From IMG/VR virus record IMGVR_UViG_3300028920_000156, positions 1 to 37,671 of that record: a stretch of 37,671 bases of DNA; one strand, given 5' to 3'. This document shows positions 1-37,671 of this stretch, piece by piece; the first letter of the stretch is position 1; every line of letters begins with the position of its first letter. This DNA is from a virus. Under the pieces are notes generated by a model. That model was not told where the DNA came from. It saw nothing but the letters and a program-made list of their open reading frames with translations, and ran no database searches. The position numbers and the translations under genes were made by a program.

Positions 1-85
1 TTTATTCTTTTGAGAAGCTCCTCTTTTGTAACTTCTGAAACTGTTGTGTCACCATCAGAGTTGTTTATGATATAATATTTTTCCA
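1..85 (-). CDS. Small hypothetical protein, 3' end cut by window edge
   Basis: Reads leftward from ATG at 85 with AAGGAGC 6-12 bases upstream; the first 28 residues are visible and the frame runs off the window. It begins MEKYYIINNSDGD and continues VSEVTKEELLKRI. The layout (short strand, acidic SDGD turn, TKEELLKRI helix) resembles small phage proteins of unknown role; that likeness is from memory. It follows an element shared with position 9200. Function unknown. Confidence 0.7.
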
Positions 86-113
86 TTTTTAATGCTCCTT
101 AAACTTAAAATTT

Positions 114-149
114 CACACAACTTGTTACTTGTAGCATAAATTTGCCACA
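114..149 (-). repeat. Hairpin plus GTTGTGTG element, inverted copy of 9200-9235
   Basis: Read on the minus strand, 149-117 aligns without gaps to 9200-9232 at about 26 of 33 positions. Most differences lie in the loop between a conserved six-base stem (GTGGCA or GTAGCA against TGCTAC). Both copies end in TAACAAGTTGT and sit just upstream of a small gene. The GTTGTGTG core (114-121) also occurs at 9794-9801. It may be a recombination site or a regulatory hairpin. Confidence 0.5.
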
Positions 150-197
150 TATTGATTTAATACTTTGGGCAGTTTAGCGTGATGCCCGGCACGCCCA

Positions 198-263
198 TCA
201 CAAGGAGCAAATTTCAGCTATTATGCCCATTATAATCAGGCCAAAGTAAACTGCTATATCCAT
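198..263 (-). CDS. 21-residue hydrophobic peptide
   Basis: ATG at 263 has a strong AGGAGG seven bases upstream, and the frame encodes MDIAVYFGLI followed by IMGIIAEICSL and a stop. Almost the whole peptide is one hydrophobic stretch, so it is probably a small membrane peptide. The evidence for translation is the ribosome binding site; no family is recognised. A six-base inverted repeat (GTGATG/CATCAC) overlaps the stop codon. Confidence 0.5.
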   Translation of the reverse strand: MDIAVYFGLIIMGIIAEICSL

Positions 264-291
264 TCAGTCCTCCTGTATATCAGTGTTATAC

Positions 292-471
292 TTAAATTAG
301 TTCAAACAGGTAATCGGGTTCAAGCCCAAAGAATTCATCGCACACATCTTCTGCGGCCATTATGTTGCCCTCATCCAGGTACGCATGCATCTGGTCGCTG
401 GCTTCATCAATTAAATCTTGGGCTTCTTCAGGTGACATTCCGTCCCTTTTCATCAGTATTTCCTTTATCAT
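292..471 (-). CDS. Conserved small acidic phage protein (59 aa)
   Basis: ATG at 471 follows GGAGA. The protein starts MIKEILMKRDGMSPEEAQDL and ends CDEFFGLEPDYLFELI. The combination of RDGMSPEEA near the N-terminus and FGLEPDYL at the C-terminus is, from memory, a recurring signature of small phage proteins of unknown function. It is helical, acidic and has no membrane segment or metal motif. It lies in the minus-strand run between the hydrophobic peptide and the 105-residue protein. Confidence 0.75.
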   Translation of the reverse strand: MIKEILMKRDGMSPEEAQDLIDEASDQMHAYLDEGNIMAAEDVCDEFFGLEPDYLFELI

Positions 472-543
472 TTGGTCTCCTTGTTCAGAATTGTTGGATT
501 TTTGGCGAATTTTGCCGTTTAAAAGTTAAACCAGCCGTCAAGC

Positions 544-861
544 TCACACGCAGGTATTGAGAAACCGTTCCTTCATTTCCTCTGCTTCCTCTTCCGTGAG
601 CATATCAAGTGTGAAGGCATCTCCAATGAGCAGGGAGAAGTTTGTCCAGTCATCTTCACCCACGGTAAGAAGCCCTTTCACATATGAGTAAATGAATGAC
701 AAGTCCAGTTTTCTGCGTAATTTTTGCTTAAAACAGGATAATTGGTATTCAGTGAGCCAATTTCTCCAGTTTGGTAAATTGTTTACAATTGGTGGCCAGC
801 CTACAGCCTGAGACCTTCCTACAGATTGAGACTCACCTACGGGTTGAGCTGCATATTCCAT
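544..861 (-). CDS. Hypothetical protein (105 aa)
   Basis: Starts at ATG 861 behind AAGGAGAACAAA, part of a leader shared with the genes starting at 1870 and 1209. Residues 6-21 contain a degenerate repeat (QPVGESQSVGRSQAVG). The middle is rich in W, Y and basic residues (NWRNWLTEYQ, KQKLRRKLDL) and the C-terminal third is acidic (LTEEEAEEMKERF). No family recognised. Shared leader and strand suggest co-regulation with its neighbours. Confidence 0.6.
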   Translation of the reverse strand: MEYAAQPVGESQSVGRSQAVGWPPIVNNLPNWRNWLTEYQLSCFKQKLRRKLDLSFIYSYVKGLLTVGEDDWTNFSLLIGDAFTLDMLTEEEAEEMKERFLNTCV

Positions 862-1034
862 TTTGTTCTCCTTGTTTGGGTTTACCCATCATGATGCTCA
901 CATAATGGGGGGACGGTTTCCCGACACCAGAAAAGATAATCCCGCCGTCAATCCTACCCATGCTGGTAAATACGTTTCAAGAGCTTGTATGGTTTTAATA
1001 AATAATAATGTAATAGATTACTTCCCGGAAGGGC

Positions 1035-1064
1035 AAAAAAAAGGCCGACCAATATAGGCCGGCC
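1035..1064 (-). terminator. Intrinsic terminator (second of a pair), minus strand
   Basis: On the minus strand, GGCCGGCC (1064-1057), a six-base loop and GGTCGGCC (1050-1043) form an eight-pair stem with one G-T pair, followed at once by eight T (1042-1035). This is the classical rho-independent layout for transcripts coming from 1870 leftward. Confidence 0.85.
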
Positions 1065-1076
1065 AGTATATGGGAG

Positions 1077-1099
1077 AAAAAAAAGACTAGAAACTAGTC
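1077..1099 (-). terminator. Intrinsic terminator (first of a pair), minus strand
   Basis: GACTAG (1099-1094), loop TTT and CTAGTC (1090-1085) form a perfect six-pair stem followed by eight T (1084-1077). The hairpin overlaps the TAG stop codon (1089-1087) of the upstream gene. A second terminator lies 13 bases further on, so termination is doubled. Confidence 0.8.
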
Positions 1100-1209
1100 A
1101 TTCCAGTATATTGTGAATAGCATTGGTTCAATGCCACCCAAGTATTCTGGGGTCTGTGGCTATTTTCCCGAAAAAACCACACGTATAGGGATTTAAAGAA
1201 TTTACTCAT
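1087..1209 (-). CDS. Small basic aromatic peptide (40 aa)
   Basis: ATG at 1209 is preceded by AAAGGAGAACC, the same leader type as the genes at 1870 and 861, so this internal start is preferred over the longer open frame beginning at 1305. The product begins MSKFFKSLYVWFFRENSH and ends QYTGMTSF. It is aromatic and basic near the start. No family recognised. It is the last gene before the tandem terminators. Confidence 0.6.
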   Translation of the reverse strand: MSKFFKSLYVWFFRENSHRPQNTWVALNQCYSQYTGMTSF

Positions 1210-1267
1210 AATTGGTTCTCCTTTTTTGGGTTGATTAGGGCCATACGATATGCATGGCCCAATGGAA

Positions 1268-1870
1268 TTAGTCGGCCATCCTATCGCCATAGGTATCGAC
1301 CACATATTGTAGTTTTTCGATTACCTTAAGCATCTGGGCTTTCCCATTAATGTTGAATCTGCTCTTTTCCTTGAACTTCCCATCACGTTTCTGGTAGCGC
1401 ATTATTTTGGCCGTTAGGGGTTTGGACTTGCCGTCCTTATCCTTATCGGCCTTAACGTATAGGACTGTAGACCATGCACCCCTATTGATGAATATCTTAT
1501 CTATCTGGGTCACGTTATCCGATTGTATGGTCAGCCCGTCCTGTAATATGGACGGTATCTTATCCGCCTTGGGAAGCCCAGATATACGCTTTTCGACTTC
1601 TTCGGTGTTCTTGATTGCCTCAGAAACGTTGGAATCGGCCTTCTTTTCAGCCAGAGCAGATAATAAGCTCGAGCTAACACCACTGGGCTTGTCGAATTCA
1701 TTAGGGTCAATCAATTCCCCATAAGCTCGGAAATAAGCCAATGACTTGGCTACTCCAGTCGTATTAGCATCAGCGAACATATCGTTGATTGCCCTGCTAT
1801 CTGGATGACCAGCCAATACGTCCTTGACTGCCGCATTAATATCTGAAGTCTTCAGATTACTAAGTTCCAT
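1268..1870 (-). CDS. Hypothetical protein (200 aa), first gene of the left operon
   Basis: Starts at ATG 1870 behind AAAGGAGAACAAA. It is soluble and mixed alpha/beta, with lysine- and aspartate-rich stretches (KADKDKDGKSK near residue 140) and no membrane segment or cysteine motif. I do not recognise a family. It is promoter-proximal in the minus-strand operon and shares its leader with two following genes. A role in early takeover or genome maintenance is possible, but nothing in the sequence shows it. Confidence 0.7.
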   Translation of the reverse strand: MELSNLKTSDINAAVKDVLAGHPDSRAINDMFADANTTGVAKSLAYFRAYGELIDPNEFDKPSGVSSSLLSALAEKKADSNVSEAIKNTEEVEKRISGLPKADKIPSILQDGLTIQSDNVTQIDKIFINRGAWSTVLYVKADKDKDGKSKPLTAKIMRYQKRDGKFKEKSRFNINGKAQMLKVIEKLQYVVDTYGDRMAD

Positions 1871-2272
1871 TTTGTTCTCCTTTATTTGGGTTTTAATCGA
1901 CTATTTATGGGCCGCCGATTTTGGCTTGACCTAAAAATAGCGCAAAACCGTCAAAATTCCTAACCCGAAACGTAAGGCACGATATAAGCCTCATAAGTCA
2001 ACCTCAACCCCAACATTCTAGTGTGACATTCTGGCAAAATTGCTTATTTTAATTAATCCCCCGCACATCGCGCAATCATTATTATAAGGCCTTTTGACAA
2101 ATCGGCACAAAAAAGAACTGATCCATATACCCCAATCCAGATATAAGGCAAAATAACCAATTATCACAATGAAACCGTATCAATTATGATAATAGCTTGT
2201 TCGCTAGGACGTATTAGTGAACTAGATGATAGTAAGTAAATTGAGCCTAGTGAGTAAATTACCTATTGCGAA

Positions 2273-2298
2273 ATTGTTAATAGATTGTTGATAGATTT
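2273..2298 (+). repeat. Iteron-like direct repeat, block 1
   Basis: Two copies of the unit ATTGTTRATAGA stand head to tail (TTGTTAATAGA then TTGTTGATAGA). Block 2 at 2360-2383 repeats the units in the opposite A/G order, giving four units in about 110 bp. This could be a binding array for a replication initiator or regulator. Confidence 0.6.
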
Positions 2299-2359
2299 CG
2301 GGGTTTGTTGCATACGCGCAGTTTAAGGCAGTTATGCGCATGAAATCAACTCCCCTGGA

Positions 2360-2383
2360 TGTTGATAGATTGTTAATAGATTT
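2360..2383 (+). repeat. Iteron-like direct repeat, block 2
   Basis: Contains TGTTGATAGATTGTTAATAG, the same 12-base unit twice as in 2273-2298. Between the blocks lie GC-containing palindromic bits (ACGCGC, ATGCGCAT). Confidence 0.6.
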
Positions 2384-2414
2384 TCTCCAATGCGCAAATA
2401 ACACAATTCCAATG

Positions 2415-2432
2415 TGTATCACTTTTGATACA
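2415..2432. promoter_or_regulatory. Perfect palindrome, operator-like site 1
   Basis: TGTATCA-CTTT-TGATACA is a perfect seven-base inverted repeat with a four-base spacer. It is identical to the site at 2511-2528, including the spacer and the preceding CAATG/CCAATG context. Paired identical palindromes suggest a dimeric DNA-binding protein (repressor or partition type). No binding protein is identified in the window. Confidence 0.6.
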
Positions 2433-2510
2433 AAAGCATTATTACACCTTCCCCTAACGCACGTGTATAGCCCAAAACGACCCTATTTACTACCATATCT
2501 TCCCTCAATG

Positions 2511-2528
2511 TGTATCACTTTTGATACA
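2511..2528. promoter_or_regulatory. Perfect palindrome, operator-like site 2
   Basis: Second exact copy of TGTATCA-CTTT-TGATACA, 96 bp from the first. The flanks are also partly repeated: ACGCGTGTGAG follows here at about 2554 and recurs at about 2724. Confidence 0.6.
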
Positions 2529-2879
2529 ACTACACTATTATACCCTCTCTCAACGCGTGTGAGCCCGGTAACTGGGTAGGGCTAAAACACTAGTACATGG
2601 CTAAAACAAGCTGGAAACGGCTATTAACTAGCATATGGTGGCCGTGAGGAGAGCTATGCGGGTGTGTGTGGTAGTTGCGTGCGTGGGGTGTTGGGGTGCT
2701 AGTATGTGTGTGAATTGGGTCTCAACGCGTGTGAGTATCGTATTCCCGTGTAAGACCCCCCCCCTACCCCTTCGCCAACCCCCCGGGCCTGTTTCTCATC
2801 GTAAGCTGGGAGGTACACCCCTACCCAATTACAGGGAATTTGGGGCATTTTTTTACTCATTGTTTATGAGTTTGCCTAT

Positions 2880-3056
2880 TTGGATATATTATATATGGAA
2901 TTTTTTGCCAATATATATTATATACACTACAGCAGCCTGGCGTTTTTATTTAATTTTCGACAGTTGGTTCCGTGCTGGTAGAAAATATTATATACAAAAT
3001 TTTCCGAATTCACACTACAGTTATATGGGCTTGACTGCTTGGATATATTATATGCA
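2880..3056 (+). repeat. Four AT-rich ATATTATAT motifs
   Basis: GGATATATTATAT near 2882 and 3042, AATATATATTATATAC near 2910 and AAATATTATATAC near 2980 are four variants of one AT-rich core. CACTACAG also occurs twice, after the second motif and before the fourth. They could form an unwinding tract or phage-specific promoters; none has a well-spaced -35 box. Confidence 0.45.
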
Positions 3057-3122
3057 GGATTTTTGTTGAAACCTTAAGAATATATTTTTATATTTTATTA
3101 AGATTTTAGAAAGGTGGTAATA

Positions 3123-3383
3123 ATGGAACAGACGATACTTGAAGAAGCGCAGCAGCTTGTTTATGGTAATAGGGATAAGTCATATGGGACTGTGACAAGG
3201 AATTTTGATAAGGTGGCCAAAATGTGGTCTGCCATACTGGATACTGAGGTTACGGCTCATAAGGTGGGATTGTGTATGGTGGCTCTTAAGATTGCCAGGG
3301 AGTGCTATTCCAAGTCCAGGGATAACCTTGTGGATGGGGCAGGGTATTTCGCTACACTTGAGAAATTAGAGAAAGGGGAGTGA
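3123..3383 (+). CDS. DUF6378-like small phage protein (86 aa)
   Basis: First gene of the rightward run; ATG 3123 follows AAAGGTGG. Motifs in order: YGNRDKSYGTVTRNF (about 15-29), KMWSAILD, MVALKIARE and DNLVDGAGYFATLE at the end. The spacing of YG..NF, W, LKIAR and D..VD.AGY matches, from memory, the phage family DUF6378, an all-helical protein of unknown function. Alternative start GTG 3114 lies inside the ribosome binding site and is unlikely. Confidence 0.75.
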   Translation: MEQTILEEAQQLVYGNRDKSYGTVTRNFDKVAKMWSAILDTEVTAHKVGLCMVALKIARECYSKSRDNLVDGAGYFATLEKLEKGE

Positions 3384-3386
3384 ATA

Positions 3387-3785
3387 ATGGATTGTAAAAA
3401 GACAGGCGATGGAAAATACAGGGTTACGTATGGTAATTCCCAAGGTTTGAAAACTGGGTTGGATATAGACTTAGGCTTGATGGATAAGAATTTTGATGCT
3501 ATTAAGAAGCATCTTTATGAGAATGAGGAATTAAATACCATGAAAGCAATTATCATAGCCCAGCAAGAAGAAATAAAGGGATTGAAAGAGGAGAAGCCCA
3601 AAGCCCACCCGCTGGATGAGATGATATGGGATTTATCTAGAGTTGGACATGGAGTCCCAACTGTAAAATCCCTTAAAAAACTCCGCTATGAGTCTATCAA
3701 GTGGATGGGTAAAAAGTGTATGGTTGATGTAAACCAGATAGAAGCATGGATGAAAGAATTTGGACATGAGGACTGGATAGTATGA
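3387..3785 (+). CDS. Hypothetical protein (132 aa)
   Basis: Starts three bases after the previous stop, behind GGGGAGTGAATA. The N-terminal 45 residues look beta-rich (GKYRVTYGNSQG), residues 45-70 form a probable short coiled coil (IIAQQEEIKGLKEEKPK) and the C-terminal part is a compact helical W-containing domain (IDLSRVGHG region, WMGKKCMVDVNQIEAWMKEFG). No family recognised. Its stop overlaps the next start. Confidence 0.65.
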   Translation: MDCKKTGDGKYRVTYGNSQGLKTGLDIDLGLMDKNFDAIKKHLYENEELNTMKAIIIAQQEEIKGLKEEKPKAHPLDEMIWDLSRVGHGVPTVKSLKKLRYESIKWMGKKCMVDVNQIEAWMKEFGHEDWIV

Positions 3786-3949
3786 TTAAAAGAATGGCAG
3801 TAGCAATATTGAATGATTTTACAGAAGAAAAGGCGAAGGAAAAACTTCGGGAATATGCCATGAATAATGGGATTAAGGATTGTTCTTTCCATAAGGAAGA
3901 GTTTATGGGTAAAGTAATTGGCCTTTGCATTGCTTGGGATGAAAAATGA
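3782..3949 (+). CDS. Hypothetical small protein (55 aa)
   Basis: ATG 3782 overlaps the previous stop, and its own stop overlaps the next start (ATGA), so it sits in a coupled chain. It reads MIKRMAVAILNDFTEEKAKE through GIKDCSFHKEEFMGK to LCIAWDEK. Short alpha/beta protein, no family recognised. Confidence 0.6.
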   Translation: MIKRMAVAILNDFTEEKAKEKLREYAMNNGIKDCSFHKEEFMGKVIGLCIAWDEK

Positions 3950-4170
3950 CCAAGTGCCATAACTTTTTTTGCGAACATTATTTGCCGACAAGTGAAACGT
4001 GCAAATGTTATGAGGACCAAGACTGGTGTAATAACTGCAAATACCGCAAGGCATGGAATCGGTTAAATGCTTGGTTAAAAAATCCATGGGTTTCTGAAAC
4101 AGGGACGATTTACCAAGATGATGTTTTGGACAAACTTAAACAGATTAAAAAGGAGCTACAGGATGAATAA
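3946..4170 (+). CDS. Cysteine-rich small protein (74 aa)
   Basis: Coupled to the previous gene by an ATGA overlap. Residues 4-35 hold six cysteines and histidines arranged CHNFFCEHY, CKCYEDQDWC and CKYRK, which suggests a small zinc-binding fold. The rest is helical and ends KKELQDE. That tail is encoded by the ribosome binding and start region of the next gene, and the same tail ends the following methyltransferase. Confidence 0.65.
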   Translation: MTKCHNFFCEHYLPTSETCKCYEDQDWCNNCKYRKAWNRLNAWLKNPWVSETGTIYQDDVLDKLKQIKKELQDE

Positions 4171-4627
4171 ACCAGTAATAGAGAGGGGATATTCATGTGT
4201 CGGGCTTGATAATCCAAAAAATAGTATGAATGTGGGGGCGGCTATAAGAGCTTGTGGTGTTTATGGTTCAAGAATGATTGCGATTTCAAATCATAGATAT
4301 TCAAAAGCCAACACAGATACTATGTGTCACACAAGGCATATGCCATTAATACAATGTGATGATTTACATAAAGTGGTTCCTTTTGATTGTGTTCCTGTTG
4401 CGGTTGATTTAATTGAAGGAGCAATTCCATTGCCTCAATACAAACATCCAACAAGAGCCTTTTATATATTTGGAGCAGAAGATGCTACTCTAGGAGCGAG
4501 AATCACGGATTGGTGTAGAGATATTGTCTACATTCCCACAAATGGGTGTATGAATTTAGCGGCAACAGTAAATGTTGTATTATATGATAGGCTTTCAAAG
4601 AAATTTAAGGAGCTTCAGGATGAATAA
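4163..4627 (+). CDS. SPOUT (SpoU/TrmH-type) RNA 2'-O-methyltransferase
   Basis: The 154-residue product has the three TrmH-class motifs in order: NVGAAIRA (23-30, with the arginine expected to activate the ribose hydroxyl), IFGAEDATLG (about 102-111) and IPTNGCMNLAATVNVVLYD (about 124-142), which builds the SAM-binding trefoil knot. It is close to the minimal length of the catalytic domain, with no extra RNA-binding domain. Start ATG 4163 is chosen because AAGGAG lies seven bases upstream and the first motif follows at the usual distance. Known members methylate tRNA or rRNA ribose as dimers. The phage target is unknown; protecting or modifying host or phage tRNA is a reasonable guess. Confidence 0.85.
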   Translation: MNKPVIERGYSCVGLDNPKNSMNVGAAIRACGVYGSRMIAISNHRYSKANTDTMCHTRHMPLIQCDDLHKVVPFDCVPVAVDLIEGAIPLPQYKHPTRAFYIFGAEDATLGARITDWCRDIVYIPTNGCMNLAATVNVVLYDRLSKKFKELQDE

Positions 4628-4829
4628 ACCAGCGTTTCCAACAACATATTTACATTCTGAACATGAAGGCATGACCATGCGGCAAGCCTATAAAATGGCA
4701 GCATTAGGTAAAATGAATATGTCAATTCATGAAGTAGAGGAAGATGATTTTTACCCAAAGATTACGGAAATATGTGGTAAAATGGCTGATGCCATGCTCA
4801 AAGAAGATGAGGAACATGAAAGAGATTGA
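4620..4829 (+). CDS. Hypothetical small protein (69 aa)
   Basis: ATG 4620 sits in a 24-base junction nearly identical to that of the upstream gene (AAGGAGCTTCAGG, then ATGAATAAACC), so both proteins start MNKP. The pattern PAFPTT...EGMTMRQAYKMAALG resembles small phage proteins with an EGMTLRDYFAA-like motif, function unknown. It ends KEDEEHERD, the first of three consecutive proteins with an EEHE tail. Confidence 0.7.
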   Translation: MNKPAFPTTYLHSEHEGMTMRQAYKMAALGKMNMSIHEVEEDDFYPKITEICGKMADAMLKEDEEHERD

Positions 4830-5013
4830 AAAGAAGATTGGAAAAAGCATCTCAGGGAAATTAATGTGTCCTCTTGGATGCAATGATAATGACCAAGAAA
4901 TGTTTACTATGGGGGATGAGGAAAACAGACTGTTCTGCCCTCATTGTGACTTTAGTTTTGAAATAGTAATAATCTATAATCCAGAGAATGAGGAACATGA
5001 GAAAGGAAAATAA
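4816..5013 (+). CDS. Zinc-ribbon-like small protein (65 aa)
   Basis: ATG 4816 overlaps the previous gene by 14 bases; GAGGAAC upstream acts as a weak ribosome binding site. CPLGC (about 18-22) and CPHC (about 42-45) bracket a short beta region, consistent with one zinc ribbon. It ends ENEEHEKGK. Start choice is uncertain, as ATG 4807 is also in frame. Confidence 0.55.
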   Translation: MKEIEKKIGKSISGKLMCPLGCNDNDQEMFTMGDEENRLFCPHCDFSFEIVIIYNPENEEHEKGK

Positions 5014-5164
5014 AACATATTCCATCCTCAAAAAAAATCTACCAAAAGTTGAGGAATGGTGCAGAACTGTGTGGCGGCCTAATTTTATAAAGGATTGGCT
5101 TAAACAAGAATATACGAATAAACTGATTACAGAGGATGAAGAACATGAGAAAGGCGGTGAGTGA
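4988..5164 (+). CDS. Hypothetical small basic protein (58 aa)
   Basis: ATG 4988 (or in-frame ATG 4997) lies in a copy of the same GATGAGGAACATGA junction found at the previous gene start. The product has a KNLPKVEEWCRTVWRPNF core and ends TEDEEHEKGGE. It is preserved between two coupled genes, which supports translation. No family recognised. Confidence 0.55.
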   Translation: MRNMRKENKTYSILKKNLPKVEEWCRTVWRPNFIKDWLKQEYTNKLITEDEEHEKGGE

Positions 5165-5364
5165 TGGACATACATCATAAATGCGGATTACCAATAGACC
5201 TCTGTATTTGTGGTGGTGAAAACGACCCTCATGCTGTATATAAATTGCAATGCGGTTTGTGTGGGAAAGAATGGGTTGGAGTTGTTCCTGCTGGTGTTCC
5301 AGTAGATAAATTTCAATGTCCAGAGTGTCTTAAACAAGGTTTTTGTATTAACATAGGAGAATAA
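5164..5364 (+). CDS. Two-knuckle zinc-finger-like protein (66 aa)
   Basis: ATG 5164 follows cassette AAGGCGGTGAGTG and overlaps the previous stop. Cysteines fall in CGLPIDLCIC (6-15), CGLCG (about 31-35) and CPEC (about 53-56), consistent with one or two zinc ribbons. There is no catalytic motif. Similar tiny zinc proteins are common in phage accessory regions; role unknown. Confidence 0.65.
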   Translation: MDIHHKCGLPIDLCICGGENDPHAVYKLQCGLCGKEWVGVVPAGVPVDKFQCPECLKQGFCINIGE

Positions 5365-5366
5365 AA

Positions 5367-5522
5367 ATGGGTGAAGAAATAATGGTATCAATGGATTTGT
5401 GGCATAGGATATACGCCGTTGTTTTGGACAAAGGCCCACAAAGCATTATAGATGACATGGATAAAAGGAAAAATGAATATGATGAGGAGCAAAATAGAAT
5501 TTCAGAAGATGAAAGGCGGTGA
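5367..5522 (+). CDS. Hypothetical small protein (51 aa)
   Basis: ATG 5367 follows AGGAGAATAAAA. It reads MGEEIMVSMDLWHRIYAVVL, then a charged helix DDMDKRKNEYDEEQNRI and ends SEDERR. The next start cassette (5513) encodes the ERR-stop end. Probably helical; no family recognised. Confidence 0.55.
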   Translation: MGEEIMVSMDLWHRIYAVVLDKGPQSIIDDMDKRKNEYDEEQNRISEDERR

Positions 5523-5527
5523 GTGAT

Positions 5528-5791
5528 ATGAGAGTATTTCAGGTGGGAGATAGAGTTGCAGTATGGGATGGTATAACTAGACCCGAATTTGGAACAGTAC
5601 TTGAGAGAACAACGCCAAAGGGTGGAAATTATGTTATAGATGTTGGAGATGGTGAGATTAATGCCGATTGGAATGAATTATATAGAGAATCTGCATTTGA
5701 TTACCTGATAAGAGACATGAAAGTAAAAATAGATTTTATGAATACTTGGCTTGAGTTTGCGGAAAGAAAAATAAAGGAAGGCGGTGAGTGA
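5528..5791 (+). CDS. Hypothetical protein with small beta-barrel start (87 aa)
   Basis: ATG 5528 is six bases after the cassette AAGGCGGTGA; GTG 5519 lies inside that ribosome binding sequence and is less likely. The first 50 residues (FQVGDRVAVWDG, EFGTVLERTTPKGG, YVIDVGDGEI) look like a small SH3/Tudor-like barrel; the rest is one amphipathic helix ending KEGGE. No specific family. Confidence 0.65.
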   Translation: MRVFQVGDRVAVWDGITRPEFGTVLERTTPKGGNYVIDVGDGEINADWNELYRESAFDYLIRDMKVKIDFMNTWLEFAERKIKEGGE

Positions 5792-6075
5792 TGGAAGATT
5801 ATACAAAAATAAAAAATGATAAAATCAGAACTAAGATTTGCAAATTGATGTCGGAAATGCTTGATAATCCAGATGAATATGGAATTTATCCAACATCAAG
5901 ATTTATGAGCAAAATGGAAGATTATTGCCTGAAGTTGCGCCACGAGGCTATTGGATGGACTTGGGCTAAAGCGTGTTTAGCTCTTGATGAAAATCAAGAC
6001 CCAAGACAAATAGACCAAGGGTCACTAATATCAGATGCAGAACATGATTTAGATGGGGATAAGTCGGTATTTTAA
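5791..6075 (+). CDS. Hypothetical protein (94 aa)
   Basis: ATG 5791 overlaps the previous stop (TGATG) in cassette 5778. Helical N-terminus with a KLMSEMLDNPDEYGIYPTSR stretch, then WTWAKACLALDEN and an acidic C-terminus. The DEYGIYPTSRF segment looks conserved in style, but no family is recognised. Confidence 0.65.
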   Translation: MEDYTKIKNDKIRTKICKLMSEMLDNPDEYGIYPTSRFMSKMEDYCLKLRHEAIGWTWAKACLALDENQDPRQIDQGSLISDAEHDLDGDKSVF

Positions 6076-6090
6076 ATGGCGGTGAGTGAG

Positions 6091-6342
6091 ATGAAGTTCA
6101 TAAATATTATGAGGTTTGGTGATGCGGTATTAAGAGATATCCATAGAAATGCAGAATGGACGAAGATAACCGACAAAGATATTATTGAATTGGGTGTTTT
6201 TTTGAAAACTAAAACAGCAAAAGACATGGAAGACTATAACATTTTGGAAAGGATTCACTTGATAGCGTCTTTATTTGTTTTTCATAAAAATGAAACAGAA
6301 GAACCACCTGTCAAAAAAATGGGAAGTAAAAGCCAAGGTTGA
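6091..6342 (+). CDS. Hypothetical protein (83 aa)
   Basis: Start ATG 6091 follows the GGCGGTGAGTGAG cassette at 6077; ATG 6076 precedes the ribosome binding sequence and is therefore disfavoured. Mostly helical (MRFGDAVLRDIHRNAEW, LERIHLIASLFVFH). No recognised family. The next small gene starts 53 bases before its end, in another frame. Confidence 0.6.
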   Translation: MKFINIMRFGDAVLRDIHRNAEWTKITDKDIIELGVFLKTKTAKDMEDYNILERIHLIASLFVFHKNETEEPPVKKMGSKSQG

Positions 6343-6373
6343 CAAGATTAGAGAACTACTAAAGGATGAATGA
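6290..6373 (+). CDS. 27-residue basic peptide
   Basis: ATG 6290 lies within the end of the previous gene; the product MKQKNHLSKKWEVKAKV... ends KIRELLKDE. Its stop overlaps the next ATG, with AAGGATGA acting as the next ribosome binding site. It may only be a coupling relay. Evidence is positional. Confidence 0.35.
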   Translation: MKQKNHLSKKWEVKAKVDKIRELLKDE

Positions 6374-6543
6374 TGAACCCAGATACAGGAGAAATAAAAA
6401 TATCAATGTCATTAAAATCGTGGGATGATATTATGGAAGAGGGGTATAAAGTTCAATTAAAGAAAAATAAGCTAAAAGATTTAATCCCAAAATCAAAACA
6501 GAAAAGAATAAAATGGTGGAAACAGCAACCGAAAAGGCGGTGA
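6373..6543 (+). CDS. Hypothetical small basic protein (56 aa)
   Basis: ATG 6373 lies six bases after AAGGA; ATG 6370 is directly adjacent and also possible. Begins MNPDTGEIKISMSLKSWDD, then is strongly basic (KNKLKDLIPKSKQKRIKWW) and ends PKRR. The stop falls in cassette 6534. A nucleic-acid-binding role is possible from charge alone. Confidence 0.5.
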   Translation: MNPDTGEIKISMSLKSWDDIMEEGYKVQLKKNKLKDLIPKSKQKRIKWWKQQPKRR

Positions 6544-6546
6544 GTG

Positions 6547-7062
6547 ATGGAATATGAAATAATAGAAGATGTAATGAGATGGAAAATAAAAGGCCCAATT
6601 CTTAATGGTCATCAAAAAGTAAAATGCAAGGATATTGGTTTTATTCACGATTATGAAGAAGGTAAAAAGTTTGCGGAACTTATGACAAGGGTAAGTGAGT
6701 TAGAGGATTTTGCTTTAGATTTAATGCATTTTTATAAAACTTTAAATATGGAGCCGGGGGCACTTTTAAATGAGATGCTTGAAAAATACGGTCATTTATT
6801 AAAGGCGGTGAATGAGATGGAATATTCAACAGACAAATGTAAAAAAAATATGAGCCATGTAGCAAGTTATTGTAATAGTTGTGGTACTTGTCATGATTGT
6901 TTAGAGGCTGGAATAAAATCCCTTCAAAAAGAACTGGCAGAGGTGAAGGTTGAGTTACACGCCGCCGACCTTGAACTGGCAGAACTAAGGGCAGAACTGA
7001 AAGAAACAGACATGCTTATCCAAAAATTATACGACAAAACCAGAGGAAAACAACCGTTTTAA
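6547..7062 (+). CDS. Coiled-coil protein (171 aa), probable fusion with internal start at 6817
   Basis: ATG 6547 follows cassette 6534. The first 90 residues are a mixed domain (MEYEIIEDVMRWKIKGP, then ELMTRVSELEDFALDLMHFY). A mutated copy of the start cassette lies in frame at 6802-6820, where GTGAGTGAG is GTGAATGAG. ATG 6817 would start a second protein, MEYSTDKCKK, with CNSCGTCHDC zinc-type cysteines (about 25-34 of that part). Both halves begin MEY. The C-terminus carries SLQKELAEVK and heptads (LAELRAELKETD), a coiled coil shared with three following genes. It may be one fused protein, two proteins, or both. Confidence 0.65.
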   Translation: MEYEIIEDVMRWKIKGPILNGHQKVKCKDIGFIHDYEEGKKFAELMTRVSELEDFALDLMHFYKTLNMEPGALLNEMLEKYGHLLKAVNEMEYSTDKCKKNMSHVASYCNSCGTCHDCLEAGIKSLQKELAEVKVELHAADLELAELRAELKETDMLIQKLYDKTRGKQPF

Positions 7063-7080
7063 AGAAAGGCGGTGAGTGAG

Positions 7081-7320
7081 ATGGAAATATGTAAAACCAG
7101 GATAGATTACGAAAATGAACAAATGGTTTTAGAGCATCCAACAAAAATGTTTCCAGAACATGGAAGTTATGTAAAATTAGAATATTATAAATCCCTCCAG
7201 AAAGAACTGTCAGAGGTGAAAGCACAGAATAAACATCTGAAAAAATTAGAATCTGATTTAAAAAAGATATGGTGTCATAATCCAGATTATTGTAAAGAAA
7301 TTTTGAAAGGCGGTGAGTGA
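7081..7320 (+). CDS. Small protein with SLQKELSEVK coiled coil (79 aa)
   Basis: Start ATG 7081 follows cassette 7066; GTG 7072 lies inside it. The N-terminal half is unique (MEICKTRIDYENEQMVLEHP), then SLQKELSEVKAQNKHLKKLE forms a coiled-coil segment from about residue 39. It ends ILKGGE, encoded by the next cassette. Unknown role; possibly a hetero-oligomer with its coiled-coil neighbours. Confidence 0.65.
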   Translation: MEICKTRIDYENEQMVLEHPTKMFPEHGSYVKLEYYKSLQKELSEVKAQNKHLKKLESDLKKIWCHNPDYCKEILKGGE

Positions 7321-7529
7321 TGGAAACATTTGAAATAATACAGTATTTGATTGACGAGTGGCCTTTGGACAGGGAGGCCAATACAAGATACCTGGAGCAG
7401 ATTGCCGTGAAATTGAAATCCCTTCAAAAAGAACTGGCAGAGGTAAAACATAATTACCAATATTTAAAAAATAAGGCACAAGAAATAGTTGGAACAATAG
7501 ACATGTATTTAACCAAAGGCGGTGAGTGA
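7320..7529 (+). CDS. Small protein with SLQKELAEVK coiled coil (69 aa)
   Basis: ATG 7320 overlaps the previous stop within cassette 7307. Begins METFEIIQYLIDEWPLDR, then SLQKELAEVKHNYQYLKNKA and ends MYLTKGGE. The coiled-coil DNA is close to identical to that at about 6918, while the flanking sequence is not, so the module has been copied alone. Confidence 0.65.
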   Translation: METFEIIQYLIDEWPLDREANTRYLEQIAVKLKSLQKELAEVKHNYQYLKNKAQEIVGTIDMYLTKGGE

Positions 7530-7720
7530 TGAAAAACTTATACGCTGTATTGGATTTATACGACAATATCGTCATGGGTGGAGTAAAAATACCAATAAGT
7601 AAAATTGGAGGTATTAACGATGCTATTGGAATTTTTCCTGTATTCAGCAACAAAAAAAAAGCTGTGAAATTTGCTAAAGGTAAAACGGTTGTAAAACTTG
7701 AAATCACAAAAGGTGAGTGA
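7529..7720 (+). CDS. Hypothetical small protein (63 aa)
   Basis: ATG 7529 overlaps the previous stop in cassette 7516. Reads MKNLYAVLDLYDNIVMGGVK, continues FPVFSNKKKAVKFAKGKTVV and ends EITKGE. A compact alpha/beta design resembling small phage proteins that start with a strand-turn-strand YAVLDLYDNIV. No function assigned. It lacks the coiled coil of its neighbours. Confidence 0.65.
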   Translation: MKNLYAVLDLYDNIVMGGVKIPISKIGGINDAIGIFPVFSNKKKAVKFAKGKTVVKLEITKGE

Positions 7721-7721
7721 G

Positions 7722-7958
7722 ATGGAATACATGGAAGAAAAGATGGATAGTTTGATAGAAGGTGGAATTATGGAAAGAGATGATTTGTATATAAAAATCA
7801 ATTTATTAGAACAGGAAATTGAATCCCTCCAGAACGAACTGGAAGATGTGAAAGCGGAGTCCGCCCGCTATAAATCAAGCCTGGAAAATGTATGCGCCGA
7901 TTTTACCTGGTCGCTATCGGCAGCAAAAAAGGAAGCTAGACGAGGACTGGAGGGCTGA
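7722..7958 (+). CDS. Small protein with SLQNELEDVK coiled coil (78 aa)
   Basis: ATG 7722 follows the short cassette AAAAGGTGAGTGAG. Helical throughout: MEYMEEKMDSLIEGG, LLEQEIESLQNELEDVKAES (about 28-47) and a C-terminal SAAKKEARRGLEG. It is the fourth and most diverged copy of the coiled-coil module and the third protein here starting MEY. Probably oligomeric. Confidence 0.65.
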   Translation: MEYMEEKMDSLIEGGIMERDDLYIKINLLEQEIESLQNELEDVKAESARYKSSLENVCADFTWSLSAAKKEARRGLEG

Positions 7959-7959
7959 A

Positions 7960-8130
7960 ATGGACAGAAAAGAATTGGAAGAATTAGTAGGCGAGTCGAT
8001 GGAAGATATGGGTTTAGAGGAGCATGTCGAGCAGCAAACGTGCGGTCGATGCGGTAAGATTGTGGATAAGCTATATTCTGATTTTCTATGTTTTGAGTGT
8101 GATGCCAGTCGCCAATTTTGGCAGATATAA
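7960..8130 (+). CDS. Small zinc-ribbon protein (56 aa)
   Basis: ATG 7960 has GGAGG six bases upstream and starts just after the previous stop. N-terminal acidic helix MDRKELEELVGESMEDMGLE, then CGRCG (about 33-37) and CFEC (about 46-49), a compact zinc ribbon. Function unknown. Confidence 0.65.
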   Translation: MDRKELEELVGESMEDMGLEEHVEQQTCGRCGKIVDKLYSDFLCFECDASRQFWQI

Positions 8131-8146
8131 CTCGTATTGCTGGTAA

Positions 8147-8275
8147 ACAACCAAAAAAGATTTTGAAAAATTCTATTTTCTGGAAAGGGAGTGTTCAGAG
8201 TGCTGGTGTCTGCTCGAAGATGACAACCGTGGCCTGGTATGCCGCCCATGTCAGCGCAAAGAGTTGGTTTTATAA
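8147..8275 (+). pseudogene. Internally deleted relic of the 9817 gene fused to a cysteine-rich tail
   Basis: 8146-8168 matches 9824-9847 (AACAACCAAAAAAGATTTTG) and 8173-8190 matches the 3' part of the same gene near 10150-10168 (TATTTTCTGGAAAGG). About 300 bases between the two are missing. The joined frame is open from 8147 to TAA 8273-8275 but has no good start codon; downstream it reads ECSECWCLLEDDNRG and LVCRPCQRKEL, a small C4 zinc-type segment. Best read as a duplicated then collapsed gene; the tail may once have been a separate zinc peptide. Confidence 0.5.
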
Positions 8276-8293
8276 ACGAGGATTGGAGGAATA

Positions 8294-8611
8294 ATGCAAC
8301 AGGATATTTTCACCCAGGAGCTTGATTTAAAAATCCGCCCCCATGAGAACTACCGGGTCTCAGATTGTGAGACCAGCAGGGAGGCGGCGGAGGCTGGCGC
8401 CAGAACGGGGGTTATAGCACGGCAGGCCAAATGGGTACTTGATGCGCTAAAATATTATGGAAAATCCACCTGCAAGGAGCTGGCTGTCATGAGCGGGCTT
8501 GATTATCACCTGGTAGCCAGGAGGATGGCAGACCTGCACAAGAAAGACCTGGTACGGAGGACAGGGGAAAAGCGGCAGGGGGCTATGGAATGGGAGGTAA
8601 ATAATGGATAA
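8294..8611 (+). CDS. Winged-helix DNA-binding protein (105 aa)
   Basis: ATG 8294 follows GGAGGAATA. Residues about 45-90 read [40 protein letters not shown] and [12 protein letters not shown], the helix-turn-helix plus wing layout of MarR/IclR-like winged helices in short phage regulators. Residues 20-30 ([17 protein letters not shown]) are typical of the N-terminus of this phage family as I remember it. Probably binds DNA; could regulate neighbours or be a replication accessory. Base composition is higher in G+C than the genes before it. Confidence 0.65.
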
Positions 8612-9197
8612 AATGAAATTAAAAGACATCTTAAAGAACCATGCCAAATGGTTGAATAATGAAGGTGGTGAAAGGGCAAACCTTAAGGGAGCAGACCTTC
8701 GGAAAGCAGACCTTCGGGGAGCATACCTTCAGGGAGCAGACCTTTGGAAAGCAGACCTTCGGGGAGCAGACCTTCGGAAAGCAGACCTTCGGGGAGTAGA
8801 CCTTTGGAGAGCAAACCTTCGGGGAGCAGACCTTCGGGGAGCATACCTTCGGGGAGCAGACCTTTGGAGAGCAAACCTTCGGGAAGCAAAATTACCTGAT
8901 TTCCAAATTTGTCCTAAAACAGGTAGTTTTGAAGCCTGGAAAAAACTAGACACAGGTATTTGTAAACTTCTTATTCCTGAAGATGCAAAAAGAACCTCCT
9001 GTCTGATAAATCGTAAGTGTAGAGCAAGCCATGTGAAAGTTCTTAAGGGGAATGGAAGAAGTAAAACAGCATATTCAAAATTAGAATACAAAGAGGGCGA
9101 AATGGTTTATGCGGACAAATTCTGTGATGACATAAGGATAGACTGCTCTAATGGAATACATTTTTTCGTGACTAGAAAGGAGGCGGAAGAATGGTAA
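8604..9197 (+). CDS. Pentapeptide-repeat protein with C-terminal domain (197 aa)
   Basis: ATG 8604 overlaps the previous stop. After a short helix, about residues 25-95 are uninterrupted pentapeptide repeats A(D/N/Y)L(R/W/Q)(G/K/R/E) that should form a right-handed quadrilateral beta helix. Residues 100-197 form a separate domain ([35 protein letters not shown]) that I associate from memory with pentapeptide phage proteins (DUF5758 type). Repeat proteins of this fold can mimic DNA and bind gyrase, but nothing here shows that activity. The DNA repeats of 15 bases may allow length variation. Confidence 0.85.
8690..8886 (+). repeat. About 13 tandem 15-bp repeats encoding pentapeptides
   Basis: Units of the type CCTTCGGGGAGCAGA and CCTTTGGAGAGCAAA follow each other without gaps. 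Near-identity at DNA level, not just protein level, points to recent expansion by slippage or unequal recombination. Long open frames on the opposite strand are a by-product of the repeat. Confidence 0.85.
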
Positions 9198-9199
9198 TA

Positions 9200-9235
9200 T
9201 GTAGCATAAACCTGCTACAAATAACAAGTTGTACG
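9200..9235 (+). repeat. Hairpin plus GTTGTACG element upstream of small gene
   Basis: GTAGCA-TAAACC-TGCTAC is a perfect six-pair hairpin (9201-9218), followed by AAATAACAA and the core GTTGTACGCAATTG (9228-9241). The 14-base core recurs exactly at 9519-9532. The whole 33-base unit is a copy of 117-149 in the opposite direction. Confidence 0.55.
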
Positions 9236-9252
9236 CAATTGAGAGGTTAAAA

Positions 9253-9507
9253 ATGAAAGATTTATTTTATTGCAAAGACTGTGATTGTTTAGTAGATGAA
9301 AATCATAGATGTCAACAATGGTCTACTGTATCGAGAATACCGAGTGGGGCAATAAAACACCTCTCAACTATCGTACAACAGCCGTTATCTGGTTCGCCTG
9401 ACGGCTCTCCCAAATCGTGTCCAATGTATGTAAAAAACGATTTGTGTGCATATTACAGAGACGTTAAATGTCAAGACAAACCCTGTATAATGAGGCACGA
9501 CTTCTGA
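9253..9507 (+). CDS. Small cysteine-rich protein (84 aa), cassette-like gene
   Basis: ATG 9253 with GAGAGG eight bases upstream; the frame open from 9229 lacks another ribosome binding site. Cysteines at the start (CKDCDC), then CPMYVKNDLC, CQDKPC suggest metal binding. The gene is flanked by identical 14-base repeats (9228-9241, 9519-9532), and its 3' half contains the left arm of an attC-like inverted repeat. No family recognised. Confidence 0.55.
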   Translation: MKDLFYCKDCDCLVDENHRCQQWSTVSRIPSGAIKHLSTIVQQPLSGSPDGSPKSCPMYVKNDLCAYYRDVKCQDKPCIMRHDF

Positions 9508-9526
9508 TAACGGCAGACGTTGTACG
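9372..9526 (+). repeat. attC-like site 1 (155 bp, paired R and L boxes)
   Basis: CGTACAAC (9372-9379) pairs perfectly with GTTGTACG (9519-9526), and GCCGTTAT (9381-9388) pairs perfectly with ATAACGGC (9507-9514). The unpaired spacers between boxes are unequal (1 and 4 bases). Inside, AAATCGTG (9412-9419) can pair with CACGACTT (9496-9503). Order AAC-ended outer box, inner box, loop, inner box, GTT-started outer box matches integron attC design. The core GTTGTAC departs from consensus GTTRRRY at one base. No integron integrase is in the window. Confidence 0.45.
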
Positions 9527-9560
9527 CAATTGGGCCACTCTAAAATTATAGGGAGCGAGA

Positions 9561-9767
9561 ATGAAAGTAATACTTATCAAGGGGTGTAGTTCGTGTCCGC
9601 ACGGGTCTTTGTGGGAGCTTGACGGGCACACATACATTTGTGGTGTTAATCAGAAAGTAAATAAGGATGGTCATAATGCTCCTGATTGGTGCGAGTTGAA
9701 AGACGCGCTCCAATTCATTAAGGAAGTGGCCCAACAGACACACAACACGCACAAGCCAAAACGGTAG
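9561..9767 (+). CDS. Small cysteine protein (68 aa), cassette-like gene
   Basis: ATG 9561 follows GGGAGCGAGA, 35 bases after attC-like core 1. Motifs CSSCPHG (9-15), YICGVN and PDWCELKDA (about 41-49) match a recurrent pattern of small phage or cassette proteins (CxxCP...C...PDWC), likely binding a metal. Its last codons overlap the left arm of attC-like site 2. Function unknown. Confidence 0.65.
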   Translation: MKVILIKGCSSCPHGSLWELDGHTYICGVNQKVNKDGHNAPDWCELKDALQFIKEVAQQTHNTHKPKR

Positions 9768-9801
9768 GAACCGCATCGGCTGTGCGCTGAACCGTTGTGT
9801 G
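9739..9801 (+). repeat. attC-like site 2 (63 bp) with extrahelical base
   Basis: CACACAAC (9739-9746) pairs fully with GTTGTGTG (9794-9801). GCACAAGCC (9749-9757) pairs with GGCTGTGC (9778-9785), leaving one extra A (9754) unpaired. The outer and inner boxes are separated by 2 and 8 unpaired bases. An extrahelical base in the left inner arm and an asymmetric unpaired spacer are the two features that orient recombination in genuine attC sites. Length is within the attC range. The core lacks strict GTTRRRY (GTTGTGT). Confidence 0.5.
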
Positions 9802-9816
9802 AAATAAGGGAATAAA

Positions 9817-10275
9817 ATGTATAAAACAACCAAAAAAGATTTTGAAGATTTCAAAAAAGAAGCCCGGAAATGGATTGACTATTTTAATCTTTATGATTGG
9901 GAAATATGCTTTTTTCACAGTCACATTGATTACAGGTCATATGTTAATGCAGACCATAATGGGAAAATAGCGGTGTTTACATTATCGACAATATGGGAAC
10001 AATTAACATATAAAGAAGAAGTTAAAAGAGTCGCATTTCATGAGGTTTGTGAATTATTACTTTATAAATTAACAGATATGGCAGAGGATTATTATAATCG
10101 AAACAGAGTTGAAGAGGTAACTCATTCTATAATCAGAAGGTTAGAAAAGTGTATTTTCTGGAAAGGAGGTGATAATATGCCAAGAAAAAAAGGTGCTTGC
10201 GGAGGAACTCCCAAAAGAGACGGTTCTGGAAAGGGAGTAGGAAACAGGGGCACAAAAAGACAGCCAAAAAAGTAA
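9817..10275 (+). CDS. Metallopeptidase-like protein (152 aa) with C-terminal basic tail
   Basis: Start ATG 9817 follows AAGGGAATAAA. Residues 1-110 contain a HEVCELLLYKL segment (about 76-86): HExxE followed by a hydrophobic helix, then YYNRNRVEEVTHSIIRRLEK, resembling putative phage metallopeptidase-like proteins. The second histidine of classical HExxH is replaced by glutamate, so activity is doubtful. Residues 121-152 are a separate Gly/Lys/Arg-rich tail (MPRKKGACGG, RDGSGKGVGNRG) preceded by a perfect AAGGAGGTGAT, so they may also be made alone. A deleted copy lies at 8147. Confidence 0.65.
   Translation: MYKTTKKDFEDFKKEARKWIDYFNLYDWEICFFHSHIDYRSYVNADHNGKIAVFTLSTIWEQLTYKEEVKRVAFHEVCELLLYKLTDMAEDYYNRNRVEEVTHSIIRRLEKCIFWKGGDNMPRKKGACGGTPKRDGSGKGVGNRGTKRQPKK
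10177..10275 (+). CDS. Nested 32-residue basic glycine-rich peptide
   Basis: ATG 10177 is in frame with the 9817 gene and has a perfect AAGGAGGTGAT four bases upstream, the strongest ribosome binding site in this region. Product MPRKKGACGGTPKRDGSGKG, then VGNRGTKRQPKK. Phages often carry a stand-alone small protein of this type (GGTP+RDGSG+G.GNRG), so this looks like an original separate gene now joined in frame to the one upstream. Confidence 0.55.
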   Translation: MPRKKGACGGTPKRDGSGKGVGNRGTKRQPKK

Positions 10276-10285
10276 TTTAACAGGC

Positions 10286-10475
10286 ATGGGTGGCGGAATA
10301 GGTAGACGCTATTTTAGTAATGCAGAAGAGATGGGAAACGGGAATGCATTTGACACGACCCATTATGCAGGGTGACTATACGAGTACGAACATACAGGCG
10401 AAACTTCCTGAGTATAAGACAAAACTAAGAACTCGTCAAATCCCTGTCTCATGCCATTTAAAGGAGAACCGATGA
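10286..10475 (+). CDS. Two overlapping small frames, possible +1 frameshift protein (about 62 aa)
   Basis: Frame A starts at ATG 10286 (MGGGIGRRYFSNAEEMGNG, then NAFDTTHYAG) and stops at TGA 10373-10375. Frame B begins at ATG 10365 (MQGDYTSTNIQ, then KLPEYKTKLRTRQ) and ends at TGA 10473-10475, overlapping the next start. Reading GGG-UGA-C with a +1 shift would join HYAG to DYTSTNIQ smoothly. Frame B has no ribosome binding site of its own, which favours one protein split by a frameshift, programmed or mutational. Two coupled genes remain possible. Confidence 0.5.
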
Positions 10476-10663
10476 ATAGAAAACAAGGAGCTTATAAAAA
10501 CAAGATAATTAACTGGCAAACTTTTAAAAAGCACTGTAACCGTGATAATTTAAAATATTGTACTTTTCATAAAAAGAAAACGGAGTGTAAACAAAATAAA
10601 TGCCTCACATGGGGAAATCTGCAATTAGCATGTGATTGGGAGGGGTTATGCTGGGGGAAATGA
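10472..10663 (+). CDS. Cysteine-rich small protein (63 aa)
   Basis: ATG 10472 follows AAAGGAGAACCG and overlaps the previous stop (ATGA); the longer frame from 10451 lacks a site. Cys/His pattern HC...YCTFHKKKTEC...KCLTW...ACDWEGLCWG suggests a metal-binding fold. Basic N-terminus. No family recognised. Confidence 0.65.
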   Translation: MNRKQGAYKNKIINWQTFKKHCNRDNLKYCTFHKKKTECKQNKCLTWGNLQLACDWEGLCWGK

Positions 10664-11094
10664 TATATGGGAAAGAATTGTTCCCGGAAACAGGTATTAT
10701 TCAACCAGTTTCATATCCTCATGAGTCTAAAAAATTGGAAATTCTTGCCATTGATTACGAATTTAAGTGTTTTGGGTTGCACTTTGTCGTAAAGGCGGGA
10801 TTTCCTTGGGATGGGGCATCCATCCCGCCAGTAGCGGATAGAGTGGTCGGTCATCCATTTGAGCCGAGTAATAAAAGGTTCTCCCTCGGCCATGACGCAC
10901 TCTTCCGTGCTGGCATTTGTTCTTGGTCTGAGTCAAATAAATGGGCCGTAGAAGTTCTTAAACAGCGTCCAGATGTGGGTAAAGTCAGACTGTGGATGGT
11001 TCTTAAAGGATTACAAATTGGCTCTTATCCCGCATGGATAAGCCACAGAAAACGGCCTGAAGAATGGCAAAAAAGGTATATTAAAATACTATGA
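10648..11094 (+). CDS. DUF1353-family phage protein (148 aa)
   Basis: The core VKAGFPWDGASIPPVADRVVG (about 49-69, written here as one motif FPWDGASIP) followed by SLGHDALF and a helical WAVEVLK/VRLWMVLKGLQIGSY part is the hallmark of DUF1353, a small phage and prophage family of unknown function. GFxxDGASIPR and HDxLY are its conserved signatures. ATG 10648 has GGGAGG four bases upstream; ATG 10660, which overlaps the previous stop, is an alternative. Family members often lie near structural or lysis genes, but the role is not established. Confidence 0.8.
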   Translation: MLGEMIYGKELFPETGIIQPVSYPHESKKLEILAIDYEFKCFGLHFVVKAGFPWDGASIPPVADRVVGHPFEPSNKRFSLGHDALFRAGICSWSESNKWAVEVLKQRPDVGKVRLWMVLKGLQIGSYPAWISHRKRPEEWQKRYIKIL

Positions 11095-11363
11095 AATTTA
11101 TATGCAGACGTTGCGGTTATTGTTGTCAAAATGCCGGCACAATGTATCCTGAATTGGCTATTTCTGAAGAAAATCCCAGGTGCATGTTTTTGGAGGGGAA
11201 CAATTTTTGCACCATTTATGACACGCGACCACTTTGTTGTAATGCAAGGTATATGGTTAAATACTTACAAAAAACGGAAAATATGCCTAAAAATGATGCA
11301 ATAAATTACCTGAAAGAAATAAATTGTAAAAGACATAAAAAAACTATAAAACTTCTAAAATAA
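11091..11363 (+). CDS. YkgJ-like cysteine-cluster protein (90 aa)
   Basis: ATG 11091 overlaps the previous stop. CRRCGYCCQNAG (5-16) and later CMFLEGNNFCTIYDTRPLCC (about 31-50) reproduce the CxxCGxCC ... C.......C.IY..RP..C pattern of the YkgJ/Fe-S-type cysteine cluster family. Eight cysteines are present, so it probably binds zinc or an iron-sulfur cluster. Substrate unknown. It is the last gene before the packaging block. Confidence 0.8.
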   Translation: MKFICRRCGYCCQNAGTMYPELAISEENPRCMFLEGNNFCTIYDTRPLCCNARYMVKYLQKTENMPKNDAINYLKEINCKRHKKTIKLLK

Positions 11364-11378
11364 TTATATTTTAAATAT

Positions 11379-11909
11379 ATGAATAAAAAATTACCTCAGT
11401 TAAGCGACCAGCATTTGTTTTTTTGCAATAATTATCTTCTGGACTTCAATGTAAAAGAAGCCGCCAGAAGATGCGGAATATCCTTTAATTGGGCGCAACA
11501 ATTACTTAAAAGGCCTGAAATTAAGGAATTTATAGATGAAAAAAAGGCCATTATAGCTGAAAAATGTGATGTGACGGCAGAGCAAGTTCTTAATGAAATA
11601 AAGAGAGTGGCTTTTTATGACGTTAAAGAACACATACAAGAAGCTAATGACAGCGGCGTAAGTCTTGTGCCTTTTGAAGATATGGACGGAAGAGCTATTT
11701 CTGAAATACAGCAAAAAACAACGAAAGACGGAATCACATGGGCGCACGTGGTTCCTCATAGAAAGCTGGAAGCGTTAAAGATACTGGCAGAATGGTTTAA
11801 GGACTCAAAGCCAAAGCCCCATGTTCATCTGCATGTCACTCCTGAAGATATAAGCAAAATGAATGCTCACGAGGCCACTGCCAAATATAATGAACTGCTA
11901 AATGATTGA
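11379..11909 (+). CDS. terS: Terminase small subunit
   Basis: 176 residues. N-terminal SDQHLFFCNNYLLDFNVKEA, then ARRCGISFNWAQQLLKRPEI (about 30-49), is the helix-turn-helix segment of the Terminase_2-type small subunit (x..FV..Y..d.N...AA...Gys...a...G..LL..P.v). The middle is helical for oligomerisation (KKAIIAEKCDVTAEQVLNEI) and the C-terminus is charged (KPHVHLHVTPEDI). It would bind the packaging site and recruit the large subunit. No clear ribosome binding site precedes ATG 11379. Confidence 0.85.
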   Translation: MNKKLPQLSDQHLFFCNNYLLDFNVKEAARRCGISFNWAQQLLKRPEIKEFIDEKKAIIAEKCDVTAEQVLNEIKRVAFYDVKEHIQEANDSGVSLVPFEDMDGRAISEIQQKTTKDGITWAHVVPHRKLEALKILAEWFKDSKPKPHVHLHVTPEDISKMNAHEATAKYNELLND

Positions 11910-11994
11910 TTTTTTGTGTTTTTTAATTTATAGCGCGCTTTTTTTTGTGCTTGGATTGATAATAATTATTCTAATAAAAGAATTTTATAATTAA
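11902..11994 (+). CDS. 30-residue single-span membrane peptide
   Basis: ATG 11902 overlaps the end of the small terminase gene. Product MIDFLCFLIYSALFFVLG then LIIIILIKEFYN, which is one transmembrane helix with a short charged C-terminus. It might be an accessory membrane or lysis peptide, but no lysis partner is adjacent. Evidence is the overlap and the clean hydrophobic profile. Confidence 0.45.
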   Translation: MIDFLCFLIYSALFFVLGLIIIILIKEFYN

Positions 11995-11999
11995 TTTAC

Positions 12000-12027
12000 T
12001 TGACAAGTCGGGTTATTTTTTTATTAT
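12000..12027 (+). promoter_or_regulatory. Sigma70-type promoter for the structured RNA
   Basis: TTGACA (12000-12005), a 16-base spacer and TATTAT (12022-12027). The predicted start, about 12034, falls exactly at the first base-paired segment of the RNA. The -10 box is the same as in the promoter at 26686. Confidence 0.7.
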
Positions 12028-12033
12028 TAGTTT

Positions 12034-12346
12034 TACCATCTTTCTTCGGGGCTTCTTGGTCGCTCCTTGCGAGAAGGAAGCCCCTTAGATGGGTGGATAG
12101 AGAAGGATGGCGAAGAACGATGGTTCAGCCAAATTCTCGAAAACCCTCGTGTAACGGCGAGGTTAGGGAGTTTTCCTTTCGTTAGGAGCCGGGAAGAACT
12201 TTAACTGCCCGGGATGGACTAACGAAGGGGTACGCGGGCGGGCTGACAACTTTGCTCGGGAGGTGCTTCCCCTCTACCATAGTCCATTAAGTTCTGGATT
12301 TTATGGGTAGGGGAAGGTATTGGTCGAAATGTACTCATTTCTTTTT
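12034..12346 (+). ncRNA. Structured RNA of about 310 nt between terminase genes
   Basis: No coding frame of quality crosses it. G+C is visibly higher than in the flanks. Helices: ACCATCT 12035-12041 with AGATGGGT 12087-12094; GGGGCTTC 12048-12055 with GAAGCCCC 12077-12084; GGC/GAAC hairpin 12109-12130; CCTCG 12145-12149 with CGAGG 12158-12162; CCGGG 12189-12193 with CCCGG 12208-12212; ATGGACTA 12214-12221 with TAGTCCAT 12280-12287; GGGA hairpin 12258-12271. TCAGCC (12125-12130) can also pair with GGCTGA (12241-12246), crossing the eight-pair helix as a pseudoknot like P3/P7 of group I introns. Own promoter and terminator argue for an independent RNA. No known class could be assigned; a degenerate group I intron or a packaging-type RNA are options. 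Confidence 0.65.
12326..12346 (+). terminator. Intrinsic terminator of the structured RNA
   Basis: GAAATG (12326-12331), loop TACT and CATTTC (12336-12341) form a perfect but AT-rich six-pair stem followed by five T. Moderately strong; some read-through into the gene at 12358 is likely. Its ribosome binding site (GGAG 12347-12350) follows at once. Confidence 0.6.
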
Positions 12347-12357
12347 GGAGATTTAGA

Positions 12358-12678
12358 ATGTCTAAGAGATACTATGCAGTATATTATAAGGAAGAAGGAA
12401 GTATTTGGTCTGAATGGAAACTTGTAGAAAAATTTCTAAAAGAGAATAAAGGGCAAAAACTTCATAAAGGATTTTTCACAATCAGCGAGGCAAAATATTG
12501 GCTTTCTGAATTAGGGGAAAATGAACCTGTTGTAATGTGTGCGGTTCCTGAAAGAAGGGCGGACACATCAATTAACAGAAAGGCTAGAAAAGCTATAATG
12601 GAAATTTTCAGGTCTTACCCATCAGAAAACAAAAAATCCGCTTTAAATAAAATTTTAAATTTTATGAGAGAGCTATGA
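12358..12678 (+). CDS. Hypothetical protein (106 aa), RNase H1 hybrid-binding-like start
   Basis: ATG 12358 follows GGAGATTTAGA. Residues 4-52 read RYYAVYYKEEGSIWSEW, then KGFFTISEAKYWL. Spacing of YYAV, G.....W and K.F.t..EA resembles the RNase HI N-terminal hybrid-binding domain, but the match is loose and no catalytic RNase H domain follows. The C-terminal half is basic and helical. Could bind nucleic acid. Coupled to the next gene by overlap. Confidence 0.5.
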   Translation: MSKRYYAVYYKEEGSIWSEWKLVEKFLKENKGQKLHKGFFTISEAKYWLSELGENEPVVMCAVPERRADTSINRKARKAIMEIFRSYPSENKKSALNKILNFMREL

Positions 12679-13022
12679 GGCTGTTTGTTTACGGGACGTT
12701 AAAAAGAGGTTTCTCAAATCATAATATTCTTAAAAATTCTCTTTTCATAGAGGAAGACAGCATAAATGGTTTTCAGATGCATGACATGGGGAATTTCCCA
12801 GGAATTACCAAAAAAAGGAATTCTGTGGTTTATGGGGAAGTTTATGAAATTGATGAGATTACTCTTATGGATTGCGATTGTCTTGAGGGTTATCCTTTAT
12901 TTTATGATAGGAAAAAGGTCAAAACGAGAAAGGGTAACACGGCAACGGTCTATTTTTTAAAGAAATGCGATTTTCCTGTAATAAACTATGGTTTATGGCT
13001 TGACAAGAAGGTATATCATTGA
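12675..13022 (+). CDS. Gamma-glutamylcyclotransferase-like (AIG2/GGCT) protein
   Basis: 115 residues, starting MRLFVYGTLKRGFSNH: the YGTL loop (6-9) is the substrate-binding signature of the GGCT fold. FPGI, VYGEVYEID and the acidic turn DCLEGYP (about 68-74, with the glutamate expected to act as general acid/base) follow in the right order. Family enzymes release 5-oxoproline from gamma-glutamyl amines or peptides. Why a phage keeps one near packaging genes is unclear; other phages have them as accessory genes. ATG overlaps the previous stop. Confidence 0.85.
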   Translation: MRLFVYGTLKRGFSNHNILKNSLFIEEDSINGFQMHDMGNFPGITKKRNSVVYGEVYEIDEITLMDCDCLEGYPLFYDRKKVKTRKGNTATVYFLKKCDFPVINYGLWLDKKVYH

Positions 13023-13034
13023 TATACTATATGC

Positions 13035-13178
13035 ATGGAAGCCTATCTAATATCAGGGGAAGTAATCTTTATTACGAAAGAAGAGGCGGTTGCGTTGCTT
13101 GAAATGGGCGTCCCTATACAAAAACCAGTTTCACATGAAATAGAAATACCCGAGTATTGTGAAGAAGAAACAGTTTAA
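13035..13178 (+). CDS. Hypothetical acidic peptide (47 aa)
   Basis: ATG 13035; product MEAYLISGEVIFITKEEAVA, then EMGVPIQKPVSHEIEIPEYC and ends EEETV. Beta-hairpin followed by a helix. No clear ribosome binding site. The frame is complete and overlaps the next small gene by 20 bases. Confidence 0.45.
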   Translation: MEAYLISGEVIFITKEEAVALLEMGVPIQKPVSHEIEIPEYCEEETV

Positions 13179-13317
13179 CGTCAGATTAAACCACAAAGTA
13201 ATAGAAGACCTAAAAAATTTTCTCTCAAAAGAATTATTGCCTCACGAGTCTGAGGCCATATTCGTTCAAAAAGCGATTGTCGAAAGAATAACAAGACTGC
13301 GTAATGGCAGGGTTTAA
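13159..13317 (+). CDS. Ribbon-helix-helix-like DNA-binding protein (52 aa)
   Basis: GTG 13159 start. KKKQFNVRLNHKVIEDLKNF gives a strand (FNVRL) and first helix; SEAIFVQKAIVERITRLRNG gives the second helix. This strand-helix-helix order, size and polarity match Arc/MetJ-type dimeric regulators. It ends inside the start of the large terminase gene. It might autoregulate the packaging genes; assignment is by pattern only. Confidence 0.5.
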   Translation: MKKKQFNVRLNHKVIEDLKNFLSKELLPHESEAIFVQKAIVERITRLRNGRV

Positions 13318-16300
13318 ATTAAATATAAGCAGAGAGGCCGATTCGCTCATAAATGAGCATATTGACGTTTATCGCCGCGCAAACAAATACAGATTTAATA
13401 ATATTCCCCAATATGCTGAAATTTTAAACGATTTCTACGGCAAGCTTGTAAAAAAAAGGATTGAAAAGCTTAGAAGAATAAAAGAAAACAGGACGAATAT
13501 AATACCAGTCATGTCTCATCTTTCTAACAGGGAGAACTTGGTTGACTTGATGATTCACTGGGGATGGACGTTTGACCCTAGATTACAGCCAATAGGGGTT
13601 ACGTCCACTATTCCGTGGATTCCATGGCCTTCGCAGGTAGAATTTATTCAATGGTTTTATGAATTATACCTTAAAAATGAAGGCGGATTAATAGAGAAAA
13701 CCCGCGACCAGGGGGCCACATGGTTATGCTGCATGATAGCTATACAGGAATGGAGATGGGAAGAGGGGTTTATTGGCGGCTTCGGGTCTAATAAATTTGA
13801 GTCTGTAGACAAGAGGGACAATCCCAGGTGTATATTTGAGAAACTGCGGGGAATTCTAAGAACTCTTCCGAACTGGTGGTTTCCCAAAGAATGGGATTTC
13901 AGGAAGCATGACAAAATAGCAAACCTTGTAAATCCTGAGAATAGGGCCAATATATCTGGTGAATCCGGTAAAGAGATTGGGCGGGGAGGCCGGTATTCCT
14001 TCTATGTAGTAGATGAAAAAGCTTCGCTGGAATTTCCTAAAATGGCCGATGCCGCCCTTTCTCTTGCCACACCCTCTCAGTTTGATCTATCAACTCCTCG
14101 TGGAATGAATGATTTCGGACAAAAGCGTCAATCGGGAAAACATAAAGTGTACACATTTCATTGGCGGGATGACCCCAGAAAGGATGAGGAATGGTATGAA
14201 CACGAAAAAGGGCGTCTTGACCCAGTTATTGTGGCTCAAGAAATTGATATTGATTATCACGCGTCTATTGAAGGACTGTTTATTGAGCCTGAGTGGGTTG
14301 AGGCGGCTATGCGCATCAAGCTGGAGCCTCGCGGTATTCGTAGCGGTGGACTGGATGTTGCCGCTGGCGGCTCGAATAAAACGGCGCTATGCTTACGGGC
14401 TGGCCCGGTGGCGAGAGTTTTTGAATGGTCAATAGAGAATGGAAATGAGGTGGCACATAAGGCAATTGAATTATGCAACGAGCATGGGATCGAGTATCTG
14501 CATTATGACCGCATAGGAGTTGGACACGCCATATACTCCGCGTTTGAGTCTACAGAAAGAGAGATGCACTTTACAAACTATGGTTTAGAGGCTGGCGATA
14601 GGGCCAGTGACGAATTTTACCCCGAATTTAACAAATTTGGGCATGAGATATTCTTTAATGCTAGAGCCGAATGGTGGTATGTTCTTTCCCAGAAATTCAA
14701 AAAAGTGTACGAAAACAAAAAATACAACCAAAGACACCCGGACGAAGAGTTGATTTCGATTGAGCCAAATCAAGAGCTAAAGAATCAACTTTGCGCTCCA
14801 ATGAGATTTACCACTGAAGGTGGTAAGATAAAATGTGAACCTAAGACAATGATGAGAAAACGGGGGATTAAGTCTCCGGATTGTTTTGTCGCCGGGACAA
14901 AAGTCAGAACACCTAAAGGAAATGTGGCTATCGAAGATTTGAGAATTGGAGATGTGGTTTGCACTCCTGTTGGGAATAGGAAAATCATAAAAACATGGGT
15001 TACAACTACTTCTAAATTGACAGAAACCACGTTTTCTAATGGAAAAAGACTAATAGGAAAAGGAAAGCATAGGATATTTACTTGGGATTCAGGGTGGGTA
15101 AGACTAGACTCTCTTATATTGGTTAATTATATTGAAACAGATGGACTGTATAGGAGGTTGAGTTGGGCGATAAGAAGGTTATTTACAAAGGAGAGTCGTT
15201 CTTCATTCAAACATCTGGTAGATATTATCAGTCAGGAAGGAAGGATGCTCAGGAGAGACTTCTTCACAGAAGAATCTGGGTTGACAATTTTGGGGAAATT
15301 CCAGAAGACATGGTCGTTCATCATAAAAATGGTGACTGGAGGGATAATTCCTTGGAGAATTTGGAATTACTTAAAAAAGGGGTTCATTGTAGAAACCACA
15401 CCAAAAAAAGAATGCGAGACTCGGAATTTAGGGAAAAAGCAATTAAAGCTCTCAGAGAAAATTCAAAAAAAGCCGCAAAATGGCATTCATCTCAAGAAGG
15501 AAAAGAGTGGCATAGAAACCATGGAAAAACCTCTTGGGAAAAAAGAGAAAGATATACACTCAAATGTGCTCAGTGTGGCAAAGATTTTGAAACTTTTTTT
15601 CCAAAAAGGACTAAATTTTGCTCAAATAAATGCTGGCAAAAAAATACGTACCATAAAAGGTGTAAGATTTCAAAGACTTGCGTACTTTGTGGGAAGACTT
15701 TTAAACACAATAAATACAGGAATCAGAAATGTTGTTCCAGAAAATGTGCGGCAATTTACCGTTTCAAAAACAAAAGTTTATAACCTAACACTTGATAAAG
15801 ATAACATCTATTACGCTAATGGAATTCTAGTGGAGAATTGTGCCGATGCGATGGTCATGGCGTTCCTGAAACGGGATGCGGGGAACAAGCATGTGGTAGA
15901 TGATTACTCCGATGTCAGCTCCATTTGTACTGAATTAGACCTGAGCTGGAGGAATTTGCGTAGTCACAGGCTGCTTAATTACGGGGCCGTATGCCTATCA
16001 AAGGACTTGCAAATAGAATGTCTGTGCTCCGTATGGGATGAATACGATGGGGTTTTATATGTCCATACTGAAAAAACATTCCCTATTCCAGATGCAAGAG
16101 GAATTGCCGAGTTTCTCAATTCAACCATGAGGCTGCAAGAGGTGGAGTGCGAGAGGCTTATGGGTAACACGGAGATGTTCTTTGAGGATAAAAAAACCGT
16201 AATGAAGAACATAAATGACGAATTATGGCTAAAAACGTCAAGATTTCAGTCGGTTAAATTAAGAGTTCCAAGAAAATATGATATGATGGGTAGTATAGCT

Positions 16301-16606
16301 ATATTAAATGAAATGGTTCAAAACAAGCGGATAAGGATAAATGTGACTTGTAAAGAATTAAATCGTCAATTAACAGGCTGGAGGGTTTCTAAAGGCAAGG
16401 TAGTGGCCGGCGGAATGAAGGAGGCTCTTCTTATGACTGTTTGTGACTTAGTAAAAGTGATACCTTTGAAGGAAATTAGGAAGCGCATTGAATATCCACG
16501 AGTAATACCAGCACTGTCAAAACCAACCAGAGCGATTAAAGAGGTTGGTCGCCCATATAATGGGCTTGACGAGCTGGCTAAATTAAAGGAGAAACAAGAT
16601 GAGTAA
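13304..16606 (+). CDS. terL: Terminase large subunit, interrupted by an intein
   Basis: 1100-residue precursor. ATPase part: adenine-binding-type PWPSQVEFIQW (107-117), deviant Walker A EKTRDQGATW (131-140), Walker B YVVDEKA (234-240) with catalytic E238. Nuclease part: first acidic residue in SGGLDVAAGG (D351), then SPD-CADAMVMAF, the third nuclease motif, split by the intein between D526 and C846. After splicing the protein would be about 781 residues, longer than the usual 450-600. The extra C-terminal 200 residues look like a second RNase H-like domain (GAVCLSKDLQIECLCSVWDE ... LLMTVCDLVKV). It powers DNA translocation and cuts concatemers at the portal vertex. Confidence 0.9.
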   Translation: MAGFKLNISREADSLINEHIDVYRRANKYRFNNIPQYAEILNDFYGKLVKKRIEKLRRIKENRTNIIPVMSHLSNRENLVDLMIHWGWTFDPRLQPIGVTSTIPWIPWPSQVEFIQWFYELYLKNEGGLIEKTRDQGATWLCCMIAIQEWRWEEGFIGGFGSNKFESVDKRDNPRCIFEKLRGILRTLPNWWFPKEWDFRKHDKIANLVNPENRANISGESGKEIGRGGRYSFYVVDEKASLEFPKMADAALSLATPSQFDLSTPRGMNDFGQKRQSGKHKVYTFHWRDDPRKDEEWYEHEKGRLDPVIVAQEIDIDYHASIEGLFIEPEWVEAAMRIKLEPRGIRSGGLDVAAGGSNKTALCLRAGPVARVFEWSIENGNEVAHKAIELCNEHGIEYLHYDRIGVGHAIYSAFESTEREMHFTNYGLEAGDRASDEFYPEFNKFGHEIFFNARAEWWYVLSQKFKKVYENKKYNQRHPDEELISIEPNQELKNQLCAPMRFTTEGGKIKCEPKTMMRKRGIKSPDCFVAGTKVRTPKGNVAIEDLRIGDVVCTPVGNRKIIKTWVTTTSKLTETTFSNGKRLIGKGKHRIFTWDSGWVRLDSLILVNYIETDGLYRRLSWAIRRLFTKESRSSFKHLVDIISQEGRMLRRDFFTEESGLTILGKFQKTWSFIIKMVTGGIIPWRIWNYLKKGFIVETTPKKECETRNLGKKQLKLSEKIQKKPQNGIHLKKEKSGIETMEKPLGKKEKDIHSNVLSVAKILKLFFQKGLNFAQINAGKKIRTIKGVRFQRLAYFVGRLLNTINTGIRNVVPENVRQFTVSKTKVYNLTLDKDNIYYANGILVENCADAMVMAFLKRDAGNKHVVDDYSDVSSICTELDLSWRNLRSHRLLNYGAVCLSKDLQIECLCSVWDEYDGVLYVHTEKTFPIPDARGIAEFLNSTMRLQEVECERLMGNTEMFFEDKKTVMKNINDELWLKTSRFQSVKLRVPRKYDMMGSIAILNEMVQNKRIRINVTCKELNRQLTGWRVSKGKVVAGGMKEALLMTVCDLVKVIPLKEIRKRIEYPRVIPALSKPTRAIKEVGRPYNGLDELAKLKEKQDE
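14882..15838 (+). other. Intein in the TerL nuclease motif (319 aa)
   Basis: Residues 527-845 of the precursor. Block A starts CFVAGTKVRTPKG (Cys1 nucleophile) and IEDLRIGDVV; block B is GKGKHRIFTWDSGW with the conserved histidine; block F is VYNLTLDKDNIYYANG; block G is ILVEN followed by Cys+1. The penultimate residue is Glu instead of the usual His. Splicing parts occupy about 85 residues at the N-side and 32 at the C-side. The 200 residues between them are Lys-rich and low in recognisable motifs (IQKKPQNGIHLKKEKSG) because that DNA encodes an HNH endonuclease in another frame. Insertion at an active-site motif is typical for inteins. Confidence 0.9.
15163..15783 (+). CDS. HNH homing endonuclease nested out of frame inside the intein
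   Basis: TTG 15163 has GGAGG (15153-15157) five bases upstream and is the first possible start after TAG 15151. 206 residues: LLHRRIWVDNFGEIPED then MVVHHKNGDWRDNSLENLEL (50-69), the HNH core with H53/H54, N62 and N66; a central GKEWHRNHGKTSW signature common in phage HNH proteins; then two zinc ribbons, CAQCGKDF...FCSNKC and CVLCGKTF...CCSRKC. Its stop at 15781-15783 falls inside intein block F. It fills precisely the gap between the two splicing halves. Presumed role: cut intein-free terL alleles and so spread the intein. Confidence 0.9.
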   Translation: MGDKKVIYKGESFFIQTSGRYYQSGRKDAQERLLHRRIWVDNFGEIPEDMVVHHKNGDWRDNSLENLELLKKGVHCRNHTKKRMRDSEFREKAIKALRENSKKAAKWHSSQEGKEWHRNHGKTSWEKRERYTLKCAQCGKDFETFFPKRTKFCSNKCWQKNTYHKRCKISKTCVLCGKTFKHNKYRNQKCCSRKCAAIYRFKNKSL

Positions 16607-16820
16607 AATAGTAGAGGTTAAACAAGAGAAAAAATGGGAAGAGGATAGTTATGCCAGAACCCTTGCCGAGGCCAGAGCGATAAAAAATGACCCGGTTAAG
16701 TTGAAGATGGCTAAAGCGGGAGCCAAGAGAATCTTGGAGGAAGAAATGGACAGGATAAGTGGTCTTAAATCCATCGCTTCCATGAAAGAGAAAGCAATAA
16801 AAAAGATAAAGAAAAAATGA
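16599..16820 (+). CDS. Small charged helical protein (73 aa)
   Basis: ATG 16599 overlaps the end of terL, and its stop overlaps the next start. Lysine/glutamate-rich (VEVKQEKKWEEDSYARTLAE, MKEKAIKKIKKK), with all-helical prediction by eye. No family recognised. It links packaging and glycan genes in one coupled chain. Confidence 0.65.
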   Translation: MSKIVEVKQEKKWEEDSYARTLAEARAIKNDPVKLKMAKAGAKRILEEEMDRISGLKSIASMKEKAIKKIKKK

Positions 16821-17440
16821 GCGCAAATCAATTAGCACTTGATAATCAAAACAAAAGACAGTTATCGCAGTTTTTTTGCGATTTGCACAGTGTTTTCAAT
16901 TTTCCTTATGGCGAGCATCGCGTCAAGTGGTTTATATCATTTGGCGCGCTACTCTATTTCATAAGGGATAAGAACCTTGGTATTCCATTTCAACAGGATT
17001 ATGACATCTCTATAATTGGACGAATAGACACTCATATGTTTAGAAAGCATTTGATTCAGTCGGGGTTTGAGATAATAAGTGAGTTTGCAAATGATGTCAC
17101 GAATGAGCCGTTTCAAATAGTGGCAAAGCACAGATTTGGACAGATAATTGACGTTTATTTCTGGGTTGATTCCTGCGGATATTTATGGCATACATACCGC
17201 CAAGGAGAGGGGTACAAGTTTAAAGGAACGCCAAAATATGCTTTTGAGGGAGAAATAGTCAAATATAAGTGGAATGAGAATTCCATAGAGCTGAATTTTC
17301 CGGCCAAATACGGCACTCTTCTGGATTTATGGTATCCAGGATGGTATATACCAGATGTACAGTTTGGTCAGTCAAGCGCAGAGGCTATAAGAGAAACTGC
17401 TAGTTGCGCTAATTTATCAGAGGTGCTTCATGGGACTTGA
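16817..17440 (+). CDS. LicD/fukutin-like transferase 1
   Basis: 207 residues. FISFGALLYFIRDKNLGIPF (about 40-59) followed by QQDYDISII is the nucleotidyltransferase motif of the LicD/fukutin group (G.LL...R....I..D.DiDi, metal-binding aspartates D62 and D64). Later VYFWVDSCGYLWH, FPAKYGTLLDLWYPGW and YIPD match the family's C-terminal PxxxxxxLxxxYG-W arrangement. Family members move phosphocholine, phosphoethanolamine or sugar phosphate from a CDP donor onto glycans. A CTP-type cytidylyltransferase gene at 26269 could make such a donor. The end LSEVLHGT overlaps the next ribosome binding site. Confidence 0.75.
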   Translation: MSANQLALDNQNKRQLSQFFCDLHSVFNFPYGEHRVKWFISFGALLYFIRDKNLGIPFQQDYDISIIGRIDTHMFRKHLIQSGFEIISEFANDVTNEPFQIVAKHRFGQIIDVYFWVDSCGYLWHTYRQGEGYKFKGTPKYAFEGEIVKYKWNENSIELNFPAKYGTLLDLWYPGWYIPDVQFGQSSAEAIRETASCANLSEVLHGT

Positions 17441-17735
17441 ATCAGGAACAAAAATAGTATGTGATAGGTGTAAAAAAGTAATAAGGGATGTGAAAAATCC
17501 CATAAAAATACATCATATAACCTGCATGGATTGCGTCTTAGAGCAAAAGGTGTCGGAAAATCTTCCATTAGAGCTTAAAACTGACATGAAATTTGAGTAT
17601 GTCATAAAGGATGGAGCACCGTTATTGGTGATTAAAATAAGAATAGAGAAGATGGGGGTTATAGACCTCGGTGTTTCAAGGAGCCAATTAGAGACTTGGG
17701 TTGGTGAAATGAAGGAAATTGAGGCTAAAAAGTGA
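17430..17735 (+). CDS. Small zinc-knuckle protein (101 aa)
   Basis: ATG 17430 overlaps the LicD-like gene and has AGAGGT 8-13 bases upstream. CDRCKKVIRD (11-20) and CMDC (about 34-37) form one zinc site; the rest is a beta-rich domain (KFEYVIKDGAPLLVIKIRIE) with a C-terminal helix. No enzyme motif. Possibly a scaffold or regulator for the adjacent glycan enzymes. Confidence 0.6.
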   Translation: MGLESGTKIVCDRCKKVIRDVKNPIKIHHITCMDCVLEQKVSENLPLELKTDMKFEYVIKDGAPLLVIKIRIEKMGVIDLGVSRSQLETWVGEMKEIEAKK

Positions 17736-18556
17736 TTTCAAAAGAGAGGGTGCTGGAAGTAAATCGTATTAGCTGGCGCAAACAGCATACGACCGCAGTA
17801 TTTGACTCAACCATGGTTCACATGGGATGGAAGGTCATGATTTATATTCCTAGGGCCAGGTATTTAAAAAAGCGATTTAACTACAAAAGACTTGTTGTGG
17901 TATGCAATAAAAGAGACAAATACTTATGGAATGACGTGGCTGATGAATTTGAATTTAATGAAAGAAGAAGTCGGTGGCCATATATAGGCCCTGAACCATT
18001 GCTTCCTGATTATGTGAAGAAGAAATACGGTTGTTTTTCTCTTCAGCACCCACCAAGATATAAGGGATTGGCATACGGAAACAATTTTACCCATATAGAA
18101 TACGGGGAAGAGAAAGGCGAGCGATATGATTTAGCCATTAACGCGTCAAGGAATTTTCAGCTGGGCGCGAAAGATTATGGGCTTTTGCTTGATTTTTTGG
18201 GTTATAAAAAAGTATGTTTTGTAGGTGATGGTTATTATGTCCCCGGGGCAGATGATTTTAGGAATTGCAGCATGGATAAAGTGTGTAATGCTTTGAGGAT
18301 GTCAAAATTTTATTTCGGCCCGATGTCTCCAACCGCTCACCTTCCCGCTCTAACAGGCACTAGCAGAATACTATGGGGAAGAGGGATGGAATGTGACCCG
18401 TTTACAAATAACAGAACGCTTCGGTATGTCTATGGGAAAAAATGGAATCCTTTTAAAGTTAAGACCGAATTTATGCTAAGTGCCCGCAAATTTAAAGTAA
18501 AAGACATGGCGAGGTTTATTTTAACTTGTTTTGGCGAAAGATTTAAGTACGTATGA
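17732..18556 (+). CDS. Glycosyltransferase, GT9/heptosyltransferase-like (274 aa)
   Basis: GTG start overlapping the previous stop. The C-terminal half contains VCFVGDGYYVPG, then MSKFYFGPMSPTAHLPALTG (about 192-211), which has the layout of the GT-B nucleotide-sugar site of ADP-heptose transferases (FIGPdSG..H.A.alG). The N-terminal half has YKRLVVVCNKRDKY and YDLAINASRN. A weak assignment to GT9 rests on that C-terminal motif. It would add a sugar in the same pathway as the neighbouring GT2-type genes. Confidence 0.55.
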   Translation: MISKERVLEVNRISWRKQHTTAVFDSTMVHMGWKVMIYIPRARYLKKRFNYKRLVVVCNKRDKYLWNDVADEFEFNERRSRWPYIGPEPLLPDYVKKKYGCFSLQHPPRYKGLAYGNNFTHIEYGEEKGERYDLAINASRNFQLGAKDYGLLLDFLGYKKVCFVGDGYYVPGADDFRNCSMDKVCNALRMSKFYFGPMSPTAHLPALTGTSRILWGRGMECDPFTNNRTLRYVYGKKWNPFKVKTEFMLSARKFKVKDMARFILTCFGERFKYV

Positions 18557-19191
18557 ATGTTGATATACTTATTCCAACCTGTAAACAAGAGGTAAATTCT
18601 TTAATAAAGGAACTTTTGATTACCAATGGTAATTATAGGATAATAAGCACATGTCTTATGATTAGTGCCGCACAAAATAGGAACGCCGCTTTAAGTTCGG
18701 CAAAATCAGATATTGTTATTATGATGGACGATGATATGACCGGGTTTTATCCAGAATGGTTAAATGAGATGATTGAGGTTATAACGGGAAATCAGGACAT
18801 AATTTTATTGTCAGCCAGATTATTACATCCGAAAGGATTTGGTCATATGGGAATTAAAAAACAAAAGCAAGGTCGTCCTTATGTGGCTCAAAATAATAGA
18901 GTTTCTACAGCATGTTTTGCTTTAAGAAGAGATATTATTATGAAAAATAATATAAAATTTGATGAAAATTTCGTTGGAAGCGGATACGAGGACACTGATT
19001 TTATGATGCAAATATCTCAAAAACTAGGAAAAGAAAGGGTTTGGATAAATGATAATGTTGAGTTGATGCATAATAACGAGATGAAAAATCAAGGCGGCCC
19101 TTTATGGGAAAAAAATCATAAATATTACAGAAGCAAATGGCCTGATGATATGGCGGTCGTAGGACAACAGGATTGGACAGCATGGAGATAA
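18553..19191 (+). CDS. GT2-family glycosyltransferase (212 aa)
   Basis: Overlaps the previous stop. VDILIPTCKQEVNSL (3-17) is the first strand and loop of the GT-A fold; AAQNRNAALSSAKSDIVIMM leads to the DDD metal/donor site (MMDDDM, about 57-62); FVGSGYEDTDF (about 140-150) is the acceptor-side ED motif typical of GT2 catalytic bases. Ends with a WxxK-rich segment. It would be soluble as no membrane helix is seen. Donor sugar unknown. Confidence 0.85.
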   Translation: MNVDILIPTCKQEVNSLIKELLITNGNYRIISTCLMISAAQNRNAALSSAKSDIVIMMDDDMTGFYPEWLNEMIEVITGNQDIILLSARLLHPKGFGHMGIKKQKQGRPYVAQNNRVSTACFALRRDIIMKNNIKFDENFVGSGYEDTDFMMQISQKLGKERVWINDNVELMHNNEMKNQGGPLWEKNHKYYRSKWPDDMAVVGQQDWTAWR

Positions 19192-19841
19192 CATTTACAT
19201 GCACAACATCCAGAAGGATTAGGCTTTTTTTTAATATGATGGAAAGCTTTTTAAACTGTTGTGAAGATAAGGATATGATTACTCGCTGGATTGTGAGTGA
19301 TGACAGAAGCTCTGAAAAAGACATTAATAATATGAAAAAAGCGTTCCCGTTTTTAGAGATAGTTAGACCTGATAAAAACGGTCAAGCGGCAAGTTTAAAT
19401 AAATTATTTAGTTGTGTAAAAACTGATTGGATATTTCATTCAGAAGACGATTGGGTTTTTTTAAGACGAGATAAAATTATCACAAAATGTTTGGAAATAC
19501 ATAAAGATGATGATAGAATAAGGAATATAATTCTTACCAATTGGAGGGGGGTTAAGGTTAATTCGGGAAATCTAGAATATATAATTCACTATCATCATCC
19601 GTCACTTATTAAAGAAGTGGCAAGAACGTGTGATGCCAGGTGGCTTGGGTACTCCTTGAACCCGGGATTACAACATTTAAAAACTATAAAGAAATATGGG
19701 GAATACAATCTAAATTTCAAACAAAATAGCAGATTTTGGGACAGGCTTTTAGCATTTAGATATTTGAAAGATGGTTATAAACGAGCAAGTTTAATTGGAA
19801 ATTATGTCATGCACACCGGGGGGAGGTGTACTTTATATTGA
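19182..19841 (+). CDS. GT2-like glycosyltransferase (219 aa)
   Basis: ATG 19182 lies within the end of the previous gene; TTG 19173 is a weaker choice. MEITFTCTTSRRIRLFFNMM and RWIVSDDRSSEKDIN form the N-terminal GT-A half; IFHSEDDWVFLRRD (about 87-100) carries the ED/DxD-type metal site; C-terminal LGYSLNPGL and FWDRLLAF follow. Similar short GT2-like proteins occur in glycan clusters. Its end TLY-stop overlaps the next TTG start. Confidence 0.75.
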   Translation: MEITFTCTTSRRIRLFFNMMESFLNCCEDKDMITRWIVSDDRSSEKDINNMKKAFPFLEIVRPDKNGQAASLNKLFSCVKTDWIFHSEDDWVFLRRDKIITKCLEIHKDDDRIRNIILTNWRGVKVNSGNLEYIIHYHHPSLIKEVARTCDARWLGYSLNPGLQHLKTIKKYGEYNLNFKQNSRFWDRLLAFRYLKDGYKRASLIGNYVMHTGGRCTLY

Positions 19842-20590
19842 AATTTTGCGCATTTTATAAGGTTTTTTCAGGCCATGAGTGGCTTGAGGCTAGTATTAGG
19901 AGCGTGTTTCAATATGTGGAAAAAGTAATAATTTCATCGTCAGAGCTAAGTTGGGGCGGAGTTGGAAACAACACCTGTATTAAAGTAGTGGAAGAACTAA
20001 TGCGGATAATTCCTAATATTGATTTAATTAAGTGTAACACAACAGACCAAAAATCTCAATGCGAAGAAGGATATAGATATATTAGGGATAAATATGGCCC
20101 GGATTATATTATGCTTGTTGATTCTGATGAAATATGGACTGACGATGCTATGGCGAAAGCTAAGAGACATATACAATTCCATCAAAATTACCCAGCATAT
20201 AGATGTAATATGTTTACATACATAAAAGATAAACATTATCGAGTAGAGCCGTATGAACCACTTCAGCCTGTTGTGTTTATAAAAAGTGATGTGGATTATT
20301 ACGGAGATGACGCCAGATGTTGCGGCATTAAGCCGTTTTATAGGATGGAGGATGTTTTTATTCACCATTTTCCATACGTAAGAAATAATTTCACCGATAT
20401 TTTAATAAAATTAATAAATTCACACATCTCTGAGAAACAGGAGCATGAGCCATTGGATTATTGGGTTTCTGAGAAGTGGTGTAAATTGCCCGATGTCAAG
20501 GATTTTCACCCGGCAATAGGATTTCAAAATAATTGGCATTCGATAAAAGTGGTTGATGATGGTGATTTGCCAGAGGTATTGCATGGATGA
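19838..20590 (+). CDS. GT2-like glycosyltransferase (250 aa)
   Basis: TTG 19838 is preferred: GGGAGGTG precedes it at a good distance and it overlaps the previous stop as TTGA; GTG 19826 sits inside the ribosome binding sequence. KFCAFYKVFSGHEWLEASIR and YVEKVIISSSE are typical of WcaA-like GT2 starts. YIMLVDSDEIWTDDAMAKA (about 91-109) carries the DSDE metal site. Late histidines (FIHHFPYVR) may contact donor phosphate. It ends LPEVLHG, as the LicD-like protein does at 17440. Confidence 0.75.
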   Translation: MKFCAFYKVFSGHEWLEASIRSVFQYVEKVIISSSELSWGGVGNNTCIKVVEELMRIIPNIDLIKCNTTDQKSQCEEGYRYIRDKYGPDYIMLVDSDEIWTDDAMAKAKRHIQFHQNYPAYRCNMFTYIKDKHYRVEPYEPLQPVVFIKSDVDYYGDDARCCGIKPFYRMEDVFIHHFPYVRNNFTDILIKLINSHISEKQEHEPLDYWVSEKWCKLPDVKDFHPAIGFQNNWHSIKVVDDGDLPEVLHG

Positions 20591-21116
20591 TTGCTTATTA
20601 TTAAAGGGTGAGCTTCGGTTATTAAAAGACTATTGTGAAAACAAAGTGGTTGTTGAACTAGGGACATATACCGGAGAGTCTGCAAAAATAATAGCTTCTG
20701 TAGCCAAAGAGATTTACACAGTTGATGTTTATGACATTCCGATTAAAAGTGATTTTGGGGAGGAGTGCAAAGTCAATTACAGCTATGAAGATAATCTCCG
20801 TAAGTTTTCTAATTATAAAAACATCCATATTATAAAAGCGGTAAGTTGGCAAGCGGCAGAAAATTTTGACAATAATAGCTTGGATGTTGTTTTTGTAGAC
20901 GCATCGCACATTCAATCTAACGTCACTAGGGACGCCATTAATTGGAAGGTTAAATTAAAAAAGGGCGGTTTAATGTTGTTCCATGATTACAACGCGTGTC
21001 ATAAGGGTGTTGTTGATGCTGTAAATAAGCTTATAGCGTGTGATAATGATTTTGAAGAAGAGCCTTTTAGGAAAGTATATAAGAATAATTCTATTAAAAT
21101 TTTAAGAAGAGTATAG
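20583..21116 (+). CDS. SAM-dependent methyltransferase (177 aa)
   Basis: ATG 20583 chosen, within the preceding gene end and behind AGAGGT. VVVELGTYTGESAK (about 22-35) is motif I of class I methyltransferases; YTVDVYD supplies the ribose-binding acid; LDVVFVDASHIQSNV and LKKGGLMLFHDYNACHKGV match the Methyltransf_24 pattern (vDg.Hsy..v..D, ..pGG.i..hDy). Related enzymes methylate sugars in O-antigen-type clusters. Here probably a glycan O-methyltransferase by context. Confidence 0.8.
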   Translation: MDDCLLLKGELRLLKDYCENKVVVELGTYTGESAKIIASVAKEIYTVDVYDIPIKSDFGEECKVNYSYEDNLRKFSNYKNIHIIKAVSWQAAENFDNNSLDVVFVDASHIQSNVTRDAINWKVKLKKGGLMLFHDYNACHKGVVDAVNKLIACDNDFEEEPFRKVYKNNSIKILRRV

Positions 21117-21126
21117 GGGGCGATGC

Positions 21127-21807
21127 GTGGAAAATTATACCAAATTATCAAATAGGCTCAAAAAAGCAAGCTACCCTGACAATCATCATTATGATGTTAA
21201 AACTTTGGAGCCAATCGGAGTTATGAAGGATAGGTGGGATATAATAGAAAAGGCTCCGGAGTTTAAAGCTGGCGGCAAATTTTTGGATGTGGGTTCCAAT
21301 AAAGGCTTTATTAGCTTAAAACTGGCTATATATTATGAGAAAATAGTTGGATATGAGCCTTTAAAGGATTTGGTGTCCCTTTCATCTGATATTGCGGCTG
21401 CTCATAAAATTAAGAACATTGAGTTTTTGGAGGGATATTATGAGGACATCCCTGATGATGAGGTGTATGATGTTGTTTATTTAGGCAATTGCCATCATTA
21501 TATATTTAGGAATTGTGTTACAAATGGGGAGAAATTTTATGAGTGGACTGAAAAGTTGAAAAAAATATGCTCTAAATATTTAATAATAGACGGAGTTCAT
21601 TCTGGAAATGATTTTGCGATGAGGGGGATGGGTAGAGACGAGGGCTGGCCTGAAGGGGTTTTAAAGGAATATAGCCTGTTTAACCTGTCAGAATCTCTTG
21701 AAAGTGATTTTATGCTAATAAAATTCATTAAGAATGGAATTGGGTATTACAATGTGAAAAACAATTCCGGGAGGCATATAGCTATTTATGAAAGAAATAC
21801 ACCCTAA
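21127..21807 (+). CDS. SAM-dependent methyltransferase (226 aa)
   Basis: GTG 21127 behind GGGGGCG. Motif I GGKFLDVGSNKGFISLKLA (about 49-67), acidic VGYEPLKDL next, then DVVYLGNCHHYIF (about 117-129) at the position of motif IV, with NCHHY perhaps contributing to substrate binding. C-terminal IIDGVHSGNDF. Different subgroup from the preceding methyltransferase. Substrate unknown; sugar or lipid-linked intermediate by context. Confidence 0.8.
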   Translation: MENYTKLSNRLKKASYPDNHHYDVKTLEPIGVMKDRWDIIEKAPEFKAGGKFLDVGSNKGFISLKLAIYYEKIVGYEPLKDLVSLSSDIAAAHKIKNIEFLEGYYEDIPDDEVYDVVYLGNCHHYIFRNCVTNGEKFYEWTEKLKKICSKYLIIDGVHSGNDFAMRGMGRDEGWPEGVLKEYSLFNLSESLESDFMLIKFIKNGIGYYNVKNNSGRHIAIYERNTP

Positions 21808-22270
21808 AGATTTGTTAAAAAATCTTCATATAGACGGAGAACTTAGGAGATGGGATTTGATTGCAGCATATGTATTTGTTAAGGATTATCTTGAAAAAGG
21901 ATTTAAAAATAAAATATATGATTACATTTCGTATAAAAAGTGGCTACATATAAATAAGACGAGAAATATTGCGAATTATTCTATCTATGACCTGGTCTGT
22001 CAAAGACAAATGTTTTTCTCTCTCATTTTAAATATAAATAAAAATGGATTTAATCCTGATAATCCGATTATTCTAACAGAAAATGGTATGATTTTTGACG
22101 GTCTTCATAGGTCAGCCGTCATGCTTTATTTTGATAGAAAAATCCCTTATGTAGTAAGAGAATGTGGTTCCGGTATTGGTTTTGATATAAATTGGTATGA
22201 AAAAAATATTCTTGATAAATATGTGAAACGAATAAAACAGGAATACAGTTTAATAATGGAGGACGTATGA
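21788..22270 (+). CDS. ParB-like DGxHR-domain protein (160 aa)
   Basis: Overlaps the preceding gene by 20 bases. NPIILTENGMIFDGLHRSAV (about 92-111) is the ParB/sulfiredoxin-type loop: strand, GxxxDGxHR, then helix, with D104, H107 and R108. Such domains bind nucleotides (CTP in ParB, ATP in sulfiredoxin) and also occur in polysaccharide clusters with unknown role. The N-terminal half is helical and unique. Not a plasmid partition protein: no helix-turn-helix follows. Confidence 0.65.
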   Translation: MKEIHPKDLLKNLHIDGELRRWDLIAAYVFVKDYLEKGFKNKIYDYISYKKWLHINKTRNIANYSIYDLVCQRQMFFSLILNINKNGFNPDNPIILTENGMIFDGLHRSAVMLYFDRKIPYVVRECGSGIGFDINWYEKNILDKYVKRIKQEYSLIMEDV

Positions 22271-23190
22271 CTTATATACCAGAAATTGAGTTGAATTTTT
22301 CCAATATTTGCGGTGCTAATTGCTTTATGTGCTCAAAACCTCATGGGTGTGGCAATATACAATTTATGCCTCAAGAAGTTTTTGACGCGCTAATAGGGCA
22401 GTTAAAGGACTGTGAAGTGGGGCAGTTTCAAACGTCAGGTAATGGTGAGTGTTTATTAAATCCTAATTATTTGAATTATTTACGAACTTTAAAAAAAGAG
22501 TTTCCCAACGTAGAAAGATGGTGTTATAACAATTTTTCGATGATGAGGTATGAAATTTCTAAGCAGATTATAGATGAGGTGCTTATAAACAAGATGCACG
22601 CCAGAGTGGAAAGCCTAGACCCCGAGGTTATGAGGAAATCATCTCGTTTAAATTTTGATTTAGTGATAGAAAATATAAAACACTTTCTTCAGTTAAATGA
22701 TAAAAACCAAGTTCCTCTAATAATTTTATACAATAATCCCGGCGATTATTATAAAAAATGTATGAAGGTATTGGGCAAGCCTCCGCAGTATTGGCCTTTT
22801 GGGGATAGGACGGATTTTCCGAATGAAGAGCAAGATATAAGAAATTTTTTCCAACGATGGTCTAATTATCCAATTAATTCGTTCAGGATAAATCATTGTT
22901 TGTGGGCGGAGCGAGAAAACTGTCAACCAGACACTAAGGAGCCGTGTCCTAAAATAAATGTAATAAAAAGGGTTATGTGGGTTAGTCCTAATGGCGATGT
23001 TCAAGGGTGTTGTTATGATGATACGCAGTCTCACTTTGTTTTGGGAAATATATTAAATACGCATATAGCCGATATTTTTAATGGGGAAGAAAGGGCTGAG
23101 TTTATTCGTAAAATAGAAAATAGGGAAATAACAGATTACCCTTGCGTGAATCCCAAATGCTGTAATTTTGATGAAGGTTTGGAAAAATGA
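22267..23190 (+). CDS. Radical SAM protein with SPASM-like end (307 aa)
   Basis: ATG 22267 with GGAGG upstream, overlapping the previous stop. CGANCFMC (15-22) is the CxxxCxxC motif that binds the catalytic 4Fe-4S cluster. QTSGNGECLLNPN (about 58-70) stands where GGEP-type SAM contacts lie. The C-terminus (CPKINVIKRVMWVSPNGDV, GCCYDDTQSHFVLGNI, CVNPKCCNF) resembles a SPASM auxiliary-cluster domain. Likely a radical enzyme modifying a sugar, peptide or lipid. Confidence 0.8.
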   Translation: MTYIPEIELNFSNICGANCFMCSKPHGCGNIQFMPQEVFDALIGQLKDCEVGQFQTSGNGECLLNPNYLNYLRTLKKEFPNVERWCYNNFSMMRYEISKQIIDEVLINKMHARVESLDPEVMRKSSRLNFDLVIENIKHFLQLNDKNQVPLIILYNNPGDYYKKCMKVLGKPPQYWPFGDRTDFPNEEQDIRNFFQRWSNYPINSFRINHCLWAERENCQPDTKEPCPKINVIKRVMWVSPNGDVQGCCYDDTQSHFVLGNILNTHIADIFNGEERAEFIRKIENREITDYPCVNPKCCNFDEGLEK

Positions 23191-23810
23191 ATTATAGCAA
23201 GATTGTTGGTGGTGGTGGTGGTGGGTATAATGTTGGAGCTGATTGTTATTGTGATGGTAAAATTGCGGTTGTTTTAATTCAAAAATGCGCTACACAATCA
23301 ATAAAAGCAGTTCTTGAAAAGGATTTTGAGCGTAAAAAATTGGAAGTATGGGACGGCGTTGAATATGCGGCTATGATAAGAAATCCTGTTGAAAGGTGGA
23401 TTTCTGGTATAGCGACTCATTTTGCTAATCGTATTAATAATGGAATTTCAACATTTGAACTGGTTGAGGAATTTTTAAATGATAAAGACGGTGTAGATTA
23501 TTTGTTTAAAACAGTTAGTTTTGAAGAGCATACGAAACCACAGCATTTATTCATAGAGCAAGTTAAAGATAGGGTTAATTTGTTTCCATTAGATTATTCT
23601 GAAAAGTTTTACGACTGGATTCGTAGTAATGGATATGATGTGTGCAACGCGCATATTCATAATACATTGCATTTTGACAAAAACTCATATCATTATAAAA
23701 TTTTTGAAAAAATAAAAAGTTTAATGACATCGGAAAATACTGACAAAATAAATAAATTTTTTAAAACCGATATGGAACTTTACTTAAAAACAAGGGGAAA
23801 ATATGGATAA
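23187..23810 (+). CDS. Sulfotransferase-family protein (207 aa)
   Basis: VVLIQKCATQSIKAVL (28-43) matches the 5'-phosphosulfate loop of PAPS-dependent sulfotransferases (K.G.TS with K33, S38), and MIRNPVERWISG (63-74) matches the 3'-phosphate motif R.P..R..S. H109-type basic residues around EEHTKPQHLF are typical of the Sulfotransfer_2 group. It should transfer sulfate to a carbohydrate hydroxyl. A run GGT x5 plus GGG (23208-23225) encodes six glycines near the N-terminus. Overlaps both neighbours. Confidence 0.75.
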   Translation: MNYSKIVGGGGGGYNVGADCYCDGKIAVVLIQKCATQSIKAVLEKDFERKKLEVWDGVEYAAMIRNPVERWISGIATHFANRINNGISTFELVEEFLNDKDGVDYLFKTVSFEEHTKPQHLFIEQVKDRVNLFPLDYSEKFYDWIRSNGYDVCNAHIHNTLHFDKNSYHYKIFEKIKSLMTSENTDKINKFFKTDMELYLKTRGKYG

Positions 23811-24798
23811 AACTCCAACTACCAGATTTGTTATAGAGCCATTATTAAACTGCAATATCAAATGCAAGATGTGCTATCATTTACATAAGTACGAGAACTG
23901 GAAGGATTATACAAAGACTTTAGAGCAGGTGCGTAATGAAATTGACGAGGCAAAAGACAGGGGTAATGATTATATGGATATTACAGGCGGCGAGCCTACC
24001 ATGTATAAAGACCTAATCTCTTTAATAAGATATGCCACAACAAGCGAAATAAAATCCTGTATCATAACCAATGGTATAGTAAGCGAATCGAAAGCTGCGG
24101 AAATACTGGAAGCTGGAATAAATGATTTTCTAGTGTCCAGGCATGGATTGGAAAAGACGCATAATTTTATAACTAATTACGACAAGGCTTACGAGAAGCA
24201 GGTGAGATTTCTTGACCAGATTGCAAAAAATATGAGTTTTAGGTTTAACGGCGTAATAACCAAATTTAATCAGGAGGATTTTTTAAAAATTGCAGAGGAA
24301 ATGGTTATATATCAACCAAGAGTTGTAAACATTATAAACATGAATCCACATCATGAGTGGATGGATAAAAGTATTGAAACGCAGGATGTTGTGGCTGATT
24401 TAAGAAAGGCTCAGCCAATACTTGAAGACACGATTGAATTTTTAGAATACAATCATGTTGTAGTGAATCTTCGATACTATCCAATGTGTAGAATAAAAGA
24501 GGAGTATCGGAGATGCGTTTGTAATGACCTGCAAGTGATTTTTGACCCTTATGAATGGGATTATAACATCACCCCTAAAACTTTTGAGGCTTTTAGAAAT
24601 TGGGGGATTAGTACGTCACTGGCCAACGAAGAGAAGGGCGAACCTTGTTGCAGATGTGGTTTGCAAAATGTCTGTGGGGGAATAAACAAGAGTTTTCATA
24701 AGGCGGCCAATGAATTATATGGAGAGGTTTGCGACCCCCAACCCCCGGTAAAAGAAGAAGATTTTTACATGTATAGGAAAAATCAGGGCATGAAGTAG
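23803..24798 (+). CDS. Radical SAM protein with C-terminal cysteine cluster (331 aa)
   Basis: EPLLNCNIKCKMCYHL (12-26) carries C17, C21, C24 for the 4Fe-4S cluster; MDITGGEPTMYKDL (about 59-72) is the GGEP SAM-binding motif; SRHGL and FNGVITKFN are further barrel strands. C-terminal CCRCGLQNVCGGINK is a SPASM/twitch-type extra cluster. Canonical radical SAM layout. Reaction unknown; a second radical enzyme in a sugar block suggests unusual sugar chemistry such as epimerisation or dehydration. Confidence 0.85.
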   Translation: MDKTPTTRFVIEPLLNCNIKCKMCYHLHKYENWKDYTKTLEQVRNEIDEAKDRGNDYMDITGGEPTMYKDLISLIRYATTSEIKSCIITNGIVSESKAAEILEAGINDFLVSRHGLEKTHNFITNYDKAYEKQVRFLDQIAKNMSFRFNGVITKFNQEDFLKIAEEMVIYQPRVVNIINMNPHHEWMDKSIETQDVVADLRKAQPILEDTIEFLEYNHVVVNLRYYPMCRIKEEYRRCVCNDLQVIFDPYEWDYNITPKTFEAFRNWGISTSLANEEKGEPCCRCGLQNVCGGINKSFHKAANELYGEVCDPQPPVKEEDFYMYRKNQGMK

Positions 24799-25460
24799 TT
24801 TTTTATAGATTCCATAACACTATACCATTTGGGCGTCAAATTATAAACAAGTTTTTTAAATTCTTTTTCCTCAAACAAGGTTTTTAATTTTTCTTTGTCA
24901 GGATTCCATCTAGTATGAATTCCTTTGATAAAATCACCGATATGCAAGTCTCTATATTCTTTGTCCCAATTCTCTCCATCAGGAAACGTATAGGTTTCTT
25001 CAGGGATTGGATAATCACCGTCTTTCAGAATATGATAAAGCATTACCTCATCCCATTGCCTATAATTCTGAAAGTGGTTTATCCTGAAATATCCTCTAAT
25101 CCATTTAGTTTTTTCGTAAAATTCAGGAAAGGCTCCAAATTGTCCTCCACAGATACGGGTCTTGTCTCCAGTCCACTTGCCGTGTTTTCCTTTAAACCCT
25201 CTCAGATAGCATGCTCCCTTGCAGACGTGTTCAGAGTAATACTCGAGGTGACTTTTCTCGTGGGGAAGAACAAGCGTGTCAATGTCAGTAATGTGAACGT
25301 AATCGAATTTTGGGTTGAAAAGAAATCTGCTGCATGCCGGGTGGTTAATTTTATCGACCCTGACCTCGGCTCTAGGGTAAACCCGCTTAACGCAATACTT
25401 GTAAATTGGTATTAAATCAGTATAAACGCCGTCAGCACATGCAAAAAAACATACTTTCAT
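24783..25460 (-). CDS. Glycosyltransferase, GT8-like, on the opposite strand (225 aa)
   Basis: The only minus-strand gene to the right of 1870. KVCFFACADGVYTDLIPIYK (2-21), then YVHITDIDTLVL (54-65) with the DxD metal site D59/D61; CGGQFGAFPEFYEKT and YRQWDEVMLY lead to HIGDFIKGIHTRW, the C-terminal histidine region. This order fits GT8 or related GT-A enzymes. Its 3' end overlaps the previous gene tail to tail by 16 bases. No ribosome binding site precedes ATG 25460; TATAAAT lies directly upstream. Confidence 0.75.
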   Translation of the reverse strand: MKVCFFACADGVYTDLIPIYKYCVKRVYPRAEVRVDKINHPACSRFLFNPKFDYVHITDIDTLVLPHEKSHLEYYSEHVCKGACYLRGFKGKHGKWTGDKTRICGGQFGAFPEFYEKTKWIRGYFRINHFQNYRQWDEVMLYHILKDGDYPIPEETYTFPDGENWDKEYRDLHIGDFIKGIHTRWNPDKEKLKTLFEEKEFKKLVYNLTPKWYSVMESIKNYFMP

Positions 25461-25490
25461 ATTTATAATATAAACAAAAAGGAGGGGTAC

Positions 25491-25640
25491 ATGCCCAAGG
25501 GAACACGAGTTTACAAATGCGTACAGGAAGTTAAAAAGAAAAGCCCAAAAGTGAATGCGTATGCTGTATGCCAGAAGTCTACCGGCCAGTCATACAAAAC
25601 TGGAAAACCGTTGAATAACAAAAGAAAGGGTAGGAAATAA
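25491..25640 (+). CDS. Small basic protein (49 aa)
   Basis: ATG 25491 has a strong AAGGAGGGG. Sequence MPKGTRVYKCVQEVKKKSPK, then NAYAVCQKSTGQSYKTGKP and a basic end. The pattern (KC..kv....VNpYAVCq.STGqsy.tGK) is a recurring tiny phage protein as far as I remember, function unknown. It sits just upstream of the minus-strand gene's start, pointing away from it. Confidence 0.7.
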   Translation: MPKGTRVYKCVQEVKKKSPKVNAYAVCQKSTGQSYKTGKPLNNKRKGRK

Positions 25641-26302
25641 ATAAGAAAGCTCAAATAGATCTCCTCCTGGCCGCATTAGAGTGCGCTAGGAAGGCGAAAA
25701 TTGATAAGCACGTGTTTATCGGCTTCGGAACCTGTTTGGGCGTTGTGCGCCCCACAATTGACGCTAAACGAGAGTTTAAGAGGGGTTTAATGCATCATGA
25801 TGGAGATGCAGACCTTTGTTTGTTATCCGAGAGCTTACCGGAAGAGAGAATAGAGGATTATTACAATTATTGTGTGGCTGCCGGGCTTATGAAAGAATGG
25901 TACGAGCCTTTAGACAGGATTGAGAGACGTTCTGATACAGGTGATTTATTATGGTTCAGTATTAAAAAAGGGGAGGCCAAGTGTTGTAATTGGATATTTT
26001 TCAAATGGAAAGGGTATTATTGGCACTGTAAAGGCAAATACTGGGTAAATCCCCGCAAATTCCCTAATCATTCAATTCCCGCCAACGCCGAAGCGGTGAT
26101 GAAGGGTGCTCCGGAAGACTATTTTAATGAGCTTATTGAGGTGGATTTAGAGGGTATAAAGGTTAAAATGCCTAAAAAGGCTGGTCATTTACTAGATTTT
26201 TGGTATCCCCAATGGCATGAACCAGCTATAGGCGCATCAAAACGAAAAGTAGTAGCGGTGGTTAACAAATGGGCACAGAAAGACTCTTGGAAGATACTAT
26301 AA
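25637..26302 (+). CDS. LicD-like transferase 2, start codon uncertain
   Basis: The first ordinary start is GTG 25712 (FIGFGTCLGVVRP). However, the frame is open back to TAG 25631 and encodes INKKAQIDLLLAALECARKA, a helix that normally precedes the G(T/A).LG..R motif in LicD proteins. ATA 25637 overlaps the previous stop as ATAA and could be the true, rare start. FGTCLGVVRP and HHDGDADLCL (metal-binding D) then KKAGHLLDFWYPQW mirror the LicD protein at 16817. Probably a nucleotidyl/phosphosugar transferase. Confidence 0.65.
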   Translation: MNKKAQIDLLLAALECARKAKIDKHVFIGFGTCLGVVRPTIDAKREFKRGLMHHDGDADLCLLSESLPEERIEDYYNYCVAAGLMKEWYEPLDRIERRSDTGDLLWFSIKKGEAKCCNWIFFKWKGYYWHCKGKYWVNPRKFPNHSIPANAEAVMKGAPEDYFNELIEVDLEGIKVKMPKKAGHLLDFWYPQWHEPAIGASKRKVVAVVNKWAQKDSWKIL

Positions 26303-26652
26303 TCCTGTTTTCTGGACGATTTGACCCGGTTCATGTGGGCCACATATGTTCAATGAGAAGGTTGTTAAACAGGTATAAATGGCTTGAAATAGTCATTTTA
26401 GACCATCCTAAGCGAAGATTTCCCGCATTTTATTCAAAGCAGATAATTGAAGAAGTTCTCGCCGGGTTTAGGATAAATGTGAGGATTAACACTACTCATT
26501 TTTCGGAAATTACTTTAAAAGAGTTAAAATCTTACAAATCTGATTTATATGCCGCAGGGAATATGGAGGTATTAAAGCATATCTCAAGCCTTGGATTTCC
26601 CTGTATTTGGGTAGATAGGGCGTATCATTTCCAAGCCTCGAAGATAGCATAG
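26269..26652 (+). CDS. Cytidylyltransferase-like nucleotidyltransferase (127 aa)
   Basis: FSGRFDPVHVGHICSMRRLL (14-33) contains the HxGH motif (H22, H25) of the CoaD/NadD/TagD cytidylyltransferase superfamily. ILDHPKRRF and YAAGNMEVLKH occupy later strand positions; the C-terminal ISxTxxR-type motif is replaced by FQASKIA. The length fits the minimal domain. It would activate a small phosphorylated compound as a CDP derivative, the donor type used by LicD enzymes nearby. It starts inside the preceding LicD-like gene. Confidence 0.8.
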   Translation: MGTERLLEDTIILFSGRFDPVHVGHICSMRRLLNRYKWLEIVILDHPKRRFPAFYSKQIIEEVLAGFRINVRINTTHFSEITLKELKSYKSDLYAAGNMEVLKHISSLGFPCIWVDRAYHFQASKIA

Positions 26653-26685
26653 CTATACAATTTAGCATATTATTGTAATTAGTTC

Positions 26686-26714
26686 TTGACAATCTTGCCA
26701 AATTGACATATTAT
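26686..26714 (+). promoter_or_regulatory. Strong sigma70-type promoter for the head operon
   Basis: TTGACA (26686-26691), exactly 17 bases, then TATTAT (26709-26714). The expected transcription start, about 26721, coincides with the ATG of the next gene. A second TTGACA lies at 26703-26708. Same -10 box as the promoter at 12000. Confidence 0.8.
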
Positions 26715-26720
26715 CATAAT

Positions 26721-26975
26721 ATGGCTGCAAATCGGTCAATATACTGCCCAAGGGAAGAAAATCATCGAGACCATAAAAAGACTTTGCTTATTGTTGGCAA
26801 AACAGACGTTTCCGTTTACTGTAGGAAAGACGGCTGGATGAAAATAGAATTCCGCAAAAATGGCAAATTAATTGATTTTTCAGACTCGGCTGTGACCGTA
26901 CATTCCATTCCCAAGGATAGGCATATAAACACGGAGCCGCTACCAACAATAGCAATCAGCGAAATTAAGGAATGA
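26721..26975 (+). CDS. Small zinc-binding-type protein (84 aa), probably leaderless mRNA
   Basis: ATG 26721 lacks a ribosome binding site and sits where transcription should begin. Product MAANRSIYCPREENHRDHKK, then TDVSVYCRKDGWMKIEF. CPREENH...VYCRKDGW resembles the zinc-finger half of small phage proteins placed upstream of portal genes (Com-like). The C-terminal part is a beta segment (VTVHSIPKDRH). Gene end is one base from the portal ATG. Confidence 0.6.
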   Translation: MAANRSIYCPREENHRDHKKTLLIVGKTDVSVYCRKDGWMKIEFRKNGKLIDFSDSAVTVHSIPKDRHINTEPLPTIAISEIKE

Positions 26976-26976
26976 T

Positions 26977-29094
26977 ATGGTAAATGCTCCAGCAATTATG
27001 AAAGGCCGGTACGAGTTTGTAAAGTCTTCGGGTTATGAGAAGATTTTGAAGATTGAATCTGAGTTTGACAGGGCGTTAGACGCCGATTCCCGCAATAGAG
27101 AGAGGTCTTACGTTAACTGGAGGGCTTATTTCGGTGTGGATGGCGGGCAATGGCCTACAAAGATATTGCAGCAATTAAATGACGAAGATCGTCACGCCGC
27201 TAGTTTTAATATAATTCAGTCAAAAGTGGACACCCTGGCCGGGTCTCTTGCTTCAGAGATATATGATGCCGACTGGATTCCTATTGAGGGGAGTAGAAAT
27301 TCTCTTACAGAGGGTTTAAAAGACAGTTATTATGCAGATAGCGAGTTGTGTGAATATGATAAGCACATGTCTGACGTTATTAGAGATGCGATGATTTACT
27401 GCGGGGACTTGAAGATGGTCATGTCAAAAGACCACAATCCACTTAGAAACATCGCTTATAAACGCGTTACTCCTGGTTTTTTGGTACGAGACCCCTATTG
27501 GATTTCTCTTGATGACAAGGATTGTATGAGAGCATGGGAGATATTTCATCTTTCGGCAATAGAGATCAGGGATAAATACGGTATCAGAAATCCTCGAATT
27601 GACGCGGAAATAAGGAATTGGCAGAGAATGGGTGGAGAATATCCCTTAGAAGAATACGATAGTTTTGATTACCGCCATCGTATTCGACTGCATTCGAGGG
27701 GGCATTTGTTCAGGGTAATAGAATATCATTGGATGGAACCGGTGCAGACAACCAGATTAATGGGTAAGAAGATTAATTCGCAACGCTGGATACCGTTCCC
27801 GATTACCAACCAGAAAGAGAAACTTGAAGCTTACATGATAAAAAACAAGATAGACCCTACCACTTTAGCTGAACACCCTTACGAAGACAAGATACACCAT
27901 GTTACCACCATCTGCCCCACTCTTACACAAACTGAACTACTTGAAGATGGTATCTCGGTGGTACAACCCAAGAGACTCCCCTATTTTCATTTTACGGCAA
28001 ACAGGGCCATGGGAGTAGATAAGGGCATAGTAGATGACATTATTGACATTCAGGAGACTATTAACCGGCGGGAATCAAAGTTGACCGACATGATTGGAAC
28101 CGCTACTGGTGGCGGAAAGCTGGTAAACAAAGACCTTTTCAAGACAGCGGAACAGAGAAGGAGATTTGAGAAGGAGGCCAATAATCCTGGTTATATTGAA
28201 TTTGTGGAGGGAGAAGAGCTTTCCAAGGAAAGGTCTATTCATTATCTCAATTCAAATCAATTTCCCTCAACTCTCATCAATCAATTAGAGAGAATGTGGG
28301 ACATAGTTGATAGGGTGTCAAAGGTTCCTGCGGCTATGGACGCCATGTCGGAGTCGGCCAATGAATCGGGGATATTGTTTGAGAGGAAATTACAGGTCTC
28401 CCGAATGGGATTAATGACCATATCGAATAATTTGAAGAATTTTAGGCACTCCCTGGCTGAGGCTTATTATGAGCAATGGCAACTCGCTTATAATGGCCCT
28501 GAGAGGGAGTTTGCCACTAGGGATGGAAGGCATAGAGTTACCCTTAATAGAAGGGTGTTTAATGCTGATGATGGAAGGCTTTATATAGAAAATCGACCAG
28601 ACCAGATACCCAGGTGTCATGTGGTGGTTACGGAGTCAAAGAATTCTCCCAACCGGATGCTAAGCAATAGGGCTATTTATTCAGACCTATATAATTTATC
28701 AGCTCAAGCCAATCCTCAATCTCCGTATACAAGTTTCTTTTATAGAAGGTTATTAGAGACAATGCCGCTTAGCGATTCAGATAAGGCTGAATTAGAAAGC
28801 ATTTCTTTCTTTGAAAAGATTAAAGACCGTAAGAGGATGGAGGCTGAGATAGCGAATCTTGACGCGACTTCAAAGCAAGCTGCGTTAATGGGATTACAGG
28901 CCATGATGCAAATTGAAAATATGGGTAGAGGACAGGAAGTATTACCTGCCGCGCAGATACCGGAAGAAGATATACCGCAACAGGCATCTCCAGGAGAAGT
29001 GCCTGTTTTAGAGGGTGAGATTACTGGAGGGCCTCCCGCCACTCAATCATCTTTGCCACCTACCGGAAGAACTAAGGAATCGACTCTAATTTAA
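26977..29094 (+). CDS. Portal protein, P22-like (705 aa)
   Basis: Starts one base after the previous stop behind AAGGAATGAT. RHAASFNIIQSKVDTLAGSL (about 69-88) is the N-terminal signature of P22-type portals (.F..i...V..laG...). Further blocks: VIRDAMIYCGDLKM, GFLVRDPYW, the stem region DIIDIQETINRRESKLTDMI (about 350-370) and MWDIVDRVSKVPAAMDAMSE. The C-terminal 120 residues are helical then Pro/Gly-rich. Length equals the P22 portal range (about 700). It forms the dodecameric ring through which TerL pumps DNA. Confidence 0.88.
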   Translation: MVNAPAIMKGRYEFVKSSGYEKILKIESEFDRALDADSRNRERSYVNWRAYFGVDGGQWPTKILQQLNDEDRHAASFNIIQSKVDTLAGSLASEIYDADWIPIEGSRNSLTEGLKDSYYADSELCEYDKHMSDVIRDAMIYCGDLKMVMSKDHNPLRNIAYKRVTPGFLVRDPYWISLDDKDCMRAWEIFHLSAIEIRDKYGIRNPRIDAEIRNWQRMGGEYPLEEYDSFDYRHRIRLHSRGHLFRVIEYHWMEPVQTTRLMGKKINSQRWIPFPITNQKEKLEAYMIKNKIDPTTLAEHPYEDKIHHVTTICPTLTQTELLEDGISVVQPKRLPYFHFTANRAMGVDKGIVDDIIDIQETINRRESKLTDMIGTATGGGKLVNKDLFKTAEQRRRFEKEANNPGYIEFVEGEELSKERSIHYLNSNQFPSTLINQLERMWDIVDRVSKVPAAMDAMSESANESGILFERKLQVSRMGLMTISNNLKNFRHSLAEAYYEQWQLAYNGPEREFATRDGRHRVTLNRRVFNADDGRLYIENRPDQIPRCHVVVTESKNSPNRMLSNRAIYSDLYNLSAQANPQSPYTSFFYRRLLETMPLSDSDKAELESISFFEKIKDRKRMEAEIANLDATSKQAALMGLQAMMQIENMGRGQEVLPAAQIPEEDIPQQASPGEVPVLEGEITGGPPATQSSLPPTGRTKESTLI

Positions 29095-29122
29095 CGAGGG
29101 ATAAACCCTGAAGGAGTAAAAA

Positions 29123-30502
29123 ATGGAAGCAACAGAAGAAAAAAAATTAGTCTTTAAGTCTGAAGAAGACAAGATTAAAGCTATTGAATCATTGCCGGAA
29201 GACCCTCCCCCGGGGATGGATATTACCGAGTTTGAAGAGGATTTGGACAGGAAAATAGAGGAGATACAAAATGCTGAGGTCTCAGAGGACGCTCCAGAAT
29301 ACAACGAAGCTCAAGAATCTGCGGAAGCGGCGGGAGAAGGCGAGAAGTCGAAAACTCAAGAGGAGCACGAAGATAAAGCGGGAACTTCCGTAGAAGATAA
29401 TCGTATTAGCATGCTGGAGGAACGCCAACAGCGCATGCAGCAAGAATACGAAGAGAAAATGCGCAAAAGAGAAGAAGAGTGGCAGAAGAAACTGGATGAA
29501 ATGAAGCCTAATAAAGAGGAGTCTTCAAAAATAGATGCAGACCCTCAATTGGAAAACCAAATACTCAGCGTTAGGGAGAAAATAAAAAAGATAAAATCTG
29601 AGATAAGTAAGGAAGACTCTGAATACGATGATGATTACAATAAAAAAGTAATCGAATTGAACACTCTTACCAGCGATTTGGTTGAATTAACCGACAAGAA
29701 AAATGATACCATTTACAAAAAAATATCGGATTTAGAGGCCAAGCGAGCTAAAGAAGAAGAAGAGAGGCGTAATCGTGAAGTTGAACAGCAAAAGAGGACG
29801 GCGGCACAGCAGAAGAAAGATAAGCTTGATGCTAATGTTGAAGCTTTTCGTAAGGGTATAAAAGAATTTCAGAGTGATAAGACTTATCAACAGATGGAGA
29901 AAGATTACGTTTCATTCTCAAAAGAATTGGCGGCGCAGTATTTTGACAAGCTCCCTGAGTCAGTTTCCGGCCCGGAACAAGAAGTGGCCATATCTAAATA
30001 TCTAAACAAAGTTCCCGCTATAATGGAAAAAGTGGAGGATAGTGGAATAAAAGAACCCGAAGAGCTTAGAAAATACTTAATTTTAAGCGAAGTAAATGCA
30101 ATGTATCAAGGGTATGAGCTGGACAAGAATTCTGGCAAATGGGTGAGGATGAAGAATGAAGTCGGAGACCCCGTCAACCTTCCCAATCTTTCCGTTGCCT
30201 ATGAGTATCTACAGCAGAAATCGGGTAAAAAAGGGGCTGAATTGCTTGAAGCTCAAAAACAAGCAGTTGAAGAATATAAAAAAGGAATGGAATCGAGAAG
30301 CAATCCTGTGGAACTCGATGGAAGCCATCAGCATGGAACCGTTAGAGAAATGAGCGCGGAAGAAGCTCACAAGATAATAAATCTTTATGACGAAGAGGAA
30401 ATGGCGACATTAGCTAGGAGAAATTCTAATTCGCCGAAATTAAAAGAATTTAATAAAGCCTTAGTGGTACTAGGGCATGATGCTTTTGATGACACCATCT
30501 AA
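29123..30502 (+). CDS. Scaffold-like coiled-coil protein (459 aa)
   Basis: ATG 29123 behind GAAGGAG. Very charged; acidic N-terminal 130 residues followed by long coiled coils (RQQRMQQEYEEKMRKREEEW, KRAKEEEERRNREVEQQKRT) and a more globular C-terminus with basic patches. Position between portal and capsid, plus this composition, fits a capsid assembly scaffold. No protease motif seen. Sequence similarity to a named family is not claimed. Confidence 0.65.
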   Translation: MEATEEKKLVFKSEEDKIKAIESLPEDPPPGMDITEFEEDLDRKIEEIQNAEVSEDAPEYNEAQESAEAAGEGEKSKTQEEHEDKAGTSVEDNRISMLEERQQRMQQEYEEKMRKREEEWQKKLDEMKPNKEESSKIDADPQLENQILSVREKIKKIKSEISKEDSEYDDDYNKKVIELNTLTSDLVELTDKKNDTIYKKISDLEAKRAKEEEERRNREVEQQKRTAAQQKKDKLDANVEAFRKGIKEFQSDKTYQQMEKDYVSFSKELAAQYFDKLPESVSGPEQEVAISKYLNKVPAIMEKVEDSGIKEPEELRKYLILSEVNAMYQGYELDKNSGKWVRMKNEVGDPVNLPNLSVAYEYLQQKSGKKGAELLEAQKQAVEEYKKGMESRSNPVELDGSHQHGTVREMSAEEAHKIINLYDEEEMATLARRNSNSPKLKEFNKALVVLGHDAFDDTI

Positions 30503-30506
30503 GCGT

Positions 30507-30536
30507 ACCCATTGTGGGTGAAACGCCCGAAGCGTT
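30507..30536 (+). promoter_or_regulatory. Two adjacent hairpins before the capsid gene
   Basis: ACCCA-TTG... pairs with TGGGT (30507-30511 with 30515-30519) and AACGC-CCGAA-GCGTT forms a second stem (30522-30536). No T tract follows, so they are not terminators; they may stabilise or process the capsid mRNA. GGAG of the capsid gene follows at about 30551. Confidence 0.5.
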
Positions 30537-30559
30537 AACAATAAACAAAGGAGCATGAA

Positions 30560-31807
30560 ATGGCTTTAATAGCTGACATGGCCCCATTACCAGCTCAGTC
30601 GCAAATAGCTGGTTTTGACAAGACCCTTCGGGCGCGTGCGACGATAAAAGATATCTTCGTAAACCTGCAAGGGTTATTTGATAGAACGGAACAGACGATT
30701 CCGAACGCCATCTACATGAAAGTAGACGGCACATCCCCGGGCACGAATAACGTGACCATCACCATGAAACTGCCTCTTATTGAGCCAGCCGTACTTGGAA
30801 ACACCAGGCTGACTGGAAACGAGGAAGAGCCGAGCACGAAGGCCGCTACAATCTACCGCAACAACTATAAAAAGGCTGTTGTAGTGGAGGACTACGGAGT
30901 TCGCAAGCTCGACCAGCAGGATTACGGGCTGTACAAGAAGCACATAAAAGACCTTGGTTTGTGGGCTTCACAGTTTGAAGGGTATGAGATTCGCCATGCT
31001 CTTCTTGAACGGTATAGTTCTAACCTGGCGGTTGGTGATACGTCTGCCAGTTGTGTTCCCGAATGGCATCCTCACATGTACGTGCAGGGAGCCACGGATG
31101 CCCAACAGCCCACATATTCAACCGACCTGACCACTTACACCAATAATATCGTTGGTGCGATAGTCAATGCGTCAGATGCTTCCTTTACGGCCAGTGCCGC
31201 ACAGGCCATGACGTTCAGGATGATGAATAAGCTGGCGGAAAAGGCTCTGGATGAGAAGATATTCCCGCTTCAGATTGGCGGAAATGACGCTTACATCCTT
31301 ACCGTGAGCACTCTTCAGGCGCAAATCTTCTCAGACCCTCTTTGGTCAGCCAATACTGGCGGAGCTGTTTGGGTAGGCTATAACCGGTTGAGTGAGAAGA
31401 CGCAGAACTGGTACAATGTCCTTGGATGTTTTAAATCTTCCATTGGCGTAGACATCTATGTCGTGGTAGACCATAAATGTCCTACTGTTCGTCCGGGCGG
31501 GTCTGCTGGTGCTTACACCCTGGTGGCTGGTTATATGAAACCAGGTGACGTGGATGATAGAAACCGGTCAAATGCCGTTACTCGTGACGTAGGATTCCTC
31601 CTGGGAAAGACGGCGTTGTGCAAATGGGAACCAGAACCCCTGCATTTCGTGAAACAGGATGATGACTATTTCCGTGTCATGGGACACGGTATAGCTGGAG
31701 TTCGTGGGATTCAGCAGGTTCATTTCGACCAGCAGACTCCTGCGGCGGGAAGTATGGAGTATTACGGCTCAATTGGCGTAATCTTCGCTCGTCCGACCTA
31801 TAACTAG
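30560..31807 (+). CDS. Major capsid protein, N4-gp56/DUF4043-like (415 aa)
   Basis: ATG 30560 after AAAGGAGCATGAA. Blocks expected for the N4-gp56/DUF4043 HK97-fold group: NEEEPSTKAATIYRNNYKKA (about 91-110), VVEDYGVRKLDQQDYGLYKK, LWASQFEGYEIRHALLERYS and the late DVGFLLGKTALCKWEPEPLH. Length fits. Base composition is clearly richer in G+C and codon choice tighter than in flanking genes, as expected for the most expressed protein. Flanked by hairpins on both sides. Confidence 0.85.
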   Translation: MALIADMAPLPAQSQIAGFDKTLRARATIKDIFVNLQGLFDRTEQTIPNAIYMKVDGTSPGTNNVTITMKLPLIEPAVLGNTRLTGNEEEPSTKAATIYRNNYKKAVVVEDYGVRKLDQQDYGLYKKHIKDLGLWASQFEGYEIRHALLERYSSNLAVGDTSASCVPEWHPHMYVQGATDAQQPTYSTDLTTYTNNIVGAIVNASDASFTASAAQAMTFRMMNKLAEKALDEKIFPLQIGGNDAYILTVSTLQAQIFSDPLWSANTGGAVWVGYNRLSEKTQNWYNVLGCFKSSIGVDIYVVVDHKCPTVRPGGSAGAYTLVAGYMKPGDVDDRNRSNAVTRDVGFLLGKTALCKWEPEPLHFVKQDDDYFRVMGHGIAGVRGIQQVHFDQQTPAAGSMEYYGSIGVIFARPTYN

Positions 31808-31827
31808 TCCAACAAACCATGTGTGAA

Positions 31828-31845
31828 GGGGGATTAATTTCCCCC
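31828..31845 (+). terminator. Hairpin after the capsid gene, attenuator-like
   Basis: GGGGGA (31828-31833), loop TTAATT, TCCCCC (31840-31845) is a strong six-pair stem, extendable by GTG/CAC flanks. No T tract follows, so it probably acts as a partial terminator or 3' stabiliser separating capsid mRNA from downstream genes. Confidence 0.55.
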
Positions 31846-31872
31846 AACGCACGAAACCATAGAGAGGGTAAA

Positions 31873-32421
31873 ATGGCAATAAAAACAAGTGATGACATAA
31901 CTGATACCATGAAACGGGTAGCGGCTATGAAGCAGGGATACAAGTTTATTGAACTTAGGCTTAATCCCGAAAAAGTGAGAACCTCACAACAGCAAGTGAG
32001 GATTACAGGCGTTAAATGCGCCAATGCTTATTCTGCCGGTCTAGCTAAGAACGGCATACGGCAATATGATATTGTCAAACAGGGAGGGCATTTAGTATTC
32101 AAGTTAGACCTGGAAGAAGGGGAATACAAAGGCTGGCTCTATGATGATGAAGAAAAAGGCCCGTATTCTGAAATAGGGTACAATCGGGATGTTTTGGCTT
32201 CTCATTATCACGAAGATAGGTTCATTATAGTTGACCCTAAAATACGAAAAGATGTGGAAAAAAGAGCGAAATTGGTAAAAAAGCACATATCTGAATCTTT
32301 GGCGGAAAAAGAAGAAGCAAAGCCTATGAATTCTGTTGAAGATATAGATGCTCAGATAGAAATGCTTCAGCAACAAAAGCAAGCTCTAACCGAAATGAAA
32401 AAGGAAGAAAGCGTTGCCTAG
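31873..32421 (+). CDS. Virion-associated hypothetical protein (182 aa)
   Basis: ATG 31873 behind GAGAGGGTAAA; the longer frame from 31819 includes the hairpin and is disfavoured. Middle part YKFIELRLNPEKVRTSQQQV and KQGGHLVFKLDLEEGEYKGW looks beta-rich. The C-terminus is a coiled coil (IDAQIEMLQQQKQALTEMKK). Location between capsid and adaptor suggests a head decoration or completion factor. No family recognised. Confidence 0.6.
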   Translation: MAIKTSDDITDTMKRVAAMKQGYKFIELRLNPEKVRTSQQQVRITGVKCANAYSAGLAKNGIRQYDIVKQGGHLVFKLDLEEGEYKGWLYDDEEKGPYSEIGYNRDVLASHYHEDRFIIVDPKIRKDVEKRAKLVKKHISESLAEKEEAKPMNSVEDIDAQIEMLQQQKQALTEMKKEESVA

Positions 32422-33112
32422 TACAAAGCAAGTAGTCACATGGGTTCAGATGAATGTCCCCGCATGGAATCGTGATGGTTCGCGGGGAATTCTTCCAATC
32501 CTTAATGAAGTGCAGAATATTTTACTACAGAATGAGACTGAGCAGACTGTCAAATATGATTCGACTACCGGGCAGTTTCCTTATTTAGAAACCACGCTTG
32601 ACCAATATCAATACGATATGCCGAGTGATGTGTGGCGGGTAGGGGAGGTTTTGATTGATTATCCGAATTTATACTCCTACGATTACGACCTTTTGCGGTT
32701 ATTTAACGAATATAGGATAAATAACAATAATCGCAGGGAGATAGAAACGGTAATATACAATAACAAGAAGTATGTCCGTATTCAAAATTTGAAGACTACT
32801 GACAGGAAATCTGACACAGTTCCAGCTAGAGTGCAGTTTTTTGACAATCCCGAGACTTCTACCAGTGTATTTCAGTACAGGGCTTACACTCTTCCGACAC
32901 AGTTAACGACAGAGGGTGTCGAATTAACTATACCAGAGAAATATCATTTATCTCATGTTGTTCCAGCCACATTGGAAATGATAGAGGCTTTTGAGAATAA
33001 TAAATGGACAGACGGTATTGAGGCTATAAAAAAATTTCAAGAGGACATCATAAATGAACAAAACGCCGGTGAACAAGGTGAAGCTCATATTGTGCATAGA
33101 AGAGACTTCTAA
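32414..33112 (+). CDS. Head-tail adaptor candidate (232 aa)
   Basis: TTG 32414 start with AAGGAAG upstream, overlapping the previous stop. Helical start (QVVTWVQMNVPAW, PILNEVQNILLQNE), beta centre (YDMPSDVWRVGEVLIDYPNL) and helical end with an acidic tail. Size and location after capsid match the P22 gp4/tail adaptor position, but the sequence was not recognised as such. Assignment is by order only. Confidence 0.5.
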   Translation: MPSTKQVVTWVQMNVPAWNRDGSRGILPILNEVQNILLQNETEQTVKYDSTTGQFPYLETTLDQYQYDMPSDVWRVGEVLIDYPNLYSYDYDLLRLFNEYRINNNNRREIETVIYNNKKYVRIQNLKTTDRKSDTVPARVQFFDNPETSTSVFQYRAYTLPTQLTTEGVELTIPEKYHLSHVVPATLEMIEAFENNKWTDGIEAIKKFQEDIINEQNAGEQGEAHIVHRRDF

Positions 33113-36100
33113 TGAAACAAGCGAAACGGCCGGCCGCAAAGTCGCAGTCTGAAGTAATAGAGCATAGACAGGCAAATTTTAACGCTCTTTACAGGGATAT
33201 CCCTGCCAGTGAATGTCCTGATGGTTCAGTGACAGACGCCATAAACGTACTGTTATTTGGCGATTATGCTATGGTGAGGCCAGGTACTCGCGGGTGGGAC
33301 GCTGGAAGGATGCCGAGCATTTCCGGCAGGACTAATTATTCTGCCGCTAAAAGCGGGTATGAGATAACCAAAACGGATGGGGACGATTTCACTGACGAGG
33401 ATTTATACCGATATTTTATATGGCCTGATGGGACGAGAGATTTAATTGTTGAGATAAACAGCTCTACTAAAGTAACCGTTAAATCTAATACGGCTCATTC
33501 TGCGGCATCCGGGGATGGAGAAATACAGGCTAGAGTAAACAGTTACATCTGGCATGAAAAAAGCAAGAAATTATTTGTTCATTTAGGCAATAAGGTTTAT
33601 TACACCGATTATCTTATTAATACCTACACAGAAATTTATATGAATGTAGGAGAAGAGGCGCTTCCTGACAGTCAATCAACAATGGCTGAAGAAAATGAAG
33701 ATATTTATTTGTTTACCGATAGGGGCCATTTTAAGATAGATACCCGTACCACTCCTTATGAGATGATACAGATTAATACAGACGTCTCTCAGAATACCAT
33801 AAATCCGCCGGCTGATGAAACTATTGCGCCTTCTTCAGAGGAAACCAAATTCAACAGGTATGGAAGAAGGTATATATATTCTCTTTCCAAACTTACTGGA
33901 ACTGGAATTAGAACAAGAGGTGATTCTGGCGTTAGAATACAGAAGGAAACGGCTTTAAATTCTATTTATGAAAGCAAAGACTGGCAAGCTATATGGAGGC
34001 CTATAAGAAACACTACTGGAAATTATAGTTCTACAATGGCTTTGAGAAGATGTAAAATAGAAATAGGAAATGATACTGAGCCTCTTGAAAAATGGAAAGA
34101 CTTTACCGATGGCGGGTTTAGAATTGATGTAGATGGAATAATAAGAGACGTTGTATTTGATTTGTCTGATGTTCAGTCTTGGTATGAAGTGGCGGATATT
34201 ATAAGTTTGGCTTTACAAGGAGTCTTTCCGGAATATGAATATGTAGAATGTTTTTATGATGAAACTAATGGATATTTGACTTTTATTTCCGGAGACCCGA
34301 GTGTTGATGTGGGAGCTTTGTCGGCTTTAACAGCTTCTCTTGGAACTGATATGTATATTAACGGCTATTTAAACAATGCTGTTACTCCACAATCATTTGT
34401 TGATATTAACGGATGGTTTACTATGGGTACAACAGACTCTAATCCTGCGCTTAGAACATCTGGCGGGGTTTCCGGCTGGACGCATTATTCTATATACTCA
34501 ACACTCACTTTGGGCGCTAAATGGGAAAATACAGATGGCGAAAGCACTAGAGACAAAGAACTTTTTGTTCATCAAAAAGACGTTAGATTTTGTGCTGCTA
34601 TGTATGGTTCTATAGATGAATATTCAGTAACCCTTATTCGAGGGGAGGTTGAAGACGCTGATGTTGGCAGTATGTTGGAATTAGAAGATGGTAGCACTGC
34701 TAAAATAGTGGCTGTATATAGTAGTGTAAGTTTTGAAATAGATGCGTCTTTTGACATAACCAATGAATCTATGGCAATAGGATGTTCTTATCCTATGAGG
34801 GCGCATAGAGACGGGGTTACTGGTAATGTAATAAAAGATGGCCCGGCTGCCCCTGTATTTACCATAGCGGATATTGGGAAAACCATTTATTGGGATGATG
34901 GAACCTACAGTTTAATAACCGGATGGGTTAGCAATACAGAGGTCACAGTGGCAGAAAGTTCAACTGATACGACTGTGAGAGGAGCTTGTTATTATAACAT
35001 TGTGGGACGCAATTACAATGATTTGATTTTAGACGACACATTGCTAGACAGGGCCGCTTCAGATTTATACCAAGCCGGGCATAGATGGTGGATTGGTTTG
35101 CCAGACGGTTCTTTGGGGGAAAAGGTTCCGGGATTTATTTTCACGGCAGAGGATGGGGCACAGGAGTTTTATTATTCTCAGGTATCTCAAGACAAAGAGT
35201 ATTTGGCGGGACATCATTACAGGCCGTGGCAAAAGCACCCGACAAAAGACGCTATTAAGCTTTTAAAAGAATTTCCAGACCAATTAGTAGTTTTCTGCGG
35301 GTCATCCACTCATAGAGTGCAGGTTAATGTAACGAATATCCTGAGAATAGATGAGATAGGTTCTGTGATAGCCGGTATTTCAGGTCTTGGCGCATTGGAT
35401 ATGAAAATTGGCTTAATGGGTCGTGGATTTTTCCAAAATGTAGAACATGGCGTGGCTGTAATAGTCACTTCTGAGCCAGGGATTAGAAGGTTTGACGGCT
35501 ACCAATACTCAAAAAATCTTGCTATTGATGAGCAGGGCAGGGGGCATGTGCAAAAAGACCTAAATCTTTTACAGGCTGACGGCGCAACGGGATATGACGG
35601 ATTATTCGGTTTCATAATGTGGGGAACAGATGAGTCTTTGACGGATTATGATAGGGTTGTCAGTTTAAACAAGTCTTACCGCATGGCGATTGACCCGGAG
35701 CAGGGATACGGATGGGCAGAGTTGAACGGTGAATGGGTCATCCCCGCTCCTGAAATGGGCGTTATAAGGATATTTGATGACAATGACCAACTATTATCGT
35801 TTGTATGGGATGATTCTGATGGAAGGCCTTATTTATTAGCTACTCGCACTGGCCCGACTGATAGTAATATTGTAGAAGAGTTTACCGATAAAGACCGTGA
35901 TTGGTTAGGCGGTAGTGCCGGTTCAGAGATACCTTGGTCTATAAAATTCAAAGAATTTCGGGCCAATAGAGAAGAATACGTAATAAGGCATATTGAATCA
36001 CATTTATTTCTAAGGCCTCAAGATGAGTCTAATCAAGGGGCTTCGGGGTATGATGTGGCCGGCTTTAGGGACGCGCAAGAACTAACTCTTAAAGTCTATA

Positions 36101-36909
36101 AAAACGGTAATGAAACTGAGACAGACAAGACTGTTGATATTCCTGACAGGGGAAATCTTGTATTTGATGAAATAATCGAAGATAATAGAATTCAATTAGA
36201 GCTTTCTGGGACAGCATCGGAGCTTAAATTAGTTGGGTATGATTCTGATTATGAGGAAAAATTTCAAAGAAAATCTCCTACCCAGAGGAATATATCGGAG
36301 CAACAGTATCAGGAAGAATTTGCCGAACCAGCTTTTTGGATTACAAGGGGAGAGAATCTCCTTCTGGATAGAGTTACGAATACTGCTCCTTCTGGTACGA
36401 TTACAGAGGCGGAAGGCCCGGACGGGTACTCTAATACCGCATTGGTAGTGGCTAGTGCAAATATAACCTATGCGGATTATATGACGGACTATGACCCGTT
36501 CACATTAGTATTTAATTTTTATCATACCGCAGCGTGCAACTTGTTTACAATCGGAAATTATCGTTTTTCAATTAACGCTTCCAATCAATTATGCGTTACA
36601 GTTGGAATAGCGACTACTTCTATTTTTAACACTTTTGCCACATCTACTTGGCATTCAATTGCTATATATAGAAATGGGAATAACTGGACATTTTACTTTA
36701 ATGGAACACTATTCTACACAATACCAATACCTGGAGCTGATGGTGATGGAGATTTTATTTTATATTATAACGCCGCAAATGCTCCAAGATTATTTGATAT
36801 CAGATATTTGTCTGGACAGATATCGGCAAATGCTATTGCCTATTATTATCGTAATATAACCAATAATGAGGGATGGGCTTTACTGCCCGAATCCGCTTAC
36901 ACTGCATAA
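33112..36909 (+). CDS. Large beta-rich virion protein with LamG-like C-terminus (1265 aa)
   Basis: ATG overlaps the previous stop. N-terminal NFNALYRDIPASECPDGSVT and DAINVLLFGDYAMVRPGTRG look like a tail accessory (stabilisation-type) start. The body is beta-rich with many Gly/Asp turns. The last 170 residues (ALVVASANITYADYMTDYDP, TWHSIAIYRNGNNWTFYFNG) have the layout of a concanavalin/LamG jelly roll, a frequent sugar-binding module. Likely tail hub or needle/tubular protein with a receptor-binding domain. No peptidoglycan hydrolase motif seen. Confidence 0.6.
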   Translation: MKQAKRPAAKSQSEVIEHRQANFNALYRDIPASECPDGSVTDAINVLLFGDYAMVRPGTRGWDAGRMPSISGRTNYSAAKSGYEITKTDGDDFTDEDLYRYFIWPDGTRDLIVEINSSTKVTVKSNTAHSAASGDGEIQARVNSYIWHEKSKKLFVHLGNKVYYTDYLINTYTEIYMNVGEEALPDSQSTMAEENEDIYLFTDRGHFKIDTRTTPYEMIQINTDVSQNTINPPADETIAPSSEETKFNRYGRRYIYSLSKLTGTGIRTRGDSGVRIQKETALNSIYESKDWQAIWRPIRNTTGNYSSTMALRRCKIEIGNDTEPLEKWKDFTDGGFRIDVDGIIRDVVFDLSDVQSWYEVADIISLALQGVFPEYEYVECFYDETNGYLTFISGDPSVDVGALSALTASLGTDMYINGYLNNAVTPQSFVDINGWFTMGTTDSNPALRTSGGVSGWTHYSIYSTLTLGAKWENTDGESTRDKELFVHQKDVRFCAAMYGSIDEYSVTLIRGEVEDADVGSMLELEDGSTAKIVAVYSSVSFEIDASFDITNESMAIGCSYPMRAHRDGVTGNVIKDGPAAPVFTIADIGKTIYWDDGTYSLITGWVSNTEVTVAESSTDTTVRGACYYNIVGRNYNDLILDDTLLDRAASDLYQAGHRWWIGLPDGSLGEKVPGFIFTAEDGAQEFYYSQVSQDKEYLAGHHYRPWQKHPTKDAIKLLKEFPDQLVVFCGSSTHRVQVNVTNILRIDEIGSVIAGISGLGALDMKIGLMGRGFFQNVEHGVAVIVTSEPGIRRFDGYQYSKNLAIDEQGRGHVQKDLNLLQADGATGYDGLFGFIMWGTDESLTDYDRVVSLNKSYRMAIDPEQGYGWAELNGEWVIPAPEMGVIRIFDDNDQLLSFVWDDSDGRPYLLATRTGPTDSNIVEEFTDKDRDWLGGSAGSEIPWSIKFKEFRANREEYVIRHIESHLFLRPQDESNQGASGYDVAGFRDAQELTLKVYKNGNETETDKTVDIPDRGNLVFDEIIEDNRIQLELSGTASELKLVGYDSDYEEKFQRKSPTQRNISEQQYQEEFAEPAFWITRGENLLLDRVTNTAPSGTITEAEGPDGYSNTALVVASANITYADYMTDYDPFTLVFNFYHTAACNLFTIGNYRFSINASNQLCVTVGIATTSIFNTFATSTWHSIAIYRNGNNWTFYFNGTLFYTIPIPGADGDGDFILYYNAANAPRLFDIRYLSGQISANAIAYYYRNITNNEGWALLPESAYTA

Positions 36910-37451
36910 TGGCTGATTTAATAAGTACATTGAGAGCTGGTTTTAACCGCCAAAACAGGCCGAAGCCAATCGACCCCAAACAGCCTGACTATCAAAGAAC
37001 TATAGCTATTAAGGACAATTTTGAGTGGTTATGGAACAGAATTATTGAATTAACTCAAGACCTTAATTCTGTCAATGGAGATATAGATGATAACAATAGA
37101 GAAGTAAACCGCATAGATAACAATGTCACAAATATAGACAATAGTGTCACGAATATAATCAACAACATAAATACTTCAGAAAGGTTTTACGGGTATAATG
37201 TTGGCGGTGGAGAAAATATAGGAAGCGTATTAAAAGACCTTGTTCTTACCACGGAATTCAGGAAAGACTCGCCTTATATTTTTACTGTCGGAGATGCCGA
37301 GATTGAAATAAATGAAACTGATAAATATGAGATAGTGGTTAATGCTGGATTTGACCTCAATGAAGGCGATATAATTGAAGTTAGAATTTCAGTTGATGAT
37401 GGCACTGGTTATCATTTTGTGGATGGGGCGTTTGCTTATTGCGGAGCATAA
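36909..37451 (+). CDS. Trimeric-coiled-coil tail fibre candidate (180 aa)
   Basis: ATG 36909 overlaps the previous stop (TAATG); the longer frame from 36873 is unlikely. After a basic N-terminus, residues 35-90 are a heptad repeat dominated by N, D and I (DIDDNNREVNRIDNNVTNID), as in trimeric fibre stalks. The C-terminal 90 residues are beta-rich and acidic (IFTVGDAEIEINETDKY). Probably fibre-attachment or stalk protein. Confidence 0.6.
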   Translation: MADLISTLRAGFNRQNRPKPIDPKQPDYQRTIAIKDNFEWLWNRIIELTQDLNSVNGDIDDNNREVNRIDNNVTNIDNSVTNIINNINTSERFYGYNVGGGENIGSVLKDLVLTTEFRKDSPYIFTVGDAEIEINETDKYEIVVNAGFDLNEGDIIEVRISVDDGTGYHFVDGAFAYCGA

Positions 37452-37671
37452 ATGGCATTATCTGGATATACAAAAATCTGTGAGTTGACAGTTGCCTTTA
37501 CCGAGGGTAGTTGGAGTGCTTCAGGCACAGATGAGACTAATTACCCAGTCCCTCTGACGGACAAGCATTTTTCCAGGGAAGAAGTTGAACTCATAATGGG
37601 AATGTGCGAGAATGATGGCAATGATTTCCGGATAACTACCAATGGTGGTTCTACCGATTTGGACATGGAGA
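37452..37671 (+). CDS. DUF2341-like protein, 5' end only
   Basis: ATG 37452 is the base after the previous TAA; 73 residues are visible before the window ends. CELTVAFTEGSW, then TDETNYPVPLTDKHF and NDGNDFRITTNGGSTDLDME match the DUF2341 layout (..P v.l.....f......nG.DiR.t...g.t.ld.e), a beta-sandwich found in phage tail and cell-surface proteins. Likely a tail fibre or tip protein. Confidence 0.6.
   Translation, partial: MALSGYTKICELTVAFTEGSWSASGTDETNYPVPLTDKHFSREEVELIMGMCENDGNDFRITTNGGSTDLDME

Follow-up and report, generated by a model that had tools for sequence, protein, structure and literature searches.

A viral terminase intein that probably divides splicing and mobility between two overlapping genes

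The gene for the terminase large subunit (TerL) in a 37.7-kb virus record, analysed over its whole length and called the window below, very probably carries a mobile intein whose splicing and mobility reside on two overlapping genes. The TerL frame would specify a class-1-type Hint domain, split by a disordered, neutrally evolving spacer of ~190 residues. Read in the -1 frame, the same bases would give a homing endonuclease of the HNH_3 type that contains zinc ribbons and is translated from a start codon of its own. The features are listed in Table 1.

Table 1. Features of the terL gene and its nested element; positions are those of the window
Feature	Position	Strand	Basis
N-extein, N-terminal part of the terminase large subunit	13304-14881	+	tblastn, phrog_2
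Intein, 319 aa, Cys1 to Asn319, TerL frame	14882-15838	+	Hint_2, Intein_splicing, TIGR01443, Foldseek
Intein N-terminal splicing half, blocks A-B	14882-15147	+	pLDDT ~96; Cys1 and block-B His invariant (125/125)
Shine-Dalgarno-like AGGAGG, 5 nt before the HNH TTG	15152-15157	+	sequence
HNH endonuclease gene, -1 frame relative to TerL, TTG start, TAA stop	15163-15783	+	HNH_3, AF2, selection in relatives
Overlap DNA in the intein frame: stop-free, amino-acid-neutral, predicted disordered spacer	15163-15750	+	pLDDT, dN/dS of relatives
HNH_3 catalytic domain, residues 33-72	15259-15378	+	HNH_3; H53, H54, N62 and N66 invariant (37 sequences)
First zinc ribbon, C135, C138, C153, C157	15565-15633	+	all four Cys invariant
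Second zinc ribbon, C173, C176, C191, C195	15679-15747	+	Cys at least 90% conserved
Intein C-terminal splicing half, blocks F-G	15752-15838	+	TIGR01443; pLDDT ~95; terminal Asn 125/125
TerL C-extein, first residue +1 Cys	15839-16606	+	sequence

Results

The window terL gene spans positions 13304-16606. Its frame is free of stops over 1100 codons (13304-16603), as a preliminary description of this DNA had stated, and the N-extein has tblastn matches in at least 654 phage records, the top ones annotated as TerL. The intein comprises TerL residues 527-845 and is inserted into the C-terminal nuclease motif of TerL (KSPD/CADAM). The preliminary description had placed it at 14882-15841; the element and its start, at Cys1, stand, but the intein proper ends with the Asn at 15838, and 15839-15841 is the codon of the +1 Cys. 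The ~8 kb between terL and the portal gene (16817-24798) contain two glycosyltransferase-2-like genes, methyltransferases and two radical-SAM genes, possibly a cassette for modification of the capsid, the DNA or the host envelope.

The intein matches Hint_2 (Pfam, 1.8e-10), TIGR01443 (intein_Cterm, NCBIfam) above its cutoff, and Intein_splicing (Pfam) at 5.8e-7, which is below the curated cutoff. In an AlphaFold2 (AF2) model, its two Hint halves have a Hint fold resembling solved inteins (Foldseek, E down to 5.8e-7). Cys1, the block-B His, the terminal Asn and a Cys, Ser or Thr at position +1 are each present at all 125 nested loci of the survey described below, as in class 1 inteins. The block-B Thr is found at 120 of these loci and is Lys in the window; the penultimate His is found at 64 and is Glu in the window, and some relatives have such changes too. 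Judged by its residues and its modelled fold, 14882-15838 is a class-1-type intein, and the invariant catalytic residues together with the fold suggest that it should splice out and restore TerL.

The HNH frame runs from TTG 15163 to TAA 15781-15783 and encodes 206 aa. The product matches HNH_3 (Pfam, 1e-13) and, over its full length, the phage HNH endonucleases of phrog_15471 (2.7e-25). It has the H-H-N-N residues of HNH_3 and two zinc ribbons, both of the CxxC...CxxxC type; the second ribbon is missing in one relative, L002. AF2 predicts the structure with a mean pLDDT of 94.8, and a structural search of the PDB gave no significant match. Upstream, the frame is closed by a TAG at 15151, which cuts off anything farther 5'. 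The TAA spans the V-Y-N codons of intein block F, and the HNH stop lies within block F at 122 of the 125 nested loci. At 55 of the 125 the stop is encoded by a Tyr-Asn or Tyr-Asp dipeptide of block F (TAT AAY or TAT GAY), and TAG serves as the HNH stop at none of them. In the intein frame, Pfam and NCBIfam contain no match to an endonuclease, only the Hint and intein models. The filler also matches phrog_30251 and phrog_35162, which are not to be read as protein domains; these families probably consist in part of such out-of-frame translations, or of members with the same layout. The preliminary description had reported a full HNH protein with two zinc ribbons and its own Shine-Dalgarno (SD) sequence, situated between the splicing halves, with its stop in block F and in-frame filler devoid of endonuclease motifs. 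All of this was borne out.

An alternative is a group I or II intron containing an HNH reading frame, as in I-HmuI, and spliced at the RNA level; I-HmuI (1u3e) is the only protein found with the HNH sequence profile, as a weak and distant relative (E=0.0026). We give this explanation a negligible probability: the ends of the element coincide exactly with translated intein blocks, which follow the intein frame. The intron was rejected in a search of positions 12500-18000 against Rfam, which found nothing even with E allowed up to 1.

The arrangement recurs in other viruses. Separate tblastn searches with the intein frame and the HNH frame converged on the same spots in four named phage records: Rhodobacteraceae phage LS06-2018-MD07, gut phage MT838676, Acinetobacter phage Highwayman and Tetrasphaera phage TJE1. 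In each of the four, TerL is unbroken and the HNH is read in frame -1 relative to it, and in the three of the named phages with this layout that are annotated, the HNH gene is unannotated. Profile searches of IMG/VR and GTDB genomes yielded at least 201 loci, which were classified with profiles of the intein N half, the intein C half and the HNH; all survey counts are lower bounds. For at least 154 HNH matches, the surrounding intein is a single contiguous one; the phase is -1 in every case, and phases 0 and +1 do not occur. After removal of near-copies, there were at least 125 nested loci, at least 24 loci without a recognisable intein nearby, and at least 20 split or partial ones. Searching viral contigs with the HNH only, and thus blind to the intein, gave 57 nested cases among the 80 loci listed. 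The converse search with the intein N half (a six-row alignment), blind to the HNH, listed 67 loci: 58 were nested in the same phase, six were HNH-less mini-inteins of the same intein family (128-165 aa; L241, L256, L258, L267, L268, L276), one was split, and two were cut by the contig end. An in-frame or decayed endonuclease was found at none of these 67 loci. A search of viral contigs with the whole TerL returned no match for the window, because the window has no close relatives.

The host terminases are diverse: among 44 sampled, 37 matched phrog_2, 28 Terminase_6N and 23 Terminase_3. One nested element (L173) is in a Thermoplasmatales archaeon contig, Bacteroides contigs also carry nested elements, and a Methanimicrococcus contig contains a partly broken relative (L174); these contigs are presumably proviruses. 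The viral contig L119 apparently has two nested intein/HNH elements (1368-2297 and 2673-3485). L190 (1827-2885) and L045 (1460-2485) have a second intein-like insertion without a recognisable HNH.

The intein frame contains no stop across the nested HNH at any nested locus. Free-standing HNH homologues have a mean of 6.1 stops in the same frame, and 92% have at least one. Synonymous shuffling of the codons of the window HNH left the intein frame open in 0.4% of cases (mean, 2.55 stops); for the 125 loci, the median was 3.75% per locus. Met followed by a codon starting with A, a pair that forces a stop in the intein frame, accounts for 0 of 164 cases in nested HNH genes, compared with 22 of 60 in free ones. 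Chance is excluded, because an open intein frame and an HNH gene co-recur in at least 125 non-redundant loci and in one phase. The stop content of the HNH code explains why only the -1 phase is seen: the third frame has ~19 stops in nested and free-standing HNH genes alike, so the intein frame alone is readily kept stop-free.

The two frames differ in how they evolve. Over 19 close pairs of loci, substitutions at intein codon positions 1, 2 and 3 numbered 377, 332 and 688 in the intein N half, 598, 1226 and 748 in the HNH core, where intein position 2 is HNH position 3, and 66, 53 and 184 in the C half. The substitution peak moves from intein position 3 to HNH position 3 within the overlap and then back. 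For ten pairs of relatives, with each locus entering once, the HNH frame had a dN/dS of 0.49 in the overlap (bootstrap, 0.33-0.68) and the intein frame one of 1.10 (0.88-1.36), figures to be read with the very small SS class and the multiple hits per codon of several divergent pairs in mind. They describe relatives, as the window itself has no close one. In the AF2 model of the window intein, pLDDT is ~96 for the Hint halves and ~45 for residues 100-280. The substitution pattern, the dN/dS ratios and the model together argue that the overlap is a real nuclease gene above a stop-free, otherwise unconstrained spacer. This agrees with the preliminary description, in which one frame keeps the nuclease and the other need only remain open. 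Homologues without the insert, which it had proposed looking for, exist in the form of the six mini-inteins.

The HNH might instead be an inactive relic, no longer in use, with the open frame a leftover and the insertion merely tolerated. The insert has indeed been lost from, or was never present in, some homologues. Their form, however, is that of clean mini-inteins and not of decay in place, and routine breakage of the HNH under a preserved intein frame was not seen. The HNH match is at least 140 aa long in 156 of the 160 contiguous inteins listed; of the other four, two have fragmentary HNH matches and two are second inteins of their locus without an HNH. With purifying selection on the HNH frame, invariant HNH residues and first-ribbon Cys, and recent transfers (see below), we regard a relic as highly unlikely and prefer a nuclease gene in use.

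How might this gene be expressed? A start codon lies between the upstream stop, at a median distance of 42 nt, and the conserved HNH core at 123 of the 125 nested loci. At 113 of them the short open stretch contains an ATG, and these cluster 18-24 nt upstream of the core. A strong SD motif is present at 17 of the 125 loci and in 6 of 250 control frames; for any SD motif the values are 34% and 19%, a moderate enrichment. From the placement of starts and SD motifs, the HNH is most likely translated separately, from its own start inside the terL mRNA; that the window uses a TTG at this point speaks against it. Ribosomal -1 frameshifting out of the TerL/IntN frame, which would make a TerL-IntN-HNH fusion and not a free nuclease, fits with the HNH being at -1 relative to TerL in every contiguous case, this being the phase of common frameshifts. 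The phase is already accounted for by stop content (~19 stops in the other frame versus 2-6 here), and in fractured relatives the HNH is found in other phases. Given also the correctly placed starts, the excess of strong SD motifs and the closure of the HNH frame a short distance upstream, frameshifting is very unlikely, and internal initiation is favoured.

Evidence for mobility comes from empty sites. TerL of Highwayman bears a 981-bp element. The TerL DNA on either side of it has matches in at least 41 further Acinetobacter phage records, and none of these records spans 80% of the filled gene; when Acba_21 (99.5% identical) and MRABphi22 were aligned to Highwayman, exactly the element was missing. 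Gut phage MT838676 and Bacteroides phage BS-TP2 differ by a 954-bp insertion at the intein site. Two near-identical phage pairs thus provide alleles that lack the intein precisely at the insertion point. The empty site DNH/GIDAVRYY becomes DNH/intein/CIDAVRYY in Highwayman, and YIDA/LRYALEK becomes YIDA/intein/CRYAIEK in MT838676. In both comparisons the +1 Cys is restricted to the filled allele, as if it had been copied in along with the element. The loci L104 and L109 show, at the level of sequence identity, that intein and HNH travel jointly between unrelated hosts, because their inteins are 88% and their HNHs 73% identical in TerLs that are only 23% identical. Correlations between intein, HNH and extein distances are weak (Mantel, 0.07-0.31); most pairs are saturated, so the argument that intein and HNH stay together depends on single pairs of close relatives. 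A FastTree mapping of states gave 25 poorly supported changes and was not used for counting origins. The mobility of a homing intein was thus observed in relatives and not in the window itself.

Some relatives have a broken intein frame, with the HNH between IntN-TerL and IntC-TerL (L170, L172, L176, L035, L040, L082, L192, L273); from their gene order, these are apparent split inteins with the same HNH family. In Vibrio phages 1.238.A (L006, 2714-3919) and 1.245.O (L007, 2714-3919), the TerL frame stops soon after the intein N half; next come an HNH frame that lacks annotation and a hedgehog/hint gene annotated on its own. This order is probably that of another split terminase intein with the HNH between its halves. 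Fractured genes, as Dassa et al. are said to have described them in 2009, have a split intein whose two halves are separated by a homing endonuclease gene. Here, too, the endonuclease is a separate gene between intein halves, and a minority of the window's relatives are built in this way (L170, L172, L176 and L273 among them). In the window and the other contiguous loci, by contrast, the intein frame continues through the nuclease gene without a break.

Discussion

Canonical homing inteins contain a LAGLIDADG endonuclease or, as in some DnaB inteins, an in-frame HNH endonuclease. The terminase elements resemble them in the Hint domain, the position of the endonuclease between blocks B and F, the insertion into a conserved motif, and homing. 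In canonical homing inteins, however, the endonuclease is as a rule encoded in frame and leaves the protein as part of the excised intein, whereas the window has it as a separate overlapping gene in the -1 frame, with neutral, disordered filler in frame.

The closest published relative is the ShiLan domain, one of the hidden HNH insertions in actinobacteriophage DNA methylases (Arsenault, Gosselin, Gogarten 2025, PMC11855218). The ShiLan element and the Pacc40 insertion are out-of-frame HNH genes in methylases without an intein, and leaderless internal translation has been suggested by the ShiLan authors (PMC11855218). Like the terminase elements, ShiLan has an out-of-frame HNH with zinc fingers, a stop-free host frame and homing into conserved residues, and its +1 residue is changed towards Ser or Thr. 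These likenesses (PMC11855218) would also suit an out-of-frame HNH in a host protein that simply tolerates the insertion without splicing. We consider this extremely unlikely for the terminase elements. ShiLan has no splicing domain and is not thought to splice; in the window, the HNH is located in the loop of a full TerL intein, flanked by complete intein blocks that form a Hint domain like those of solved inteins, with invariant key residues. Moreover, the site is the nuclease motif of TerL, where an unspliced insert should be lethal. On overlapping frames, PMC11855218 cites a preprint by Gosselin on the 'non-canonical architecture' of actinobacteriophage inteins (10.1101/2025.01.02.630785). 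In the literature searched, no intein is described whose endonuclease gene lies out of frame; this 2025 preprint lay outside the search and may cover related cases. The caution in the preliminary description that related arrangements might already be described was fair, given the published out-of-frame HNH insertions without an intein (PMC11855218).

The nested HNH belongs to the same nuclease family as the I-HmuI-type HNH_3 enzymes and the free-standing phage HNH endonucleases of phrog_15471. Those are free-standing or intron-borne, and in the majority of the free-standing homologues the overlapping frame is interrupted by stops. Free-standing HNH genes occur next to terminase genes in Acinetobacter phage BP10 and Sphaerotilus phage SN1. 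In BP10 (an Obolenskvirus), the HNH relative (L211, 2989-3630) is directly upstream of terS-terL; the intein carrier Highwayman is an Acinetobacter phage as well. The BP10 gene is a possible donor or derivative state of the nested element. In collaborative homing, introns are paired with neighbouring endonuclease genes (discussed in PMC10448857). A separate nuclease and a splicing element with one common target site are found here too, but an intein takes the place of the intron and encloses the nuclease gene.

We propose that the HNH nuclease would cut intein-less terL at the conserved nuclease motif, and that repair would copy the whole unit, together with the +1 Cys, into the cut gene. The element most likely arose from a TerL mini-intein whose loop was invaded by a free-standing HNH gene similar to those that neighbour terminases. 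Insertion at this point would cost little for a gene that is out of frame and brings its own start, as long as the intein frame remains open. A broader reading, to which we give somewhat less than even weight, is that these elements form a large, unrecognised class of terminase inteins. Free-standing HNH genes would have repeatedly colonised mini-inteins out of frame, in the only phase that the HNH permits, leaving the intein frame as a translated but meaningless spacer, and a break in this frame would give rise to split inteins. The class would then supply the intermediate that has been missing between two states, mini-inteins accompanied by free homing genes and fractured split-intein genes.

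Current annotation, to judge by the three named phages, overlooks this class of out-of-frame HNH genes. Textbook inteins combine the splicing domain and the homing endonuclease in one protein; here the two are decoupled into two overlapping genes, a layout that parallels group I introns with their endonuclease reading frames and spans very diverse terminases. The elements constitute a natural case of overlapping genes with constraint on one frame and only freedom from stops required of the second, and they supply inteins that tolerate a long disordered insert. They also suggest a route by which homing genes enter inteins, and by which split inteins may possibly arise.

Follow-up and report, generated by a model that had tools for sequence, protein, structure and literature searches.

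Phage precedents exist for LicD proteins, for sulfotransferases and for glycosyltransferases of the structural operon, each of them singly. In cluster O mycobacteriophages such as Corndog a methyltransferase and glycosyltransferases are encoded within the structural operon; these enzymes were detected in infected cells but were absent from twice-purified virions, and the capsid peptides were under-detected (PMC4351075). Virion glycans have been reported on mycobacteriophages, in work cited in PMC12619734. LicD is found in the Flandersviridae of the gut as a LicD plus IspD insertion (PMC8008677), and there is a PHROG sulfotransferase family; the initial annotation of the present DNA had called LicD and sulfotransferase genes unusual in phages, and with these precedents they are better termed uncommon than unprecedented.

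The locus described here lies in a 37,671-nucleotide stretch of viral DNA (the window), a metagenomic contig like its relatives, which carry G or L numbers below. As in Corndog, glycosyltransferases and a methyltransferase are found in the structural operon. However, the four Corndog genes sit between portal and protease while those of the window lie between terL and portal, and the window, known here from its genes alone, adds a LicD pair, a nucleotidyltransferase, a sulfotransferase-like protein, radical-SAM proteins and a strong turnover of cargo. With the Flandersviridae it shares a phage LicD gene that adjoins a nucleotidyltransferase gene, which could supply its activated donor. There the insertion comprises two genes in the replication module of some members only, the partner is of the IspD type whereas that of the window is of the HIGH-motif type, and the consulted sections of PMC8008677 describe no glycosyltransferase array with LicD-IspD.

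Bacterial LicD phosphotransferases, such as the cholinephosphotransferases of envelope glycans, are of a common family with the window proteins; the G-x3-L/G-x3-R...DxD and C-terminal motifs fit, but the sequences are only weakly similar. The serotype-converting modules of the gtr type offer an analogy only, as phage glycosyltransferases that change a surface glycan. What appears to be novel is the combination of a conserved LicD frame with variable cargo.

Position and gene chain of the locus

The block occupies positions 16817-26652, with terL on its left (13304-16606; PHROG terL) and the gene of a P22-type portal protein on its right (26977-29094; PF16510, 5e-40), and our annotation bears out both the position and the chain of genes that had been proposed. 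It contains about 15 tightly overlapping genes, the majority encoding enzymes of glycan assembly and modification, and nearly all adjacent genes overlap by 4-34 nt. All the features given here are on the plus strand, save for p13 (24783-25460), the sole minus-strand gene of the block. The terminase gene contains an intein (~14882-15850; Hint/intein Pfam families); the terL proteins of G001 and L104 are 51-54% identical and intein-free.

Four small reading frames accompany the enzymes. The gap between terL and LicD1 is filled by one (16599-16820) that has a 41% identical homolog in the same place in G001, with no counterpart matched in L104. The product of p02 (17430-17735) has two CxxC pairs and by its motifs is zinc ribbon-like; a weak homolog occupies the equivalent position in G001. 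Upstream of LicD2 there is an ORF of 49 amino acids (25492-25641) with a strong ribosome-binding site, as read from the sequence, and between the nucleotidyltransferase and the portal lies p16 (26703-26975), a small conserved protein with homologs of 33-43% identity in the same place in five contigs.

Enzymes of the frame and of the cargo

Two LicD genes had been proposed, and this is supported by the homology between p01 (LicD1, a LicD-like nucleotidyltransferase, 16817-17440), which forms the conserved left edge, and p14 (LicD2, 25637-26302), together with the scores of p14 orthologs. In a profile search both window proteins fall short of the PF04991 cut-off, which is passed by the p14 orthologs in L089 (23.9 versus 22.6 bits) and L106 (32.4 bits). 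Alignments and motif searches place the LicD motif GxxxGxxR...DxD and the C-terminal Y/W motif in the pair; for p01 the strict pattern is unmatched in the motif search and the fit is visible only in alignments. There is a weak match of p01 to an NCBIfam cholinephosphotransferase model, and p14 matches a cholinephosphotransferase model at 4e-4. Orthologs of p01 are 44, 39 and 26% identical in G001, L104 and G002, respectively, and those of p14 38-43% in L088, L089, L099, L104, L106 and L108. A profile search of the PDB with LicD2 gave no meaningful match. Both proteins are putative transferases that would use a CDP-linked donor to place a phospho-alcohol on a glycan. The frame of p14 has no ATG, GTG or TTG before 25712, and the sequence upstream of that position nonetheless fits the N-terminal helix of the family.

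The adjacent p15 (26269-26652) begins 34 nt inside the end of LicD2, and its orthologs, 40-52% identical, lie directly behind LicD2 as well. It was assigned as a HIGH-motif nucleotidyltransferase from generic HIGH-family models and PPAT structures; the HxGH motif is present, and the nucleotidyltransferase profiles score near, just under, their curated cut-offs. It had been called a cytidylyltransferase, of which the nucleotidyltransferase part stands and the CTP specificity is no more than putative: among the specific models and structures PPAT and NMNAT score best, it is no nearer to the CTP-using members, and by sequence the phosphopantetheine and nicotinate-nucleotide adenylyltransferases are closest. 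PPAT and NMNAT are ATP-using enzymes. The CDP-linked donor that had been suggested is likewise putative.

Of the three GT2 glycosyltransferases proposed, p04 (18553-19191) exceeds the PF00535 cut-off (5e-7) and has a DDD motif, p05 (19173-19841) is GT2-like, just under the same cut-off (2e-4), and p06 (19826-20590) is a weak assignment as a possible GT2-like protein (PF13641, E 0.055; DSD motif). The GT9-like (GT-B) assignment of p03 (17732-18556) is likewise weak and tentative; the label comes from motifs and from a 27% identical homolog in the G002 block, which alone matches PF01075, at a sub-threshold 0.01. For p13 the proposed GT8 relationship finds no match in any profile library searched, and we describe it as a GT-A/GT8-like DxD protein from its motif and its conservation in relatives: the ortholog in G001 is 48% identical and likewise on the minus strand, and more remote homologs occur in G002 and L106. 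Neither p13 nor p03 gave a meaningful match in profile searches of the PDB, and the AlphaFold pLDDT values were 39 and 29, respectively, from alignments of just three and two sequences.

The two methyltransferases expected are both of class I, p07 (20583-21116; Methyltransf_24, PF13578, 2e-16) and p08 (21127-21807; PF13847, 7e-9); p07 likely starts at the ATG at 20583, which is preceded by AGAGG in the sequence. The two radical SAM proteins are equally clear, each with CxxxCxxC: p10 (22267-23190) matches SPASM (PF13186, 3e-9) and PF04055 (1e-6), and p12 (23803-24798) matches PF04055 (3e-20). The DGxHR protein p09 (21788-22270), with a ParB/sulfiredoxin-like motif, retains its name from DGLHR, a weak assignment with no family match in the profile search. 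We regard p11 (23187-23810) as a sulfotransferase with moderate confidence, from phrog_3347 (galactose-3-O-sulfotransferase, 3e-4) and motifs of the PAPS-binding type; it has no Pfam match, and a Pfam-supported sulfotransferase is present in the corresponding block of L089. Overall there is good support for two LicD-like, two GT2, two methyltransferase and two radical-SAM proteins and for the HIGH-motif nucleotidyltransferase; for the GT8 of the initial annotation no support other than motifs and conservation was found.

The closest solved structure to p12 is cytosylglucuronate decarboxylase (PDB 7vob, 3e-10), an enzyme of sugar-nucleoside metabolism, and SPASM enzymes often modify peptides. 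Together with the 49-amino acid ORF this raises the idea of a small-molecule or peptide product: a modified peptide, or an antimetabolite of the nucleoside type, would be made by the radical-SAM/SPASM proteins with the methyltransferases and the sulfotransferase, and LicD and the glycosyltransferases would add sugars to it. We consider it highly unlikely, since the radical-SAM genes are transient cargo whereas LicD and the glycosyltransferases persist, an export gene was not found, and by eye the ORF looks less like a leader-core peptide than like one of the basic proteins common in phages.

Conserved edges and exchanged middle in relatives

Distant relatives whose portal proteins are 28-56% identical share the LicD-anchored locus. 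Its edges are kept, LicD1 on the left and LicD2 with the nucleotidyltransferase, nearly always overlapping, on the right, while the middle is swapped for non-homologous enzymes of matching classes. In G001 the order is terL-LicD1-p02, then other glycosyltransferases, a sulfotransferase and methyltransferases, then GT8 (minus strand)-LicD2-nucleotidyltransferase-p16-portal. L104 is near-minimal at ~2.3 kb, with terL-LicD1-132 aa ORF-LicD2-nucleotidyltransferase-p16-portal. The locus of G002 reaches ~20 kb, with GT2/GT4/GT9-like proteins, methyltransferases, a radical SAM protein and an aminotransferase, and there LicD1-LicD2 adjoin the portal. The right edge is also seen in L088, L099 and L090. 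In the sister phages G007 and L106 LicD2 and the nucleotidyltransferase are again adjacent, as a pair that closes a sugar cluster. The block had been described as inserted between terL and portal, but a simple, one-off insertion is ruled out, as G001 and L104 carry the frame too.

For p04-p12 the blocks compared contain no homologs; the one exception is p12, which weakly matches a radical-SAM protein in G007. Such non-homologous genes would be expected if the space between terL and portal simply tolerated insertions and gathered unrelated cargo that forms no joint pathway. This reading of the block as a passive collection is already disfavoured, and we allow it only a small probability: the recognised cargo falls into glycan-type classes, which recur among the relatives despite the absent homology; LicD1, LicD2, the nucleotidyltransferase and the GT8-like protein recur; and the LicD2-nucleotidyltransferase pair is intact at another genome position. 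Because the orthologs of p01, p13, p14, p15 and p16 are equally placed where the capsid proteins are only 50-55% identical, the block is more than a product of chance. With its edges conserved, its middle exchanged and the pair kept in the sister lineage it is a LicD-anchored hotspot, and not the scatter of unrelated genes that would have told against the original proposal.

Other candidates for comparison were set aside. L101 is not a block-free relative, as a search of the whole record places its cluster elsewhere, and 80 terL relatives (34-40% identity) share no second gene with the window. L102 and L103 have a weak portal match only, and LicD2 was not found there. Single-protein searches of IMG/VR with portal and p10, and scans of bacterial genomes with LicD2 and capsid alignments, gave no relatives; tblastn of 50,697 phage records gave zero matches for portal, capsid, p03, p13 and p14, and only distant radical-SAM proteins for p10 and p12.

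Where the product might go

Membrane segments are absent from all proteins of the block. Bac_transf, GtrA and Polysacc_synt_3 were not found, while positive controls were detected; for the families tested this agrees with the earlier statement that transporter and polymerase are lacking, and extends it to a priming transferase. The block lacks both the GtrA flippase and the membrane-anchored transferases of gtr-type modules. It does have the arrangement expected for virion glycosylation of the mycobacteriophage type, glycosyltransferase genes inside the structural operon with no exporter.

Phages can have glycosylated DNA, and there is a weak match (2e-4) between p04 and a PHROG of phage DNA glucosyltransferases, so that the block might decorate modified bases against restriction. 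Among virion, host surface and DNA the last is the least supported target, and a very improbable one. A gene of the thymidylate synthase/hydroxymethylase type was found in none of five records, with controls detected, and the early region as read has no base-modification gene; a TET/JBP search was uninformative, its control being silent as well and the record incomplete. The site in the packaging operon suggests late expression, and to our knowledge LicD and radical SAM/SPASM proteins lie outside the known DNA-sugar pathways.

We give about even weight to the proposal that this is a LicD-anchored glycan biosynthesis locus of a late (packaging/morphogenesis) operon whose glycan is placed on virion proteins. 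Working in the cytosol, the soluble GT2, GT9 and GT8-like enzymes would assemble a short glycan from host sugar nucleotides, and the methyltransferases, sulfotransferase and radical-SAM proteins would alter this glycan. The p15 protein may convert an X-phosphate to NDP-X, probably CDP-X, from which LicD1 and LicD2 would move phospho-X onto sugars, and the glycan would end on phage structural proteins from the same operon. The most likely product is a phosphate-bearing, methylated and possibly sulfated glycan, made in the cytosol and attached to virion proteins, giving a lineage-specific coat that varies by cargo exchange. More tentatively, the LicD1/LicD2-nucleotidyltransferase frame may provide a virion-bound glycan with a phosphodiester-linked group, with swapped cargo diversifying the particle surfaces in the manner of bacterial capsule loci. 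If so, a hotspot resembling a capsule locus, with a fixed phosphotransferase frame and swappable cargo, lies inside a phage structural operon, and virion glycosylation would be general and fast-evolving, and not just a peculiarity of mycobacteriophages. LicD1, LicD2 and the nucleotidyltransferase are clear candidates for sugar-phosphate transfer on virions, and the gene order of the frame is a signature by which such phages may be found.

The main rival places the product on the host. Lipid-linked precursors of O-antigen, capsule or teichoic acid would be altered in the cytosol and exported by a host flippase, resulting in superinfection exclusion or lysogenic conversion; this is possible, if rather unlikely. 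The authors of PMC8008677 put forward such a role for phage LicD. G007 has a sugar cluster of the pseudaminate type, whose PseF-like and WbuX enzymes are characteristic of surface sugars. This cluster is distant from the portal and has an integrase ~1 kb away, a placement that counts against virion decoration. Sites beside an integrase are typical of lysogenic-conversion genes, and the LicD enzymes known from bacteria act on envelope glycans. Against the rival, neither a membrane enzyme nor a flippase or priming transferase was found, no integrase was found in the G000, G001 and G002 records, and the block stays within the structural operon in the window, G001, G002 and L104.

A LicD-framed locus with exchangeable cargo

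The window carries a block of glycan-type genes between terL and portal (16817-26652). Its reading frames match those initially described; they are densely packed, mostly with overlaps of 4-34 nt, and all lie on one strand except 24783-25460.

Single-protein searches of IMG/VR with portal and the radical SAM protein p10 gave no relatives. A pattern built from the two LicD proteins recovered a 76.7 kb contig (L086, here G002) with homologous portal (28%), capsid (41%) and tail proteins. Alignments of these proteins yielded L088, L089 (G001, 70.4 kb), L090, L099 and L101 (G007, 68.5 kb), and a nucleotidyltransferase alignment gave L104 and L106 as further relatives.

In G001 the left edge reads terL, a small gene (41%), LicD1 (44%) and the CxxC protein p02 (32% over 31 residues), and the right edge a GT8-like gene on the minus strand (48%), LicD2 (41%), nucleotidyltransferase (44%), the small protein p16 and portal (50%). 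Between them lie a glycosyltransferase, a sulfotransferase, a GT2/methyltransferase fusion, another glycosyltransferase and two methyltransferases. L104 is pared down to terL, LicD1, a 132 aa ORF, LicD2, nucleotidyltransferase, p16 and portal, about 2.3 kb in total. About 20 kb separates terL from portal in G002, holding GT8-like, GT2 and several GT4 proteins, a homolog of the GT9-like p03, methyltransferases, one radical SAM protein and an aminotransferase. G002 also has four LicD-like proteins, of which the LicD1-LicD2 pair adjoins portal, but no nucleotidyltransferase match was found there. No homologs of p04-p12 occur in the other blocks, bar a weak match of p12 to a G007 radical SAM protein, while their enzyme classes recur. 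Thus the cargo turns over between fixed edges. Precedents exist separately for phage LicD proteins, phage sulfotransferases and structural-operon glycosyltransferases; in the limited literature searched, no paper described a glycan locus between terL and portal that is framed by LicD genes and swaps its cargo.

Enzymes of the block and the LicD2-nucleotidyltransferase pair

Profiles bear out the two proposed methyltransferases and, together with CxxxCxxC motifs, the two radical SAM proteins. The two LicD-like proteins are mutual homologs, and LicD2 orthologs exceed the Pfam LicD cut-off, one matching a cholinephosphotransferase model at 1.6e-8. Two of the three supposed GT2 proteins were recovered by profile (one slightly below cut-off); the third is weak. 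A PHROG match and PAPS-type motifs lend the sulfotransferase moderate support, the GT9-like and DGxHR labels are weakly supported, and the GT8-like label is tentative, drawn from motifs and conservation. AlphaFold gave no usable model for the GT9-like or GT8-like protein. Between the GT8-like gene and LicD2 lies a basic 49 aa ORF with a strong ribosome-binding site (25492-25641, plus strand). The LicD2 frame has no ordinary start codon upstream of 25712, yet the sequence there fits the N-terminal helix of the family, and an uncommon initiation codon, or coupling, may therefore serve to start LicD2.

In the window, L088, L089, L099, L104 and L108, LicD2 may run 4-34 nt into the nucleotidyltransferase gene, whose start codon has more than one candidate in L088 and L108; in L106 the genes are adjacent. 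In G007/L108 (IMGVR_UViG_3300033991_000123) the pair lies far from portal, closing a sugar cluster with glycosyltransferases, a hexapeptide acetyltransferase, a PseF-like pseudaminate cytidylyltransferase and a WbuX N-acetyl sugar amidotransferase that exceeds its curated cut-off (the last two profiled in L108). The sister cluster in L106 also ends in the pair. That the pair stays together in two different genomic contexts suggests that its members act jointly, in which case the nucleotidyltransferase would make an activated donor that LicD2 consumes. A parallel comes from some Flandersviridae, where LicD neighbours an IspD-type gene (PMC8008677). The CDP-linked donor first proposed is not firm, since the best specific profile matches of the nucleotidyltransferase are ATP-using adenylyltransferases.

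Destination of the product

As first suggested, no transporter or polymerase was detected: hydropathy reveals no membrane segment in any block protein, and Bac_transf, GtrA and Polysacc_synt_3 are absent from five records in which controls were detected. Four contigs (window, G001, G002 and L104) have the block within the structural operon. Among studied phages Corndog comes closest: PMC4351075 describes a methyltransferase and glycosyltransferases, encoded in its structural operon, that are made in infected cells, with capsid peptides oddly rare. Mycobacteriophage virion glycans are reported, as cited in PMC12619734. These observations lead us to prefer virion decoration. Counter-evidence comes from G007, where cluster and integrase are about 1 kb apart, an arrangement that typifies host-surface conversion, and from bacterial LicD enzymes, whose substrates are envelope glycans; both would fit a block altering host-surface glycans. 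Modification of DNA is unlikely because no thymidylate-synthase-type gene was found in five records; a TET/JBP search, whose control was silent, does not weigh against it.

The terL intein and the remainder of the window

The window terL contains an intein (14882-15850, plus strand; Hint_2 2e-9). The same DNA encodes, on the plus strand in a different frame, a 206 aa HNH endonuclease ORF (15163-15783; HNH_3 1e-13) with about 33% identity to phage HNH proteins, comparable to the 'hidden HNH' of ShiLan (PMC11855218). In terL of Tetrasphaera phage TJE1 and in MT838676, both intein-bearing, match coordinates likewise place HNH and intein in different frames. There is no intein in terL of G001 or L104.

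Genes for a small terminase subunit, P22-type portal, scaffold-like protein, major capsid protein and tail accompany terL; tblastn against 50,697 phage records found nothing matching the portal or capsid protein. The window, a whole IMG/VR record of 37,671 bases, probably represents only part of a larger genome, because no replication or lysis gene was recognized in 1-13000, a region of numerous small overlapping ORFs. Related contigs reach 68-77 kb. Directly upstream of terL is a gamma-glutamyl cyclotransferase-like gene (12675-13022, plus strand; phrog_2520 7e-20). By eye, the early region also encodes, on the plus strand, a SpoU/TrmH-like (SPOUT) RNA methylase (4118-4627; no PHROG match at 0.05), and the protein at 8604-9197 on the same strand, likewise pentapeptide-repeat-like by eye, matches phrog_7713, a family of unknown function, at 2e-34.
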